The translations under genes were made by a program, and so were the position numbers. From contig NZ_LANI01000002.1 of NCBI RefSeq assembly GCF_000982415.1, forward strand, positions 186,001-250,000: a stretch of 64,000 nt of DNA, in the 5' to 3' direction. Shown piece after piece: positions 1-64,000 of the stretch (within the stretch, counting starts at the first letter, position 1; the number at the start of each line of letters is the position of its first letter). The notes beneath the pieces were generated by a model that did no database searches, had not been told where the DNA came from, and saw nothing but the letters and a program-made list of their open reading frames with translations. The DNA is from Kiloniella litopenaei. Its GTDB lineage: Bacteria; Pseudomonadota; Alphaproteobacteria; Kiloniellales; Kiloniellaceae.

Positions 1-828
1 CAGGCCACGGGCAAGTTCCATGACTTCAGAGAAATCTTCACCAGCTTCGGTAAACTTCATATAGTTACCGTTTTCATCTTTTGGCACATAGAAATCCTGT
101 TCCCCGATGTAATACATCTTGTCATAGGTAATCGGATTGCCGCGACCATCGGTTAGTCCGTCACGTGGTAAAACAACAACCGCGCCATTCATTCCCTTGA
201 TCACGTGGTACGGGATCATGGATCCACCCGGTGCACAGTGATAAACAAAAGCACCCGGTTTTGTTGCTTTCCAACGCAAGACAGCGGTCTCGCCCGGTAA
301 TACATGTGTCAGACCACCACCGCCGAGCGCACCTGTTGCTGAATGGAAATCAACATTATGCTCCATTGCATTGGTCTCGGGATTTTCCATTGTGACTTCG
401 ACATAATCCCCTTCGTGAACAACAATAAGCGGTCCGGGGACACTACCGTTAAAGGTCAACGCAATTGTCTCGGCCTCGTCATCAAGCTTCCAAGGCATTT
501 CTTCGACAGTTAAAGTAACTTCAACCACCTTGGGGCCGCCTTTGGCAACCGGATCGTGCTCTGGCGCAAAGGGGGGAGCGACCATTTTCTGTTTCACACG
601 AGGCAACTTCGCAATTTCTGCTTCGCTTAGGGATGGGAAAGCTTTTTTACCTGTATGAGTAGCAGTGCTCGCAACCTGCTCATGTTTCAATTCCGGTTGT
701 GTACCAGTCGCAGAAGCGTTGGCTTGGCCAGCGAGTGTGATCGCGCCCAAGGCTGCACCCGTTGATGCCAACGTTGTTCCGCGTAAAAAGCTGCGACGAT
801 CCATTGTTCTATCGTTATTGTTTTCCAT
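1..828 (-). CDS. nirK: Copper-containing nitrite reductase NirK (3' end outside window)
   Basis: NirK reduces nitrite to nitric oxide in the periplasm. The 276 residues present begin with a twin-arginine signal (R11-R12-S-F-L). They then hold the first cupredoxin domain with all expected ligands: H157, D160 and H162 in [11 protein letters not shown]197-C198 in YHCAP, and H208 and M213 in the YHVIKGMNG stretch. This pattern identifies a type 1/type 2 copper nitrite reductase rather than a generic multicopper oxidase. The start is the ATG at 828, preceded by AGGAGCAAGA at 831-840. An internal ATG eight codons later lacks such a site. The second cupredoxin domain lies beyond the left edge. It diverges from norC, so its product NO is handled by the neighbouring cluster. 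A CRP/FNR-type box lies upstream at 969-982. Confidence 0.95.
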
Positions 829-968
829 GATCTTGCTCCTTGATAAGGTCCCGATCTCCGTCAGAACCCTTGTGACCCCTAGATTTACAGGAAGGGATAG
901 GCCTCTTTCATGAGCCGTCCTAATATCAACTCACGCTTAAGGATTAATTCAAAATTCCTATCAGTGAT

Positions 969-982
969 TTGACTTTGAGCAA
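969..982. promoter_or_regulatory. FNR/NNR-type box, imperfect, probably for nirK
   Basis: The sequence TTGACTTTGAGCAA has the TTGAC-N4-half-site spacing of the CRP/FNR superfamily (Fnr, NnrR, Dnr). The right half AGCAA deviates from GTCAA. It sits about 145 bases upstream of the nirK start. NO- or oxygen-responsive control of nirK by such proteins is established in denitrifiers; occupancy here is inference. Confidence 0.5.
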
Positions 983-1170
983 GAGACTGAAAATCACTCT
1001 TCCCCCACCCAAAACACAATAGATAAAACATTGTTTTTAAATGAATAAATCGCACTTGGCACATTTTGTCGCAGCTTAAGAATTATCGTTTCCACGACTT
1101 GATTCGCTTATGAAACGGGTAAAAACGACAATTGGTAAATACCCAAATAAAACAATATCCGGTCCGTCAC

Positions 1171-1184
1171 TTGACCATCGTCAA
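1171..1184. promoter_or_regulatory. FNR/NNR-type box upstream of norC
   Basis: TTGACCATCGTCAA is a perfect inverted repeat of TTGAC around a four-base spacer, the geometry recognised by FNR, NnrR and Dnr regulators. It is centred about 108 bases before the norC start codon. That leaves room for class II activation with a transcript start near 1219 and an approximately 65-base leader. No regulator gene of this family is in the window. Confidence 0.7.
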
Positions 1185-1285
1185 ATCTAAAGATGCGCCT
1201 TGAATGTATCTATAAAACAGGTGGAAAGGTTAATGGCATTCCGTCGTTGTCTTTCGCATCCGTCTAGCAAGTTGGGAGATCCATT

Positions 1286-1741
1286 ATGAATGAGCGCTTA
1301 TCAATCAGCGCCGCCCGAAATATCTTCTACGGAGGGACTATCTTCTTTGCCGTGATCTTTATAGGTCTCGTCATTGATACTGTTTACTACGCAACTGATG
1401 CAGAGACATCAAATGCGGCAGAAATCAACGAACAAGTCGCCCTCGGTAAGGAAGTATGGGAACGGCATTCCTGTATTAACTGTCACAGTCTTCTTGGCGA
1501 AGGCGCATACTTTGCACCGGAACTCGGAAATGTTTGGGCCCGCCGCGGAGGCGAAGAAGATCCCGAAGGTGCCGCCGATTACATCAAAGAATGGATGAAG
1601 GCACAGCCAACTGGCATCGAGGGCCGTCGCCAGATGCCAAACTTTAATCTTAATGAAGAAGAGTTGGACGCACTGGTCGAATTCTTCAGGTGGACCAACG
1701 GGATCGATACCCAGGACTGGCCACCAAATGAAGAAGGGTGA
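1286..1741 (+). CDS. norC: Nitric oxide reductase small subunit NorC (cytochrome c)
   Basis: NorC is the membrane-anchored c-type cytochrome that feeds electrons to NorB. The 151-residue protein has one N-terminal membrane helix (about residues 13-35), then a periplasmic cytochrome domain with haem motif C63-I-N-C66-H67. A candidate axial methionine lies in RRQMPNFNL near residue 117. The GEGAYFAPELGNVWARRGG stretch is characteristic of NorC. The ATG at 1286 follows GGGAG at 1274-1278. The stop codon lies 17 bases before the norB ATG, so the two subunits are co-expressed. An FNR-type box lies upstream. Confidence 0.96.
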   Translation: MNERLSISAARNIFYGGTIFFAVIFIGLVIDTVYYATDAETSNAAEINEQVALGKEVWERHSCINCHSLLGEGAYFAPELGNVWARRGGEEDPEGAADYIKEWMKAQPTGIEGRRQMPNFNLNEEELDALVEFFRWTNGIDTQDWPPNEEG

Positions 1742-1758
1742 GCCGAGGGGACAATCTT

Positions 1759-3105
1759 ATGAAATATCAAACTCAAAAAGTTGCACTTTATTATTTTGTT
1801 GGTGCACTCGTTCTATTCCTTGCCCAGGTAACTTTCGGGGCTTTGGCAGGGGCCGTGTATGTGTGGCCTAACCTATTGGCGGACACACTTCCCTTTAACG
1901 TCATCCGAATGATCCATACCAACAGTCTGATTGTCTGGCTGTTGATGGGTTTTATGGGGGCGGCCTATTATCTGGTGCCCGAAGAAGCAGAAACAGAAAT
2001 CTACAGTCCCTTCTTGGCGAAGTTACAATTCTGGCTCTTTCTAGGCGGTGGTGCAGCGGCTATCGTAGGTTACATCTTCGGGGTTCACGGTGGACGTGAA
2101 TTTCTGGAACAGCCGCTCTGGATCAAGCTTGCCATCGTTGGCGTGATGCTGATCTTCCTCTTTAACCTTAGCATGACTGTCCTCAAGGGTCGGAAAACAG
2201 CTGTCTCTATGATTCTTGTCATTGGTTTGTGGATGGTTGCTCTTCTCTTCCTCTTTGCCTTTTACAATCCAGTCAATCTCGTCCTCGACAAGGTATTCTG
2301 GTGGTGGGTTGTCCATCTCTGGGTTGAAGGTGTCTGGGAATTGATTATGGCCTCTATCCTTGCCTTCTTGATGATCAAGATGACAGGTGTGGATCGTGAA
2401 ATTGTCGAAAAGTGGCTCTATCTTATCGTCAGTCTGGCGCTCTTTACCGGATTACTTGGTACAGGTCACCACTATTACTGGATCGGTGCGCCCGGCTATT
2501 GGCAGTGGATCGGTTCTGTTTTCTCAACGCTCGAAGTTGCGCCCTTCTTTGCCATGGTTCTCTTTACCTTCTATATGGTCTGGAAAGGTGGCAGAAAGCA
2601 TCCAAACCACGCGGCTATTCTCTGGGCTCTTGGCTGTTCAGTGTTTGCTTTCTTTGGTGCCGGTGTCTGGGGTTTCCTCCACACACTCGCCAACGTGAAC
2701 TACTACACCCACGGGACCCAGGTTACCGCCGCCCATGGTCACCTCGCCTTCTATGGTGCCTATGTCATGGTCAATCTGGCGATCATCACCTATGCCCTGC
2801 CGAAGCTTCTGGGACGGGAACCTTACAACCAGACACTTAATATGTGGGGTTTCTGGATTTGTTCTTCCGGGGTGGCTTTCATGACCTTTACCCTGACCTT
2901 TGCCGGGGTGATCCAGTCTCACGTTCAGCGTTTTCTGGGCGAAGCCTATATGGATGTTCAGGACCAGATGATGTTCTTCTATCAACTGCGTCTCGGGTCT
3001 GGTCTGGTCGTTGTCATCGGTGCATTCATTATTGTGTATTCCCTTCTTGTTCCAGGAAAAGAAACACAGCGTGTAAATGCCACAGCACAACAACCTGCTG
3101 AATAA
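1759..3105 (+). CDS. norB: Nitric oxide reductase large subunit NorB
   Basis: NorB is the catalytic cytochrome b subunit of cNOR, reducing two NO to N2O in the inner membrane. It has 448 residues, about 12 membrane helices and no quinol-oxidase-type N-terminal extension, so it is the short cNOR form that needs NorC. Expected ligands are present: H53 and H328 for the low-spin haem, H326 for haem b3, and H186, H237, H238 and E190 for FeB. E194 and E259 are the other conserved channel glutamates. The frame is open back to a GTG at 1738, but the ATG at 1759, preceded by GAGGGGA at 1745-1751, is the better start. Confidence 0.96.
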   Translation: MKYQTQKVALYYFVGALVLFLAQVTFGALAGAVYVWPNLLADTLPFNVIRMIHTNSLIVWLLMGFMGAAYYLVPEEAETEIYSPFLAKLQFWLFLGGGAAAIVGYIFGVHGGREFLEQPLWIKLAIVGVMLIFLFNLSMTVLKGRKTAVSMILVIGLWMVALLFLFAFYNPVNLVLDKVFWWWVVHLWVEGVWELIMASILAFLMIKMTGVDREIVEKWLYLIVSLALFTGLLGTGHHYYWIGAPGYWQWIGSVFSTLEVAPFFAMVLFTFYMVWKGGRKHPNHAAILWALGCSVFAFFGAGVWGFLHTLANVNYYTHGTQVTAAHGHLAFYGAYVMVNLAIITYALPKLLGREPYNQTLNMWGFWICSSGVAFMTFTLTFAGVIQSHVQRFLGEAYMDVQDQMMFFYQLRLGSGLVVVIGAFIIVYSLLVPGKETQRVNATAQQPAE

Positions 3106-3121
3106 AAGCTGTTGTTATGGC

Positions 3122-3150
3122 GATTGGGGTTTGTTTTTCAAACCCCAATC
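3122..3150. terminator. Hairpin between norB and norQ
   Basis: A perfect 12-bp stem (GATTGGGGTTTG at 3122-3133 with its complement at 3139-3150) closes a five-T loop. No clear U-tract follows on the plus strand. It could be a partial terminator or mRNA-stabilising stem that sets a higher level of NorCB than of the accessory proteins NorQD. Confidence 0.6.
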
Positions 3151-3206
3151 AGCCCCTTTAACCAAGTAGCTATTCGTTATTTAATTTTTTAAAACAGGTG
3201 TTAGTT

Positions 3207-3989
3207 ATGGCACAGTCACAACCTTATTACGAACCAACAGCAAACGAGTGCCTGCTTTTCGAACAGGCTTTTAAAAACAAGCTTCCCCTGTTGCTCAAAG
3301 GGCCAACAGGATGCGGCAAGACACGTTTTGTCAGCCACATGGCCCATCAGATCGGTGTGCCGCTTCACACCGTTTCCTGTCATGATGATCTTTCTGCCTC
3401 TGACCTGACCGGGCGCTACCTTCTCAAGGGCGGCGATACGGTCTGGACCGACGGTCCTTTGACCAAAGCGGTTCGGGAAGGTGGAATCTGTTATCTTGAT
3501 GAAGTGGTCGAAGCCCGCAAGGACGTTGCTGTTGTTCTTCATCCTTTGACCGATGATCGGCGCTTACTTCCGTTGGAACGTACGGGCGAATTATTGGAAG
3601 CACCAGATGATTTCATGTTGGTTGTGTCTTATAACCCCGGCTACCAGAATATGATGAAAAGTCTGAAACCCAGCACACGACAACGTTTTATCGCCGCCGA
3701 GTTTGACTTTCCCGATGCCCAGACTGAAACGCGTATTGTCGCAACAGAAAGCGGCCTTGATCCGGATCGTACCATGGGCCTTGTCAGGTTGGCACGCAAG
3801 TTAAGGGACATGAAGGGGCAAGATCTGGAAGAAGGTGTTTCCACACGTCTTCTGGTCTATTGCGCCACATTAATTCAGGCTGGGTTAGGGTATGACGAAG
3901 CCATTCGTCACGCCATGATCGAACCGTTGACCGACGAATACGACGTCAAACAGGGACTGGAAGAAGTCGTTCGGGTCAGCTTCGGATAA
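3207..3989 (+). CDS. norQ: NorQ, MoxR/CbbQ-type AAA+ ATPase for NO reductase activation
   Basis: NorQ is an AAA+ ATPase that works with NorD to insert non-haem iron into NorB; this role is known for the family. The 260-residue protein shows Walker A GPTGCGKT (32-39), Walker B CYLDEV (D98-E99) and the CbbQ/NorQ-like stretch LPLLLKGPTGCGKTRFV. The ATG at 3207 is chosen over an in-frame GTG at 3198 because it gives the usual NorQ N-terminus. It is separated from norB by a hairpin-containing spacer of about 100 bases and followed 53 bases later by norD. Confidence 0.93.
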   Translation: MAQSQPYYEPTANECLLFEQAFKNKLPLLLKGPTGCGKTRFVSHMAHQIGVPLHTVSCHDDLSASDLTGRYLLKGGDTVWTDGPLTKAVREGGICYLDEVVEARKDVAVVLHPLTDDRRLLPLERTGELLEAPDDFMLVVSYNPGYQNMMKSLKPSTRQRFIAAEFDFPDAQTETRIVATESGLDPDRTMGLVRLARKLRDMKGQDLEEGVSTRLLVYCATLIQAGLGYDEAIRHAMIEPLTDEYDVKQGLEEVVRVSFG

Positions 3990-4042
3990 CCCCTTTCAAC
4001 AGATAATTTCAAGCGGTTAAAGTAAAAGCAGGAAGTCACACC

Positions 4043-6016
4043 ATGGGTATAATGGAACTGATAGAGGTAGAAGAGTTTGTTGGCCGACAATGGCACAAAC
4101 TTATTGCCAATGCAGAAAGCTATCCTGCTTTTGCGGATCAGGCAGTGGTTCTGGATGACGTCAAGGTTTTGCTCAGTGTCTTCTTTCGGGCTTTAGGCGG
4201 GGAAAATGCCATAGAAATCGCCGCCAGCGGCACCGAAAAATCCAATCACCGCCTTTCCCTGCGCCAAAAGCTGGGCATCGACATCGAAAAGCTTGCCCGC
4301 CCGACCCTTGACGGGCGGACCATGATGCTACCTGATCAAATTGCCCTGTTTCCACAAAAATCACTGAACCGGGATCTCTATCTCTGGCTGGCTGCTTTCT
4401 TTTCCCGGCATCAAAATGAAAAGCCCATTGATGTCGCTAATCCCTTACTCGCCGATATCCTTTTCATTCGTCAGTCTTATCAGGTTTCCCTGTTTCTTCT
4501 TCATGAACTACCCGGCTTACAAAAAGTCTATGGATCTCTTTGTGACAATTTACTGGATTTGCGCCCCGCACGGGATTACCTCCCCGATCAGGAACAAGCC
4601 CTGGAAGATGTCATCCTTCATTTGTTAGCTCAAAATCCAGAAGATCAGGCACCTGCTTTTTCTGACCGTGCAAAGCTGTACCTTGCAATTATTCAATGTC
4701 CATCCTTGGAAAATATCGACCTTAGTGGCTTTGAACAGGCAAAACAGAACTATCAACCTTTCCTGCCCGTTCCCTTGTGGGGGGAAATCATCCCGACAGC
4801 CAGAACAAACGGCTCTTCTGATACAGAAGGCGGTGGCGGTGCCAACAAACAATCACGGGATAAAAAAAAACGCCGGGCCGAACGTCAGGAAATGGACCAG
4901 ACGAAAAAGGGAGACGGCTTCTTTGTTAGTGTTTACGACAAGCTAATGGCTGTATCTGACGTCATTAATCTAGACAGAAACATCAAAGAAGACGAAGAAG
5001 AAGACGCGCTGGAAACAGCCGATGACATTGATCGGATCACCCTCAGCAACCCGGAAGAAAAGGTTGCAACCCAGATCAAAATGGATCTGGATTTACCAGC
5101 AAACGAGCTAGATGAGAGCCGGGTAGAATCAAAACGAGCTGTTCATGAATGGCACTATCGCAAAAATACATTTCTGCCAAATTACTGCGCCATTACAATC
5201 CGCGAGGCATCAGACGAAAATACAGAATGGAAATTGGGTAAGGAAGCTGGGAAGCGTATTCGTCTTGTTCGGCGGCAATTTGAAGCCTTCAGAAATGATC
5301 GCAAGCTCCTGCGGGCACAGCCCGAAGGCAGTGACCTTGATATCGAGGCTCTGGTTCGGGCACAGGGGGATTTAAAAGCTAGCGGGATCTGTTCTGATCG
5401 AATTTACCTCAATACCCGAAAGATTGATCGGGATATTGCCGTTTCTATATTGATGGATGTTTCTCTCTCCACTGATAGCTGGCTGGATGATCGCCGGGTG
5501 ATTGATGTTGAAAAAGAGTCGCTCGCTATTCTGGCTAATGGTCTGGACGCTGCGGGGGATGATCTGTCCATCCACACCTTTACATCCCGCAAGCGTCATT
5601 ATGTTCGCCTGGATCGGGTCAAGGGTTTTGATGAACCCTTGAATGAGAAAGTCATGCAACGCATTGGTGCCCTGAAACCCGGATACTACACCCGTATCGG
5701 TGCCGCGATCCGGGTTATGGCCGAAGAACTGGATATCAGACCCAACAGACAAAAGCTCCTGTTAATCCTGACTGACGGCAAACCAAATGATGTGGATCAT
5801 TACGAAGGCCGCTATGGAATTGAAGATGCCAGAAAGGCAGTACAGGAATGCCGCCGGAAAGGCATCACAGTCTTTGGTGTCACCATTGATCAAGAAGCCA
5901 AAGACTATTTTCCAACAATCTTTGGCCGTGGTGCCTATCACATCGTCGGTAACGCCGCCCGGCTTTCCCAGGCATTGCCCAAAATTTACAGACAGTTGGT
6001 AGATGCAGCGCATTAA
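4043..6016 (+). CDS. norD: NorD, von Willebrand factor A protein for NO reductase activation
   Basis: NorD is the partner of NorQ and is needed for active cNOR. The 657-residue cytoplasmic protein has an N-terminal helical part and a charged linker (residues about 255-360) rich in Lys, Arg and acidic residues. A C-terminal VWA domain starts near residue 465 with a complete metal-binding motif D472-V-S-L-S476. The late ILTDGKPND segment and the downstream TVFGVTID segment are typical of NorD. Start ATG 4043 follows AGGAAG at 4030-4035. It is the last recognisable gene of the nor cluster; norE and norF are not present. Confidence 0.93.
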   Translation: MGIMELIEVEEFVGRQWHKLIANAESYPAFADQAVVLDDVKVLLSVFFRALGGENAIEIAASGTEKSNHRLSLRQKLGIDIEKLARPTLDGRTMMLPDQIALFPQKSLNRDLYLWLAAFFSRHQNEKPIDVANPLLADILFIRQSYQVSLFLLHELPGLQKVYGSLCDNLLDLRPARDYLPDQEQALEDVILHLLAQNPEDQAPAFSDRAKLYLAIIQCPSLENIDLSGFEQAKQNYQPFLPVPLWGEIIPTARTNGSSDTEGGGGANKQSRDKKKRRAERQEMDQTKKGDGFFVSVYDKLMAVSDVINLDRNIKEDEEEDALETADDIDRITLSNPEEKVATQIKMDLDLPANELDESRVESKRAVHEWHYRKNTFLPNYCAITIREASDENTEWKLGKEAGKRIRLVRRQFEAFRNDRKLLRAQPEGSDLDIEALVRAQGDLKASGICSDRIYLNTRKIDRDIAVSILMDVSLSTDSWLDDRRVIDVEKESLAILANGLDAAGDDLSIHTFTSRKRHYVRLDRVKGFDEPLNEKVMQRIGALKPGYYTRIGAAIRVMAEELDIRPNRQKLLLILTDGKPNDVDHYEGRYGIEDARKAVQECRRKGITVFGVTIDQEAKDYFPTIFGRGAYHIVGNAARLSQALPKIYRQLVDAAH

Positions 6017-6138
6017 CATCAAAAGTTCATAAAATCCGAAACAAAAAATCAAAATAAAGCTAGAAAAGACAATCCATTAACTTTATTTCATCATTCAGGT
6101 GCTACTTTTACGCTGGTTTCTTGAATATGGAAGATTTT

Positions 6139-7521
6139 ATGGCTGCCTCTTTGCCATCGTTACAACGCTTTGCACGGCTAAATAGTAATTCTGACAAAAC
6201 CGAAGTCAGCGAAGTTGTCGCCGCGGTTATTGAAGACCTGCGCGTAACAGTTAAAAATACCGTTGATCCCTCTGCGGCCCGCAGATCCATTACAGATCTT
6301 CTGGATTTTTTAAACAGCCTAAAATCCACCGTCCATCCCGGGCGTGTCGAACTGGCACAATCAATATCGCAAAAAATGATACCCGAGCTCTATCAAAAAG
6401 ATGAGCCAGCTGAATACGATAATTATGAATATCTGCGTGCAGAATATTTACTGGTTAATCACATCAGCAATAAAATAGCCGACAACCTGTCGTTAATTCG
6501 CGGCGAAATTTCTGCCCATCCCGGCTTTAGAAAAGGGCGACGAGAGTTCCCTGTCCATCCCTTGTGTATCTATGCCAACCTCTATGCATCGGGTATCAGA
6601 GATCTGATTACCAAGCTGATCACGCAGCGGTTTCGAAACAAGAAAATCCAAACCACCATCTATGAGCCGTTGACCCGCGATGTCATTGGTGTTGGCAAAA
6701 ATCATGAAACCTTTTTCGAAGATAATGTGATCTATATTGATGAACAGGTCACAAAGCTTTTGGACTGGGGAATTGCAGCAGAACAGAGTATGGCCGCAAA
6801 AAAAATCGAAAGCTCTGACCCATCAAACAGTTCCGACAAAGATTTCACCCCCGAAGAACTATTGGTTCAGGAAGTACGTGACAAACTTAAAGTCCATTCT
6901 GAAATTAACGAATATTTTTTACCGCAAACAGCCGGATTTATCCTGATAAAACAGCTCTACACACTGAACAAAGGTCGTTTTCTGCACGCAGCAAAAGAAA
7001 TTCAGAATGCCACCAAGTATGGCAATGATCACAGCCAAACTGTCTTGCAGATTGATCAGATCGTCAATGAAACAGAAGAACTGGAATTTGATATAATTGC
7101 CTTGTCTGCCCATGCTGTTGGTGATGAACAGAGCTTACTTTCTTACAAGGCATTACAAGACATTTGTATAGGATCAGCCCGCACCCGTGAAGCAATGCTC
7201 GAAGCACGACCCTTGATTGCCGCCGAACTGGGCCGCCAGCCGATCCACATGGCAAAGCTAATTATAGCGGAAACTCAGAAAAAAGTTGGTAACATACAAA
7301 AAATAAACGAGATGCTGGAAAATTTCCGTGAAATGATCCGCCGCCTGAACCAGAAAAGGTTTGAGCCGGAAATCACGACCTGCGCCAGTATGATGTTGTC
7401 ATACAAAAGCCTGAAACCCATCGTTAAATGGCTACAAAACGAAGGCGCCGAAGAAGGTACCTTCTTCCTCCGCGCGCAACAGGTTCAGGTAAACCTCAAG
7501 AAAAAATGGAATATGGTCTAG
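6139..7521 (+). CDS. Unrecognised helical cytoplasmic protein
   Basis: I do not recognise this protein of about 460 residues. It has no signal peptide or membrane helix and is predicted to be mostly alpha-helical. It is rich in Gln, Glu and Lys, with a PEELLVQEVRDKL segment in the middle and a heptad-like C-terminal part (KLIIAETQKKVGNIQKINEM). The start is uncertain. The ATG at 6139 has GGAAG at 6129-6133 five bases upstream; an ATG at 6127 and a TTG at 6121 are in frame. It lies 122 bases after norD on the same strand, but its own promoter is possible. The stop codon lies inside a 17-bp tandem repeat, and a hairpin follows. Confidence 0.75.
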   Translation: MAASLPSLQRFARLNSNSDKTEVSEVVAAVIEDLRVTVKNTVDPSAARRSITDLLDFLNSLKSTVHPGRVELAQSISQKMIPELYQKDEPAEYDNYEYLRAEYLLVNHISNKIADNLSLIRGEISAHPGFRKGRREFPVHPLCIYANLYASGIRDLITKLITQRFRNKKIQTTIYEPLTRDVIGVGKNHETFFEDNVIYIDEQVTKLLDWGIAAEQSMAAKKIESSDPSNSSDKDFTPEELLVQEVRDKLKVHSEINEYFLPQTAGFILIKQLYTLNKGRFLHAAKEIQNATKYGNDHSQTVLQIDQIVNETEELEFDIIALSAHAVGDEQSLLSYKALQDICIGSARTREAMLEARPLIAAELGRQPIHMAKLIIAETQKKVGNIQKINEMLENFREMIRRLNQKRFEPEITTCASMMLSYKSLKPIVKWLQNEGAEEGTFFLRAQQVQVNLKKKWNMV

Positions 7522-7552
7522 GAACAGTTACCATTTAGGAACAGTTACCATT
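7519..7552 (+). repeat. Two-copy 17-bp tandem repeat overlapping a stop codon
   Basis: TAGGAACAGTTACCATT occurs twice head to tail (7519-7535 and 7536-7552). The first copy supplies the stop codon of the preceding gene, so loss of one unit would leave the protein end unchanged. This looks like a recent slippage duplication. Confidence 0.9.
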
Positions 7553-7553
7553 T

Positions 7554-7585
7554 CTGGCGTTCGAAATTCTATTTTAGAACGCCAG
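7554..7585. terminator. Hairpin between convergent genes
   Basis: Arms CTGGCGTTC (7554-7562) and GAACGCCAG (7577-7585) pair perfectly around an AT-rich 14-base loop. It lies between the end of the unrecognised gene and the end of convergent tnaA, so it could end transcription from either side. Neither flank has a strong T-run. Confidence 0.5.
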
Positions 7586-7692
7586 GTTCGTTCCTTACAG
7601 CCCGGAAAAGACCCGAAAAAGACAGTGATCGTATCTCTTCCGGACTAAAAGTTTCCTGGATAAACAACTGCTATAATTCTATTGTCACGATA

Positions 7693-9060
7693 TCACTGAA
7701 GCGGCTCAAAACTGGCGGTAAAGTGGCGCAGCATTTTTGGCTCCTGGGTAATACGGTAACCCGGCAAGCTATCTTTGATGGCAGACAGCTCTTCAAAAAC
7801 CTCGACCATATAGTCCGCGTGTGATTGTGTATAAACCCGCCGCGGGATTGCCAGACGCACCAGATCCATGGCCGCGGGCTTTTCCGATCCGTCCGGTGCA
7901 CGTCCAAACATCACCGTGCCGATTTCGCATCCCCTGATACCACCCAGTTCATAAAGCGCACAGGCAACAGCCTGTCCGGGATATTGCAACGGTGCAATAT
8001 GGGATAACCAGCGCCGGGCATCAACAAAGACCGCATGTCCACCCGCAGGTTTTACCACAGGCACACCCAATGCATCCAATCGCTCACCAATATATTCGTT
8101 GGTGCGGATACGATAGCGTAAATAGTTCTCGTCAACGATCTCGGTCAGCCCCTGTGCAATGGCATCCAGATCTCGTCCTGCAAGACCGCCATAGGTAGGG
8201 AAACCTTCGGTCATGATCAAACGCGCTCGACATTTCTCTGCCAACTCATCATCGTTAAGCGCAAGCCAGCCACCGATGTTGGCAAAAGCATCCTTCTTTG
8301 CTGACATGGTCATACCATCCGCCAGCGCAAAACAATCCCGGACAATTTCCTTGATGGTCCGATCACCTTGTCCCGCTTCACGCTGTTGAATAAACCAGGC
8401 ATTTTCGGCAAAGCGACAGCCATCAATGATAAAGGGTTTGCCAAAACGTTTGGCCAGTGCCGCAGTCCCGCGAATATTTTCCAGTGACACAGGTTGTCCA
8501 CCCCCGGCGTTATTGGTGATGGTCAGCATCACGCACGGTACCTTATCACCATATTCACCCAGATAGCTTTCCAGTTTATCCAGATCCATATTGCCCTTAA
8601 AGGGATGGATCAACGCCGGGTCTTTGCCCTCTTCAATGACAAGGTCAGTGGCCTCGGCCCCGCTGTTTTCAATGTTTCCCCGTGTGGTATCAAAGTGGGT
8701 ATTGGATGGAATGTACTTCCCCTCGCCCCCCAAAATAGAGAACAGGATAGCTTCGGCAGCACGCCCCTGGTGCGTCGGAATAATGTGTTTGAAATCCATC
8801 AAATCCCGCACCGCAGCTTCAAACCGATAAAACGATGGAGACCCCGCATAGCATTCGTCCCCGGCCATTAAGGCTGACCACTGTTGTGCTGACATGGCCG
8901 ACGTACCACTGTCGGTCAACAAGTCAATCAACACATCATCAGAATGTAGCTTGAAAAGATTATAGTCTGCCCGCTTCAAGAGATCCCGCCGCTCTTGTGG
9001 CGTAGTCATGCGAATGGGTTCAACAGATTTAATACGAAAAGGTTCAATTATGGTCTTCAT
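7693..9060 (-). CDS. tnaA: Tryptophanase TnaA
   Basis: This PLP enzyme cleaves L-tryptophan to indole, pyruvate and ammonia. The 455-residue protein belongs to the tryptophanase/tyrosine phenol-lyase family, and specific residues decide between the two. It has FDTT with D124 at the position of TnaA Asp137, where tyrosine phenol-lyase has Thr. It has CEIG where the lyase has its substrate-binding Arg381. It has RHFTA with H446 at the TnaA His463 position, where the lyase has Phe. The PLP lysine is in SAKKD (K255/K256). All three point to tryptophanase. ATG 9060 and TTG 9063 are both possible starts, with GGAG upstream. No tnaC-like leader or tnaB permease was seen, so indole may be made from internal tryptophan. 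Confidence 0.92.
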   Translation of the reverse strand: MKTIIEPFRIKSVEPIRMTTPQERRDLLKRADYNLFKLHSDDVLIDLLTDSGTSAMSAQQWSALMAGDECYAGSPSFYRFEAAVRDLMDFKHIIPTHQGRAAEAILFSILGGEGKYIPSNTHFDTTRGNIENSGAEATDLVIEEGKDPALIHPFKGNMDLDKLESYLGEYGDKVPCVMLTITNNAGGGQPVSLENIRGTAALAKRFGKPFIIDGCRFAENAWFIQQREAGQGDRTIKEIVRDCFALADGMTMSAKKDAFANIGGWLALNDDELAEKCRARLIMTEGFPTYGGLAGRDLDAIAQGLTEIVDENYLRYRIRTNEYIGERLDALGVPVVKPAGGHAVFVDARRWLSHIAPLQYPGQAVACALYELGGIRGCEIGTVMFGRAPDGSEKPAAMDLVRLAIPRRVYTQSHADYMVEVFEELSAIKDSLPGYRITQEPKMLRHFTASFEPLQ

Positions 9061-9324
9061 CAAAAGGGTTCTCCGCTTTCGCCCCTTTTAGATGCCTTAC
9101 TCCATTAAAGAAGGTAAAGACCGTATTCCAATCGGGGCAAAGCGCCGCGGTTGCCTGCTGCTCATCAGCCTGCCGCGCTCAGCGCCCAAATTCATACCCA
9201 ATAAAATTAGCGAGTTCGCAAAACCCTTGCAAGGGGGAAGTCATATTTAAATCAGGTTTTATTGCCCCCAAAAATCCGTACATCCAGATACAAAACACTA
9301 AAATATAATCAAAACATCAGAATA
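9061..9324. other. Intergenic region upstream of tnaA
   Basis: This spacer of about 260 bases separates tnaA from the end of the upstream RelA-like gene, which points the same way. It contains a perfect 12-bp palindrome CCCTTGCAAGGG at 9224-9235. I found no Trp-containing leader peptide like TnaC and no clear promoter. Confidence 0.5.
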
Positions 9325-10398
9325 TTACGTGGCGACATCATAATTAATTCTCCGACAGAGAGGGCCCAGAACGCGATGTCGGGCTGATCTGATCTGGCGC
9401 TGTTTGTATTGTTCGTGCGATGCTTCGCCATTGCGATTGGCTTGATAGCTTTCTTCGTCCTGGATCTGGATTTCATAGGGAAAATAAAAACGGCGCGGGC
9501 TTCCATCTGCGTCCCTCAGCTTAATCCGCTGGCGACAGGTAAACTGCAGGGCACGATAGCTGTCACCACTAAAGACATTATCGCTCATACGTCCCACTTC
9601 TTTTGGGTATTGCATTTCCTGCAAATCCGCACTGACCTGTGCCAGATCCTCTATACCTTTCCAGCGTTCTTCGACCCAATCCACATCTATCAAACTGTTA
9701 CGGGAACGGGATGGTTTGATATTGGCGAACATCACGACATTCTGGTTCCGCAGATAACAAAGGACACGCAAGGCATCCAGCGGATAGCGGGTCACCATCC
9801 GAATACCGATCCAGTCAAAAATATCCGCAGCTACATTTTCAGCCTTGTGCAACAGCTTGAGCACCGCTGACTTGCGGGATTTGGACGCACGACTTTCATA
9901 GGAAACAAGCTCGATATCCCCAATAAAGATGCCATTGGATGTATAGCGAATATGCTGTTCAAAACGGCTGAAAATCTGATCTTGAATTTGCCCGTGATAA
10001 TTTTCATTAAAAAAGGATCCACAGTGGGCATAGGTGTGCATCACACGTAACAGGGCACAGCTCCACCGTGACCGCGGGGTTGCCTCAGGCTCAGATACCC
10101 ACATAAGCAAATGCAGGATATTTTCCTGATTACGTACTTCCGGCAAGATTTCCTCGCCATCTTTCAGCAAAATATCTTCGATAAAATCGATCGCTTCCAG
10201 ACGAATAGATTCAATTTCCTGGCGATCTTCCAGTTGATTGTAATCATAACCGTAACATTCCAGAAAGGCCTCAGCCTCTTCCAAAGATGTGACCTGTAAA
10301 CGCGGGGAATCAATAATAGACTGACCATTCAGCACCGTCTTTAACGATGCGCCAGCCCATAGTTTTAGCTCTTCGTTCATTAAATCAGTATTTCCCAT
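9325..10398 (-). CDS. RelA/SpoT-synthetase-like (nucleotidyltransferase-fold) protein
   Basis: The 357-residue protein has an N-terminal helical part of about 150 residues followed by a region that reads like a divergent (p)ppGpp synthetase. Basic residues in RASKSRKSAVLKLLHK (170-185) precede DWIGIR (195-200), which matches the DLIGIR/DIAGIR metal-binding segment. YRALQF (281-286) matches the Tyr-containing G-loop YRSLHL. PYEIQIQD (307-314) matches the catalytic VEIQIRT. The fold assignment comes from motif order and is inference. It may belong to the uncharacterised TIGR04552-like family. It lacks an HD hydrolase domain, TGS and ACT domains. The last residue of the IQIRT motif is changed. 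Product and activity are unknown. No partner gene is close enough to be obvious. Confidence 0.65.
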   Translation of the reverse strand: MGNTDLMNEELKLWAGASLKTVLNGQSIIDSPRLQVTSLEEAEAFLECYGYDYNQLEDRQEIESIRLEAIDFIEDILLKDGEEILPEVRNQENILHLLMWVSEPEATPRSRWSCALLRVMHTYAHCGSFFNENYHGQIQDQIFSRFEQHIRYTSNGIFIGDIELVSYESRASKSRKSAVLKLLHKAENVAADIFDWIGIRMVTRYPLDALRVLCYLRNQNVVMFANIKPSRSRNSLIDVDWVEERWKGIEDLAQVSADLQEMQYPKEVGRMSDNVFSGDSYRALQFTCRQRIKLRDADGSPRRFYFPYEIQIQDEESYQANRNGEASHEQYKQRQIRSARHRVLGPLCRRINYDVAT

Positions 10399-10797
10399 TT
10401 GTATCTTACCCCAATATCAAACCGGGTAAGGACGGGTGGGGCAAAACAAACTGACGATACAGGCAAGCTAGTATTCAAAATACAGATGCTTACATGCGGA
10501 TATGCTCTAGCCAGTACTCTGGCAAATGAAAGCTAAATAATGATTAAGTTTGCCTGTCAGAATAAAACCATCTTGCAAGATTTCCTCGAAATGATTTCCT
10601 TCAACTGCCCCGCCAATGAAGAGGCATAAGATTAAACGTCCGGTTATGACCTTTGACATATCTGTTAATCTATCTGGTTTAGAAGAAACTTTCTTCAAGC
10701 AAGGTTCGGATCAAAACTCTGTGAGCAATCCCGCCAGAAATCGAACAATCAAATTTTCAAAGATTAAAGATAGAGAGGCTGGCTATCTAAAGGCCGA
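10399..10797. other. Intergenic stretch without recognised gene
   Basis: This 399-base spacer lies between two minus-strand genes. Short open frames (10507-10698 on minus, 10616-10840 on plus) lack ribosome sites and recognisable content. It should contain the promoter of the RelA-like gene near its left end. Confidence 0.5.
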
Positions 10798-11370
10798 CTA
10801 CCTAAAGGCTGGCCCATGTACCCACGCCACCAAGGCATAGCGTGTCCCCTTTGTCACCGGGCGCACCTGATGTTGAAGAAAGCTAGAGAAAATTACAGCC
10901 GTTCCCTGATCTTTCGGAGCTGACCAGTTCTTGCCCTCGTTATCAACGCTCAGTTCTCCGCCATTGTAGCTTGCGCCATGGCTCAACTGGATCGAAATAG
11001 ACAACTTGCGGCTAACCGTTGAACCAGAGGCACCAATATCCATATGCGCACCATAATGTCCCGCAGGTGCCTTGGGGTCTTCGGGGGCATCATATCTGAT
11101 CAGCTGGAGCCCCTCTTTAAAGTCTTCCAGATCAAACTGAAACCAATCCTGATTGACCCGAGACACCAGCCCGGCAAGTTTTTTAAAAAGCCATGATGTT
11201 TCATTGGTATCATCCAGCCACAAATAGCTGCATTCACGAAGCGAGCTTTTGACCCCGCCCGCCAGCTTGGCATCAGCCACATCGGGTGAGCCTTCAAACA
11301 GATCAATCAGCTGCTGACACTCCCCGGGGGACAGTACTTTTTCCCTCACACAGGGACGGGTCATCTTCAT
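10798..11370 (-). CDS. 2-oxoglutarate/Fe(II) dioxygenase, PKHD/prolyl-4-hydroxylase type
   Basis: The 190-residue cytoplasmic protein has the double-stranded beta-helix motifs of Fe(II)/2-oxoglutarate oxygenases. H109-x-D111 lies in GAHMDIG and the distal H167 in QHQVRP. R177, ten residues later in GTRYALVAWVHGP, is positioned to bind 2-oxoglutarate. The RKLSISIQLS and YNGGEL segments are typical of the PKHD-type subfamily (YbiX-like). The substrate is unknown. It points away from the multicopper oxidase operon across an approximately 320-base spacer. Whether it takes part in that pathway cannot be told from the sequence. Confidence 0.85.
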   Translation of the reverse strand: MKMTRPCVREKVLSPGECQQLIDLFEGSPDVADAKLAGGVKSSLRECSYLWLDDTNETSWLFKKLAGLVSRVNQDWFQFDLEDFKEGLQLIRYDAPEDPKAPAGHYGAHMDIGASGSTVSRKLSISIQLSHGASYNGGELSVDNEGKNWSAPKDQGTAVIFSSFLQHQVRPVTKGTRYALVAWVHGPAFR

Positions 11371-11689
11371 GGTAACGGTAGCTCACAATTTAAAATATGC
11401 ACAATCCAGTTGTGGGTATTTTGGCTATAAAATACAAGAGAAAAATTTTAAAAAACAATTGTATATTTTAACTGCTCCGTGCATTCTCTATAAAAAAATA
11501 ACGATCTATTTCAGGGTTCTAGGCTAAATCTGTAACAACTTATAATTATAAAATACAAAGTAGTTTCAAATATAAGAATATAAAAATAATAACGACGGAA
11601 AGCGATTGTGGCAGACTTGTGATATGCTGCACGCGTTAACGACACATTAGTATTTTTCGCCTCAATATGATGTCGTCAGGGGAGTCATA
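11371..11689. other. AT-rich divergent promoter region
   Basis: This 319-base, strongly AT-rich spacer lies between the divergent dioxygenase gene and the multicopper oxidase operon. Promoters for both must lie here, but I could not assign -35/-10 elements or an operator with confidence. No gene is present. Confidence 0.5.
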
Positions 11690-13225
11690 ATGAAAAAAAT
11701 AGAACGGCGAACGTTTTTGAAAGGGGCTGCCGCCCTTTCAGCTGGTGGTATCGTACTCAAAGGTATCACCGACAGCGGTTTCAGTTACGCACAGGAAGTC
11801 CTCAACAGTACATCACCGCTGGGCATTTCCGACGATCTGCGCAACCCACCGGAATTACGATCTGTGGACGGTCAACTCCGCGCAGAGATCTATATGAGCT
11901 ATAACAAGGTTGAACTGCCCAGTGGCACGGCGCTGTTGCGGAATTTGAATAACAGCCTGCCCGGCCCCACCTTGCGGATTGATCCCGGTGATACTCTCGA
12001 GCTCGCGTTTGAAAATCGCATGCCGGAAAACACCCCGGATCAGCCCACCGAAGTGAACATTCCAAATCACTTCAACACCACAAACATGCACTACCACGGC
12101 TTTCATGTCAGCCCAAAGGGCAACAGTGATAACGTCTATCTGAACATCGAGCCGGGGCAAAAGTTTAACTATGTGGTCGAAGTTCCCGATGACCATCCGG
12201 CGGGCAGTTACTGGTACCACCCCCACCGCCACGGATCTGTATCGGCACAGGTTGCATCCGGTGCCGCAGGCATGGCCGTGATCACGGGTACACTGGATGA
12301 CGTGCCGGAAATTAAAGAAGCCGTGGAACGCGTTCTGGTTATTCAGGCGCCGATCCCCGGTGTTGATGGCATACTGGATGCCGAAGACCCGATCTGGCCA
12401 CTTGATGCAGAACGCGACTTTCTGGTCAATGGCGAATACAAGCCCCGAATTTATATCCGCGAGGGCGAAGTCCAGCGCTGGCGCATTCTGCACGCAGGTG
12501 ATGCCCAGTTCTTCCCCTTCAAGATCGACGGTTTGGAAATTTACGAAATAGGCCGCGATGGCAACCCTTTGCCCAAGGCTCAGCGCCGGGAAGAAATTCA
12601 CCTTGCCCCCGGCAATCGTGTTGATGTCCTGGTCAAGGGTGTAAAACCAGGTGCCTACCTACTGCGCCGTCCATTTTTTGATCAGGGGAAAGCATCTTTG
12701 CCCCCTGTGCATCTCGCCAATATCTTTGTCATCCCCAAAGATGACCCACGTGTTCCGGTGGGTATTCCTTTTGGCCGGGCTATTCCACAAGGCGACCTGC
12801 CTAAAAACCGGATATTGACAGATATAACAGACGACGAACTGACAGGGCATCGCAAGATTGTTCTGGGCGTCGAAGATGTAAAGGGCTTCTTCCACGATAC
12901 GCTCTTTACCATCAACGGCGAACCATTTGATCCCAAGCGTGACGATGTGGTTTCCAAGGTTGGCGCCGTCGAGGAATGGACCCTGATCAATACAACACCT
13001 TTCCCGCACCCGATCCACATCCATGTGAACCCTTTTCAGGTTCGATCCATCAATGGTGTCCCTGATCCTGATAAACCGTGGATGGATACCATAGGTGTCC
13101 CTGCCGCAGGGTCTGTGACCTTTCGAACCCGTTTTCTGGATTTCTCGGGCCGCTATGTCATGCATTGTCATATTCTCCCCCACGAGGATACGGGCATGAT
13201 GATTAATGTGAATATCGAAGCTTAG
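11690..13225 (+). CDS. Tat-exported multicopper oxidase (CueO/CotA/bilirubin-oxidase type)
   Basis: The 511-residue, three-cupredoxin enzyme starts with a Tat signal (E-R-R-T-F-L-K-G at 5-12), so it folds with copper before export. All four copper motifs are intact: H134-Y-H136-G, YWYH177-P-H179 with H181, H440-P-I-H443-I-H445, and H492-C493-H494 followed by H498 and M503/M504 as axial ligand. It should couple one-electron oxidations to reduction of O2 to water. It lacks the Met-rich insert of CueO, so copper detoxification is not the obvious role. The ATG at 11690 follows AGGGGAG. It leads a seven-gene operon whose next gene is a c-type cytochrome, a plausible electron donor. Confidence 0.93.
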   Translation: MKKIERRTFLKGAAALSAGGIVLKGITDSGFSYAQEVLNSTSPLGISDDLRNPPELRSVDGQLRAEIYMSYNKVELPSGTALLRNLNNSLPGPTLRIDPGDTLELAFENRMPENTPDQPTEVNIPNHFNTTNMHYHGFHVSPKGNSDNVYLNIEPGQKFNYVVEVPDDHPAGSYWYHPHRHGSVSAQVASGAAGMAVITGTLDDVPEIKEAVERVLVIQAPIPGVDGILDAEDPIWPLDAERDFLVNGEYKPRIYIREGEVQRWRILHAGDAQFFPFKIDGLEIYEIGRDGNPLPKAQRREEIHLAPGNRVDVLVKGVKPGAYLLRRPFFDQGKASLPPVHLANIFVIPKDDPRVPVGIPFGRAIPQGDLPKNRILTDITDDELTGHRKIVLGVEDVKGFFHDTLFTINGEPFDPKRDDVVSKVGAVEEWTLINTTPFPHPIHIHVNPFQVRSINGVPDPDKPWMDTIGVPAAGSVTFRTRFLDFSGRYVMHCHILPHEDTGMMINVNIEA

Positions 13226-13253
13226 ACCCGCGCAACGAACTGGATTACTGAAT

Positions 13254-13598
13254 ATGACGAAATTATCCACAATTTACGCCACCAGTGCCCTTTTGGTTGG
13301 TGGCATATTCCTTGGAAACAATGCAATAGCAGATACAGCTGCGTCCTCTCCCACACCGAACCCGATCCCGGCATCAGGCTCGCAATGCCTTTCCTGTCAC
13401 GGAGAGGATGGTCGCCCGGCACTGGCTGATGTGCCCATCATCGCCGGGCAACAACCGATCTATCTGGCAAATGCCCTGCGCCATTACAAAAACGGACAGC
13501 GCACAGGCGGCCAAGCCCTCGTGATGCAGGAAATGGTCAAAGACCTCACCGATAAAGATATTGAAGAACTCGCAAAATGGTTTGGAGAACAGAAATGA
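13254..13598 (+). CDS. Periplasmic class I c-type cytochrome
   Basis: The 114-residue protein has a Sec signal peptide (about residues 1-26). A single haem motif C45-L-S-C-H49 lies in a GSQCLSCHGEDGRPA context of the cytochrome c553/c4 kind. The C-terminal LTDKDIEELAKWFG helix is typical of the family, and the axial methionine is probably in VMQEM near residue 90. It lies 28 bases after the multicopper oxidase, and its stop overlaps the next start (ATGA). It could carry electrons from the GMC dehydrogenase encoded downstream to the oxidase encoded upstream, as cytochrome subunits do in three-part membrane dehydrogenases. That routing is inference. Confidence 0.9.
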   Translation: MTKLSTIYATSALLVGGIFLGNNAIADTAASSPTPNPIPASGSQCLSCHGEDGRPALADVPIIAGQQPIYLANALRHYKNGQRTGGQALVMQEMVKDLTDKDIEELAKWFGEQK

Positions 13599-14314
13599 GA
13601 AAGTTCCTATTAAACACAGTTGCCGTAGCAACACTTGTTACTCTGTCTCTGACCGGTATCGTACAGGCTGACAGTACTGCCAAGGTCGATAACAACATCT
13701 ATCTGACCTCACCCGAGGGAGAGCAGCTGTTCCGTGATGCCGAAATTTCAACGGATTATCTGAAGCTGGCGAGCTATCTGGAAAGCGAACATATTCTGAC
13801 CTTCTGTGGTCCGGCGTCTATCGCCGGGGTCATGAATTCACTGGATATTGAGCGCCCGCAACCGCCAGAGCTTTACCCTTGGCCGCTTTTTACCCAGGTA
13901 TCAATCTTCACCCCGGAAAACCAGAAGGTGAAATCCTATGCCATGGTCGAGCACGAAGGTCTGGAATTGCCACAACTGGCCCAGTTCTTCATCAATCTGG
14001 GAGCGAAAGCAGAATTTAAACACGCGGATGATTTCGATGAAAACTGGCTGCGTGAAACCATTACCAAAACCCTTGCAGATCCTAACAAGCGCTTTGTAGC
14101 AAACTATTCGCGAAAGCCAATCGGACAAATCGGTGGCGGCCATATCTCTCCTGTCGCAGCTTATGATGCCGATACGGACCGCGTTCTGGTTCTGGATGTC
14201 GCCCGTTACAAATACCCCCCTGTTTGGCTCACCATTGCAGAGCTATACGGTGCGATGATGGACAAGGATTCCACATCAAACAGAGCCCGTGGTGCCGTCA
14301 TCGTTAGCCAATAG
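13595..14314 (+). CDS. Secreted phytochelatin-synthase-like cysteine peptidase
   Basis: Phytochelatin synthases are papain-fold enzymes that remove glycine from glutathione and, in eukaryotes, condense gamma-Glu-Cys units; bacterial short forms mostly do the cleavage step. The 239-residue protein keeps the full triad: C71 in FCGPAS, H183 in GGGHISPVAAYD and D201 in VLDVARYKYPPVW. It has an N-terminal Sec signal (residues 1-25), so it should act in the periplasm. It is the single-domain prokaryotic length, without the C-terminal Cys-rich region of plant enzymes. The ATG at 13595 overlaps the preceding stop and has GGAGAA upstream. Its place between a cytochrome and a dehydrogenase is unusual. 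The substrate could be glutathione, a glutathione conjugate or another gamma-glutamyl-cysteine compound. Confidence 0.9.
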   Translation: MRKFLLNTVAVATLVTLSLTGIVQADSTAKVDNNIYLTSPEGEQLFRDAEISTDYLKLASYLESEHILTFCGPASIAGVMNSLDIERPQPPELYPWPLFTQVSIFTPENQKVKSYAMVEHEGLELPQLAQFFINLGAKAEFKHADDFDENWLRETITKTLADPNKRFVANYSRKPIGQIGGGHISPVAAYDADTDRVLVLDVARYKYPPVWLTIAELYGAMMDKDSTSNRARGAVIVSQ

Positions 14315-14382
14315 ATCCACCGGATCGCCAAGAGCCGTATAAAAAAACAAAGCCTTTATAGAGGCCGTCAGGAGAATTGAAG

Positions 14383-14859
14383 ATGAAACTAAGCAGACGC
14401 TCTTTGCTTGCCTCTGCTGCGCTGATCCCCTTGGCAGGACAGGCACAGGCCTTGAGCCTGGGGTCGGGTTCGCGGGTATTTAGCGAAGCAGTTCGCCAGA
14501 TCGGTGGTGTGGTTGATATCCCCAATCACATGGTCCGTGCGGTCGAGACCGAGTTCCTGACCGTCTATGGACAGGATGCCATGAACACCTTTATTCAGCT
14601 GGTTGACGGACGCTCGATTACCGAGGCCCTGACAGATGCCAGCGATGATTTCAAAGACCAAACAAAGCTGATTGCCCGGGTTCTCTATACAGGGGAAATC
14701 ACCCGCACAGACGAGAAAGGCAACAGCACGACAACTGTCCCTTACTACCCCTGGTCACTGGCCTGGTCATCCCTTGCCTTTGCCAAGGCCCCGGGTATTT
14801 GCGGCGGCCCCAAGTTCGGGCACTGGACGCACGGCCCCCTTAAAGGGAGAGAGATGTAA
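14383..14859 (+). CDS. Tat-exported small subunit of GMC-type dehydrogenase
   Basis: The 158-residue protein begins with a Tat signal (KLSRRSLLASA) and resembles the small subunits of fructose, gluconate and FAD-glucose dehydrogenases. The C-terminal YYPWSLAWSSLAFAKAPGICGG is the family-like end. In these complexes the small subunit carries the large flavin subunit through the Tat system; this is established for the family. ATG 14383 follows AGGAG at 14370-14374. Its stop overlaps the start of the large-subunit gene (TAATGG), indicating translational coupling. Confidence 0.85.
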   Translation: MKLSRRSLLASAALIPLAGQAQALSLGSGSRVFSEAVRQIGGVVDIPNHMVRAVETEFLTVYGQDAMNTFIQLVDGRSITEALTDASDDFKDQTKLIARVLYTGEITRTDEKGNSTTTVPYYPWSLAWSSLAFAKAPGICGGPKFGHWTHGPLKGREM

Positions 14860-16496
14860 TGGCTGACGAAAATAAAATGAATGCCGATGTCGTTATCATC
14901 GGGGCTGGCATGGCCGGGGCACACCTTGCCAGATCTCTACGCGAAAAAGATATCGATGTCCTGATTTTGGAAGCCGGGGACAGACGTCCACGTGGCGATT
15001 TCCTCAAGGTTTTCTATGAAAACCCGGTCAAGGGGCCTCAGGCTCCCTACCCAAGTATTCCTTCTGCCCCCCACCCGGAAGACAACAAGTACGCAGACTT
15101 TTATGTACAAGACAAAGATACGTTGAAAGAAAACCTCTTTATCGGGGCCTATTTGCGTATTTTTGGCGGTACAACGTGGCATTGGACAGGTTTTGCAGAC
15201 CGCTTGCGTCCGGCAGATTTCCGCATGAAGAGCCTCTATGGTGTGGCCGAAGACTGGCCCATTGACTATGAGCTTCTGGAACCATTCTATGAAATCGCAG
15301 AGAAACGCTGGGGAGTAGCTGGTGACCCGAACCACGTCTGGGGTGCACCGCGAAAGACACCTTATCAGATGCCGCCAATCCCCGAGACCTATCTGGATAA
15401 ACAGGTCACCAAAGCTCTGACCAAGATGGGACTGCACTCGGCGATCTTCTCTCATGCCCGTAATTCGGTTATCTATGACAATCGTCCGGTTTGCTGTGGG
15501 AACAATACCTGTGTGCCAATCTGCCCTATCGGAGCCAAATACGATGCCTCTGTTGATGCACAGAAGGCCGAGGAAGAAGGTGCACGGGTCGAGGTAAACG
15601 CCCTTGTGACCTTTATGGAAGTTGATAAAAACCAGAAGATCACCCGTGTCAAAGTCCAAAAACCGGATGGATCAACCTTCTGGGTTGGCGGCAAGGCCTT
15701 TGCGCTTTGTGGTCATGCCATTGAAAACCCCAGACTTCTTCTCAACTCCAAACAGGAAACAGCAAGTAAAGGCGTTGCAAATTCGTCTGATTCTGTCGGG
15801 CGTTATCTTCTGACACAGGCCAATCAGGATACCACCGGTTTCACCCCGGACCCTGTCTTCCCCTATCGTGGACCGCAGCAGACATCGGGTCTGGTCGAAC
15901 GCCGGGATGGTGAATTCCGAAGCAAAATGGCCGCCATCGGAACGTCCTTTATGAACAACGGCTGGTCTGGGAACAGCGATGCCATCAACATGGCGCACGA
16001 TCTTATTGACCAGGGTGTTGTCGGGGCAGAGCTTTCAAAACAGATTAACGAGAAAGTTTCCCGTCACTTGCGTCTCAATTCCTCGGCAGAGGTCTTGCCG
16101 GATCGAAATAATCGGCTGGAACTTTCCGACCAAATGGACACCGCTGGCATCCCCAAACCCAAGATTACCTTCAAGATGGATGACTATACCAAACAGGGCC
16201 TCAAGGTCGGTCTGGACATAAATCTGGAAGTTTTCAAGAATATGGGCGCGACAGAGGTCAAACACAACGACCCTTACCTGTCCAATGCCATTATCGGCGG
16301 CACGACACGTATGGGGGCCGATATCAAAACCTCTGTCGTCAATGCCGATCTGGTTGCACACGATCACGACAACCTTTACATCATCGGATCCAGCAGTCAT
16401 GTGACAACCCCGGTTAACGCCCCGTCTTTGACCATTGCAGCCCTTGCCATTCGTGCAGCGGGACACATGGAAAAGAAACTGGCCGAAATGCCATAA
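14859..16496 (+). CDS. GMC-family FAD dehydrogenase large subunit with Cys cluster
   Basis: The 545-residue flavoprotein has an N-terminal FAD-binding GAGMAG (15-20) and the C-terminal GMC segment SSHVTTPVNAPSLTIAALAIR. It has no signal peptide, consistent with hitch-hiking export on the Tat small subunit encoded just upstream. Cysteines C212, C218 and C222 in VCCGNNTCVPICPIGA have the C-x5-C-x3-C spacing reported for the 3Fe-4S cluster of bacterial FAD-glucose dehydrogenase. It is therefore an electron-transferring dehydrogenase, not an H2O2-forming oxidase. The natural acceptor would be a c-type cytochrome. The substrate (an alcohol, sugar or hydroxy acid) cannot be read from the sequence. 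Confidence 0.9.
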   Translation: MADENKMNADVVIIGAGMAGAHLARSLREKDIDVLILEAGDRRPRGDFLKVFYENPVKGPQAPYPSIPSAPHPEDNKYADFYVQDKDTLKENLFIGAYLRIFGGTTWHWTGFADRLRPADFRMKSLYGVAEDWPIDYELLEPFYEIAEKRWGVAGDPNHVWGAPRKTPYQMPPIPETYLDKQVTKALTKMGLHSAIFSHARNSVIYDNRPVCCGNNTCVPICPIGAKYDASVDAQKAEEEGARVEVNALVTFMEVDKNQKITRVKVQKPDGSTFWVGGKAFALCGHAIENPRLLLNSKQETASKGVANSSDSVGRYLLTQANQDTTGFTPDPVFPYRGPQQTSGLVERRDGEFRSKMAAIGTSFMNNGWSGNSDAINMAHDLIDQGVVGAELSKQINEKVSRHLRLNSSAEVLPDRNNRLELSDQMDTAGIPKPKITFKMDDYTKQGLKVGLDINLEVFKNMGATEVKHNDPYLSNAIIGGTTRMGADIKTSVVNADLVAHDHDNLYIIGSSSHVTTPVNAPSLTIAALAIRAAGHMEKKLAEMP

Positions 16497-16545
16497 TGAC
16501 CCTCGTGATTAATAAAAAACAATTGCTGGACAAGTCTGGTACTTG

Positions 16546-16578
16546 CTCAATGAACAAGGTTTAAACTCAATGAACAAG
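16546..16578 (+). repeat. Short direct repeat duplicating a start-codon region
   Basis: CTCAATGAACAAG occurs at 16546-16558 and 16566-16578 with a 20-base period. The second copy holds the start codon of the transporter gene. The first yields an out-of-frame four-codon frame (M-N-K-V-stop) just upstream. Confidence 0.75.
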
Positions 16579-18030
16579 CTATTTGGCGTTGTCAGTCTGG
16601 CAATTCTCTCTTTTGTCTTCCTCGGAAACGCATTGAAATCGGTTGTTACCTCTACCGTTTTTGTTTCCGAGGGCGAGTTTGCAAGTTTCCTGAATATCTC
16701 TGTCGACAAAACCCAGATTTTGGTCGAGTTGTTGATCGGCAGCTCTGTCATGGCATTGGCCGTTGCCCCTTTCTTACTTACCCGTCAACGGGCACACAAA
16801 ATCGCATCAATCTCTGCCTTGGTGGCCGCGGGATGTTACGCCGCACTCGGCCTGACCATGACCGTGGGCCCCGCACTTTTTGTGCGTGAGTTGATGGTTA
16901 TCATCACCTTTGCCCTTGGTGGGTTCTTTATTTCCTTCTTTGCCCCCATCGCACAGCTAGCCATTAATGATGTAGAGAATGAACGCGAACGGGTTTTTCT
17001 GACCACTGTCTGGACATCTGCGCAACCCGTCGCCTTTTTGATTACGCCCCAACTGGTAAAATACGTCGCTCTGGATATTGGCACCGGGAATTACTTCCTG
17101 ATCTTTGCGATCTTTCCCCTATTCTACCTTTTTCTGACCCGTACGGTGTTGAAGACACCGTCCGCTCCATCGACAGGTGGGGAAACGTTATCAAGTGAAA
17201 AGATAGACTGGCAGACCATTGGCTTTATCATCATAACTATCGCGGCCTTTGAAGCCTGGACCTTATCCAACTCTCTGTCGGGTGTGATCTCTGCCACCAG
17301 CCTTTCCTTTATGGGCGCTTTCTTTGTTATCGCCTTGATTGCCGGGTTTTATCTAAAGAAAAAGCGGCAGGAAGAAATACTTAAAAATGGAAATATAGAA
17401 ACCGTAAAAAAGGGTCTTCCACCCACAGCAACTTTCCTGCTGATTGGCCTTTTTATTTTAGAAGTACCCTCCACGGGGTTCTTTGATGGCGCGTATCTTA
17501 TTCGACACCTCTGCGCCCCGAGCCTGATCGAGGATCGTGCTTCTTTAGGCGCGGCGTCCCAGATTGCAGCTGTCGCGCTCGGTGGTGCTCTTTTTGTGCG
17601 CTGGCCACGTTTAATGCCCCTGTTGTTACTCTCGGGAATTCTGCTCTTGCTCATCGGGTCACTCGGTTTTATTCGCTACCCCGATCTGCCCGTCGATGCA
17701 TCCTTTTTCTACACTTCGAAAATGGTTGCCCAGGCTGGCATGGGACTGGTCACCACTGTTATCGTCGGCGTGGTGATGGCTGAATGCCGCGGTAATCCCG
17801 TTATGGCCCTACTGCCTGCATTGGTCATTATGTTCGGGACAGAGTTCGGGTTGGAGATCCTTGAAATCGTGTATCAGGGTGCCAAGCTTTATGGCCTTCA
17901 GGAAGTCGAAGCCTATCGCGTTATCTTCTACGCACAGATCATTGCCATCCTGATCGCCTTGATCCCCTGTATCGAAGGGCTCTATCTAAAACACAAACAG
18001 GTACGCAGAGCAGCACATGAGCAAAACTGA
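16570..18030 (+). CDS. MFS-type transporter
   Basis: The 486-residue integral membrane protein has 12-14 hydrophobic helices and a cytoplasmic basic loop around residues 265-290 (KKKRQEEILK). The general shape is that of the drug:H+ antiporter branch of the major facilitator superfamily. The substrate is unknown. The ATG at 16570 is chosen because a TTG at 16543 would add nine non-hydrophobic residues. It follows the dehydrogenase gene by 73 bases and overlaps the next gene by 14 bases. Its job is probably export or import of the compound processed by this operon. Confidence 0.8.
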   Translation: MNKLFGVVSLAILSFVFLGNALKSVVTSTVFVSEGEFASFLNISVDKTQILVELLIGSSVMALAVAPFLLTRQRAHKIASISALVAAGCYAALGLTMTVGPALFVRELMVIITFALGGFFISFFAPIAQLAINDVENERERVFLTTVWTSAQPVAFLITPQLVKYVALDIGTGNYFLIFAIFPLFYLFLTRTVLKTPSAPSTGGETLSSEKIDWQTIGFIIITIAAFEAWTLSNSLSGVISATSLSFMGAFFVIALIAGFYLKKKRQEEILKNGNIETVKKGLPPTATFLLIGLFILEVPSTGFFDGAYLIRHLCAPSLIEDRASLGAASQIAAVALGGALFVRWPRLMPLLLLSGILLLLIGSLGFIRYPDLPVDASFFYTSKMVAQAGMGLVTTVIVGVVMAECRGNPVMALLPALVIMFGTEFGLEILEIVYQGAKLYGLQEVEAYRVIFYAQIIAILIALIPCIEGLYLKHKQVRRAAHEQN

Positions 18031-18520
18031 TTTACCAATTCTGGAACAACGCCGGATAGAGGCAAATATCATCAAGCCCATATATGATGAAATGGTTGCC
18101 GAAGTCGGGGTTGAGCGGGCAAAGGCAATTTTAAAGAATGCCATTGTCAAGAATGCGATCTCGCACGGCAAAGCCTATGCAGAAGCCCAAGAGAATGCCA
18201 CGACACAAACCACGTCGCTTCTGAGCTTTCATGCGCTTCTCCCCCAATGGATGGCCAATGGCGCACTGGAAATTGATATTCTGCAAGAAAACGAGAAACA
18301 TGTGGATTACAACGTAACGCGCTGTCGTTTTGCAGAAATGTACAGAGAAATGGGACTGGGCGAGATTGGTCACATTCTGTCCTGTAGCCGGGATGGAACC
18401 TTTTGCACAGGCTATGACCCCAAAATTAAGTTAGCGCGTACCCAAACCATTATGGAAGGCGCAAGCCATTGCGATTTTCGCTATCGCTACTGCCCAGATC
18501 ATGAAAAAGATAACGATTAA
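18017..18520 (+). CDS. L-2-amino-thiazoline-4-carboxylate hydrolase-like protein
   Basis: The 167-residue protein resembles the ATC hydrolase family. Its members include the enzyme that opens the thiazoline ring of 2-aminothiazoline-4-carboxylate on the route to L-cysteine in Pseudomonas. The C-terminal half has the family-like pattern NVTRCRF (C103), EIG..LSCSRDG (C123, D126), GYDPKIKLARTQTIMEGA and H151-C152-D153-F-R. It has no signal peptide and is cytoplasmic. It overlaps the MFS gene, which suggests the carrier delivers or removes its substrate or product. Many family members are of unknown substrate, so a cysteine- or thiazoline-related role is inference. Confidence 0.85.
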   Translation: MSKTDLPILEQRRIEANIIKPIYDEMVAEVGVERAKAILKNAIVKNAISHGKAYAEAQENATTQTTSLLSFHALLPQWMANGALEIDILQENEKHVDYNVTRCRFAEMYREMGLGEIGHILSCSRDGTFCTGYDPKIKLARTQTIMEGASHCDFRYRYCPDHEKDND

Positions 18521-18629
18521 AACAGATAAAAATCAGGGGCCACCGGAGCCAACACACCTTCAATAATCAAGGCCTCGGCCCAATAAACAGCCCCCCGGTC
18601 AGATAAAAATAGCCCCCCAAATAAAATAA

Positions 18630-18682
18630 CCCCTGAAGCGATAGGTCCCGCACGGGTTTCCTTTGCTTCAGGGGCTTTATTT
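18630..18682. terminator. Bidirectional terminator
   Basis: Arms CCCCTGAAGC (18630-18639) and GCTTCAGGGG (18665-18674) pair perfectly, with a small inner CCC-GCAC-GGG stem in the loop. A CTTTATTT run follows on plus, and TTATTTTAT on minus. It ends the seven-gene operon and the convergent adhesin gene. Confidence 0.8.
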
Positions 18683-18713
18683 ATCAGCGATGTAAAAAAT
18701 AGTCCGCGTGCTG

Positions 18714-21452
18714 TTATCCCAATACATCCAGACTATCTGAATCCAACAATGACTTGATTGCATCCAGTTCAGACGTACCACCACTGAGCAGGTTCACGTT
18801 ATCCAGTTCGATTGTAACGCTATCGCCACCCGGTAGCGCACCATTGCTATCAACGGTAATGGTTGTATCCGAACCATTGGTTGACACATTCAGATAATCA
18901 TCCAGCGCAGCAGCCAGTTCAGAATTATCGCTTGCAGCTGCCAATGATCCATCATCGGTCAATAGTTCGCTAAGATCCAGAACATCACCCTGTCCGACAT
19001 TAAAGCCGACAATGGTATCTGTATCGCCAGCATCTGCGCCAGAGAACTGATAGGTGTCTGCGCCTGATCCACCGTTCAGCGTGTCATCGCCCGCACCACC
19101 AATCAAAAGGTCATCACCGCTTTCGCCAGAAAGAATATCGTTACCAATACCACCGATCAGCGTATCATCGCCGTCGCCTGTCCACATTCTGTCGTTCCCA
19201 GCACCACCATCAACGGTGTCATTACCAGACCCATTGTAACGATCATCAAAGGTATCATTGCCACCCCCAAGGGAAACTTCGTTATCCGCGGCACTACCAT
19301 AGACATAATCACCAAAATTTGTCGCGATCAGGTTATCAACACCTTCGAGGCTGTCATCACTGACCAGTTCTTTAGACAGTCCGACTTTACCTTTGATTTC
19401 AGCATTATTGGCACCGCCCGAAGGAGCATTGGCACCACCAACGGGGCCACCGTCATAATCCAGAAATGCCTGAATACCCGCAGTTGCTGTTGAATAGTCA
19501 GCATTGGCACCATCGACCGTCAAACTTAAGGTGCTGGATGTTGTATCCCCGTCACCATCGGTAACTTCATAGGTAAAGACATCCGTTCCCGCACCCTGTT
19601 CTTCGGTTGTAAAGCTGACCTGACGCACAAAGTAATCAGATGAATCACCCTTTCTGCTTCCTCCATCAGCATAGTCAATCGCATCAAACACCAGATATTG
19701 GAACTTTACGCCCCCGGTATCGATTGTCGCGGTGCCCACATTACTGCCGTTATAATCAATTGTCGGATCATTCAGAATGCCGGACGCAACTTTGTTGCCA
19801 TCGGAATCATAGGCTGTCCATTGCCCCTGTTCGCCCTTACTCTCTGTTTTGTAGAGGTTCGAAACCTTGACAGTGGCAGAGGTCGCATCAGCCTGTAGGT
19901 CAATAACCAGCTTTTCACTCTGCCCGGTTTCCGCGTCATGGTTGATCTGCTTTGGTGCAGGCGATCCGCCCGACACGCCAATACCACGGCTGCTGAATGT
20001 TACATTTGCACCTGTGTTCGCCAAGGCGTCAAAGTCTGGGGTATCGGTCATGCCATAGGCATAGAGCTTGACATCACCCCAATCACTGCTGCGGCCACCC
20101 GTACCGGAACGGCCAACAGAAAAATCACCACCAGCCTGATACCCTGTCGCCGTATAGGTGTATGCCCCATCCGCAGAAATCTGCAAGGTACCGTTTGCGC
20201 CAACAATCTCTGTCACACCGTCCGGGGCAACTGCATGCTCTTTACCTTCAAAGGTAACAGATGTAACCGAACCGCCGTCCGCTCCAACACCGTCGTTATC
20301 AAGCACATTGCCGGTCACAGTGGTATTTGTACCTGTACCCGCCAAGGTTTCGCTATCGGCAACAGCAACGGGAACATCATCTTCGATTGTAACCGTAACC
20401 GCCGTTTCAAGGACAACCTCGTCACCATCGGTATCAAAAGCCTTGAACGCACCGGAAATATCCAGATCAAGTGACTGACCGTCATCATTGGCAGGGTCGT
20501 TTGGTGTATGATCAATCTGATCTTTAAGGACAAAGTTAAAATCATCACCGTCTTTGGTCAGCTCAAAAACAACACGTTCCCCGTCACCAGACCCGGCAAC
20601 ACCCTGAACGGCAATAACGGTACCTGAACCATCTGTAATAACTTTATAGCTTACGGCTTCGCCCTGGGACGTTACGCCAACCGGACCAGCGATATCTTCG
20701 TTGAAATCAAATCCACCCAGACCATCGGTTCCGGCATCTACCGTTGTCGCCAAGGCTTCAGAGGTAATGGTAATCTCTGTTGTCTGATCCTGACCGGATT
20801 CAGCATTGGCCCCTTTCAGGGCATCTTCATGTACCTCGACATTAACAGGCGCCGCACCATTGTTCACCGGCACACCGTTCAGTTCAGCCAGGGTTTCTTC
20901 GTCGCCATCGTCCAGCAGGTTAAAATTAAGCTCTGTGCGTCCCAGTGTATCTTGCGCATCCAACAGATCGACAAGATTACCCGTTTCATCATCATACTGG
21001 CTACCGCCGCCACCTTGCGGACCAGCACCTGCACCCGCCGCTGTTTCCAGGGTTTCCCCTGCGCTCAATGCCTGTGCCTGACCGATCAAAAGACCCGCGG
21101 ACAGTTCAACACCACCGATAATGAGAACGGGCGCATCAGCGCCCTGGGATGCATCAACCAGGTTTTCAAAAACAATCCGACTGTCGGATGAACCATCGCC
21201 ATTATTATCAAAGGTCAAAACAAAGTTATTGCCTTCAATAACCGGGGTGGCACCCGAAGCATCAAAGTTGAGGTTGGCTGTCTGCCCCTTACCAAGCGCA
21301 ATCGTCGATGTCTCGCCCTCATTCGGGGCAGTCACATCGATGACAGTTGCCGCCTGTCCAACGAGCTGCTCTTGCCCGCTTTCACCAGAGACACCATCAG
21401 TAGATTGGTTCGAGATCACATCGCTTGCAACTTGGGTCAACACATTCACCAT
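18714..21452 (-). CDS. LapA-like RTX adhesin with TAAG site, smaller paralogue
   Basis: This 912-residue acidic, Gly/Asp-rich extracellular protein shares its first 170 residues with the 2541-residue neighbour. The N-terminal module ends in ETLETAAGAGAGPQGGGG. T-A-A-G at 137-140 matches the di-alanine site cut by the periplasmic protease LapG in LapA-type adhesins, and a Gly-rich stretch follows as in LapA. The middle holds VCBS/cadherin-like domains (a VTVTIEDDVPVAVADSETL border and a DGDGDTTSSTLSLTV end). The C-terminus has RTX nonapeptides (GGAGND, GDGDDTLIGG, GNDILSG, GDDLLIGG) at about 735-800 and ends in an aliphatic, Asp/Ser-rich type I secretion tail. The ATG at 21452 is preferred to a TTG one codon earlier. 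No lapD, lapG or type I secretion gene is in the window. Confidence 0.88.
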   Translation of the reverse strand: MVNVLTQVASDVISNQSTDGVSGESGQEQLVGQAATVIDVTAPNEGETSTIALGKGQTANLNFDASGATPVIEGNNFVLTFDNNGDGSSDSRIVFENLVDASQGADAPVLIIGGVELSAGLLIGQAQALSAGETLETAAGAGAGPQGGGGSQYDDETGNLVDLLDAQDTLGRTELNFNLLDDGDEETLAELNGVPVNNGAAPVNVEVHEDALKGANAESGQDQTTEITITSEALATTVDAGTDGLGGFDFNEDIAGPVGVTSQGEAVSYKVITDGSGTVIAVQGVAGSGDGERVVFELTKDGDDFNFVLKDQIDHTPNDPANDDGQSLDLDISGAFKAFDTDGDEVVLETAVTVTIEDDVPVAVADSETLAGTGTNTTVTGNVLDNDGVGADGGSVTSVTFEGKEHAVAPDGVTEIVGANGTLQISADGAYTYTATGYQAGGDFSVGRSGTGGRSSDWGDVKLYAYGMTDTPDFDALANTGANVTFSSRGIGVSGGSPAPKQINHDAETGQSEKLVIDLQADATSATVKVSNLYKTESKGEQGQWTAYDSDGNKVASGILNDPTIDYNGSNVGTATIDTGGVKFQYLVFDAIDYADGGSRKGDSSDYFVRQVSFTTEEQGAGTDVFTYEVTDGDGDTTSSTLSLTVDGANADYSTATAGIQAFLDYDGGPVGGANAPSGGANNAEIKGKVGLSKELVSDDSLEGVDNLIATNFGDYVYGSAADNEVSLGGGNDTFDDRYNGSGNDTVDGGAGNDRMWTGDGDDTLIGGIGNDILSGESGDDLLIGGAGDDTLNGGSGADTYQFSGADAGDTDTIVGFNVGQGDVLDLSELLTDDGSLAAASDNSELAAALDDYLNVSTNGSDTTITVDSNGALPGGDSVTIELDNVNLLSGGTSELDAIKSLLDSDSLDVLG

Positions 21453-21576
21453 CAACTAAATTTATATCCACAGCCCTTGTCCTCAGTAGCCCGGCAAAGC
21501 AGGCACAGAAACAAAAGCTTTTTTGCACACATATACCTTAACTGAAATGGCAAGTTTTAAGTAGAAAAATATCCTA

Positions 21577-21600
21577 AAAAACTACATCAATACGTATGAT
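21577..21600 (-). promoter_or_regulatory. Motif shared by both adhesin promoters, copy 1
   Basis: On the plus strand the core reads CTACATCAATACGTATGAT, preceded by a run of A. It lies about 125 bases upstream of the smaller adhesin start. The copy upstream of the larger adhesin matches at 21 of 24 positions. The core is a partial inverted repeat (CTACAT/GTATG). A common regulator binding site is likely but not shown. Confidence 0.55.
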
Positions 21601-21886
21601 ATATTCGTAACAATTATGCTATTTTTATCTTTAATTTTATATAGTTATGAAAAAACGGCATATAGATAAAATTAGATATAAATACGATTAAAATATTCAT
21701 TAAAAATCATTTAAATTTATAACAAATTGACCTTTAATTTTGATGTGTTTTTTTTGAACTAAATAAGGATAAAATCTCTCAACTACCTACCCATTTTGGG
21801 CTTCGTGCTGGCACCTTATTTGGCTTTAAACAACTGGCTCCTTATCAAGCATCTTTTTAAAATAGCATTGTGTAACAGGATAAAAC

Positions 21887-21921
21887 AAAAGGGCGCTCTT
21901 TATATCAAAGAGCGCCCTTTT
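21887..21921. terminator. Terminator of the large adhesin gene
   Basis: A perfect 15-bp stem (21887-21901 with 21907-21921, GGGCGCTCTTT core) closes a five-base loop. Read on the minus strand it is followed by TTTTGTTTTA, the expected U-rich tail. It lies 26 bases beyond the stop codon of the 2541-residue adhesin. Confidence 0.85.
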
Positions 21922-21946
21922 CATTTCTCAATAAAGATTGAGTTTA

Positions 21947-24900
21947 TCAATCAATAACGATCTGAGTCGCAGGATCATTAACCAGATCATCGATGCTATC
22001 AATGGTCGAAGATGACCCTAGCCCCTGGAATGTAATCGATGCGCCATTGTGGAAGTTCACAACAACATCATTACCATCACCATTGTTGACAATACCAGAA
22101 ACCATCGCATTCAGATCATCAAGATCCAAGCCAGCTGCACCAGTATCAACGACGTCACTGAAGTGAAGGATATCTTGGCTGCTTTCAAAGTCAGTAATGG
22201 TATCATCACCATCCCCAGCCCCTGCGAGCGAGAATACAAAAGTATCTTTACCACCCGTCAGAACAGCTGAGCCATCAACGTCACCTTCGACAACAAAATC
22301 ACCAGTCATGACATCATCACCGGCACCGCCGATAAGGGTGTCATCACCACCTGTAAGCACGCTGTTACCGCCATAGACATCATCAGATATTTTCATATCC
22401 CCAATGAGAACGTCGTTATCAGCACCGCCTTCCAGTTGATCATTACCACCAGTTAAAGTCTGCGGACCAGTTTCAACGTTATCACGAATCTCGAAATCAC
22501 CAATAAGCTCATCTTCGCCCGTGCCACCAATCAGCGTATCATCACCACCGACAAGGGTATGGCTGCCATACCTTTCAATATCATCATCGTTACGGACATC
22601 GCCGACGATTTCATCGTTTCCGGCACCACCATCAAGATAATCGTCGCCACCTGTGATCGTCACGCTACCACCCGAAGAAGACGAATCAGCGCCGATATCA
22701 TCTTCGACATAGACATCACCGATTAGAGTATCATTATCGGCACCACCGTAGATGCGGTCCATACCACCAGTCAGGTTGGAATTTTCCAAATCCCTAGTGT
22801 TCTCTAGAACGGCAAAATCACCAACGGCAAAATCGTTACCAGCATGACCATGAATGACATCATCACCACCCGTAGCTGTCAGGCCAGACAAATGACCCGA
22901 AGTCTGGGCGAAGTCACCAACCAGAACATCATTGCCACCATTACCCAGTAGCGTATCGTTCCCATAGCCACCGATCAGAGTATCGTCTCCATCACCACCG
23001 ATGAGAATTTCATCCGCATCAGTGCCAGTGACAGTATCGCCTTCCTGTACTTTGACAGAAACATTGGCGTCATTACTATCAATACCGTCAGCAGCCGTGT
23101 AATCAAAGCTACCTTCCGTAGCCGGCGTAACAATTGCCGTACTGTCGATTGATAGTTCAACCTCGTAATTGTCCGCACGATCGCGATCTCTTCCAATCGG
23201 TGCATTGTCTTCAACTCTGACAAAGACCTCGATCTGACCACCGGAAGTGTTTTCATAACTACCCGTTGTGAAATCTGGATCCAGCTCAACACCTGATGAG
23301 GAATAGAGTTTAAAGCCAGGGTTACCTTCTGAAGAAAGCACACTAAGAGACAGAATTTCACCGGCAAGAAGCGTTACTTTGAAAGCATCAGCATCCTTAC
23401 GTACAGTATTGTAAGTACCGAAGATACCATAGTCATCATAATCACGCGCCGATTTCAGTTTTCCTTCGAAGCGGATTTTATGAACGATATCATTCCCAAC
23501 GGAATTATCCTGTGCCCATTCTGTACGTGGTAGATCCACCGCGAGTGCACCAAAACCATTATTATTCACCCCAGAAACCCAGTCACCAATGAACCAGTTA
23601 TAATCATAACCATCACCAGATCCTTCAGAAATCGTTTTCAAGGAACCAGAGCCAAAGCCAAGTGAAGATACATCGCCACCTTCTAGTGTGAAGGTAACAA
23701 CCTCATTCCCCGCATCATGAGCAACAGTACCGTCAACCGGGTTGCTGACACCATCGACAGTCAAGGCATCGCCTTCAGCGTCCGTATCGTTCTGGAGCAA
23801 TGCCCAATCCGGGATATCAATTTCACCCTGGACATTTGTCAGAACAATATCATCAACGGCAACAGGTGCATCGTTAGAGCCTGTCACAACAATTGTTGCC
23901 GTTGCGCTTGCGGATGCACCACTGTCATCACTCATTGTGTAATCAACAACAACAGTCGCGGTTTCACCTTCGGCAAGGTAATCAAACGCTGTACCCGGCT
24001 CAAAGAAAAGCTCATTACCGACAACAGTTACGTCAGCAGGAGTAGCCCCCTGATCCGCAGGCAGGCCAGATGCAAAGCTGACAGAATCTAGGCTGAATGT
24101 TGACGGGTTATCACCGTTATCAACATCTGTATCATTTGCCAGAACATCAACGGTAAGCGTTGCATTTTCATCGGTCGTAAGAGACCCATCAGGCCACCCC
24201 GGCCCTCTTATGGCAACCAGGTTGCTAATTGTCAGACTTTCATCGCCACCAGTGATATCACCAGAGAACTTGATTTCAATCCCACCATCATCTTTGGTCA
24301 CAACATCAAAGCTGTAGCTGTTTGTCCCCTTATCATGAGTGACAAGAACTTCAACACCATTGATCTCAACGGTGAAGGTATCCTGATTACCACCAAAAGG
24401 ATCCCAGCTTCCACCAGTTTCAGCATCAAAAGTGATGGTTACCTGACGACCAGCGTTCTGAGCACCAAAGCTAACGCCTAATGTTTTCTCGGAATCGGCC
24501 TTTGTCAGCTCAAAATCAGGAACCGTCCCAGTAATCGGAACACCCGCGGGAAGAACACCGTCATCAACAGCAACTGGTGCATCATTTGTACCAGTGATCT
24601 TGATTTTCAACTCAGCAGTATCACTGTCACCATCGGCATCTTCCATACGATAGGTAAAGGTATCGTAAACGGTTTCACCATCGGCCAGGGCCTGAACGTT
24701 CGCCGCACCATTGTTAAGTGTATAGGTGTAGCTACCATCAGAATTGATCGTCACAGACCCGTAAGTGCCAACCATTTCTGATGTTGTTGTAACAACGGCA
24801 CCATCAGCACCCTGATCATCATTGGTCAGAACATTACCAACAGCAACCAGATCGCTATCTTCCTGAACCGCATCGGCGGCATTGGTATCATCAACAGCTT

Positions 24901-27900
24901 TCACACCATCATCTGTGATGTGGAATTTCAGGGTCGCTGTATCTGTATCACCATCGGCGTCGGTTATAACGATCTCGAAATGTGGCTCCAGTTCATCGCT
25001 AATCCCTGTGCGATTTGCATCAGGGTGATCAACGGCTTCATGAAGAACAATTTCATAATATCCATTATTATCAACCTTCAGTGTGATAACCGGAATTTCC
25101 GAACCATTAGGTCCGATCGCGGCAACACCGGTAAGAACCATGAAGTCACCATCAGCAACAGGATCACCGAACTCAATATCCTTGCCACCAGACGTGAACG
25201 GTACTTTTGCGCCGCCCGCATAGTCTGGATCTTTGACAAACTTGAGGTCTGTAATTTCAATTGATCCAGCACCATCAGCACCATAAAAACCGCTAAAGTA
25301 ACCCGTTACTTTATCTGAACCGTTGCTGTGAAGATCACTCTCACGAAGGTGATTTGCTGTCTCGTTATCAAGGCCGGGTCCATCATCATCAATATTCACA
25401 CGAATATTTGCTGTCGCCGTATCACCGTCACCATCCGTCACAGTATAGAACAGCGTATTCAGGTTGATGTCTTCGTCATGAGACCCTGTATTTGGGTGCT
25501 CAATGCCACGATACTGAGCAAAATACAAATCTGCACTTTCAGAAGATGTCGAATGCGACATATAGGCCACAAAAACAATTTCGCCGCTATCCAAACGTCC
25601 AACAACCGTATTTTCATCTTCGCTGTAAAGCTTGATGTCCTGATCTGTCGCAGCATCCTTTAAACCTGATAGCTCACCGTTGTAAGCGTTACCGTCTGCG
25701 TTTGTCAGATCAACTTTTCCACCAATTTTGTCTTTACCAAAATCAAAAGAAAGGCTCTCTTTAGCAATGGAAAGAGGATATCCATCAACAAGATCAGGGA
25801 AATCGCTTGGCGTATCACTGACAAAGATTTCATCTGTATTACCCTGTACACCAGGTGTTTCATCAGTATAGATCGCATCAGCCTGAGCAGAAGGACCATC
25901 ATCGTCAATGTTGATCGTGGCAACCGCAGAAGCGGTGTCACCGTCACCATCGGTCAATGTTACAGTGAAGCCAAGCGCCAGCAGATCATCATGATCCGCA
26001 GGTGTAGAACCATCCTGATCGTGATCAAGTTGGCGATACTGGGTGAATTCGTATTTACCGTTTGTGGTATCAAATACGAAGGTATAAACCGCATCACCGC
26101 CTGTGGTCTCAGCTTCAATTGTGATAAAGCGACCATCCCCAGAAGTCGACGTTGATGTCGTCACTGTTTCTGTTGCTGATGTCACACCAGTAGGTGCTTC
26201 AACGCTAAAGCTGTGACCAACCACGTCGGTACCAACATCAAATGTCATCTGACCAACGGCAACACCACATCCATCAACCGGGTCGGCACCTGTGACATTA
26301 ACGATAAGGTTTACATCGTTATAATCGCCATCGCCTTTTGGATTACGCAGGTCTTCCCAGTTCTGGTTACCGGGATAACCGTTATCAATAACGTGCGTAG
26401 AACCATCCGGGTTCAACCCAGAGTTAGAGAAGTAAGCAGGTTCCTGACTGCCTGAAAGCGCGTCAGCCCCTTTATAGGCAACCCACTTGCCGCCTTCAAA
26501 TTTGAAGGTAACATCATCGCCAGCCGCAAGGCCTGTATTCTGATTGTCGCCATTCGGGATCAGGAAGATACCAACAGTCGCACCCTCGGGGTAATCAGCT
26601 TTGTTAAAAGTGATAGAGGTCGAAGTCAGATCATGCGCATCCGGTTGAATGATTTCGCCACCAATTGGATTACCATCAGCATCGGACACATAGTAACCAA
26701 TTGTGTTGTGATACCCGGCAGAATCCTGACCCGCATTGGCAACATCAATTGTTACAGTTTCATCAGCACCAAACAGGCTATAAGTACCATAAAGCGCATC
26801 GCTTTCATCCATAGTCGCTGACGAAGCTTCAATCGAAGGACCATCATCTTCAACTGTAATTGTCGCAGTAGCGGGATCACTCACGTCACCTTCGCCATCA
26901 ATTGCGACATAATCCAGAGTAAAGGACAATGCATCATCATGCTCGCCAGCAGAATTATCGCCATCGATACTATGATTAATCTGCTGATACTGAACAAAAG
27001 TCATTGTCGCAGTACCGGAAGATGTTGTTGGCTGTTCAAGATGTACAGAGAAAACAGCATTGCCTTCATCATCCAGACCCCAAACGATATTAGGGTTAGT
27101 ATCATCACGGGTCAGGAAGATTGGACTAGAATTCTCGTCGCCTTCCCCACCAGCTGTCATCCCCGGAACTTCAAAGCTGTCATAATCGGCAAAATGCAGC
27201 TTTTCCGTACCAACATCAGACGCATCGGTTGGTGTTGTTGGCCCATCAGTTTTAAAATCAAATGCAACTTCAGCTTCTGCCTGACCAATAACAGAACCAT
27301 GTACACCAACAGTGCTTGCAACCAATGCAGCAGCAACAGCCGCATTCAATGTGGCAACATCACCTGATCCGGCATCAACACCTTTGGTTTCATCATGTGT
27401 AAAGGTCACGCCCTGAACTTCAGGAATGTCTTCAATAATCCGGATTGTATGACTGCCATCCGTTTCTGCACGGTTGTTCAGGTCAGTTAATTCGTCACCA
27501 GAAAGATTAACCTCTTCTGCTATTGCTTTCAGGCCAATTGTCACATCACCATCATCGTGAGAAGAACCATCGCTCCAGCGTGAAGACGTCCAGTCCTGAG
27601 GGTTAAAGGTCAGGTCAATATCAACCAGACCACCTACATCATCCAGATCAGTTACATCAATTGTAATGCTATAAGTCGTGTTCAACCCGATATCGCCGGG
27701 GTTTTGCCCATCTGCAAGACCATCAACTGTAAAATCATACCCAAAAGTCGGGATCCAGTCAGATGGAATACCGCTTAGCACAATGGTATGAACTTCAGAA
27801 CCATCAGTATAGTCACCAAAGGTAACGTTTACTGGTACAGTAACTTCGGCCTGTTCGTCATAAACATTATTTTCAGGCTCGGAAGCGCCATTACCAGCAT

Positions 27901-29572
27901 CAAGGATGTTCGCCAGCAAATTAGAGCTATCAGAGGTCAGTACATGGACTTCACCAACGCCCAAATAATCAACCAGTGCCTGATATTCTGATACAACATT
28001 TGAAGTCGCCATAAAGACAGGGATAATACCTGAGGCCTCAATTGCTGCCTTTAACTGTGCCAGAGACGGATAATCTTCATCCAGATCGGCCGTCAGATCA
28101 CCATCACCATCGTTAGCACCAAGACCAGAGGCATCACCTGCTTCGTGGAACGAGTTGTCGGTTGTCAAAACGACATATTTCGACGCCCCACTACGGAATC
28201 CAAGATCACTTGCGTTCTGCGCCAAGTTCAAAAGCGCTTCGATTTGACCTTCAGGCCCATCATTACCGCCCGTAGCACTAAAACCATCAACCGCGCTTTG
28301 AACAGCGGCCAGATCATCCGTTACATTCTCGGCATTCTGGAACACATAATCCGAAGGATCGCCATAAGGATCAAGCGGTTTATCTTTGAAGCTTCCCACA
28401 CCAAGGCGAACATCGGCAGAGAATTCCCCGCCATCAATTTTACCAATTAGGCCCGACATTGCAGTTCGCACATTGGCAAGGTCGTTACTGAAAGACCCGG
28501 TCAGATCTTGTAATAGATACATATCAACAAGACCATCACCATTCAGACCGCCGTCGTCATTAAAGACAGGTTTATCAGCCGCTGCATCGACAACAGCAAC
28601 TGCGGTCGCAGGGATAGAAGCACTTTCACCGGAATCAGGATCAGAAATATTCGCCGTTGCATTGACGGTGATATCCGCATCTGAATCAGCCGGTGGCAAG
28701 ATAAAGACACTGTCAAAGTCTTCTGGCAACACAGTTACAGGGAAAGGACCTGCGAAGATATCCGCATCATCTGTCCCACCGATATAAAGTGTTACACCTT
28801 CGGGTAGAGCTTCAATAACGACGGAATCAAGCGTTTCATTATCAGCAGGGGTAAAGTTGAACTCGACCTGCATCGGGAATTCTTCCTGATCCCCCAGATG
28901 CTGGTTTGGCTGCCAATCTTCAAAACCGCCAGAGAAAGATCCGGAAACATATGTTTCGCCGCCTTCACCACCATCATCTGGAATGTCTGTTGTAACGGTC
29001 AGGAACGAAAGATCAAAAGTACCTTCGGCCGGGTCAGTAATCTCATCACCATTGGCCAGCAGGCCAAACTCAAGGCCAGTCCCGCCAAGCGCCTGTTGCG
29101 CCTGGAGCAGATCGATAATGTCACCCAGATTTTCGTCATAGGTGCTACCGCCACCACCTTGGGGTCCAGCGCCTGCACCAGCGGCAGTTTCAAGGGTTTC
29201 ACCCTCAACAAGGGCCTGTGCCTGACCAATCAAAAGTCCGGCAGGAAGTTCAATACCACCGATAACAAGAACAGGGGCATCTTCGCCCTGGGCATCTTCA
29301 ACAAGGTTCTGGAAAACGATGCGGCTATCGGCGCTACCGTCACCGTTACTGTCAAAGGTCAGAACAAAGTCGTTCCCTTCCAGTACCGGGGTTGCTGCCG
29401 TTGCATCAAAATTCAGGTTCGCTGTCTGACCTCTTTCCAGAGAAACAGTCTTGGTTTCTCCACCTGTTGGTGCTGTAATTTCAACAACAGAAGCAGCCTG
29501 ACCAACAAGAAGGTCTTGCCCTTCTTCGCCTGAAACGTTTTCGTCGCCTGTATTCGTGAAACTTTCAGTCAT
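21947..29572 (-). CDS. Giant LapA-like adhesin with integrin-type VWA domain and RTX repeats
   Basis: This is a 2541-residue, highly acidic secreted protein. Residues 1-170 form the module shared with its paralogue, with the LapG-type site T129-A-A-G132. An integrin-beta-like VWA domain spans about 350-560 with the metal motif D356-L-T-G-S360. Repeated domains with VEDDGPS or NIDDDGPS borders (DUF5801/VCBS kind) fill the centre. A DUF4114-like segment (DGDYNDVNLIVNV, coded near 26300-26370) and Tandem-95/cadherin-like repeats (VDVLANDTDVDNGDNPSTF) are also present. RTX nonapeptides occupy roughly 2220-2470, then the type I secretion tail. The architecture predicts export by a type I system and tethering in the outer membrane until LapG-type cleavage. 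Conserved Asp residues predict calcium binding. A stem-loop and a shared motif lie upstream. Confidence 0.92.
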   Translation of the reverse strand: MTESFTNTGDENVSGEEGQDLLVGQAASVVEITAPTGGETKTVSLERGQTANLNFDATAATPVLEGNDFVLTFDSNGDGSADSRIVFQNLVEDAQGEDAPVLVIGGIELPAGLLIGQAQALVEGETLETAAGAGAGPQGGGGSTYDENLGDIIDLLQAQQALGGTGLEFGLLANGDEITDPAEGTFDLSFLTVTTDIPDDGGEGGETYVSGSFSGGFEDWQPNQHLGDQEEFPMQVEFNFTPADNETLDSVVIEALPEGVTLYIGGTDDADIFAGPFPVTVLPEDFDSVFILPPADSDADITVNATANISDPDSGESASIPATAVAVVDAAADKPVFNDDGGLNGDGLVDMYLLQDLTGSFSNDLANVRTAMSGLIGKIDGGEFSADVRLGVGSFKDKPLDPYGDPSDYVFQNAENVTDDLAAVQSAVDGFSATGGNDGPEGQIEALLNLAQNASDLGFRSGASKYVVLTTDNSFHEAGDASGLGANDGDGDLTADLDEDYPSLAQLKAAIEASGIIPVFMATSNVVSEYQALVDYLGVGEVHVLTSDSSNLLANILDAGNGASEPENNVYDEQAEVTVPVNVTFGDYTDGSEVHTIVLSGIPSDWIPTFGYDFTVDGLADGQNPGDIGLNTTYSITIDVTDLDDVGGLVDIDLTFNPQDWTSSRWSDGSSHDDGDVTIGLKAIAEEVNLSGDELTDLNNRAETDGSHTIRIIEDIPEVQGVTFTHDETKGVDAGSGDVATLNAAVAAALVASTVGVHGSVIGQAEAEVAFDFKTDGPTTPTDASDVGTEKLHFADYDSFEVPGMTAGGEGDENSSPIFLTRDDTNPNIVWGLDDEGNAVFSVHLEQPTTSSGTATMTFVQYQQINHSIDGDNSAGEHDDALSFTLDYVAIDGEGDVSDPATATITVEDDGPSIEASSATMDESDALYGTYSLFGADETVTIDVANAGQDSAGYHNTIGYYVSDADGNPIGGEIIQPDAHDLTSTSITFNKADYPEGATVGIFLIPNGDNQNTGLAAGDDVTFKFEGGKWVAYKGADALSGSQEPAYFSNSGLNPDGSTHVIDNGYPGNQNWEDLRNPKGDGDYNDVNLIVNVTGADPVDGCGVAVGQMTFDVGTDVVGHSFSVEAPTGVTSATETVTTSTSTSGDGRFITIEAETTGGDAVYTFVFDTTNGKYEFTQYRQLDHDQDGSTPADHDDLLALGFTVTLTDGDGDTASAVATINIDDDGPSAQADAIYTDETPGVQGNTDEIFVSDTPSDFPDLVDGYPLSIAKESLSFDFGKDKIGGKVDLTNADGNAYNGELSGLKDAATDQDIKLYSEDENTVVGRLDSGEIVFVAYMSHSTSSESADLYFAQYRGIEHPNTGSHDEDINLNTLFYTVTDGDGDTATANIRVNIDDDGPGLDNETANHLRESDLHSNGSDKVTGYFSGFYGADGAGSIEITDLKFVKDPDYAGGAKVPFTSGGKDIEFGDPVADGDFMVLTGVAAIGPNGSEIPVITLKVDNNGYYEIVLHEAVDHPDANRTGISDELEPHFEIVITDADGDTDTATLKFHITDDGVKAVDDTNAADAVQEDSDLVAVGNVLTNDDQGADGAVVTTTSEMVGTYGSVTINSDGSYTYTLNNGAANVQALADGETVYDTFTYRMEDADGDSDTAELKIKITGTNDAPVAVDDGVLPAGVPITGTVPDFELTKADSEKTLGVSFGAQNAGRQVTITFDAETGGSWDPFGGNQDTFTVEINGVEVLVTHDKGTNSYSFDVVTKDDGGIEIKFSGDITGGDESLTISNLVAIRGPGWPDGSLTTDENATLTVDVLANDTDVDNGDNPSTFSLDSVSFASGLPADQGATPADVTVVGNELFFEPGTAFDYLAEGETATVVVDYTMSDDSGASASATATIVVTGSNDAPVAVDDIVLTNVQGEIDIPDWALLQNDTDAEGDALTVDGVSNPVDGTVAHDAGNEVVTFTLEGGDVSSLGFGSGSLKTISEGSGDGYDYNWFIGDWVSGVNNNGFGALAVDLPRTEWAQDNSVGNDIVHKIRFEGKLKSARDYDDYGIFGTYNTVRKDADAFKVTLLAGEILSLSVLSSEGNPGFKLYSSSGVELDPDFTTGSYENTSGGQIEVFVRVEDNAPIGRDRDRADNYEVELSIDSTAIVTPATEGSFDYTAADGIDSNDANVSVKVQEGDTVTGTDADEILIGGDGDDTLIGGYGNDTLLGNGGNDVLVGDFAQTSGHLSGLTATGGDDVIHGHAGNDFAVGDFAVLENTRDLENSNLTGGMDRIYGGADNDTLIGDVYVEDDIGADSSSSGGSVTITGGDDYLDGGAGNDEIVGDVRNDDDIERYGSHTLVGGDDTLIGGTGEDELIGDFEIRDNVETGPQTLTGGNDQLEGGADNDVLIGDMKISDDVYGGNSVLTGGDDTLIGGAGDDVMTGDFVVEGDVDGSAVLTGGKDTFVFSLAGAGDGDDTITDFESSQDILHFSDVVDTGAAGLDLDDLNAMVSGIVNNGDGNDVVVNFHNGASITFQGLGSSSTIDSIDDLVNDPATQIVID

Positions 29573-29604
29573 AATATTTAGGACCCCTTATCCTAGTTTT
29601 GACA

Positions 29605-29640
29605 AACAGACTGTCAGATTTTTGATCTGTTCAGTCTGTT
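29605..29640 (-). promoter_or_regulatory. Inverted repeat in leader of giant adhesin gene
   Basis: AACAGACTG (29605-29613) pairs with CAGTCTGTT (29632-29640). After a one/two-base bulge, CAGAT (29615-29619) pairs with ATCTG (29625-29629), leaving a five-base loop. It lies 33 bases upstream of the start codon. It could be an RNA stem in the 5' leader or a protein operator. Confidence 0.55.
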
Positions 29641-29715
29641 ATAAACAAAAAATTGTTAAAATTTATTGGCAACAACTATACAGATTAGGAAAGTAATCGC
29701 AATCGCGTTTACGCC

Positions 29716-29739
29716 AAAAACTACATTATTATGTATGAT
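29716..29739 (-). promoter_or_regulatory. Motif shared by both adhesin promoters, copy 2
   Basis: The core CTACATTATTATGTATGAT on the plus strand, preceded by a run of A, lies about 144 bases upstream of the giant adhesin start. It matches the copy at 21577-21600 and is the more symmetric of the two. Nearby sequence (GTATGAT followed by T-rich bases) is also partly shared. Confidence 0.55.
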
Positions 29740-29889
29740 CTTTTGGTTATGAGAAAGTTTTTGAACTTTTACACCCTATGATTCCCATGCATCCTTTTTA
29801 TTCGACAACTCTGAAGCGAACTTGCCATCACTGGCTGTAGGGCGCATGATTATCAGGATAACAACCATCGCCAGGGGAAAGCATAAACC

Positions 29890-30516
29890 GTGCGTACCAT
29901 CGATTACTATTACTCCACGCGCTCAAACTACACCTATCTGGGTGCGGCACGCTTGAATGCCTTGGCAAAAAAGTATGGCTTTAAAATTGTGCACCGCCCG
30001 ATCATTCTCTCTAAAACAATGCCTGCAATAGGCGGCCTCCCCTTTGATGAACGTCCAACAATGTTACGTAACTATGCCATGAATGATGCCCTCCGCTGGG
30101 CGAGGTATCTTGACATTCCTCTCCAGCGCGAACCCATCCATCACGATGGCCCGGTAGAGTTACCTTCTGGAATTGTTATCGCTGCCCAACGAGCGAAAGA
30201 ACGCGGGGAAAATGGCGATCTCGATTTACTCAGCCTCAAGGTTGTGGAAGCTCTCTGGCGAGATGATCGCGACATTGCGGACCAGCAAGTTATTACCGAA
30301 CTGTGCGAAGCCGCAGACTTTAGTAACCTGCAAAGCCTTGTTAACGAAGCACTTTCACCCGCAGTGCAGGCCGAGTTGGATCGCAATTGCAGAGAAGCCG
30401 TTATGCGAGGCGTCATTGGCGCCCCTACCTACTTTGTTAATGGCGAGAACTTTTACGGACAGGATCGTTTGGATTTCGTCGAACGTGCCCTGAGCGAACA
30501 TATACAGCCTGAGTGA
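29890..30516 (+). CDS. DsbA-family 2-hydroxychromene-2-carboxylate isomerase-like protein
   Basis: The 208-residue protein has the thioredoxin-fold plus helical insertion of the HCCA isomerase/kappa glutathione transferase group. It begins DYYYSTRSNYTYLGAARL, with Ser in place of the CxxC of true DsbA. The C-terminal GVIGAPTYFVNGENFYGQDRLDFVERAL is the hallmark of the family. Members isomerise naphthalene-pathway intermediates using glutathione, but many are of unknown substrate, and no aromatic degradation genes lie nearby. The GTG start at 29890 is preceded by AGGGGAAAG. It is probably a single-gene unit. Confidence 0.85.
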   Translation: MRTIDYYYSTRSNYTYLGAARLNALAKKYGFKIVHRPIILSKTMPAIGGLPFDERPTMLRNYAMNDALRWARYLDIPLQREPIHHDGPVELPSGIVIAAQRAKERGENGDLDLLSLKVVEALWRDDRDIADQQVITELCEAADFSNLQSLVNEALSPAVQAELDRNCREAVMRGVIGAPTYFVNGENFYGQDRLDFVERALSEHIQPE

Positions 30517-30766
30517 ACACATACATAAACCCAAAAGCTAATAAGGAAATAACGGGTACTTAGCTGTGCGGCAATAAACTGAGAGAGAAACTCACGGAAA
30601 AGAATACCCACCGTAACAACCAACCAGAACAGCAGAGCTGTTGATAGTCCGTTCATTGTCCACGAAAGTGTTTAGGCTGGGTCCTCGAAAGTGTTAAGGC
30701 TGGCGCCGGATTGAATGCCAACAAATTCAGCTAGCTCAATTACACACCTCTGGTTCAATTACGTCA

Positions 30767-30821
30767 CCCCGATTTTAATCCCACGATTTTTATCCCCCGT
30801 TTTTTATCCCCGCCTTTAATC
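30767..30821. repeat. Four-copy imperfect 14-bp tandem repeat
   Basis: Units at 30767-30780, 30781-30794, 30795-30808 and 30809-30821 follow the pattern CCCCGATTTTTATC with a few changes; the last unit is one base short. The array runs into the last codons of the MOSC gene on the minus strand. Confidence 0.8.
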
Positions 30822-31556
30822 CGGGGTCTCTAACCGTCGGCTCCAATCTTCAACTTCCAGACGCGACAAACGCTTTTGCGCCAGCACTTTCCAGTTCTCA
30901 GCCAATTCGCCCAAGGATGCGAGAGACTGTAAATCTCTCCGATTAAGAGTATCCACATAAAGAACCTTTTGAATACGGGCTAAATTCCAATCAGGTTGAG
31001 GACGCTCAATTAAAGTAAGTTTATCCCCTTGATTAACAACGCCATTCTCAATGACACGATAGTACCACCCCGTTCGCCCCGATTTTTGGACACTCGCAGC
31101 CATTTTAGGGTAAGAGAAGCGTACGTTCAGTTTCCAACAAGGTTGACGTCCCTGAGAAACCTGAATAACGGCTGTACCAAATAGGAAAACATCCCCGATG
31201 CAAATATCTTGCTCTTGCAAACCTGTTGTCGAGATATTTTCCCCAAACCCGCCAACCTTGAGTGCGTCAGCATTGATGTTGGGAAATTCATCAGACCATG
31301 TCTTATAATGTTCTTGTGCATAGTGATGTAATGCCTTTTCCGGGCCACCGTGATGTCGTGGATCGGCCTGTTCATCATCCACAAAACCCAGTTTTGTTAC
31401 TTTCAAAGGGCCGGATACAAGATTTTTTGCTATTGCGCTAGGCTGTCCCTTTGGTCCAAACGGAACAGATTTCCCGATCAAAAGGCTCTCGATGACATAA
31501 CTTGAGCTTGAGCTTGGGTTTAGGGTAGCACTTGATTCGGAGCTTTGAGTGGTCAT
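30816..31556 (-). CDS. MOSC domain protein, YiiM-like
   Basis: The 246-residue protein has an N-terminal Ser-rich tail of about 20 residues, then a MOSC domain. The domain includes DPRHHGGPEKALHHY and the conserved cysteine in QGRQPCWKLN, which binds molybdenum cofactor in this family. A C-terminal helical part (LARIQKVLYVDTLNRRDL...) resembles the 3-alpha domain of E. coli YiiM, a 6-N-hydroxylaminopurine reductase. Detoxification of N-hydroxylated bases is therefore the best guess. The 3' end overlaps a short tandem repeat array. It has no operon partner. Confidence 0.85.
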   Translation of the reverse strand: MTTQSSESSATLNPSSSSSYVIESLLIGKSVPFGPKGQPSAIAKNLVSGPLKVTKLGFVDDEQADPRHHGGPEKALHHYAQEHYKTWSDEFPNINADALKVGGFGENISTTGLQEQDICIGDVFLFGTAVIQVSQGRQPCWKLNVRFSYPKMAASVQKSGRTGWYYRVIENGVVNQGDKLTLIERPQPDWNLARIQKVLYVDTLNRRDLQSLASLGELAENWKVLAQKRLSRLEVEDWSRRLETPD

Positions 31557-31751
31557 AAACAGGGTCTCAATTTGGGAACAGAACGAAAGACTTTATCAAG
31601 CTAACGGCAAGCCTTGGGGACAGCAAGATCAAACAAAGGCTTGAATTAATTCCAAGCCCTTGTTTCAAAAACATGCATCAAATTCGCCCCCAAGATCCCG
31701 ATGCCTCCCTATCCCAGGGATCACACACCGCAAGAACCAAAGGGATCAGGA

Positions 31752-33098
31752 TCACGCGTTTTGCGCGGGTTCAGTATCCGTAAACCGAACAGGCTTACCC
31801 TGTGGATCGCCAATCAGTTCACCGTCTTTCATCACAACCATACCACGGATAATTGTCGCCATTGGCCAGCCCTTAACGGTCACACCTTCAAAAGGTGACC
31901 ATCCACATTTATAGGCCAGCCAATCTTTGCTGATGGTTTCTTCCTTGTTCATATCAACAATGGTAAAATCAGCATCAAAACCACAGGCAATACGCCCCTT
32001 ACCCGCAATATTATAGATACGCGCCGGACCGGATGATGTCAGATCAACCAGACGTTCCAGAGAAAGATTGCCCTTGTTCACATGGTCCAGCATCAACGGC
32101 ATCAACGTCTGCACCCCCGGCATACCGGATGGTGACGCAGGATATGGCTTCTGCTTTTCTTCCAATGTATGGGGTGCATGGTCCGACCCCAGCACGTCAA
32201 CGATCCCTGTACGGATCCCTTCCCACAGACCAAGACGATGTTCTTCGTCCCGAATTGGCGGGTTCATCTGGGCAAAGGTGCCAAGTTTCTCGTAACAGCC
32301 CGGTGCGCTCAGGGTCAGGTGCTGCGGCGTTGTTTCAACCGTCACCAGATCCTTGTTCGCCGCAAGGATTGGCATCTCATCCTTGCTGGTTATATGCAGC
32401 ACATGAACACGGCGGCCGGTTTGACGGGCAAGGCGACAGATCCGGGTTGTCGCCAGTACAGCCGCTTCCGGGTCTCTCCAGACCGGGTGCATGGTTGGAT
32501 CTGCCCCATCACGTACCAATGAAAAACGCTCTCTGAGACGGTTTTCATCTTCGGCATGGACAGGACAACGGCGGGTTCCGTTTTTTAGAACATCGACCAA
32601 CAGCCCCTCTTCTTCCACCAAAAGACTTCCGGTAGAAGAGCCCATGAAGATCTTGATCCCGGCACAGCCCGGAAGTTTTTCCAATTCGCCCAGTTCATCC
32701 ACATTCTCTTCCGCAGCCCCGATAAAGAAAGCATGGTCAGTCCAGGCTCTGTTTTCACAGCGGGATAGTTTATCTGCAAGCTCGACGGGACCAAGAGTAT
32801 TGGGATTTGTATTTGGCATTTCAAAGATGGCAACAATGCCACCCAATGCCGCCGCAGCAGTCCCACAGGCCAGATCTTCCTTGTGCTCTAATCCCGGTTC
32901 ACGAAAATGAACCTGAGTATCAATGGCCCCGGGCAGAACATGTTGCCCTGTCGCATCATATTCCTCTTTTGACGTTGCGCTCTCTAGATTACCAAGAGCA
33001 ACAATGCGCCCGCCCTTCACACCAACATCAATTTTTTCGGTTCCGTTCGGGGTAACAACATCACCGCCCTTAATGATCAGGTCGTAGCTTTCGCTCAT
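31752..33098 (-). CDS. pyrC: Dihydroorotase, class I
   Basis: This metal-dependent amidohydrolase interconverts carbamoyl-aspartate and dihydroorotate in pyrimidine synthesis. The 448-residue protein shows the metal-binding D-T-Q-V-H-F-R-E segment, GIKIFMGSS with the lysine expected to be carboxylated, HAED and HVLHITSK histidines, and the catalytic DVLGSDHAPHTLEEK segment. The length and the HAPH context fit class I. Its start overlaps the stop of the upstream glycosyltransferase gene by four bases. This couples it to an unrelated envelope gene, which is odd for a pyrimidine gene. An allantoinase or hydantoinase is less likely because of the HFREPG context. Confidence 0.88.
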   Translation of the reverse strand: MSESYDLIIKGGDVVTPNGTEKIDVGVKGGRIVALGNLESATSKEEYDATGQHVLPGAIDTQVHFREPGLEHKEDLACGTAAAALGGIVAIFEMPNTNPNTLGPVELADKLSRCENRAWTDHAFFIGAAEENVDELGELEKLPGCAGIKIFMGSSTGSLLVEEEGLLVDVLKNGTRRCPVHAEDENRLRERFSLVRDGADPTMHPVWRDPEAAVLATTRICRLARQTGRRVHVLHITSKDEMPILAANKDLVTVETTPQHLTLSAPGCYEKLGTFAQMNPPIRDEEHRLGLWEGIRTGIVDVLGSDHAPHTLEEKQKPYPASPSGMPGVQTLMPLMLDHVNKGNLSLERLVDLTSSGPARIYNIAGKGRIACGFDADFTIVDMNKEETISKDWLAYKCGWSPFEGVTVKGWPMATIIRGMVVMKDGELIGDPQGKPVRFTDTEPAQNA

Positions 33099-34141
33099 GA
33101 AGCAATCCTTTTTTCTTGCGCTAATAATTTCTCAAAGAGATCGATGTAATTTTGCACACATGCCTCTTCGGTGTAATCTTTTCTATAGGTTTCAAAGCCA
33201 GCTGCGGTAAGGCGCTCGGCCAAACCCTCTTCATCCATAACCCGGGAAATTGCCGCGGCCATTCCCCTGTGGTCATCAACAGGTACCATAAGTGCGTCGT
33301 GATTGTCAGTTGCCATCTCTTCCGGTCCGGCTGTCCGCGTCGTCACCAATGGTGTTTTTGTTGCCCAAGCCTCAATCATAACCGATCCAAAGGGCTCAAA
33401 CCGCGAAGGGAAAACGCAAATATCAGCCGCCGCCAATAAAGCTCCGCGATCATTACGCCAACCCAAAAACCGAACCCGACCCTGTACACCAAGTTCCTTT
33501 GCCAATGCTTCCAGCTCTTCGCGCAAAGGTCCTTCACCTGCAATCCACACATAAGGGCGAGCCTCTATTTTCGCTGCACGCAACAAGGTATCAAAAGCTT
33601 TATTTTCATGTAATCGTCCCAGAGACAGCAAAACAGTCGCATCATCGGGTGTATTCAAATCAGCTCTGGAAACCGGGGCGGCATCAACCTCGACAGAGGC
33701 AAAGTTCGGAACGTGATGTGATCGCTCTGCGGGCCATCCGACTGATATCAAATAATCCACAATATCCTTGGTGTTACCAATCAGATGATCACAGTTTTTA
33801 TAATTCTTGAGCTTGTAATATCCGCCCAAACGGGCAAGGTGTAAAAAATCACCTTTGGGGCACAGGGACGTGGCCCTGTTCATAAAGGTCATTACCACAT
33901 CAGGTTTAAATTCCTTTACTTTCTGCTTTAGTCCTTTTTTCGTCTTAAAATCAAAGAGCTTGCCAAAGGGAAGAACCAACGTTTCAATACCTGCGCCCTT
34001 AAACAGGCTAACGCGGTTATCGTTCTGGCGGAGAGCAGTATGGGTTTCAATACCTGCACGATGCAAGGCAAGTGTTATATGCGTATAAAAGGTTTCCGCA
34101 CCTCCTTCACCCCCGGCACCCAATACCAATAGAACCTTCAC
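33095..34141 (-). CDS. Glycosyltransferase family 4, LPS/envelope type
   Basis: The 348-residue GT-B protein begins KVLLVLGAGGEGGAETFY, a glycine-rich acceptor-side loop. It carries the nucleotide-sugar-binding pattern FPSRFEPFGSVMIEAWATKTPLV, the GT4 E-x7-E motif with both glutamates (EPFGSVMIE). SLGRLHENKAFDTLLRA is the usual linker to the C-terminal domain. It is predicted to be cytoplasmic and to act on the inner leaflet. With the other glycosyltransferases within 4 kb it probably builds LPS core or a related glycan. The specific sugar is unknown. It overlaps the dihydroorotase start by four bases. Confidence 0.87.
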   Translation of the reverse strand: MKVLLVLGAGGEGGAETFYTHITLALHRAGIETHTALRQNDNRVSLFKGAGIETLVLPFGKLFDFKTKKGLKQKVKEFKPDVVMTFMNRATSLCPKGDFLHLARLGGYYKLKNYKNCDHLIGNTKDIVDYLISVGWPAERSHHVPNFASVEVDAAPVSRADLNTPDDATVLLSLGRLHENKAFDTLLRAAKIEARPYVWIAGEGPLREELEALAKELGVQGRVRFLGWRNDRGALLAAADICVFPSRFEPFGSVMIEAWATKTPLVTTRTAGPEEMATDNHDALMVPVDDHRGMAAAISRVMDEEGLAERLTAAGFETYRKDYTEEACVQNYIDLFEKLLAQEKRIAS

Positions 34142-34592
34142 CTTGTGATCTCTCCCCGCTTAAATCCACCAGCCCCATTAATCATAACGGCCGCGCCCTG
34201 GCATTCAGAATGATGTCTACAGAAAATAAGATTAAACTGCCTACTGTTTAACGGAATTCTTTCTAAAAACAAACAGTAACCCAACCCAAAACCAGAAATA
34301 ATAGACCACATTACTTTAAAAGAATATTTGTGACCAAATTGCGGCCTATCCAGAAATATATATTCCCCTGGTACGATATAAGTTAAGCTAGGGCACTATA
34401 TGGTTTTCATATTGCTTTTTTCAGATTACATCCTTCATTCTGAAAATATGTTATTGTTGATTGAATATTTTTATAGTTCCCGGGAAAATTGGTTACGCCA
34501 GAAAAGGTAAACTCAACCGCCATAAAGGTATCCAGTAATGATTATGTATCTTTGCCAGTTTTTAATCTGAAGTAATTCAAGCAGGTAGAAGC
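34142..34592. other. AT-rich divergent region between glycosyltransferase genes
   Basis: This 451-base spacer separates divergently transcribed GT4 and GT9 genes and should hold both promoters. I see no gene or repeat in it. Confidence 0.5.
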
Positions 34593-35618
34593 GTGACAAT
34601 TGAACGCCCCGAAATGACAACAGAAGATCCAGACCTTGTCGCCAATGATGATACAACAGGCGACGGAGAGAGCTTACATACGCCCGGCCCCCCAAAGCGC
34701 GTGTTGGTTATCAAGCTCTCTGCGTTTGGCGACTTCATTCTCTCTATCAGATCATTTCAGGCAATCAGGGCACATCACCCCGGTGCCGATATTACACTGT
34801 TAACGACAAAGCCCTATGTTTCCCTGGCCAAAGCCAGTGGTTGTTTTAACACTGTATTGATGGACAGTAAGCCGAAAATCTACGAAATTCCGTCCATCTT
34901 GAAACTGCGCAAAACATTGCGTTCTTTCAAGTTTGACCGCGTTTATGATCTGCAACGGAACGAACGCACCGGGTTTTATTACAAACTGTTTCCAGCAAAC
35001 AAGCCTGAGTGGGTTGGTAACGTTCGTGGGTGTTCTCACTATTACGAAAAGCCTGACAATGGCGTTTTCCACATTGCCGTTCGAGAAAAAGAACAACTGA
35101 AAACGGCTGGCATTACAGATGTCAGACTGCCGGATTTGTCTTTTATCAAAGCTGATATCGAAGATCTTGCACTTCCCAGATCTTACGCCTTGCTTGTGCC
35201 CGGCGGTGCCCCACATCGTCCGGAAAAACGATGGCCTGTCACGCGCTTTGCCGAACTTGCAGATCACATGACACACCTCGGGATTACACCTGTTCTTATC
35301 GGCACAGAAGCAGAGCGAGTTGAATGTGATCAAATCAAACAATTCTGTTCTGCAGCCCTCAATCTTTGCGGGAAAACCAGTCTGGAGCAAATAGGTGTCA
35401 TTGCCAGAAAGGCACAGTTTGCAGTGGGAAACGATACAGGTCCCATGCACTTGATTTCTGCGGCGGGTTGCCCCGTTATCGTCCTGTTCTCAAATGCTTC
35501 TGACCCAAATAAGATTTGCCCCATTGGCCCAGAGGTAGAAATCATACAAGTGGATGATCTACAGAACCTTGAGCTAGAAAAAGTTGCCGCGGCCTTGCCT
35601 GCTGCAAACACAGATTAA
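34593..35618 (+). CDS. Glycosyltransferase family 9 (heptosyltransferase-like)
   Basis: The 341-residue protein has an unusual 30-residue acidic N-terminal tail. The GT9 start RVLVIKLSAFGDFILSIRSFQAIRAHHP follows, with the conserved glycine-aspartate of the acceptor site. The C-terminal part has LLVPGGAPHRPEKRWP and the donor-binding VGNDTGPMHLISAAGCPVIVLFS. This is the ADP-heptose:LPS heptosyltransferase (WaaC/WaaF-like) family. The GTG start at 34593 is preceded by AGGTAGAAG. It stands alone between convergent and divergent neighbours of the same functional class. Confidence 0.87.
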   Translation: MTIERPEMTTEDPDLVANDDTTGDGESLHTPGPPKRVLVIKLSAFGDFILSIRSFQAIRAHHPGADITLLTTKPYVSLAKASGCFNTVLMDSKPKIYEIPSILKLRKTLRSFKFDRVYDLQRNERTGFYYKLFPANKPEWVGNVRGCSHYYEKPDNGVFHIAVREKEQLKTAGITDVRLPDLSFIKADIEDLALPRSYALLVPGGAPHRPEKRWPVTRFAELADHMTHLGITPVLIGTEAERVECDQIKQFCSAALNLCGKTSLEQIGVIARKAQFAVGNDTGPMHLISAAGCPVIVLFSNASDPNKICPIGPEVEIIQVDDLQNLELEKVAAALPAANTD

Positions 35619-35737
35619 GCTTTTGCAAATCTCGAAGCACAAAACAGAACTAAAAAAACCATAGTAAAATATAGGGGCAAAATAATAGCTGTAAAATATA
35701 GTCAGGAAGATATCACAAAAACTGAGTGTTCAATGAC

Positions 35738-36547
35738 TTACGGCTTTAAACGATCCGCTTCGTAACGTGCCTTGATGTGGGAAACCATTGGGTAAAGCGC
35801 AGCAAAGGTCGCGATCAGAAAACCGTATCCACCTTCCCGATACCCTTTTCGCCCAATAAAACACCGCCAAAAACGGCTTATAATACGGCGCGCGTTGTGG
35901 GGCATCGTCCCGATATCACCGCTATCCAGCAGATCCTTTGCCCTTGCCGTTGTATAGGAATCAAAACGTCTGATCATATCGGATATATTATCATCCACAT
36001 AGTGAACCAGTCTGTTTTGTAATTTGTGCCCTCGACGGGCGCCATCTTTCCAGTGAAGCTTTGGATGAACACGTTCTTTTCCCCAACGCTTTACACCTTT
36101 TCGGCAGAGACGGGAAACCGATCCAGTACCAAATTGCGCGCCCCAGCCATATCGAACACGATTTTTACCAATATAATTATCAACGGGCAGAAGATAATAA
36201 TCAGCATCAGCATGCGCTACAGTCATACAAATTTCTTTTGCCAAAGCGGGTAAAATACGCTCATCCGCATCTAATTCGAGTATCCATTCACCACGACAAG
36301 CATCATTACCGACATTTCGTCGGTCCCCTTCTATCGGCCATCCACCTTCGACGATACGATCAGTATATTCCAACACAATTGATTTTGACCCATCTGTACA
36401 ACGATCAAGAACGACGACAATTTCGTCGCAAAATTTGATTCCTTCCAGACAATCACGAATACGCTCTTCTTCGTTGTGTATCACAACCAAGGCTGATAAT
36501 TGAATTTCCCTGTCATTGTCCTGTGATGCATTCATCTCTATCGGCAT
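35738..36547 (-). CDS. Glycosyltransferase family 2 (WaaE/KdtX-like)
   Basis: The 269-residue GT-A protein begins LSALVVIHNEEERIRDCLEGIKFCDEIVVVLDRCTD. The DxD-type metal site is in WILELDADERI. Basic residues (RYGWGAQFGTGSVSRLCRKGVKRWGKERVHPKL) and the late HYVDDNISDMIRRFDSYT fit the beta-1,4-glucosyltransferase WaaE/KdtX group of LPS core synthesis. A short hydrophobic C-terminal segment may bind the membrane. It follows the GT9 gene with 30 bases between them, in one operon. Confidence 0.87.
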   Translation of the reverse strand: MPIEMNASQDNDREIQLSALVVIHNEEERIRDCLEGIKFCDEIVVVLDRCTDGSKSIVLEYTDRIVEGGWPIEGDRRNVGNDACRGEWILELDADERILPALAKEICMTVAHADADYYLLPVDNYIGKNRVRYGWGAQFGTGSVSRLCRKGVKRWGKERVHPKLHWKDGARRGHKLQNRLVHYVDDNISDMIRRFDSYTTARAKDLLDSGDIGTMPHNARRIISRFWRCFIGRKGYREGGYGFLIATFAALYPMVSHIKARYEADRLKP

Positions 36548-36577
36548 GATTTTTTCCAGTTAACAACCAAGATCAAT

Positions 36578-37582
36578 CTAGATCTCCGTCTCGTTATTTT
36601 GTCCTCGGTTACACAGCTCCTGTGCAGCAGAAACAACAGTCTCCACAGCAAGGGATTTCATGTAGCTCTCAACCCCGTGACTGTAATCATAATTCGGATG
36701 GCTTACTATTTCTCGATAACTTTCAGGTGTACGAATACAGGCACAGTCTGCCCCCCAGGGGTGATAACGCCATTCGGGGCTAGGTCCAAATAATCCCAGA
36801 GTTTTAACCCCTGCCGCAGCAGCAAGATGCATCAGACCGGAATCATTCCCAACAAACAGATCACAGCGTCTTAAACAAGCCGCAGCCGTAACCAAATCAT
36901 GGCCGATCAGGTCTATAACTTTTTCGGAAGGTAAAGACGACAACACAGATTTTATTTGTTCTCGCTCATGAGGGGCTGCCAAGACCATCAGTCGTGCACC
37001 GGGAAGGACGCCCTCTGCCCCGGTAAGAGCATCGATCAATCCGATGAATTTTTCCACAGGCCACTGCTTCCCGCTCCAGTTCGCAGCGGGGCCTACGGCA
37101 AGAACTTTCGATCCCTCTGGGACCAATTCCGCAGCTTTTTGATTATGTGTCTCATCGGTCCAAACCACTGGAGATGGCGGCTCAACACTATTGAGAACTT
37201 TGGACAGCTCCACTATACGATGAACCTTGTCATCCTTGGCAGAATTAACCAACCTGCGCCCGGTCCATAGGAAATAACTAATACCGGTTCCCCGCATATC
37301 AACGACAACATCCCAGCGTTTTTTCACACAACGCGTCCACAACTTTAGCCAATGTGCGTGGTATTTTTGCTTTTTTATGACGATGATTTCTTCCAATCCG
37401 GGTACAGCTTCATATAAAGAAGCAGATGCCTGTCCAACAGCAACTGTTACCTTTGCGCCGGGGTATTGGTCCAACATCGCCTGTAAAACACCGTTAGACA
37501 AAACGGCATCGCCAATTCGGTTGGCCGTGATAAAAAGAATTCTCAACGCAGTTGTTCCACCATTGGGCAGTTGTCCCACCAT
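36578..37582 (-). CDS. Glycosyltransferase family 9 (heptosyltransferase-like), second
   Basis: The GT9 features are LRILFITANRIGDAVLSNGVLQAM at the N-terminus, VGPAANWSGKQWPVEKFIGL, and the donor site VGNDSGLMHLAAAAGVKTLGLFGPSPEWRYHPWG. The start is ambiguous. The ATG at 37582 lies in a tandem repeat and adds VGQLPNGGTTA. A TTG at 37546 gives the family-standard N-terminus and has GGTGGA upstream. It probably adds a heptose or similar sugar to LPS core, together with the GT2 gene downstream. Confidence 0.87.
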   Translation of the reverse strand: MVGQLPNGGTTALRILFITANRIGDAVLSNGVLQAMLDQYPGAKVTVAVGQASASLYEAVPGLEEIIVIKKQKYHAHWLKLWTRCVKKRWDVVVDMRGTGISYFLWTGRRLVNSAKDDKVHRIVELSKVLNSVEPPSPVVWTDETHNQKAAELVPEGSKVLAVGPAANWSGKQWPVEKFIGLIDALTGAEGVLPGARLMVLAAPHEREQIKSVLSSLPSEKVIDLIGHDLVTAAACLRRCDLFVGNDSGLMHLAAAAGVKTLGLFGPSPEWRYHPWGADCACIRTPESYREIVSHPNYDYSHGVESYMKSLAVETVVSAAQELCNRGQNNETEI

Positions 37583-37587
37583 TGGGA
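37550..37587. repeat. Two-copy 19-bp tandem repeat at a start region
   Basis: AGTTGTTCCACCATTGGGC (37550-37568) is followed directly by a copy with two changes (37569-37587). Each copy contains CAT, an ATG on the minus strand, but the 19-base period puts the two ATGs in different frames. Only the upstream one opens the glycosyltransferase frame. Confidence 0.85.
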
Positions 37588-37670
37588 TGATTAAATCGGG
37601 TGTAGATGATTTATAGCAAGCTTACTCTTTCATCAACACTTCTAACACCTTATATATCACAAGACACATT

Positions 37671-37692
37671 TCAGGACAGGGAACAGTCCTGA
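37671..37692. promoter_or_regulatory. Short hairpin in ygfZ leader
   Basis: TCAGGAC (37671-37677) and GTCCTGA (37686-37692) form a seven-base stem with an eight-base loop, 54 bases before the ygfZ start. It may be an operator or an RNA stem; the evidence is symmetry alone. Confidence 0.3.
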
Positions 37693-37746
37693 CAAAAGAC
37701 CCAGATGCTGTGTTGATCTGATATTGCTTAAAGAGACTGAATAAAA

Positions 37747-38640
37747 ATGAGTAACATCGCTGCCATTAAACTTGACCACCGTACCATCCTGAAACTGGAT
37801 GGCGAGGACCTTGTCCCTTTCCTTCAGGCGGTCGTTACTCAAGACATCGGGCGGGTGTCCCCAACAAAATCAGTCTGGTCCGCGTTATTAACGCCACAGG
37901 GCAAATTTTTGCATGATTTTTTTGTAGCATCATCCCCCGAAGGCGGGTTTTTGCTTGATTGTGAAAAAGAACGCGCCGCGGATCTGTTACGCCGTTTGAA
38001 GCTGTATAAAATGCGTTCAAAAGCGACATTGGAACAGACAGATAACCGCTATAGCATTCTTGCTCTTCAAGGACAGAATTTAGATCAAAAATTTGGTATC
38101 CCACTAGAAAAAGGCGCCAGTAAAGCGATTGCTAACGGCTGTATTTACATCGACCCACGCCACCCGGCTATGGGTGCTAGGGCGATTATCCCGACTGATA
38201 AACTGTCAGATTTTCTGAAAGAAAATGCACTTTCGGAAAGCACACTTGCCGATTATGACCAGATCAGGGTCGCGCTGGGGATCCCCGATGGTAGCCGTGA
38301 TCTGGAGGTTGAAAAATCAATTCTGTTGGAAAATGGTTTTAATGAACTAGATGCCATTGACTGGGACAAAGGATGCTACATCGGACAAGAACTTACAGCC
38401 CGAACCAAGTATCGCGCCCTTATCAAAAAACGCCTTCTGCCTGTAAAATTGACTGGTTCAATACCTGAAGCAGGTTCAGACATAACCAACTCGGGCAAAA
38501 ATGTTGGTATTCTTCGGTCTGTGTACGGTAACCTCGGTCTGGCAACACTAAAAATAGATGCCATTGGTTCTGACCAGTTACTTTGCAACGGAACAAATGT
38601 GACGCCCTTGCTTCCAGATTGGATAGAAATCGACGCATGA
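37747..38640 (+). CDS. ygfZ: Folate-binding protein YgfZ (GcvT-like)
   Basis: YgfZ is a folate-dependent protein that helps iron-sulfur cluster enzymes. The 297-residue protein has the GcvT fold and the defining motif K-G-C210-Y-I-G-Q-E in DWDKGCYIGQELTART, with the conserved redox cysteine. It is in the usual bacterial size range. ATG 37747 gives the standard N-terminus. The stop overlaps the start of the acetyltransferase gene (ATGA), so the two are translationally coupled. Confidence 0.92.
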   Translation: MSNIAAIKLDHRTILKLDGEDLVPFLQAVVTQDIGRVSPTKSVWSALLTPQGKFLHDFFVASSPEGGFLLDCEKERAADLLRRLKLYKMRSKATLEQTDNRYSILALQGQNLDQKFGIPLEKGASKAIANGCIYIDPRHPAMGARAIIPTDKLSDFLKENALSESTLADYDQIRVALGIPDGSRDLEVEKSILLENGFNELDAIDWDKGCYIGQELTARTKYRALIKKRLLPVKLTGSIPEAGSDITNSGKNVGILRSVYGNLGLATLKIDAIGSDQLLCNGTNVTPLLPDWIEIDA

Positions 38641-39155
38641 ATAAGCTTGATCAAAAATTCGAGCAAAAGATCGTTAAAGATGACGATTCTTCTTCTCTGA
38701 TTGATTTGATAAAGTCATGTTATGAAGAATACGCAGATCGCGGCATTGTATTTGATATCCAAGAAGAGCCGGATCTTTTAAAACCTGCGTCTTACTTTAA
38801 ACTTCATAACGGTCATCTTTTTGGAGTTAGCACCACAATAGATCCAGAAAGATTAATAGCAGTTTGCGGTTTCATACAATCAAATCCTGATTATTTGAAA
38901 GTTCATTCTATGGAATTGAAGAAACTTTATGTTTGCTCTGACTATCGGGGATGTGGCCTTGCACAACACCTTGTGAAAGAAGTTATTCAGGAAGCTCATA
39001 TAAGAAAGGTCTCTGAACTCTTGCTTTGGACTGACACACGATTTACCAAAGCTCATCAATTGTACAACAAGCTCGGTTTTATAAAACAGAAAACGACCCG
39101 AAAATTATCAGATAAAAGTAATACAGAAGAGTTCTGCTATCGCTTGACTATTTAA
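38637..39155 (+). CDS. GNAT-family N-acetyltransferase
   Basis: The 172-residue protein has the GNAT core. A beta4 strand in MELKKLYVCSDYRGCGLAQHLVKEVI includes the acetyl-CoA pyrophosphate loop Y-R-G-C-G-L-A, where Cys replaces the commoner Lys or Gln. The late LWTDTRFTKAHQLYNKLGFIKQ is the usual motif B. The substrate is unknown. It starts inside the ygfZ stop codon. Its base composition (A/T-rich codons) looks lower in GC than ygfZ, which hints at a separate origin. Confidence 0.87.
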   Translation: MNKLDQKFEQKIVKDDDSSSLIDLIKSCYEEYADRGIVFDIQEEPDLLKPASYFKLHNGHLFGVSTTIDPERLIAVCGFIQSNPDYLKVHSMELKKLYVCSDYRGCGLAQHLVKEVIQEAHIRKVSELLLWTDTRFTKAHQLYNKLGFIKQKTTRKLSDKSNTEEFCYRLTI

Positions 39156-39168
39156 TAAACGAACAATC

Positions 39169-39501
39169 TCAATGCCCCGAAGCACTTGAGACCAAATTAA
39201 GTATCAACACGCCACCAAGGATCATACCAATGCCGATGACACCTGCCAGATCCATTTTTTCTCCATAGATAACCATACCCAAACCTGCGGTAAGGACAAT
39301 TCCAGCCCCGGACCACACTGCATAGGTCACACCAATGGAAAGTTGACGAGTGACAATGGACAACAGATATACGGCAATTAAATAGCCGACGATAGAAACA
39401 GTTGTCGGTAAAGGCTTTGTGAAACCATCAGCAGCTTTTAAAGAGAGCGTCGCGATAACCTCGCTTGCAATGGCAATAGCCAAGATCAGATAAACTGACA
39501 T
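39169..39501 (-). CDS. Small multidrug resistance (SMR/EmrE-type) transporter
   Basis: The 110-residue protein has four membrane helices and the SMR signature. The essential glutamate lies in helix 1 (ASEVIATLSLKAADGF), and helix 3 contains YAVWSGAGIV. Size and pattern match EmrE/SugE homodimers that exchange cations for protons. The frame is open upstream to 39543, but ATG 39501 gives the EmrE-like N-terminus and has AAGG upstream. It converges on the acetyltransferase gene, with 13 bases between the stops. Confidence 0.9.
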   Translation of the reverse strand: MSVYLILAIAIASEVIATLSLKAADGFTKPLPTTVSIVGYLIAVYLLSIVTRQLSIGVTYAVWSGAGIVLTAGLGMVIYGEKMDLAGVIGIGMILGGVLILNLVSSASGH

Positions 39502-39597
39502 AAATTTCGCCTTGAAAATAAAGAAAATGACCGGGGGAAACAAAGAATCCAGAATTGATGCTTCTTTGGATATTTAGCCACAAAACCGCCTAAAGAA

Positions 39598-40824
39598 CTA
39601 GCTTGTTTGTGGCACTTCAATCCAGTTTTCCAAAAAAGCTCGTAGGTTCATAATATCAGGCCACCCCGCAGCGACATCAATCTTCATTTGGCGCGCCCGA
39701 TCCAGATCGTGATCAGGCAAGGCACGATAACTAAAGATTGCGGCTTTTCCCGCCGGCGCCCCCAAATCTTTTAACCAATCAAGCTTATAGAGCATTGAAC
39801 TGGACGGACCCGAGGGGTGGGATTTGGGATTGAAATATCCTGTTTTACATTCAACGAGGTAAAGCCTGTTGTTACAAAGAAATGCAATATCAATTTCATT
39901 TCTGGAGCCTGTCGGTGATTCGATATTCAAACCACTGGCGATATCCCCAATTTGTACGGGATAATTCTGTTCTGCCCAATCATCTTTCAGCTGATTTATA
40001 ACGCCATACCCATACAGTTCGAACCACCCGCCTCTCATGAATCTGGCCGCTTCATTCCCCCTGAAAACCAGATGCTGTTTTTTCCATTCCACCAGTCCGG
40101 TTTCACGAAAACAATCAACCATCTTCATAAAATCGGGGTTTTTCGTCAACTTATGTGAAACAGGACCAGCCCGATAAAGTCCCTTGCTTTCTTTTGCCCG
40201 GCTCATATATCCGTTTAACGCCCCAATTACCGGCGAAAATTTCTTTATATTGCCGGCCATTTTTGCGCCCAGTTGCATCTGTTGTTTGTCAAGCGCATGT
40301 CGCACAGGTTTTGGGGCAATAACTTTAAATCCATTCCCTGATAAAACATCTTCAAGCAAGGCATTATCAGGGATATCAGAAGGCGCACCGTCCCCCCCAT
40401 TTAACCAGACAATCCGGTCATTTCGGGTATCAACCAAAAAGGCAGGTAAATGGTTTCGCATGAAGACCGCAACAGCCGCCATGCTCAATGCTTTTCCTCC
40501 GCCAGACGCGTTTAGAACAACAGATCGTTTTTCTTGTGGAGACAGGGTTTCAAAAACAATTGAGATCTGCCCAATCAGGTATGAAATATCAACGGGGTCA
40601 ACACCTTCATCAATCGTATGGATATCCACAACAATCTCGTGTCCGGTCAATGTTTCCTTTAGATATCTGGCCTGATCAAGATGGCGGTGGTCACATAACA
40701 ACAAAACCCTTTTTGGGGGAAAGAAATCACTGTTCCCGATATCAGCAAGAGCCGGGTTCAGGTTTGGTAAACTGGTATCCGATACCAGACAAATATGGAC
40801 AGGCCCCGTACTGCTGTCGGTCAT
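39598..40824 (-). CDS. CARF-PD-(D/E)XK nuclease, Card1/Can2-like (DUF1887)
   Basis: Card1/Can2 proteins are nucleases switched on by cyclic oligoadenylate from type III CRISPR complexes. The 408-residue protein shows the order expected. An N-terminal Rossmann CARF domain (about 8-150) begins VHICLVSDTSLPNLNPAL and has the ligand-loop-like VLNASGGGKALSMAAVAVF (103-121), a variant of the usual N-x-TGGTK. A winged-helix-like middle follows (about 175-265). The C-terminal PD-(D/E)XK domain has GGWFELYGYGVI (265-276), D312 in NEIDIAFLCNN and E325-C-K327 in LYLVECKTG. All catalytic positions appear intact. No CRISPR array, cas10 or cas6 is in the window. It overlaps the upstream meaB by four bases, so the two are translationally coupled. 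Confidence 0.82.
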   Translation of the reverse strand: MTDSSTGPVHICLVSDTSLPNLNPALADIGNSDFFPPKRVLLLCDHRHLDQARYLKETLTGHEIVVDIHTIDEGVDPVDISYLIGQISIVFETLSPQEKRSVVLNASGGGKALSMAAVAVFMRNHLPAFLVDTRNDRIVWLNGGDGAPSDIPDNALLEDVLSGNGFKVIAPKPVRHALDKQQMQLGAKMAGNIKKFSPVIGALNGYMSRAKESKGLYRAGPVSHKLTKNPDFMKMVDCFRETGLVEWKKQHLVFRGNEAARFMRGGWFELYGYGVINQLKDDWAEQNYPVQIGDIASGLNIESPTGSRNEIDIAFLCNNRLYLVECKTGYFNPKSHPSGPSSSMLYKLDWLKDLGAPAGKAAIFSYRALPDHDLDRARQMKIDVAAGWPDIMNLRAFLENWIEVPQTS

Positions 40825-41771
40825 GCACGTAATGCAAAATTTAATTTTGTCCCCACCACAGCCAATAAATCAAAGGGCGAAACCCCATCCAACTGCTCAG
40901 GAAGCAACCCGTTGTTTTGAATAAACGCAACCCCCTTGCACCCGAAATTATCCTTCAAACCATCAAAAAGCCATTCTTGCGCTTGTGTTTCCCGCCTTTT
41001 AGACAGCTCTCCCGTCGTTGACATCCATGTATTGTGTTCGTCAAGCAGAGCTATAAATTTCTGAATATCCCCAGAATTACTTGATGATAATGATAAAACT
41101 TTCACATCCCATTTATCTGTACGCGGCACCGTCAGGGATAATGCCCCACGTAAATCGGCCTTGGCTCGTTCAGCCGCTTTGCCCAAATCAGCTTTTGTTA
41201 CCAGTGCAATATCGGGAATTTCTGCAATACCTGCTTTCATGAATTGTAACGCATCCCCCGAACCGGGCTGAACACAAAACACGATGCTATCGGCGACACT
41301 TGAAACATCCGTTTCCGATTGACCAACCCCGACCGTTTCAATCAGCACAATATCAAACACAGCTCGCATCAACACCATCGCAGCAACGGTATGATCGGAC
41401 AAACCACCCAACCTTTGCCGTGCGGCCATTGATCGTACAAAAACGCCCTGATCATCAGGATCCGTAGAAAACCGAACCCGATCCCCCAAAAAAGCCCCAC
41501 CGGACTTTTTGGACGATGGATCAATTGCAATCACCCCCACAGTACGATTAGCTTTGCGATAACACGAAATCATTTCGGACAATAAGGTGGATTTTCCCAC
41601 CCCTGGAGGTCCAGTAATACCAATCACCTGGGCCCGGGGTTGAGCATAACATTCACTTAACAGTGGCAACATCATCTCATATGACTGCTCTAAAGCTGAA
41701 AGTGCGCGAGAAAAAGCCAACTTACCGCCGCCACGCAAAGTCATCAGATCGGGTATCACGTACTCTTTCAT
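40821..41771 (-). CDS. meaB: Methylmalonyl-CoA mutase-associated GTPase MeaB
   Basis: MeaB is a G3E-type GTPase that protects and loads B12 on methylmalonyl-CoA mutase. The 316-residue protein has Walker A GPPGVGKST (54-62) and the MeaB-specific AIDPSSKKSGGAFLGDRVRF. DIVLIETVGVGQSETDV is the base-binding switch region and LVTKADLGKA carries the guanine motif. No mutase subunit gene is close by. Its stop overlaps the start of the CARF nuclease gene, forming a two-gene operon. ATG 41771 gives the usual N-terminus. Confidence 0.92.
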   Translation of the reverse strand: MKEYVIPDLMTLRGGGKLAFSRALSALEQSYEMMLPLLSECYAQPRAQVIGITGPPGVGKSTLLSEMISCYRKANRTVGVIAIDPSSKKSGGAFLGDRVRFSTDPDDQGVFVRSMAARQRLGGLSDHTVAAMVLMRAVFDIVLIETVGVGQSETDVSSVADSIVFCVQPGSGDALQFMKAGIAEIPDIALVTKADLGKAAERAKADLRGALSLTVPRTDKWDVKVLSLSSSNSGDIQKFIALLDEHNTWMSTTGELSKRRETQAQEWLFDGLKDNFGCKGVAFIQNNGLLPEQLDGVSPFDLLAVVGTKLNFALRA

Positions 41772-41889
41772 GACCTAATTTGCCCCTTGCTCCAGACCAT
41801 CAAAACATGATGCTAGCAAAACCATTAAGAGTGAGCATTAAATAACTACCCCTTTTGCTTAATTCATTATAAATTTCTAGAATAATAAG

Positions 41890-42801
41890 ATGCCTCAAGA
41901 AAATAACCGCAAAAGAAGGCCAGGGATGACAGAAGAACAAGGGATAGAATATGGTGACGAGGGTAACCTTGCAAAGAGGGTAGCCGACTTACTTCGGGTC
42001 GATATTGCAACAGTTAACAATGATAATAATACATCCTCAAAGCCACTTTTCAGCGCGAAAGACTTTTCTGTCTTTGACCATCTGCATTCCAGGGGCCGCG
42101 CAGCAACTCAAGAACTGAGTGAATATCTGTCAGCCCACCCTGGCTCTGAACTTCTTGATATTGGCTGTGGCATCGGTGGCCCAGCGCGCTTCATCGCTGA
42201 ACGATTTGTATGCAAGGTACATGGCATTGATCTGACAAAAGATTTTTGCGAAACCGCAGTGCTGTTGAACCGTTTGTGTGGACTAGATAAACGTATTCAG
42301 ATCACCCATGGCGATGCTTGTGATATGCCCTATGACGACAATCATTTTGATACCGTTTGGACCCAACACACATCCATGAATATCGCGGACAAGAACGCGT
42401 TTTATTCTGAAATCAAACGGGTTCTCAAGCCCGGTGGAACTTTTTTATTTCACGACATATTTTCAAACGACGCCTTACAAACAGACGAAGAACGCCAAAT
42501 ACACCTGCCTGTTCCATGGGCAAGCCGTCCAGAGCACAATCACCTCGTCCCCGGGGAAGTTATTCGAGATATCTTGAAAGATCTGGGGTTTCACCGAGAA
42601 ATCTGGACAGATGTGACCGCTGAAACACACCTGTGGTTCCATAACTACAATGGTGCAAACAACGGCCAAAACACATTGTCAAAAGATCTGAACCCCACAC
42701 TTTTTATCGGCAGAGATTTCCCCGAACGCGCCAAGAATTTGAAAAAAAATCTGGCATTAAACAAAATCTCTATCATACAGGGCGTTTTCAGAAAGGGTTG
42801 A
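41890..42801 (+). CDS. Class I SAM-dependent methyltransferase
   Basis: The 303-residue cytoplasmic protein has the SAM-binding motif I LLDIGCGIGGPARFIAERF (near residues 92-110), the acidic post-I loop VHGIDLT and VLKPGGTFLFHDIF as motif III. The pattern resembles UbiE/sarcosine-type methyltransferases and small-molecule N- or C-methyltransferases. The substrate is unknown. A 50-residue N-terminal part precedes the Rossmann domain. It diverges from meaB with a spacer of about 120 bases. Confidence 0.85.
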   Translation: MPQENNRKRRPGMTEEQGIEYGDEGNLAKRVADLLRVDIATVNNDNNTSSKPLFSAKDFSVFDHLHSRGRAATQELSEYLSAHPGSELLDIGCGIGGPARFIAERFVCKVHGIDLTKDFCETAVLLNRLCGLDKRIQITHGDACDMPYDDNHFDTVWTQHTSMNIADKNAFYSEIKRVLKPGGTFLFHDIFSNDALQTDEERQIHLPVPWASRPEHNHLVPGEVIRDILKDLGFHREIWTDVTAETHLWFHNYNGANNGQNTLSKDLNPTLFIGRDFPERAKNLKKNLALNKISIIQGVFRKG

Positions 42802-42923
42802 TTACAAACATTCTACCTAAGCCAATAGTAACACCCAAGATAACCATCAAGACGTAACGAAGAGATTGATGTTTCTGTGATTGAAAATTTCCCCTTACGA
42901 AAAACCAAGGAAAAGATACAAAA

Positions 42924-43355
42924 ATGCTAACCCCCTTCCACATTGCCGTTCCCGTACGCGACATTAACGAAGCCAGAGAGTTTTATGGCTCAAAAATGGG
43001 TTTTTCCGAAGGTCGTAGCAGCGACAAATGGATCGATTACAATATGTTCGGTCATCAATTCGTTGTTCATCTGGACGAAACACTGGGCAAGGATGGTTCA
43101 GTCGGGCAAATTCGAAATGCCGTTGATGGTCATGGCGTCCCCGTTCCACACTGTGGCGTTGTTCTACAGATGCAAGACTGGCAAGCCCTTGCCGATCGCA
43201 TGCGTGAAATCATCGATGACTTTATTATCGAACCCTATATCCGCTTCGAAGGTGAAGCCGGAGAACAGGGCACCATGTTCTTTACCGATCCTTCTGGAAA
43301 CGCACTGGAATTCAAAGGCTTCAAGAATATTGAAAAAGAACTCTTTGCCACTTAA
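42924..43355 (+). CDS. VOC-family (glyoxalase/dioxygenase-like) protein
   Basis: The 143-residue protein has two beta-alpha-beta-beta-beta modules. The N-terminal strand is FHIAVPVRDINEAREFY and the C-terminal FTDPSGNALEFKGF. His in HIAV, His in PHCGVV and Glu in LEFK are candidate metal ligands. The family includes glyoxalases, dioxygenases and epimerases, so the reaction cannot be named. Proximity to meaB raises methylmalonyl-CoA epimerase as a thought, but the sequence does not have that protein's typical pattern. AAGGAAAAG precedes ATG 42924, and a strong terminator follows. Confidence 0.87.
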   Translation: MLTPFHIAVPVRDINEAREFYGSKMGFSEGRSSDKWIDYNMFGHQFVVHLDETLGKDGSVGQIRNAVDGHGVPVPHCGVVLQMQDWQALADRMREIIDDFIIEPYIRFEGEAGEQGTMFFTDPSGNALEFKGFKNIEKELFAT

Positions 43356-43394
43356 GGCACAGTTTCTCACAGTAAAAGAACAGATTTCTCATAA

Positions 43395-43420
43395 AAAGGG
43401 CCGCACAAATGCGGCCCTTT
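43395..43420. terminator. Rho-independent terminator after VOC gene
   Basis: A perfect 11-bp stem (AAAGGGCCGCA at 43395-43405 with TGCGGCCCTTT at 43410-43420) closes a four-base loop and is followed by a T-rich tail on plus. It also separates this unit from the convergent RND operon. Confidence 0.85.
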
Positions 43421-43488
43421 CTTCCTTGCTTTCGGACGGAACCATCGGGGAATAGAAATACCCGAAAGCGCAGAATAGATTATAGCAT

Positions 43489-44793
43489 CTAAAAATAATA
43501 ACTAAGGCGGACCTGTAGATGGTCATCTCGACGAACATCATATTGAAGTTCTTTATCCGTCAAACCATCAGTAATCCGTAACTCCGCTTCAATTGTCCAT
43601 CTGTCACTCAGACGACGATCAGCTTCGATAGAAAAGCTGCGCGCATGGCTTAGACGATCAATAATCACCCCCGCCAGGAAATCAGTGTCTTCAACATCGT
43701 TAAGGGTTATACGCGCACCAACAAAAATATCATCATCCAGCACAGTACCCGGTGCTTCGTCTTCATCCCTTCCGTCATAATGATATTCTGCCAGTAAACC
43801 TAAATCCCCGGAATCCCCAATGATCCCAAAAAAGGTATATTCAACACCACCGGAAAAGGCGACAAAGTCATCCCCCTGTCCGCGACGATAAATCCCCTCG
43901 CCTTTCCAGAGCCATTCATCAAAAGTGGCCTGAACATCAATTGAGCTCTGATTAATGATATCGTAAAAAGGGACAAGCTTTGGCTGGCCATTACGATCAG
44001 ATCGCACAACGAACCTTGGTTCACGGCTGGTCCCATAGAAATGAGCAAGGCCAAGATCCCAATCACCCAGGACTGTTGAATAGCGTAGCGCAAAATCCGG
44101 ATGGAATTCTTCCATGTCAGATTCATATTCTGCACTATCCGTATCAACGGTTATAGAAGACCGAAGCCTGCCTTTGCGTCCCGGGAAAGTTCGTTCACGA
44201 AAATAGGGCATCGCAAAGATATTGAAATCACCCCAATCATTCTGGATCCCCAGATTGACCATAGGTTGACCCAGCTTGTCTTCGCCATCAACATCTTCGA
44301 CAGCATCAGTCTGATTGATTATATCGACCAGGTGTCGAGATTCTGTTACACCCCAAAAAACTTTATCAAAACCAACCTTTAGATCCCACCCATCATCAAT
44401 ATGTTGATATTTTAGCTCTCGAATATCCCCATGACGACGTTCGTCATCTTGCGCATCAAGTCGCAGGAAGGGTTTAAAATCAATACGATCATCCCCATCA
44501 TTCCATTCCACCAGAAATTCGGGTTCCAGAACAACGGATGGGTTCAAATGCTGATCCCTCTGTCCGCTATGCAAAGCTGAATCAGGAAATACCCTGAGGT
44601 CCAAACTCGCCGAACCAGAGTATTCCCAGTAGAATTCACTTTCGTCTTCCTCAGACACGTCCTGTGCATTTGCCTTGCTGGCAGATACAGCGGAAATAAT
44701 AGATGCCCCCAATGCGACGGCCCCGGTTACAATAACCAGGGCTGTCAACTTGACCAGCTTCACTTTTGTAAAAAGTATGAAACGCGATCTCAT
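43489..44793 (-). CDS. Outer-membrane beta-barrel protein of RND operon
   Basis: The 434-residue protein has an N-terminal signal (about residues 1-43, ending in ANAQ). Alternating aromatic strands follow, and it ends in QVRLSYYF, the terminal-aromatic signal for BAM-mediated assembly. It resembles DUF1302-like or porin-type barrels found beside MMPL/RND permeases. It lies 12 bases after the LolA-like gene and is the last gene of the operon. It may be the exit or entry route for a lipid-like substrate moved by the RND protein. Confidence 0.8.
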   Translation of the reverse strand: MRSRFILFTKVKLVKLTALVIVTGAVALGASIISAVSASKANAQDVSEEDESEFYWEYSGSASLDLRVFPDSALHSGQRDQHLNPSVVLEPEFLVEWNDGDDRIDFKPFLRLDAQDDERRHGDIRELKYQHIDDGWDLKVGFDKVFWGVTESRHLVDIINQTDAVEDVDGEDKLGQPMVNLGIQNDWGDFNIFAMPYFRERTFPGRKGRLRSSITVDTDSAEYESDMEEFHPDFALRYSTVLGDWDLGLAHFYGTSREPRFVVRSDRNGQPKLVPFYDIINQSSIDVQATFDEWLWKGEGIYRRGQGDDFVAFSGGVEYTFFGIIGDSGDLGLLAEYHYDGRDEDEAPGTVLDDDIFVGARITLNDVEDTDFLAGVIIDRLSHARSFSIEADRRLSDRWTIEAELRITDGLTDKELQYDVRRDDHLQVRLSYYF

Positions 44794-44805
44794 CTCTGAA
44801 CTTTC

Positions 44806-45627
44806 TTATCTCACACGCTTGAGTGTATTCTTGGTAAGCTCGCTATCTTTGAGACCCTTTTGGAATTCTATCTTTGAGAAAACCAAACGTGTCTTTTTGC
44901 CTGTCTGATGGTTTTCCATATACATGTCATATGGACGCCAGTATTTATCCAGATGTTGTTTGAAATCTGACGACGTCAGGGTTTTAAGCAGCTCCCCTTT
45001 ACGATCATAGTAATCAATTTTCTGCTGACGATATTCGGACAGATCGTACCAGGTGATCATCTTGGTATAACCAGAATTCTCATAGGTGGGAATCTGCTCA
45101 ACAACAGCACACTGTAACTCGCCACAAGGCTCATCACGCAGCCATTTATAGGTATATTTCTTCAACTCCTGCGCAGACAAATCTTCATACGCAAATTCCG
45201 ATCCCAAAAAAGGCCCAGATTTGTTTTTTGAAGAAATACGTTTCACACGCTTCACAGCAGGCAAATACATCCATTGATCATCTGGATCAAAGATCTTGGC
45301 AAAGCTGAGGAAAGCAGTTCCCTTGACGTCCCGTGGTTTATCAAAAATTGTCAAACTTTTATCACCAACGTCATGCCCCGGAACTTCCAGCGTTTTTTGA
45401 CGCATTTCACGGATAGATTTATCACCATGACGGTTTTCCAGCTGCATTTCCATATAGGATTCAGTATCGCCAAATCCCCAATCACGACGATCCCACTCTT
45501 CGGCGATTGCCGTCCCCTTTGCAACAGCCTCTGTATCATCAGCCAGTGCAGCGCCCGAAAGCGCTGTACCGGAAGTGAAAGCCACAAGTGAAAGCGAGAA
45601 AATGGTCGATAGTAATTTTTTACTCAT
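44806..45627 (-). CDS. LolA-like outer-membrane lipoprotein-sorting family protein
   Basis: The 273-residue protein has a Sec signal (cut near residue 29). A LolA/LppX-like beta half-barrel with repeated short strands follows (FLSFAKIFDPDDQWMYLPAVKRVKRIS, GSEFAYEDLS). Members next to MMPL genes are thought to carry lipids or lipoproteins across the periplasm. It lies between the RND permease (18 bases before) and the outer-membrane barrel (12 bases after), so the three proteins can span the envelope. ATG 45627 follows GGAG. Confidence 0.87.
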   Translation of the reverse strand: MSKKLLSTIFSLSLVAFTSGTALSGAALADDTEAVAKGTAIAEEWDRRDWGFGDTESYMEMQLENRHGDKSIREMRQKTLEVPGHDVGDKSLTIFDKPRDVKGTAFLSFAKIFDPDDQWMYLPAVKRVKRISSKNKSGPFLGSEFAYEDLSAQELKKYTYKWLRDEPCGELQCAVVEQIPTYENSGYTKMITWYDLSEYRQQKIDYYDRKGELLKTLTSSDFKQHLDKYWRPYDMYMENHQTGKKTRLVFSKIEFQKGLKDSELTKNTLKRVR

Positions 45628-45645
45628 TATAAAAACTCCAACTTC

Positions 45646-47988
45646 TTATTCTGCAGGCGCAGCAGGTGCTGTGCTGGCGGCTGTTGCCTTTTCGCCGTCA
45701 AACAACATCAACAATGGCGGTAACAGTAGGAAATCAATGAACAATGCCAATGCAATTGTTATAGCCGTCAGCAAGCCCATGTCTGCATTCACCGAGAAGG
45801 TCGACAGAGACAGAATGGCAAACCCGGCAACCAGTACAGCCGTTGTAATCCACAGTGCACTTCCCACGGTTTTGAAGCCATAACGCACCGCATCGGCCGA
45901 TGTTTCACCCCGTTCTTTACGGGCACGGTTGTATTTGCTGAGGAAGTGAACAGTCGCATCAACGATCAATCCCAGTGAGGTCGCGGCAATAACAGACACC
46001 GCCAAGCCGACCTGGCCAACAAACAGTCCCCAGACACCAAAGGCCATGATGGCAGGTACCATATTCGGGATAAGACTGATCAGCCCCAGTTTCACGCTGC
46101 GTAAAGCAAAGACCAGAGATAAGGATATCAAGACAAAGGCCAACGCCGTACCGCTCAACATTGATTTGATATTACGATCAGCAAGGTGGGCAAACATCAC
46201 TGATGCACCAGACCCGTCAGCTTCCATATACCCCGGAGCATTATCCCGCAGCCACTGGGTTGATTCCAACGCTATTTCACGCATGTCATTGGATGAAACA
46301 TTATCCAGTGTCACGGTCATACGTGATGCAGATTTGTCGATGTTGATCTGGCTGTTAAGGTCCAAACCATAAGGCAGGGACATTTCGTACAATAACAAAT
46401 ATTGGGCCGCCAGATCGCGTTCTTCCGGCAGTTTGTACCAACGTTCATCATCACCATGCATGGATTTGTTCAGGCGCTTTAGAATGTCCGTGATTGAATT
46501 TACATGCACGACTTCTGGTTTGGTTCGCAACCAGTTTGCGAAATCTTCCAGATGTGCCAAGTAAACAGGACTGGAAACGCCACCTGATTCTTCGGCATTG
46601 ATTGAAAATTCAACCTGATAGACACCGGTCAGATTATCGCGTGTAAAGTCACTATCAACGCGGAAAGGAACGGTCGTATCAAAGTATTCGATAAAACGGT
46701 CATCAAGCTCGATCTTTGAAATGAATGATGACGTACCGACCACGATGAGCCCCATACCTAACAACAGCTTTGTTCTGTGACCGATAACAAACTCGCCCAG
46801 ACGTTCCATCACAGATGATTTCCCTGTGGCCACAGGCTTAACCCGAACGGGCATCACCGCAATAAAAGCCGGCAGGAAGGCAATAGAAATTAACCAGGCC
46901 GCGATAACACCGATAGCTGCGATATTCCCAAGGTCATGAAAGGGAGGGGCTTCGGAAAAGTTTAAACTCAAAAAACCGATTACCGTTGTCAAAGACGTCA
47001 GGAAAACGGGCTGCATATTCACCCGCAAGCTTTCAATAATGGCATCTCGTTTTGCTGTGCCATGTCGCATTTCATGGAACATAGTCACCAGAATATGAAC
47101 ACAGTCAGCAATGGCGATCGTTAAAATAATTGTCGGGGCCATTGCTGATGGTGGCGTCATTTTGATACCCGCAAATCCCGCAGCCCCCATGGCAACCATT
47201 GTTGAGAAAATAGTGACCAACAACGTTCCCAAAGTACCTGTAAAGGAGCGCAGGAAAGTAACCAGAAAAATAATGATCACAAGGAACATCAAAGGCGTAA
47301 GGGTGCTCATGTCTGCCATGGATGCAGCCGGGAAAGCGTTACTCAACGGCGCCAGACCGGTAATTGCAACCTCTAGTTCCGGATTAGCCGCTTCTATATT
47401 CGCGGCCATGTTTTCGGCATACTTAACGGCCTGATCAAGTGCAACCGCATCATCCGGCGGCAGTTGCAACGTAATTTGCACGCCCGTTGTTGTGCTGTCT
47501 TCGGAAATTATGCGCTTTGCCAAGGCTGGTTCGCTTAATGCGATTTGCTCAATCCGGTCCAACCCGGCTTGGCTTAATCCGCCTGTTTCTTCCACAAGAT
47601 CTGCAACCGTTAAATCGTCTTCGACCGCTTCGGTGTGCTGAAAGTTTGTGATGGAATCAACGCGGATGGAATAAGGGATTTGCCAGGATTCTTCGGTCAG
47701 ATCCTGGACCACTTCCAACCATTGTGTTGTAAAGACCTTGCCATTATTTGGCTTAAGAACAAAAAGAATATTATCTGTTTTAGTATAGATATCCTGCAAA
47801 CTTTCGAATGCATTCAATTGGGGGTTATCGTCGCCAAAAAAGACGCGGTAATCACTTGTAAAGGAAAGAAAACGTCCACCCGATGCGACACCCAGTGTCG
47901 CCAAAATTGTGACCAGGAGGACGAGCCAGCGCCAACGAATTATGCCTTTTGCATAACTGACTGACAGGCGGTCCATAAAATTGCTCAT
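45646..47988 (-). CDS. RND/MMPL-family inner-membrane transporter
   Basis: The 780-residue protein has two repeats, each with one helix, a large periplasmic loop and a cluster of about five helices. The conserved segments IILTIAIADCVHILVTMFHEMR and SVIAATSLGLIVDATVHFLSKYNRARKE (helix-4 type with Asp) carry the proton path residues. There is no membrane-fusion partner, so it is closer to the hydrophobe-transporting HpnN/MmpL group than to AcrB. ATG 47988 follows GGAGCTTGGC. It is transcribed away from a TetR gene with two palindromic operators in between. Confidence 0.9.
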   Translation of the reverse strand: MSNFMDRLSVSYAKGIIRWRWLVLLVTILATLGVASGGRFLSFTSDYRVFFGDDNPQLNAFESLQDIYTKTDNILFVLKPNNGKVFTTQWLEVVQDLTEESWQIPYSIRVDSITNFQHTEAVEDDLTVADLVEETGGLSQAGLDRIEQIALSEPALAKRIISEDSTTTGVQITLQLPPDDAVALDQAVKYAENMAANIEAANPELEVAITGLAPLSNAFPAASMADMSTLTPLMFLVIIIFLVTFLRSFTGTLGTLLVTIFSTMVAMGAAGFAGIKMTPPSAMAPTIILTIAIADCVHILVTMFHEMRHGTAKRDAIIESLRVNMQPVFLTSLTTVIGFLSLNFSEAPPFHDLGNIAAIGVIAAWLISIAFLPAFIAVMPVRVKPVATGKSSVMERLGEFVIGHRTKLLLGMGLIVVGTSSFISKIELDDRFIEYFDTTVPFRVDSDFTRDNLTGVYQVEFSINAEESGGVSSPVYLAHLEDFANWLRTKPEVVHVNSITDILKRLNKSMHGDDERWYKLPEERDLAAQYLLLYEMSLPYGLDLNSQINIDKSASRMTVTLDNVSSNDMREIALESTQWLRDNAPGYMEADGSGASVMFAHLADRNIKSMLSGTALAFVLISLSLVFALRSVKLGLISLIPNMVPAIMAFGVWGLFVGQVGLAVSVIAATSLGLIVDATVHFLSKYNRARKERGETSADAVRYGFKTVGSALWITTAVLVAGFAILSLSTFSVNADMGLLTAITIALALFIDFLLLPPLLMLFDGEKATAASTAPAAPAE

Positions 47989-48179
47989 TTGCCAAGCTCC
48001 GAATAGATATCGCTTCCTTCAGGGCAAGTCACGGTTCGTGTAATTTTAGACCGGAGAATAACCTCTCAAAACCACATGCATTTCATTGAATCCAAAATAA
48101 ATCCAATAAAGAAGCCGCTTTTGCTTTGGAAATCGGACGTTTTTCCGGTATTACCTTACTTGAAACATGGACATCACTG

Positions 48180-48206
48180 AAGTAAACTAGTCGGTGTAGT
48201 TTACTT
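48180..48206. promoter_or_regulatory. TetR-type operator 1
   Basis: A perfect inverted repeat has arms AAGTAAACTA (48180-48189) and TAGTTTACTT (48197-48206) around a seven-base centre. It is one of two related palindromes lying between the RND operon and tetR. The arm TAAACTA recurs in operator 2. Confidence 0.85.
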
Positions 48207-48221
48207 ATTTATAATTCAATG

Positions 48222-48242
48222 TAAACTACACGGTGTAGTTTA
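48222..48242. promoter_or_regulatory. TetR-type operator 2
   Basis: A perfect 21-base palindrome has arms TAAACTACAC and GTGTAGTTTA around G48232. It lies immediately before the TetR ribosome site (14 bases from the proposed start), so bound repressor would block its own gene. Centre-to-centre distance to operator 1 is 39 bases. Confidence 0.9.
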
Positions 48243-48255
48243 TTTGGAGTCGAAT

Positions 48256-49005
48256 TTGGCAAAAGATAATTGTATCCTAGGCGGACTGGGGCGTAGAGCC
48301 TCTAAAAAAGAAATAAAAACGGATCAAGACTCGGTTCAAAACCCATCTGTTTGGGACCGGGACCAATGTCTGTTTGCTTCTCTTGGTCAAAAATTGAGCC
48401 GTTCGGAAAAGAAAAGAAACGACATTCGAAACGCCGCCAGCGAGATTTTTATCACCCAGGGGTTCGAAGCGGCGAGCATGGACAAAATCGCTGCCCTTGC
48501 CGGGGTTTCCAAACGAACAGTCTATAGCCATTTTGGATCAAAAGAAGAACTGTTCGCCCACGTTATTACGAACTTTTGTGACCTGAAACGCGAAGAGCTC
48601 GATGTCAAACCAGACCACGAACTCCCCTTGAAAGAATGTCTTGTAAAGCTTGGAACAAAGTTCCTCCATATGCTTCACTATCACGGCAGCGTTTCATTGT
48701 TCCGCATTTTGATTTCACAGGCAGAAACAGACCCGTCTCATGGTATAGAGTTCATGAATACGGGTCCAAAAATCTCGCGGGAACTACTTGCCACATATTT
48801 GGAAGAGAAAATCGCCGCCGGAGAAATTGCTGTTGATGACCCACTAGAAGCAGCACAGAGTTTTTATTCCATGCTTTTTGGCGCGCGCTATTTAACCTGT
48901 CTTGTGACTGGTGCCCCCCCACCCTCGCCCGAAGAAATCGACACGATTGTGGATAGCACGGTAGAACGTTTTATATACGGATTAAAAGTTACCAAAGAAC
49001 CATAA
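48256..49005 (+). CDS. TetR/AcrR-family repressor of the RND operon
   Basis: The protein of about 249 residues carries an N-terminal tail of about 45 residues with a basic stretch, then a TetR helix-turn-helix (NAASEIFITQGFEAASMDKIAALAGVSKRTVYSHFGSKEELF). A C-terminal ligand-binding domain with LEAAQSFYSMLFGARYLTCLV follows. The TTG at 48256 is chosen because GGAG lies at 48246-48249 with a six-base spacer; a TTG at 48244 is in frame. The divergent RND operon and the two palindromes between them mark it as local repressor and autoregulator. The inducing ligand is unknown. Confidence 0.88.
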   Translation: MAKDNCILGGLGRRASKKEIKTDQDSVQNPSVWDRDQCLFASLGQKLSRSEKKRNDIRNAASEIFITQGFEAASMDKIAALAGVSKRTVYSHFGSKEELFAHVITNFCDLKREELDVKPDHELPLKECLVKLGTKFLHMLHYHGSVSLFRILISQAETDPSHGIEFMNTGPKISRELLATYLEEKIAAGEIAVDDPLEAAQSFYSMLFGARYLTCLVTGAPPPSPEEIDTIVDSTVERFIYGLKVTKEP

Positions 49006-49434
49006 GAATAACAGGTTACCCCATAGAAACTGGATCAATTATAACGTCCATGATTTTCTACGCTGACCACATAAACCATTTATTCCGGCTCTGGTAATAA
49101 CACCAAGCAAAGCTTTTGGCAAAGAACGGAACGTTTCCTAACCGGGCAGTAACAAAATCATCACTGCCAGGCCGGATACCCCGCAACTGGAACGGGACTT
49201 CACAATAGAAATCCAATCGTCTATTGTATATTTTCATTTCTGATCATGGCCTTGATATAGCACATTGAATAACGGGCATATCTTAGCAAGTGTGATTAAT
49301 TAAAAAGATACGCCGGACCTTTCCCTACCCAAACACTGTAAAATCTGATCAACCGACACGATTTAACCCATTTTTGTATCGCTTCTAACCGTAAGCTAAA
49401 CTTGTTGAAGAGCTATACAAAAAGAGAAATATTG
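49006..49434. other. Intergenic region without recognised gene
   Basis: This approximately 430-base spacer holds no coding sequence I can support. A weak GGCAGT/ACTGCC hairpin near 49146-49170 is the only structure noticed. Confidence 0.5.
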
Positions 49435-50337
49435 ATGAAAAAAAGAAACCCTAAGAAAATACAAAAGTGGCTCGCCAAGTATCCCTCGTTAAATGAGCTT
49501 CGTACAGAATTTCCTGAACAATGGATCGCCGTCCAGCAAGCTATTTCCCAGGCCGCACAAGATCGGGATGTCACAACACTCCAACAAGGGATGATTCCCC
49601 AAAAAAAGGCCTCTAAAGAACTGCCCCCAGAATTAGAGAACTATATCTGCCAACGCATGTTTCAGCTTGTCGTAAAGAACCAGGGTTTGTCAGACGTTAC
49701 AGGTGTTAAACATGGAAAGGTCAGCTTTAACTGGTTCAACGGTTATATCATCCAAAAGCTATTGTTTCTTGATGACCTGGAAAGAAAACCCGCCTCCCTT
49801 TTCTGGTTCCGTTTGTTTTGGCCTCTTATCTGGCAAAAAAACTACCTGATGCCTTTGGTTGAGCCCAAAGGAATTTACTGTTTCTATTCACGCGCCTTTA
49901 TTGACGAGCTTGTTAAGATTATCGGCTCTCAGTCCTGTCTTGAAATAGCAGCAGGAGACGGAACTCTTTCTGGTTTTTTGCAAGATCAGGGCGTCAGAAT
50001 AACAGCAACAGACAATCGCAGTTGGGATCACAGTATCGAATACCCGAAATCCGTAATTAATATGGATGCAAAAAAAGCGCTTAAAACCTACAATCCAGAA
50101 GTTGTTATTTGTTCGTGGCCTCCAGCGAACAACAACTTTGAGGCAGACGTTTTTAAAACAAATACTGTAAACACCTATATTGTTATTGGGTCTCAGTTAA
50201 AATCAGCTTCGGGTAACTGGAATAGCTACAAGGATCAGAACCTGTTCAGCTTTGAAGAGGACAAACATTTAAGTAGCTTGATTATCCCCCCCGAATTAAG
50301 TTCCGCTGTCTATATTTTTAGGCGCAAAGCAAAATAA
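49435..50337 (+). CDS. SAM-methyltransferase-like protein of unknown target
   Basis: The 300-residue protein has an N-terminal helical region of about 160 residues. A Rossmann segment C-L-E-I-A-A-G-D-G-T-L-S-G-F-L follows, matching SAM-binding motif I, with VRITATDN as the acidic loop and VVICSWPPANNNFEA where motif IV would be. SWPP resembles the (D/N/S)PP(Y/W) of amino-methyltransferases acting on nucleic acid or protein, but the order is class I. The ATG at 49435 is preceded by AGAGAAA. It has no operon partner. I do not recognise the family beyond the fold. Confidence 0.7.
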   Translation: MKKRNPKKIQKWLAKYPSLNELRTEFPEQWIAVQQAISQAAQDRDVTTLQQGMIPQKKASKELPPELENYICQRMFQLVVKNQGLSDVTGVKHGKVSFNWFNGYIIQKLLFLDDLERKPASLFWFRLFWPLIWQKNYLMPLVEPKGIYCFYSRAFIDELVKIIGSQSCLEIAAGDGTLSGFLQDQGVRITATDNRSWDHSIEYPKSVINMDAKKALKTYNPEVVICSWPPANNNFEADVFKTNTVNTYIVIGSQLKSASGNWNSYKDQNLFSFEEDKHLSSLIIPPELSSAVYIFRRKAK

Positions 50338-50475
50338 ATCGGCAGTTGTGAACACGATCCAAGCACCCAAGAGGTAAAGCAACAGGCCCTGAACGGGCCT
50401 GTGCCTATGTTGTGAACATTTGTCTATGCAGCGAATGTTTCCCGCAATCAACATACATCTCAATCGATATTAACC

Positions 50476-51981
50476 TCAGTTGATATCAAAGGTGATACCC
50501 TGTGCCAACGGCAATTCACGTGAATAGTTCACCGTATTGGTTTGACGTCGCATATAGGCTTTCCAAGCGTCGGAACCACTTTCGCGGCCACCGCCCGTTT
50601 CTTTTTCACCACCAAAAGCACCGCCGATTTCAGCACCACTTGGGCCGATATTAACATTTGCGATACCGCAATCAGACCCAACATCTGAAAGGAACTGTTC
50701 AGCCTCGCGCACATCGGTTGTGAAGGCACAGGATGACAAGCCTTGAGGAACATCATTCTGCATCTCTATTGCCGCATCAAAATCATCATATTTCATGACA
50801 TATAGAATGGGGGCAAAGGTCTCCGTTTTGACCACGTCATGCTGTTCTGGCATTTCAACAACTGCCGGACGTGCATAAAACCCATTGGGGAAAGCCTCTT
50901 CCTGCTCTCGATCACCGCCATGTACAACACCGCCAGATTTTTTTGCCGCCGCCAGAGCACTTTGCATGTTGTCAAAAGATCCCTGATCAATCAACGGGCC
51001 GACCAGGGTTCCCTGGGCTAGTGGATCACCGACGCTCACAGTTTCATAAGCAGCAATAACGCGGGGAACAAGCTGATCATAAATGTCTTTGTGCACAATT
51101 AGACGGCGCAGCGATGTACAGCGTTGTCCCGCCGTTCCCACAGCAGAGAAAAGAATAGCACGTACAGCCATATCCAGATCTGCGCTAGGCGAGACAATCA
51201 TCGCATTGTTCCCCCCAAGCTCCAGAATGGAACGCCCAAAACGTGCGGCGACTTTCGGCCCGACCTGACGCCCCATTGCTGTACTGCCCGTTGCAGAAAC
51301 AATGGGAACATCTTCACTACTGACCAAAACATCACCGACATCGCGACCACCAACAATCACATGATGCAAATCCTGCGGGGCATCATCGCCAAAACGTTCA
51401 ACCGCCCGTTCAAATATCTTTTGACATGCCAAGGCTGTCAGGGGCGTTTTTTCGGACGGCTTCCAGATAACAGAATTCCCGCACACAAGTGCAAGGGCTG
51501 TGTTCCAGGACCAGACAGCAACCGGAAAGTTAAAGGCTGAAATGACGCCGCACACACCGACAGGGTGCCAGGTTTCGCGCATATGATGTCCCGGTCTTTC
51601 CGACGCAATTGTCAAACCATAGAGCTGGCGGGAAAGGCCAACAGCAAAGTCACAGATATCTATCATCTCTTGAACTTCGCCCAGACCCTCTTCGTAGATT
51701 TTACCACATTCCAGTGTCACCAACCGACCCAGATCTTCTTTGGATGCCCGCAATTCCTCGCCCAATAATCGCACCAGTTCTCCCCTGCGTGGCGCAGGGA
51801 CTTGGCGCCAGCTCTTGAACGCAGCCTTAGAGGACGCGATAACTTGATCAACCTTATCAGCCGGAATTTCCTGAACCATCCCGATTTCTGCGCCATCAAT
51901 TGGCGACGTAACCCGAAGACTACCACCAGATGTCATTTCCTTTGTCAGCCCCAGACGTTCCAGAATATCTGAATAACTCAT
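50476..51981 (-). CDS. ALDH7-type aldehyde dehydrogenase (aminoadipate semialdehyde / piperideine-6-carboxylate)
   Basis: The 501-residue NAD(P)+ enzyme has the catalytic Cys in FSAVGTAGQRCTSLRRL, the general base Glu in LELGGNNA, and GSTAMGRQVG as cofactor site. It closely follows the AmaB/ALDH7A1 pattern (PFNFPVAVWSWNTALALVCGN-like segment; C-terminal GGGRESGSDAWKAYMRRQTNT). AmaB oxidises L-piperidine-6-carboxylate to 2-aminoadipate in lysine breakdown. No other lysine genes are nearby. The ATG at 51981 with GGAG six bases upstream is preferred to the GTG at 51996. Confidence 0.88.
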   Translation of the reverse strand: MSYSDILERLGLTKEMTSGGSLRVTSPIDGAEIGMVQEIPADKVDQVIASSKAAFKSWRQVPAPRRGELVRLLGEELRASKEDLGRLVTLECGKIYEEGLGEVQEMIDICDFAVGLSRQLYGLTIASERPGHHMRETWHPVGVCGVISAFNFPVAVWSWNTALALVCGNSVIWKPSEKTPLTALACQKIFERAVERFGDDAPQDLHHVIVGGRDVGDVLVSSEDVPIVSATGSTAMGRQVGPKVAARFGRSILELGGNNAMIVSPSADLDMAVRAILFSAVGTAGQRCTSLRRLIVHKDIYDQLVPRVIAAYETVSVGDPLAQGTLVGPLIDQGSFDNMQSALAAAKKSGGVVHGGDREQEEAFPNGFYARPAVVEMPEQHDVVKTETFAPILYVMKYDDFDAAIEMQNDVPQGLSSCAFTTDVREAEQFLSDVGSDCGIANVNIGPSGAEIGGAFGGEKETGGGRESGSDAWKAYMRRQTNTVNYSRELPLAQGITFDIN

Positions 51982-52346
51982 ACCAGTCTCCACCACATGA
52001 ACAGCTTAAATAAATAATGAAATTGTATATTTTCTAAAATATTAAATTAATCATATCAGAAAGTGGTGCAATAGAGGAATAATTCTAACCCTATAACAAA
52101 AACTCATGAAGTAGAGCGCAATCGAAAAACTTTAGGGGTATCAAGGAATTCAAGGACAACCAACTTTATCTATATGATTTTTAATCATATATTTCTAACC
52201 ACACGCTCTACTTTTGATATAAATATTTATTTAAAAAATTAGCTTTTTTGTATAGTTTATGAAAGGATACGTGAAAGCTGCTTACCAAGTATTGTCCTTC
52301 TTTTCCTGCCAATCAAATCCCATCCCAAAACATCACAGGTATCCAC
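51982..52346. other. AT-rich divergent spacer
   Basis: This 365-base AT-rich spacer between the divergent dehydrogenase and the SpoIIAA-like gene should hold both promoters. I see no gene or clear operator. Confidence 0.5.
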
Positions 52347-52880
52347 TTGAAGACTTCAGGCAAACATTCAGATACTTCAGTACCATTAACGAATAATATT
52401 GGTGTAAATGCCCCTTCAAGCAATACAGGTGAAGCCGAAGAAAAATACTCAACACCCTTTTTATACAGTGCTGATAATCCCCCCGCCCCTAAACCACCAC
52501 GGGTCGAATGCTATCTGGATCGGGAAAACCATATCCGGCATATGGTTTATATCGGGACATTACATCATGAACAACTTGTCCCTGAAGTTGTTGAAATCTG
52601 GAAAAGCATCGAACATCTGGAACGATATAATAACCTTATTGACCTACGGTTCCACAAAGGCGATGTCGGCTGGCATACAGTGAAAGAAATAGGAAACCAA
52701 TGGGATATCTTTTTCAATGGCAATGCGCCACGTATTCGCACCGCCTTTATTTCTCGTGACTTTACCTTCAATCTTTTGATCAAAGCGATGCAAGCGCTCG
52801 CCCCTGAACATACCTTTCAGGTCTTTAAGACGAAACAACAAGCCCTGGACTGGCTATCAAAGGCACCGCCCGAGCAATGA
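52347..52880 (+). CDS. SpoIIAA/STAS-like protein
   Basis: The 177-residue protein has an N-terminal, low-complexity, Pro-rich tail of about 50 residues. A domain of about 120 residues with alternating strands and helices follows (EVVEIWKSIEHLERYNNLIDLRFHKGDVGWHTVKEIGNQW and the late QVFKTKQQALDWL). This resembles the SpoIIAA-like (DUF3478) fold. Its function is unknown. The start at TTG 52347 has AGGT upstream but is uncertain. It is followed by about 120 bases without a gene before the ABC transporter unit. Confidence 0.65.
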   Translation: MKTSGKHSDTSVPLTNNIGVNAPSSNTGEAEEKYSTPFLYSADNPPAPKPPRVECYLDRENHIRHMVYIGTLHHEQLVPEVVEIWKSIEHLERYNNLIDLRFHKGDVGWHTVKEIGNQWDIFFNGNAPRIRTAFISRDFTFNLLIKAMQALAPEHTFQVFKTKQQALDWLSKAPPEQ

Positions 52881-53001
52881 AAAACAAGCACAATTCTGCC
52901 TACCGTTTCATGGCTTGTTGGACAGAGAATTATGCCCTCAGTTCTCTGTAGTGATATTACCTGTATAGATACAAGTAGCCTTGCTTGATAAATACCGGTC
53001 C

Positions 53002-53775
53002 TTACGCGGACAAACGGGCATCCACATACAAAGTGTCACGACTGGTGCGCTCTAGGTTTGTGTGCACACGATAGGTATCATCAATCTCCTGACGTGACAA
53101 AACATCTTCGGGCTTGCCATCTGCCAAGACTTTTCCCTCTTTAATAAGCACCAGTCGATCACAGAATTGCGCCGCCAAATTCAAATCATGAAGCGCAGCA
53201 ATGACAATCATATTCTTGTCTTGCATAAAGGAGCGGATTGTCGAAAGAATTGAAAGCTGATGGTGCAGGTCCAACGCCGAAGTCGGTTCATCCAAAAGCA
53301 CAAGCCTTGGCTCCCTAACCAGTGTCTGTGCAACAGACACCATTTGGGCCTGACCTCCACTGAGGTTTGAGATCCCGCGATCGGCAAGATGCGATAGATC
53401 CAAGGCTTGCAAGACAGAAGACACCTGTTGCAGGTCACTGTCTTTCACCCGCCATCCCGTCGTCTGTTTCAAAGCCAGCAAGACACATTCAAACACCGTA
53501 AGAACAGCGTTACAGCCATAGGATTGCGGCATATAGGCCACCACTTTGGAACGTTGTCCCCGGCTGGCACGTCTTAAGTCCCGACCGTCTAGTGTAATTT
53601 CGCCCTCTGTTGTCTTTACAGCCCCGGCAATAGATTTGAAAAGGGTCGATTTACCTGATGCATTCGGGCCAATAAGGCCGACGAATTCCCCGCCAGATAC
53701 TGTTGAGACAGAAACATCCTTCAAAATCTGTTTGTTACCATACCCGGCACAAAGCCCCGAGATTTCAAGCGTCAT
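53002..53775 (-). CDS. Iron-siderophore-type ABC transporter ATPase
   Basis: The 257-residue ATPase has Walker A GPNASGKST, signature LSGGQAQMV and Walker B LVLLDEPTSALD with the switch His in ALHDLNLA. It belongs to the FecE/FepC/BtuD group that energises uptake of ferric siderophores, haem or B12. Its start overlaps the permease stop by four bases. The iron assignment rests on the permease, the binding protein and the Fur-like box upstream. Confidence 0.92.
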   Translation of the reverse strand: MTLEISGLCAGYGNKQILKDVSVSTVSGGEFVGLIGPNASGKSTLFKSIAGAVKTTEGEITLDGRDLRRASRGQRSKVVAYMPQSYGCNAVLTVFECVLLALKQTTGWRVKDSDLQQVSSVLQALDLSHLADRGISNLSGGQAQMVSVAQTLVREPRLVLLDEPTSALDLHHQLSILSTIRSFMQDKNMIVIAALHDLNLAAQFCDRLVLIKEGKVLADGKPEDVLSRQEIDDTYRVHTNLERTSRDTLYVDARLSA

Positions 53776-54917
53776 GATAAGCGTTCCTTTCGGGTACTGA
53801 GGATAAGAGAGATAAACACGGGAACACCAATCAGGGCCGTAATAATGCCAATCGGATAGATAATACCGGGTGTAATCATCTTGCTTATGATAGATGTCAA
53901 AGAAAGTGTCAGTGCCCCCACCAAGGCAGACAGGGGAATAAAAAAGCGCTGGTCTTCGCCAACAATCAGGCGGGCAATATGGGGACCGACCAAACCAACA
54001 AAACCGACCGTCCCGACGAAGGCAACCGCTGTTGCCGCAAGAAGAGAGATCACAATCAACATCTCTACACGCAATCGAGCGACATCAATGCCCAGACTGA
54101 TAGCCGTATCATCCCCCATTCGCAAGGCCGTCAACTGCCATGTACGATAAAAGCTATAGGGCAGCGCAAAGCATAACAAGATCGCACCCAAAGATATCTT
54201 TTCCCAGCTCGCCCGTGATAAGGAACCCATCATCCAGAATACAATACGGGCTAGCTCATCTTCAGAAGCCATATATTGCATCATGGCAAGGGCTGCGTTA
54301 AAGGCAAAAAAGATGGCAATTCCGAATAGTATCATCGTTTCGGTTCCCACCCCCTTTATACGGGTAGCAACCAGAATGAAGATGCATGTCATCAAGGCAA
54401 AAACAAAGGCATTGAATGTTACCAGCAAAGGCCCAAGATTAGGGACAATGCTCCAGCCAACAACAATGGCGAGCGCAGCACCAAACGACGCCGCAGATGA
54501 CACCCCCAGTGTAAAGGGTTCAGCCAAAGGATTATTTAAAACCGTTTGCATCTGCGCACCCGCAAGCGCCAAAATGGCCCCCACAAGTACCGCCGTAAGC
54601 GCAATCGGCAAACGATAATCCCAGATAATGACCTCTAGCTTTATGCCATGTGCCTTGGCATCCCACAGGGTTTCAAAAACCACAGAAAGAGGAAAGTCCC
54701 CCGGCCCATTGGCAACGTCAAAGATAAAGCTGACAAAAAGCAAAAGAGTAACACCAAGCAAAATGAGATAACGTTGCCGAAGTTGACGTCGATACCCCAA
54801 TTGAACAGGCACATCGGCGATAGAATTAGCAACAGTATTCACCTGTTCCGTATAACTGATTTGTTCTGTTGTCCCCGCCTTGTCAGCACTTTCAACCTTA
54901 TCTGCACCAAAGGACAT
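53772..54917 (-). CDS. FecCD-type ABC transporter permease
   Basis: The 381-residue protein has a charged N-terminal tail of about 45 residues and about nine membrane helices. FecCD features are ALAGAQMQTVLNNPLAEPFTLGVSSAASFGAAL and the coupling region VGFVGLVGPHIARLIVGEDQRF. A single permease gene indicates a homodimer. It lies between the binding protein (upstream, with a hairpin in the gap) and the ATPase (overlapping). Confidence 0.92.
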   Translation of the reverse strand: MSFGADKVESADKAGTTEQISYTEQVNTVANSIADVPVQLGYRRQLRQRYLILLGVTLLLFVSFIFDVANGPGDFPLSVVFETLWDAKAHGIKLEVIIWDYRLPIALTAVLVGAILALAGAQMQTVLNNPLAEPFTLGVSSAASFGAALAIVVGWSIVPNLGPLLVTFNAFVFALMTCIFILVATRIKGVGTETMILFGIAIFFAFNAALAMMQYMASEDELARIVFWMMGSLSRASWEKISLGAILLCFALPYSFYRTWQLTALRMGDDTAISLGIDVARLRVEMLIVISLLAATAVAFVGTVGFVGLVGPHIARLIVGEDQRFFIPLSALVGALTLSLTSIISKMITPGIIYPIGIITALIGVPVFISLILSTRKERLS

Positions 54918-54976
54918 TACTGGTCTTTCTGTATATATTCTGAAATTAAAACGTGATCAGTAGAAAAAGCAAAATA

Positions 54977-55025
54977 CCCGCGAGATGTGCCCCCTGAACA
55001 TCAGGACGGACAACAACCTCGCGGG
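54977..55025. terminator. Stem-loop between binding-protein and permease genes
   Basis: CCCGCGAG (54977-54984) pairs with CTCGCGGG (55018-55025), with an inner CCTGA/TCAGG stem. On minus it is followed by TATTTTGCTTTTTC, so it may act as a partial terminator giving more binding protein than permease. Confidence 0.65.
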
Positions 55026-55039
55026 CTTCATTTCAGGTG

Positions 55040-56203
55040 TTACTGTGTTGCTGGTAATGAGCCCCAGAACACACCGCTATAGTCAATCGGGAGAAACTTG
55101 TCGTGTAACTCGACAAAGGTCGCTTCCGGATCGAGATCCGCAAATTTCTCTGGATAGAACCATTTGGCAAAAGTTTGTAACGCCACGAAATGATAAGGGC
55201 TGTTATAGAACTGGTGATAAATTGAATGGAACCGCCCGGACTTAACCGCTTTTAGCTCGCTCCAACCCTTACGACCTGCCAGGGCAACCAATCTTTGATT
55301 AACTGCGTCCTTATCAGCTTCATAGCCAAACAGAACCGCCATGGTGCCTGGTTGAGCTTTGGACCAGTTTGCTCCGGTTCCCAAAATCACATCGGGATCA
55401 TCGGTAAAAATAACCTCTGGATTAACTTTACCACGAAGGCCCGGGAATTTTTTAGTTCCCCAATTCAAGCCCCCAGCAAGGTCGACTAGGCGACCAAGGT
55501 TGGCACTACCGTAGGTGCTACAGCATTTGTCAGGATTATAACCAGCAGCATTTTCGATAAAGACAACGGGCTTGTCTTCGTCTTTGATTGCTTCAACACG
55601 TGAAAACACAGTCATCATGTTTTTCAAATAATAATCGACGAATTCATCAGCATTATCCCGTTCGTCAAAAATACGTCCCAGAATTTGTAAACTAGGAACA
55701 GTATGCTGTGTTGGACGTTGACGGAAATCGAGGAAGACAACGGGAATACCAGCTTTATCAAGCTTATCCAGAATACCGCTTTCCTGTGCCTTTAAAAGGT
55801 TGCCCAAGTTCAGGAAGACAACATCAGTATCCAGTGAAATCACCGTTTCAAGACTATATTCAGCGGCATAGGGACTGCCCAGATTTTCAATTTTCTCTAC
55901 TTCGGGAAAGCGTGCTTTATATTTTTGATAAGCATCAGGATCGTAATTGATCAGGTCATCTTTCCAGCCAACCACACGTTTGAAAGGATTTTCGCGGTCC
56001 AGAACAGCGATGGAATAAATCATACGCCCTTCGCCAAGAACAACCTTTTCTGGGTTCTTTTCTACTTCGACAGTACGTCCAGCAATATCCGTAATCGTTA
56101 CCTTGTCAGCCAAAGCGGCATGCGGGACCACAGCAAGACCGACGGTCATAGCCAAAGTTGCAGCAAAACCGGTTGCCGCAGCTTTTAAATTTGTCATTTT
56201 CAT
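55040..56203 (-). CDS. Periplasmic iron-siderophore-type substrate-binding protein
   Basis: The 387-residue protein has a Sec signal (about residues 1-32) and a class III binding-protein fold. It starts VTITDIAGRTVEVEKNPEKVVLGEGRM, as in FecB/FhuD/BtuF-like proteins. The pairs DVVFLNLG and DPDVILGTGANW belong to the two lobes. C-C-S-T-Y-G-S in the middle is an unusual vicinal Cys pair in the mature protein. ATG 56203 is preceded by GGAGGAAAT, whereas the frame extends further upstream without a signal. A Fur-like box lies upstream. No TonB receptor or siderophore synthesis gene is in the window. Confidence 0.9.
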   Translation of the reverse strand: MKMTNLKAAATGFAATLAMTVGLAVVPHAALADKVTITDIAGRTVEVEKNPEKVVLGEGRMIYSIAVLDRENPFKRVVGWKDDLINYDPDAYQKYKARFPEVEKIENLGSPYAAEYSLETVISLDTDVVFLNLGNLLKAQESGILDKLDKAGIPVVFLDFRQRPTQHTVPSLQILGRIFDERDNADEFVDYYLKNMMTVFSRVEAIKDEDKPVVFIENAAGYNPDKCCSTYGSANLGRLVDLAGGLNWGTKKFPGLRGKVNPEVIFTDDPDVILGTGANWSKAQPGTMAVLFGYEADKDAVNQRLVALAGRKGWSELKAVKSGRFHSIYHQFYNSPYHFVALQTFAKWFYPEKFADLDPEATFVELHDKFLPIDYSGVFWGSLPATQ

Positions 56204-56311
56204 TTGATTTCCTCCAACGGGGTCAAATTCCGTATTCAGTGACGGGGAAAAATAGGAATAATTTTTCAACCCAGAGCATCGAATGAAGGCAGAATACTTA
56301 AAATAAATGAG

Positions 56312-56330
56312 AATGCAAATGATTCGCATT
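56312..56330. promoter_or_regulatory. Fur-like box upstream of iron ABC operon
   Basis: AATGCAAAT-G-ATTCGCATT is a 9-1-9 inverted repeat with one mismatch in nine, the geometry of the 19-base Fur box. It is about 110 bases before the binding-protein start. Iron-repressed expression is inferred. Confidence 0.65.
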
Positions 56331-56466
56331 TATTTATTTTCTTAAGAAAAAACAATTGGCAAAAAAGTCGGATAATGGCTAATCAAATATCGTATTTTGC
56401 CTATATCCAACGACATTTCAGCCTGATACTGTGCTGTCCAATCTCTCTTTTCCGGATCACCCCGTC

Positions 56467-57351
56467 ATGAATACAAATAAGAAACCACTTTGGTTAATAC
56501 TCGCGCCTGTTGCCTTTACAATATTGTGGGCGGGTGGCTATGGCATTGCCAAGGTCGGATTGCAATACGCCGAACCAATGACGTTGCTTTCCATGCGCTT
56601 TTCAACAGTGGTGATTTTACTATTTCCTTTTTTCCTTATCTTTAGGCCTGCCCTGCCCAAGCACCCGAAAGAATGGGGGCATCTGGTTGTTGTCGGCGTG
56701 CTGGTCCAGGCAGTCTATTTCGGTTTTTGCTGGTGGGCTTTCAGGTCCGGTGTATCGGCTGGTGTATTGGCAATCTTTATGTCATTACAACCCATACTCG
56801 TCGCCATACTGGCGCCCAAACTGGCACAGGAAAAGGTTAGTTGGCTGCGTTGGCTTGGGTTGTTGCTTGGTCTGACGGGCGTTTTCATTGTTATTATTGC
56901 CCGATCAGATATTGAGCCACCAACCCTGATCGGTGTCAGTTTCAGCGTTATGGGGCTTTTGGGTATCACCAGTGGTGTTCTTTATGAAAAGCGTTTTGGT
57001 GGCGGCCATCATCCGATCGTTGCCAACATGGTTCAATACGCTGCTGGATTTGCCGTGGTTGCCCCTATTGCCCTGATCTTTGAAACGATGGAAGTCACCT
57101 GGACAATGGAATTTTTTGCCGCCCTTGCTTATTTGGCAATCGGCAATTCAATTCTGGCGATCAGCTTGCTCCTTGCGATGATCCGCGCTGGTGAAGTATC
57201 GCGCGTATCCTCATTAATGTTTCTTGTCCCCCCACTTGCGGCCTTGTTTGGTTGGGTATTGCTTGGCGAAGAAATGCCATTGTTTGCCTGGGTCGGAATG
57301 GCCGTGGCTGCAATCGGGGTCTTGATCGTATCAAAAAACAAGACAGTGTAA
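56467..57351 (+). CDS. DMT-superfamily (EamA) transporter
   Basis: The 294-residue protein has ten membrane helices in two EamA repeats (ILWAGGYGIAKVGLQYAEPMTLLSMRF in the first; SSLMFLVPPLAALFGWVLLGEEMPLFAWVGM in the second). This group exports amino acids or other metabolites. Substrate unknown. ATG 56467 is chosen over GTG 56431, which lacks a ribosome site. It shares its promoter region with the iron ABC operon, so the Fur-like box might affect it. Confidence 0.87.
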   Translation: MNTNKKPLWLILAPVAFTILWAGGYGIAKVGLQYAEPMTLLSMRFSTVVILLFPFFLIFRPALPKHPKEWGHLVVVGVLVQAVYFGFCWWAFRSGVSAGVLAIFMSLQPILVAILAPKLAQEKVSWLRWLGLLLGLTGVFIVIIARSDIEPPTLIGVSFSVMGLLGITSGVLYEKRFGGGHHPIVANMVQYAAGFAVVAPIALIFETMEVTWTMEFFAALAYLAIGNSILAISLLLAMIRAGEVSRVSSLMFLVPPLAALFGWVLLGEEMPLFAWVGMAVAAIGVLIVSKNKTV

Positions 57352-57363
57352 CTTGACCCGTCT

Positions 57364-58098
57364 TTAATTCGATTTGGTGCGTACATACTTGAAAGCATCA
57401 ATATAGAGCTTATCAAGTTCGCCGCTTTTACGAAGTGCCTCTATTTCTTTATTGAGGGCGGGTGCCAAATCGGCATGACGTTTATGTAGATAGTGAAATA
57501 AAGATACTATTTTAAGTGCGGGGCCATGTGTTCTGATATTCCGGTTAGGAAAGTTCTTTAGAACCTCAAGCCCGCCAATTAGGTCAGTTGCAATAACAAC
57601 ATCCACATTTCCGGCATCCAGTTGTTCAAACAACTCGCCGACTGAATTAAACATTTTTGGGTTTAGCCCTTGCGTCATTTCTTCTGAAATAAGGACCCCC
57701 TTTTCAATTCCTATCCTCTTTTCTTTCCAACTATCCATGGTTGGCAAAAAATCAGCATCATGGTTCGTATAAACACGAAACCGCAGATCAACATGGGGGA
57801 AAGACAGTTGAACAAGGTTTGGATAGTCCGATGCCAATCCCGGCCGACGCATATTCTCCGCATCTGTTACGCCGGCATTTGCCTTTTCCAGTGATTCTCG
57901 CCCCTGATAATCGGCAAAGGAAATCTGATATCCGATCCGTGCGTATATTTTCTCGAGAACATAAGAAATGGCAAGATCACCATCCCCATGGCCCAAGCGG
58001 GAAATGACAAGTTTCTTTTCTTCGTCAGCCAGAGCACTGGTATGAAAAAAGCAAACAGCAAGGACCGACAGACAAAAGGACCGAAAACTTTGCGCCAT
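57364..58098 (-). CDS. Orphan extracellular solute-binding protein, first paralogue
   Basis: The 244-residue protein has a Sec signal (cut near residue 25). A type 2 periplasmic binding fold similar to SBP_bac_3 follows, with KKLVISRLGHGDGDLAISYVLEKIYARIGYQI and IATDLIGGLEVLKNFPNRN. It is about half identical to the neighbour at 58342. No permease or ATPase gene is adjacent, so it may be a sensor or chemotaxis binding protein rather than a transport component. It converges on the DMT gene, with 12 bases between the stops. Confidence 0.85.
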   Translation of the reverse strand: MAQSFRSFCLSVLAVCFFHTSALADEEKKLVISRLGHGDGDLAISYVLEKIYARIGYQISFADYQGRESLEKANAGVTDAENMRRPGLASDYPNLVQLSFPHVDLRFRVYTNHDADFLPTMDSWKEKRIGIEKGVLISEEMTQGLNPKMFNSVGELFEQLDAGNVDVVIATDLIGGLEVLKNFPNRNIRTHGPALKIVSLFHYLHKRHADLAPALNKEIEALRKSGELDKLYIDAFKYVRTKSN

Positions 58099-58341
58099 AT
58101 TACTCTTCCCGCTTTCAAACTGTTTGAGCCTGACTTTGTTCGGCGCACCTTAACGGCAATGCCGCGCCCCGATACCCGAATAAATCAAACATGCGTTCGA
58201 ACAATCTAGCCAAGAGATATTAATAGATCATTATCCGCGTGCGGTTAAGTTCTGTTACTTTTTTGAGGATCAAACAAATATAGCAAACCAAATCATACCC
58301 AATTTTAGATTGTGGGTGGCGATCTGTCCGAATGAAGCTAA

Positions 58342-59055
58342 CTAGTCGCTCGTCTTGGTTTTAGAACGAAGAACTTGAAATCCTTCTACATAGAGTTTTT
58401 CCAGACCACCATGTTTACGAAGCCGTGCTATTTCCTTGTTAAGCAAGGGCACAAGGGCCTCATGACGCTTATGAAGATAATGATACAGAGAAATTGTTTT
58501 CAGGATGGCTCCGTGAGTTTTTATTTGTTCGCCCTGATGATGCAGAAAAACTTCCAAACCACCAATTAGGTCTGTTGCAATGGCAACATCAATCTGACCG
58601 AGGTTTAATTCTTCAAAAAGTTCACCAACAGAATCATACGCAACAGTGTTTAAATCCTTTGTCATTTCTTCTGAGACAATGACCCCTTTTACAATACCAA
58701 TTTTCGTTTTTTTCCAACTGTCAGTCTCTGGCAAAAAAACATTGTTGCCTTTGATATAGATACGAAAGTTGATATCAACATGCGGTTGGGACAGCTGGAT
58801 CAAATTAGGATAAATACGTTCCAATCCGGCCCGGCGCATGTTCTCACCATCGGTTTCACCCGCGTTTGCTTTTTCGACAGATTTTTTACCGGGGTAATCC
58901 ACAAAAGCTATTTCATAGCCAACCTGCTTGTAGATTTGTTCTAACACATAGGAAACAACTTTATCACCATCGGCATTTTTGAAACGTGAAATAAGCAGCT
59001 TGTTCTCTGCGGCAAAAGCTGCATCTGAACATAACACCACCCATAAAAAGCACAT
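58342..59055 (-). CDS. Orphan extracellular solute-binding protein, second paralogue
   Basis: The 237-residue protein is a tandem paralogue of the preceding one (NKLLISRFKNADGDKVVSYVLEQIYKQVGYEI; IATDLIGGLEVFLHHQGEQ). From ATG 59055 the signal peptide lacks basic residues before its hydrophobic core. The frame stays open about 19 codons further and includes a basic segment (WTRKYIALGSKHIVSM), but with no ATG, GTG or TTG start. A non-standard start or a damaged 5' end is possible. The chemoreceptor gene lies just upstream in the same orientation. Confidence 0.8.
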   Translation of the reverse strand: MCFLWVVLCSDAAFAAENKLLISRFKNADGDKVVSYVLEQIYKQVGYEIAFVDYPGKKSVEKANAGETDGENMRRAGLERIYPNLIQLSQPHVDINFRIYIKGNNVFLPETDSWKKTKIGIVKGVIVSEEMTKDLNTVAYDSVGELFEELNLGQIDVAIATDLIGGLEVFLHHQGEQIKTHGAILKTISLYHYLHKRHEALVPLLNKEIARLRKHGGLEKLYVEGFQVLRSKTKTSD

Positions 59056-59197
59056 AGAAACAATGTGTTTCGATCCTAAGGCTATGTATTTTCTTGTCCA
59101 AAACAGTACAAATCAATGGCCCCTGGATATCGATAGTTTAATTCGCCAAAGTCGTTATTCTCAATATGTTTGCTACACAACTATAAAAGCCCCTCCT

Positions 59198-61138
59198 CTA
59201 CGCCGATTGCGTCTGACGTACGTCCTTTAAAAAATTCTCCACAGCCTCTTGAACCGTTTGAGTATTATCAGACACAATGTTAACAGCTGTGACAACTTTA
59301 CCAGCTTCTTCACGCGTTTTATTCGCGGCAGTACTAACCTGTTGTATATTGTTGTTAACTTCGGCTGTTCCACCAGAAGCTTGTTCAATATTACGGGCTA
59401 TTTCCTGGGTTGCAGCGCCTTGTTGTTCAACAGCCGAGGCAATCGCGGTTGAAACTTCTTTGACATTGCTGACGATAGCCGCAATCTCGCTGATACCATC
59501 AACTGCCGTTGTAGAAGCGTTTTGAATAGAAGCAATCTGATCTGTTATCTGTTCTGTCGCTTTTGCTGTTTGAGATGCCAGATTTTTCACCTCTCCAGCA
59601 ACAACGGCAAAGCCTTTGCCAGCCTCTCCCGCACGGGCCGCTTCAATGGTCGCATTTAATGCCAACAAATTGGTTTGTTCAGCAATTGATGTGATTAAAT
59701 CCAGAACTTTACTAATTTCCTCAGTCGCGACCGCAAGTTGCTTAATATTATCTTCGGTCTTATTAGCTTTCGCAGAAGCATCATCGGCGATCTCAACCGA
59801 TCCTTGTACCTGTCGATTAATTTCAGAAATTGAAGCATTTAGCTCTTCTGCTGCTGCAGACACTGTCGATACATTGGTCGACGCATCCCCCGCCGAAGTC
59901 GCCACAGATTTAGCGAAGCGTCCCGTCTCATCGGATAGCTCACCAAGACTAGACGCAGTTGAACGCATATTCTCGATTTCAGATCCCATTGATTTAATCG
60001 CAATACCAATGACGTCATCAAAGTCTTTAATTAATTCATCATTTTTGGCGGCCAGTTCAATCTGTCTTGCTTGCCTATCCTGTTCAGCAGCAGCTAATTG
60101 TTCCGATTTAATCATACTTTCGCGAAACAGCACAACTGCTTCTGTGATATTACCGATCTCATCCTTACGAACGGCCTCTGGAATATCAAACTCGCGTTCG
60201 CCCTTCATAAGCCTGTGCATAATATTAACAATCGCTGTCAAAGGACGTAGTGAGCGACGTAAATACCAATAAATACTGAACACTAATACCGTTATCATTA
60301 CAATAAGAACGGCGAGCATTATTTGTCGAATAATTAGCGCTTCAGCGTATGTTTCGGTCACATCAGAAAACGTAACCCATGTGCCTGCTAATGTTCCATC
60401 AACAAAACTCAGAGGACGATAAATAACCTCATAGGTAAAATCATCCAGAGAAATTATTTCTGTACCAGTTTGTTTTTTAATATCCAGCTTGTTAACTGCT
60501 TGCTCCCATATGCCTTGCGTTGTTTGACTGTAAAGAGATCCATCAGTTTTCAAGAAAATACTGTCGATTAGAGTATCCGTTTTTAATTCGCTAAAAACAC
60601 TATTTATGTTTTTTTGCAAGATGCCAATACCAATAGGCTTCCCTCGTAAGCTCACCCCACTGGCAACAGAAACATATAGCTGTCCAGATTTATCTTGATC
60701 CAGGCCCCTTACAATTTTCCCCGTCTCAATAGCTTCATTTACCAAAAGTGATGCTGTTTGTTGGCCAATGAAACTTTCACCCTGAGAAGAATACCGAAGA
60801 ATACCGTCCATATCCGTAATTTGAAGACCATCTACTAATCCCCCCGCACTAAAAGCAGTAAATGTCGTCTCTACTGATTCCGGCACTTTATCCCACTGCT
60901 TTTTGGAAAGAGCTTTTTTTAACTCTTTATTACGGGCAAGCTTTGGTAAAGCTTCGGCCATTGCCTGTTCGCGGACCGCTTTTGTCTTGTTAAGCAACAA
61001 GTTTTGAGACGACATGGCAACATCATCGTACCGTTTTTCAGATGCAGAAAGCGCAATGTACCCTGCCCCCAACATAACAAGCACAACAGATAACATAGCC
61101 GCAATAGCAGCAATCAAGACCCTGACGCGCAACAACAT
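59198..61138 (-). CDS. Methyl-accepting chemotaxis protein with Cache sensor
   Basis: The 646-residue chemoreceptor has two membrane helices (about 7-29 and 285-307) flanking a periplasmic Cache-type sensor domain. A HAMP domain follows (about 308-360; [20 protein letters not shown]). The coiled-coil signalling domain has the conserved hairpin tip [21 protein letters not shown]-like stretch near 510-530. The C-terminus lacks the NWETF pentapeptide. It lies upstream of two orphan solute-binding genes on the same strand, which could supply ligand-bound partners. Confidence 0.92.
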
Positions 61139-61211
61139 ACTTATACCCCCGACAAATCATTTACTCATACACGTGAAGAGGTGAGTCGCCTCACCTCTTA
61201 CATATTCAGAT

Positions 61212-61625
61212 TTATTCAACAGGGTTACCCGCAGCCTTCCATGCAGGAAAGCCATCCCGGTAATAGTAAACATTTGAAAAACCCCACTCGACAGCTTTTG
61301 CTGCGGCTTGGGAAGAACGCAAACATTTTTCGCCGTTGCAGTAAATAACAACTTTAGCGTCTTTTTCCACTTCAGCTGTCAGGGTTTCATCACTAAAAAC
61401 TTTTTTAAGTTCAATATGAATTGCATCCGGCACACGACCAGCTTCCCAATCAGAATCTTTCCTTACATCAACAAAATAAACGCCTTCATCAAAAAGGGCT
61501 TTCGCCTCAGCAGTGTTAACCGTTGTTGCACCAGAAACATCTGTCGGAGATACCTCGTCTGCCGATACCGACGTTGTAAGAAAAATTGAAAAAACGATTG
61601 TTAAAATACGAGAAACATATTTCAT
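61212..61625 (-). CDS. Periplasmic single-domain rhodanese
   Basis: The 137-residue protein has a Sec signal (cut near residue 22). A rhodanese domain has VYFVDVRKDSDWEAGRVPDAIHI and the active-site loop Y-C96-N-G-E-K-C-L. Such domains carry persulfide on the loop cysteine; a second cysteine (C101) in the same loop may form a disulfide. ATG 61625 follows GGAG; the frame is open upstream but without a signal. It is close to the chemoreceptor gene (73 bases). Confidence 0.9.
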   Translation of the reverse strand: MKYVSRILTIVFSIFLTTSVSADEVSPTDVSGATTVNTAEAKALFDEGVYFVDVRKDSDWEAGRVPDAIHIELKKVFSDETLTAEVEKDAKVVIYCNGEKCLRSSQAAAKAVEWGFSNVYYYRDGFPAWKAAGNPVE

Positions 61626-61652
61626 TTTAATCTCCAAATTGATCACACACAC

Positions 61653-62227
61653 TCAATCGAGCACAAGCACTTAACCAAGTGCAGCAAACGGCACTTGGAA
61701 ATAATCCAGATTATTTTCTATGAAACATTATTATTTTGATGATTATCTATTCAGACCAGAACAGACCGTACTTTTCTTTATACACCAGTAACCACGACAA
61801 CAGTTACAACACAAAAATAATTACTCAGCTCCATATCCTAACTCTGGACCTAAATTACTTATAAGTTGTTTTTCTTTCTAACTCGTTAACTGATGCAATA
61901 GCTAAATCAGGGTGCCAATGTTATCTTTTTTATCCACATTAATCTGCACCTAATCAGGTTTTCTTTCGTAATTTAAACCAATGCAATTACGAAAATGTCG
62001 TAGGTATATACTCAAAGAAATGTAAAAAAATCACCTATAACGTGTATAAAACCAAGAGCAACCTGGTGATTACATGAAAAAGAAAAGAGAAAATTAATCC
62101 TCTTAATAAAAACTATATTTACATCGGCGCTTTAAGTCAGAATAAGAACGCTAAACAACATAGCTATATTGAGCCTTTTATCCCCTAAAATCTCAAACTT
62201 ATTACAGGACGGGACATCCACCCAAAC
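61653..62227. other. AT-rich region without recognised gene
   Basis: This approximately 575-base AT-rich stretch separates the rhodanese gene from the ppdK terminator. I see no gene, repeat or RNA that I can support. The rhodanese promoter lies at its left end. Confidence 0.5.
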
Positions 62228-62254
62228 AAAAAGGGCGGCCACAGCCACCCTTTT
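62228..62254. terminator. Terminator of ppdK
   Basis: AAAAAGGGCGGC and GCCACCCTTTT form a stem with one internal mismatch and a CACA loop. On the minus strand it ends in a T-rich run, 27 bases beyond the ppdK stop. Confidence 0.7.
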
Positions 62255-62281
62255 CTAACTGCTTTTCTATAAGCAATATTA

Positions 62282-64000
62282 TTATTTTTTAATCGCCGCC
62301 TGTGCTGCGGCAAGACGGGCGATTGGCACGCGGAACGGTGAACAGGAAACGTAGTTCAATCCGACCTGCTGACAGAAGTTGATGGATGCCGGATCACCGC
62401 CGTGTTCACCACAGATACCAAGCTTGATATCTCCGCGGGTCTTGCGACCACGTTCTGCTGCGATTTCAACCAGCTCACCCACACCTTCCTGGTCAAGAGA
62501 AATGAAAGGATCCTGTTCGATGATGCCATTGCGCTCGTAAGCACCAAGGAAGTTCCCCGCATCATCGCGCGACAGACCAAAGGTTGTTTGCGTCAGGTCA
62601 TTGGTTCCGAAAGAGAAAAACTCGGCTTCTTCCGCAATATCCCCGGCACGTAACGCGGCACGCGGTAGCTCGATCATCGTCCCCACAAGGTACGTCATCT
62701 CAACACCTTCCGCAGCCATTACCTCTTTGGCAACGCGGTCAACCAAAGCCTTAAGGATCTCAAGCTCTTTCTTCATACCAACCAGCGGGATCATCACCTC
62801 TGGCTCAACTGTCTGACCTTCGGTCTTTGAAACCTGCGCTGCGGCTTCAAAAATAGCACGGGCCTGCATTTCATAAATTTCCGGATAGGAAATCCCCAAA
62901 CGACAACCACGGTGCCCCAGCATCGGGTTGGTTTCAGACATCTTTGCAGCACGGGCGTGCAGCTTTTCAATCGGCACACCAGCCGCATCGGCCACGTCCT
63001 GCATTTCTTCCTCGCCGTGCGGCAGAAATTCATGCAGTGGTGGATCAAGCAAACGAATTGTTACCGGAAGTCCTGCCATAATCTTGAAGATCTCAACAAA
63101 GTCTTCACGCTGCATCGGCAGAATTTTATCCAGTGCTTTACGACGCCCGGCCTCATCATCCGACAGAATCATTTCACGCACAGCAACAATACGATCCGCA
63201 TCAAAGAACATGTGCTCGGTACGACAAAGACCAATACCCTCTGCGCCAAAGCTACGCGCAGTACGGCAATCATTCGGCGTCTCGGCGTTGGTACGTACCT
63301 TCATAGACCGGATACTGTCTGCCCATTCCATCAGGGTCGAAAAGTTGCCAGACATTTCAGGCTGGATCGTCGGAATTTCCCCCGACATTACCTCACCATT
63401 ACTGCCGTCGATGGTGATAATATCCCCGGCTTTCAGGGTTTCACCGCGAACGATCATGGTTTCGTTTTTGTAATCCATCCGCAGATCACCCGCACCGGAT
63501 ACACAGGGGCGGCCCATGCCGCGCGCAACCACAGCCGCGTGAGACGTCATCCCGCCACGAGAGGTCAGAATACCTTTGGCTGCGTGCATCCCGTGAATAT
63601 CTTCCGGTGATGTTTCTGTACGACAAAGAATAACGTCCTTACCGGACTGCGCCATCTTCTCGGCCTCATCCGCAGAGAAAACAATCTGCCCGGATGCCGC
63701 ACCAGGTGATGCCGGCAAGCCGTGACCGATAACATTACGTTCGGCTTTGGGGTCAAGTGTCGGGTGCAATAGCTGATCAAGGGCAGCAGGTTCAACACGG
63801 CCAACCGCCTCTTCTTTTGTGATCAAGCCCTCGTCAACCATATCCACGGCGATCTGAAGCGCCGCAGCCGTTGTGCGCTTCCCGGCACGGGTTTGCAGCA
63901 TAAAGAGCTTGTTGGACTGAACGGTAAATTCAATGTCCTGCATATCGCGATAGTGCTTTTCCAGAATATGGCGCACTTCATCAAGCTGCTTGAATACCTC
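62282..64000 (-). CDS. ppdK: Pyruvate, phosphate dikinase (C-terminal two thirds; 5' end outside window)
   Basis: PpdK interconverts pyruvate, ATP and phosphate with phosphoenolpyruvate, AMP and pyrophosphate. The 572 residues present begin inside the ATP-grasp domain (EFTVQSNKLFMLQTRAGKRTTAAALQIA). They include the swivelling phosphohistidine domain, with the catalytic His in GGMTSHAAVVARGMGRPCVSGA. The PEP-binding TIM barrel has GLCRTEHMFF, SFGTNDLTQTTFG and GICGEHGGDPASI, the last with the active-site Cys. The reading frame is open to the right edge, so the true start lies outside. The usual length is about 880 residues. Confidence 0.96.
   Translation of the reverse strand, partial: EVFKQLDEVRHILEKHYRDMQDIEFTVQSNKLFMLQTRAGKRTTAAALQIAVDMVDEGLITKEEAVGRVEPAALDQLLHPTLDPKAERNVIGHGLPASPGAASGQIVFSADEAEKMAQSGKDVILCRTETSPEDIHGMHAAKGILTSRGGMTSHAAVVARGMGRPCVSGAGDLRMDYKNETMIVRGETLKAGDIITIDGSNGEVMSGEIPTIQPEMSGNFSTLMEWADSIRSMKVRTNAETPNDCRTARSFGAEGIGLCRTEHMFFDADRIVAVREMILSDDEAGRRKALDKILPMQREDFVEIFKIMAGLPVTIRLLDPPLHEFLPHGEEEMQDVADAAGVPIEKLHARAAKMSETNPMLGHRGCRLGISYPEIYEMQARAIFEAAAQVSKTEGQTVEPEVMIPLVGMKKELEILKALVDRVAKEVMAAEGVEMTYLVGTMIELPRAALRAGDIAEEAEFFSFGTNDLTQTTFGLSRDDAGNFLGAYERNGIIEQDPFISLDQEGVGELVEIAAERGRKTRGDIKLGICGEHGGDPASINFCQQVGLNYVSCSPFRVPIARLAAAQAAIKK

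Follow-up and report, generated by a model that had tools for sequence, protein, structure and literature searches.

The window analysed here is a 64,000-nucleotide stretch of Kiloniella litopenaei DNA. The ORF list places seven open reading frames at 11690-18520, all on the + strand, which agrees with the preliminary description of the locus. The first encodes a laccase-like multicopper oxidase (MCO) of 511 aa with a Tat-type N-terminus (11690..13225). It is followed by a monohaem c-type cytochrome of 114 aa with a signal-like N-terminus, in which one CxxCH was read (13254..13598), a secreted peptidase of the phytochelatin synthase (PCS) family (13595..14314; 13577 in the ORF list) and a small 'hitchhiker' subunit (SSU) with a Tat-type signal (14383..14859; 14377 in the ORF list). 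The SSU gene lies just upstream of that for a GMC-fold FAD/3Fe-4S large subunit that lacks the catalytic histidine (14859..16496). An MFS-like carrier (16570..18030; 16543 in the ORF list) and an ATC hydrolase family protein (18017..18520) complete the series. The starts preferred here for PCS, SSU and carrier (13595, 14383 and 16570) are the likelier ones from signal sequences judged by eye.

Distances between successive genes are +28 (MCO to cytochrome), -4 (cytochrome to PCS), +62 (PCS to SSU), -1 (SSU to GMC), +46 (GMC to MFS) and -14 (MFS to ATC hydrolase), computed with the nearest in-frame start, a choice that favours overlap. The three overlapping junctions described earlier are therefore real. 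The terminator proposed after the last gene corresponds to a terminator-like hairpin on the same strand (18630..18674), found both by folding (region 18610-18690, -30.9 kcal/mol, z -3.88) and by a pattern scan that returned 14 such sites against 8.2 in shuffled sequence; its T tract is weak. The hairpin is located between convergent genes. Comparison with four Kiloniella loci suggests purifying selection on all seven genes.

The conserved unit comprises six of these genes, not seven. Fifteen loci, 7 of them outside Kiloniella, contain the full series MCO-cytochrome c-PCS-SSU-GMC-MFS (hereafter the core) in collinear order, and three further loci are truncated by contig ends. Gene order is conserved across several genera, and in the seven non-Kiloniella loci overlaps are seen at 32 of 35 junctions if each gene is begun at the nearest in-frame start, which favours overlap. 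This set of redox, PCS and carrier genes is co-inherited; across 12 loci, the pairwise distances obtained with any one of the six proteins track those obtained with the others (correlations 0.85-0.99). The genes flanking the unit vary between genera, and no recurrent neighbour pointing to a substrate was found in the flanks of the unit loci. Thus the expectation that all seven genes would co-occur in related genomes held for the six and failed for the ATC hydrolase.

The ATC hydrolase has a clear PF14196 domain (3.5e-38). Of 9 Kiloniella genomes, 6 have a detected copy, and in 5 it lies near the core. In Kiloniella G008 it is on a different contig from the core, it was not found in the core-bearing Kiloniella G002 and G003, and it was not seen next to any of the 7 complete non-Kiloniella cores. 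The seven-gene pathway originally envisaged, in which this enzyme opens a thiazoline that derives from cysteine and that the other six gene products make or move, would account for the 14-nt MFS/ATC overlap in the window and for the linkage in five Kiloniella. However, we consider it highly improbable given the three core-bearing Kiloniella in which the gene was not found or is unlinked, the seven outside cores near which it was not seen and the extra ORFs that intervene elsewhere (two in L010, one in L008). The gene is best treated as an accessory, linked to the core in some Kiloniella only.

The SSU of the window has no Pfam match. PF12318 (FAD-SLDH) was reached by one of four unit SSU homologues scanned, that of Salipiger, barely above the cut-off, and an SSU homologue is annotated as the small subunit of a sugar dehydrogenase complex. 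A C-terminal Cys is common to the small subunits of the unit, of genome G391 and of Skermanella. The twin-Arg signal of the SSU was read by eye, and export is predicted.

GMC oxidoreductases form a large and well-studied family that is used in biotechnology. In the large subunit the Pfam model GMC_oxred_C is above the cut-off (9.5e-14) and GMC_oxred_N beneath it; among solved structures it matches the FAD-dependent glucose dehydrogenase (FAD-GDH) of B. cepacia (6a2u; E 8e-114, residues 1-540) and fructose dehydrogenase (7w2j; E 5e-103). Aligned with the B. cepacia enzyme, the subunit retains Cys212, Cys213, Cys218 and Cys222 and the FAD-binding His105 (His108 in the window). By sequence, the unit GMC therefore possesses the 3Fe-4S ligand cysteines (Cys212/218/222) and the histidine for covalent FAD attachment. 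The catalytic His476 of the glucose dehydrogenase, however, aligns with Ile478, and this replacement is found in all 15 unit GMCs examined. Among 18 other GMC relatives fetched, the histidine is kept in 15 and absent in 3 (G391 and two from Skermanella). These three group with the unit GMCs in one clade (support 100/98), and outside it the histidine is retained in 15 of 15 relatives. A second histidine (the Q320 column) is also lost from the unit GMC, in which His514, His199, Asp114, Gln320 and Asn520 are fixed. B. cepacia Asn519 is opposite Ala521 in an ungapped alignment, with Asn520 adjacent, and judging from this register the asparagine may be kept, shifted, as Asn520. In the part of the structure paper drawn on here, every GMC member named has a His/His or His/Asn catalytic pair (PMC6719666).

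The dN/dS of the GMC gene (0.011-0.017 against the four Kiloniella loci) is the lowest of the seven, and therefore the GMC is not decaying. Nor is it the ordinary GMC dehydrogenase first assumed, because the catalytic histidine is gone from all unit members examined. One could still suppose that the complex is an ordinary dehydrogenase of sugars or polyols whose electron acceptor has changed and in which loss of the histidine is tolerated. The large subunit is 37-44% identical to His-bearing relatives of the sugar-dehydrogenase type, and the FAD histidine, Fe-S cysteines and hitchhiker are all retained. We nevertheless regard this as quite unlikely: the entire clade is His-less while all 15 relatives outside it are not, the second histidine has gone too and new residues have become fixed, and we know of no role for a PCS partner in sugar oxidation.

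The three non-unit His-less GMCs also have an MCO gene nearby. In Skermanella the order is SSU-GMC-MCO, with no cytochrome annotated in that stretch. In G391 an MFS gene and an MCO gene lie divergent from SSU-GMC; this MCO belongs to a different lineage from the unit MCO, and the MFS protein has no recognisable relation to the unit carrier. Among nine plasmid His-keeping relatives, the GMC gene is followed by an annotated cytochrome c gene in seven cases, and no MCO match is present in the fetched stretch of six genome-derived His-keeping relatives. The Skermanella SSU-GMC-MCO operons have no PCS gene, and the PCS product is therefore not needed for the pairing of a His-less GMC with an MCO.

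The MCO of the window has three Cu-oxidase domains above the Pfam cut-off (best 4.6e-27), with TAT_signal beneath it, and among solved structures it comes closest to bacterial laccases (E 5e-62). Its scores against the NCBIfam models for CueO (132.9, cut-off 525) and CopA (95.6, cut-off 478.95) are too low for assignment to either. Two Pfam cytochrome c models (PF00034 and PF13442) match the cytochrome above cut-off, one of them barely. This monohaem protein is the sole cytochrome in the operon, and no multihaem cytochrome c subunit is encoded there.

PCS is identified by PF05023 (1.8e-52) and by its match to the structure of Nostoc Alr0975 (1e-40), with the Cys/His/Asp triad kept. As the preliminary description had indicated, the copper-ligand, haem, PCS-triad and Cys-cluster motifs of the locus are all intact. 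The unit PCS proteins have the motif TFC[GA]PA[ST], as against [YF]CG[VIL]AS in six of nine solo PCS proteins compared (G391 aside); the PCS of G391 is unlinked, yet has the unit-type TFCGPA[ST]. In the PCS tree the unit members do not form one clean clade. Across a class sample in which at most three candidates were scored per genome, PCS is present in 5 of 5 genomes with a His-less GMC (p 2e-7) and the ATC hydrolase shows no significant association with such genomes (p 0.14), by Fisher tests that ignore shared ancestry.

The carrier matches MFS_1 weakly, beneath the Pfam cut-off. Only 1 of 72,556 plasmid records contained a match, itself a core locus, and by this search the carrier seems specific to the six-gene cluster. 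Residues R312, H313 and C315 (R-H-x-C) are invariant in 11 of 11 aligned carriers. Such residues would suit the strongest rival to the reading we favour, the handling of periplasmic copper or another metal, in which Cu(I) is the substrate of the MCO, the gamma-Glu-Cys thiols formed by PCS bind metal, the invariant His and Cys of the carrier serve to transport the metal or its thiolate, and SSU-GMC is an electron-transfer flavoprotein, not an enzyme for an organic substrate. The intact copper sites and the missing substrate base of the GMC fit this scheme, as does the Cd-induced transpeptidase activity described for one cyanobacterial PCS in the part of the literature source used (PMC7411734). 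An RcnB-domain (nickel/cobalt) ORF follows the MFS gene in L013 (E 3e-21), and in L061 a ZnuA-like gene is located some 2.3 kb beyond the MFS gene. However, each of these genes was encountered in a single lineage, no recurrent metal ATPase, chaperone or regulator was found in the flanking ORFs scanned, and the MCO falls far under the CueO and CopA cut-offs. On balance we think metal handling unlikely.

A dedicated carrier would also fit a unit that makes or tailors a secreted cysteine-containing small molecule, in which PCS would work as a transpeptidase, the oxidases GMC and MCO would tailor the compound and the MFS carrier would export it. The patchy distribution of the unit and its combination of two oxidases with a family that includes one peptide-forming cyanobacterial member (PMC7411734, in part) are in keeping with this scheme. 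It is nonetheless distinctly unlikely, as the unit has no scaffold-making enzyme and the same portion of that source describes the Nostoc PCS as a peptidase only, cleaving Gly from GSH.

We tentatively favour the reading that the six genes encode a periplasmic flavo-FeS oxidation unit that passes electrons through cytochrome c to the MCO and O2, with a PCS-related thiol or conjugate as substrate. The SSU would escort the GMC subunit, already folded, through the Tat pore, and the pair would form a flavin-iron-sulfur complex akin to those of glucose and fructose dehydrogenases. We infer an electron path from substrate to FAD, 3Fe-4S cluster, monohaem cytochrome c, MCO and finally O2, in which the cytochrome/MCO route would replace the multihaem cytochrome subunit of known complexes. 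In the periplasm, the peptidase of the PCS family would remove glycine from glutathione or one of its conjugates, and the resulting gamma-Glu-Cys thiol or conjugate would be the substrate or feed it; the dedicated carrier would shift product or substrate over the inner membrane. The GMC site would have been rebuilt, with Ile478 in place of the base and the five other residues named above fixed, to suit a substrate that does not need that histidine, such as a thiol. As a counterpoint, the MCO and cytochrome could have separate partners. The bolder proposal of a new class of GMC-fold oxidoreductase is possible but doubtful: its rebuilt site (His514/His199/Asn520) would oxidise a glutathione-derived thiol or conjugate in the periplasm and, in contrast to related enzymes, deliver electrons through the monohaem cytochrome to the MCO, forming a compact respiratory module from thiol to oxygen that a secreted PCS-type peptidase would supply.

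A strongly selected His-less GMC clade that is linked to an MCO, and within the unit also to a PCS peptidase, would reveal either a novel flavin chemistry or a novel way of connecting periplasmic oxidation to O2. The role of secreted bacterial PCS is poorly known, and the unit supplies concrete candidate partners for it.

Several known systems resemble the unit in part. It shares with B. cepacia FAD-GDH (6a2u; PMC6719666, in part) the alignable large subunit, the covalent-FAD histidine, the four cysteines and a hitchhiker SSU with a C-terminal Cys. It differs in having Ile478 for His476 and Ala477 for Asn475, in the alignment of Asn519 with Ala521, next to Asn520, and in having MCO, monohaem cytochrome, PCS and MFS genes but no three-haem cytochrome. 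The large subunit of membrane-bound fructose dehydrogenase (7w2j, 8k6j, 8k6k) is homologous over 531 residues, but its Asn1146-His1147, mutated in 8k6k and 8k6j, aligns with Ala477-Ile478 of the unit. The Skermanella plasmid operon (L076, L084) shares the His-less clade and has its MCO gene directly past GMC, but it has no annotated cytochrome, PCS or MFS gene and its GMC lacks His514 and Asn520. Nostoc Alr0975 (2btw, 2bu3) has the PCS domain and triad in common with the unit over 206 residues, whereas the unit PCS is embedded in a redox operon. Likewise, the multicopper oxidase domains and copper-ligand motifs of the unit MCO are those of bacterial laccases and CueO (2xu9, 1kv7), from which it is set apart by its sub-threshold NCBIfam scores and by its operon with cytochrome c and a GMC subunit.

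Positions 11690-18520 of the window are filled by seven genes, all on the plus strand. Pfam agrees with the identities assigned in the preliminary description to the multicopper oxidase (MCO), cytochrome c, phytochelatin synthase-family protein (PCS), GMC flavin large subunit and ATC hydrolase; the small 'hitchhiker' subunit (SSU) has no Pfam match of its own, and the MFS carrier matches MFS_1 weakly. The SSU likewise gave no match to PHROGs and, by sequence, nothing better than E 0.28 in the PDB. The three gene overlaps described there are borne out (cytochrome/PCS, -4; SSU/GMC, -1; MFS/ATC hydrolase, -14), and a stable hairpin, its T tract weak, lies where a terminator had been placed after the last gene. 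Between the window and four Kiloniella loci (L007-L010), dN/dS ranges from 0.011 to 0.128 over the seven genes and is lowest in every comparison for the GMC (0.011-0.017), although several of the dS values exceed 1 and are rough. Convergent with the operon, the minus strand encodes two very large repetitive proteins, secreted-type by reading, of 913 aa (18714-21455) and 2541 aa (21947-29572).

The idea that the seven genes form one set holds for the first six. The order MCO-cytochrome c-PCS-SSU-GMC-MFS is complete in 15 loci, with the ATC hydrolase outside this core. Eight of these loci are from Kiloniella: the window, L007, L008, L009, L010, L011 (G008), L048 (G002) and L134 (G003), where L011 and contig C72 of G008 are one contig, counted once. 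The other seven lie outside the genus: L047 (genome G355), L049 (genome G032), L061, L112, L113 and L114, which represent four species of a single genus, and L066, a Salipiger plasmid. Three more loci hold partial cores, each broken by a contig end (L012, from a Sneathiella MAG; L013, from a MAG labelled Polaromonas; and L115). With distances taken from the in-frame start nearest each stop, 32 of the 35 junctions in the seven outside loci overlap; all five do so, by 1 or 4 bases, in L049, L061, L112, L113 and L114, as do three in L047 and four in L066. Over 12 loci, the six proteins' pairwise distances show correlations of 0.85-0.99, and the six-gene set has therefore travelled as a unit. Strong matches occur in 5/29 sampled species of the L061 genus, one of them broken by a contig end, and the core occurs in 1/14 sampled from the family of G355; this patchy distribution suggests horizontal transfer or repeated loss.

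Upstream of the operon, the minus strand (7693-11370) encodes a protein with a 2OG-Fe dioxygenase domain, a TIGR04562 protein and a lyase that is tryptophanase-like by reading. Where a Kiloniella locus extends far enough, this trio is kept beside the core; none of the three was seen adjoining the outside cores. A second, divergent PCS-domain protein lies away from the core in G002 (L064, C2:179000-198999); a gene homologous to the tryptophanase-like one of the window is roughly 6.5 kb away from it.

The ATC hydrolase does not belong to the conserved set. It is found in 6/9 Kiloniella genomes and, at a similar level in the same search, in 0/49 other relatives. Five of the six Kiloniella that carry one have it near the core, which it adjoins except for one or two intervening ORFs in L008 and L010; in G008 it lies on another contig. 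No ATC hydrolase was found in G002 or G003, each of which has a complete core, nor near any of the seven complete outside cores. In the class sample, an ATC hydrolase exceeds the cut-off in 2/5 genomes with a His-less GMC (the altered form described below) versus 53/385 overall (p 0.14). This non-significant co-occurrence and the patchy linkage led us to reject the gene as a pathway member. The tblastn distances from MFS to ATC hydrolase for L007, L008 and L010 were left unused, as an in-frame stop falls inside the match start. In four Kiloniella loci an ORF of 103-113 aa, with two hydrophobic stretches by reading, comes after the MFS gene (L008:14497-14838, L010:11463-11774, L011:9710-10027 and L048:14134-14448); it is absent from the window, where MFS overlaps ATC hydrolase.

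Judged from alignments, the active site of the unit's GMC is rebuilt. Among solved structures, the window protein comes closest to the FAD-glucose dehydrogenase of B. cepacia (8e-114), with fructose dehydrogenase also a near relative (5e-103). In the B. cepacia enzyme, FAD is held by His105 and the 3Fe-4S cluster by Cys212/218/222, Cys213 is bonded to the small subunit, and catalysis probably falls to the pair His476/Asn519; this agrees with the GMC enzymes listed in the same paper, which have a His/His or His/Asn pair (PMC6719666). The window GMC shares His108 and Cys212/213/218/222 with this enzyme, but in an ungapped alignment it has Ile478 at His476 and Ala477 at Asn475. Asn519 falls opposite Ala521, with Asn520 one residue earlier; this may be a register shift, and we therefore claim only the loss of the histidine. 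Ile478 and a new His514 occur in 15/15 unit GMCs checked, a count that leaves out those of L009 and L134. Among 18 other relatives (7 from genomes and 11 from plasmids, the latter from 19 matches listed besides Salipiger, out of 616 records), 15 keep the catalytic histidine (9 plasmid, 6 genome), and all 15 also have a histidine in the column of Gln320. The three without it are from genome G391 and two Skermanella plasmids. G032 has one unit GMC and one His-bearing GMC (L097).

In a maximum-likelihood GMC tree of 32 rows, one branch splits off all 17 His-less rows (100/98) and is present in 100% of 200 bootstrap trees. The clade comprises 14 unit rows, G391 and the two Skermanella proteins, which branch deepest. 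Both Skermanella plasmids encode the His-less GMC in an SSU-GMC-MCO operon (L076:2355-6229 and L084:3328-7205), with no cytochrome annotated nearby and no PCS annotated. In G391, a His-less SSU-GMC pair is divergent from MFS-MCO (L095:4428-12185), and homology of this MFS to the window carrier is not recognisable. Near six His-keeping genome relatives, by contrast, there were no matches to the window MCO in the stretches searched. Thus, in the loci seen, loss of the histidine goes with an MCO partner. Among the nine His-keeping plasmid relatives, an annotated cytochrome c gene (1.25-1.43 kb) is next in seven; none is annotated in Roseibium, and the Caballeronia stretch carries no annotation.

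The G391 MCO belongs to another lineage and is not an orthologue of the unit MCO, so it reflects either replacement or a second recruitment. The Skermanella MCO was not accepted as an orthologue either, its placement being loose and beside a long branch. An assignment of the window MCO to CueO or CopA was rejected, its scores lying under both cut-offs. Downstream on the GMC strand of G391 are glutathione-S-transferase-like and Cys/Met-metabolism PLP-like ORFs, a single-locus hint toward sulfur.

The PCS triad is kept in 16/16 unit proteins covered at both ends; that of L013 is broken off before the Cys. The unit proteins share the motif TFC[GA]PA[ST] and have signal-like N-termini by reading. 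PCS occurs in 20/385 genomes of the class sample, including all five with a His-less GMC (p 2e-7; by genus 4/4, p 2e-6), with p values that ignore shared ancestry. The His-less GMC survey covered 372 genomes, taken as part of the 385, and scored up to three candidates in each, so its count is a lower bound. The PCS of G391, which shares the unit's motif, is encoded on a different contig from its GMC (L050:919-1515), with an in-frame TAG within the domain that may be real or an assembly error. In the PCS tree, the unit and G391 proteins stand apart from eight other solo PCS, which group together (98/96); the base of the tree is not resolved, and the unit there needs three changes.

PMC7411734 describes the Nostoc PCS as a peptidase only, taking Gly off GSH in the catabolism of GSH conjugates, and reports transpeptidase activity induced by Cd for the Geitlerinema PCS, so the unit's PCS may work in either direction. 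Cd-induced activity favours metal handling as the role of the unit, the strongest rival explanation and one that we consider unlikely. The carrier bears on the same question, since R312, H313 and C315 are invariant in 11/11 aligned carriers and the invariant His and Cys would suit a metal. So would an RcnB-domain (nickel/cobalt) ORF after MFS, seen in one locus with an uncertain start (L013:3802-4410), and a ZnuA-like gene close to the L061 core, in a single lineage. When 20 core-adjoining ORFs of L047, L049, L061, L066 and L013 were given to Pfam, no further common gene emerged, and the neighbours therefore give no substrate lead. The carrier itself seems dedicated to this cluster: its one match in 72,556 plasmid records is the Salipiger core, and it is present in 5/8 genomes tested, precisely those five having the core. 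In a second set it occurs in 6/13 genomes, all six Kiloniella, the lone Kiloniella without it being 77% complete (G005).

We tentatively favour oxidation of a PCS-related thiol or conjugate. The six genes are a co-inherited unit in which the PCS, flavo-FeS complex, cytochrome and MCO are predicted from their signal sequences to be exported, and the carrier to lie in the inner membrane. Electrons would pass from FAD through 3Fe-4S and cytochrome c to the MCO and O2, and the substrate would be a thiol or conjugate made by, or related to, PCS; the carrier's direction of transport we likewise infer. GMC-to-MCO coupling finds support in the Skermanella operon, for which neither a cytochrome nor a PCS is annotated; that operon equally shows that a His-less GMC need not use a PCS product. 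Among the open-access papers listed, judged by titles and abstract openings, none treats the six-gene unit or its combination in bacteria; the one match listed for PCS, multicopper oxidase and GMC together was a mushroom transcriptome, and a bacterial PCS gene cluster had no match in that literature. Compared with the FAD-dependent dehydrogenase complex, two defining features are missing, the catalytic histidine and the multihaem subunit, and we rate the unit as a new form of that complex.
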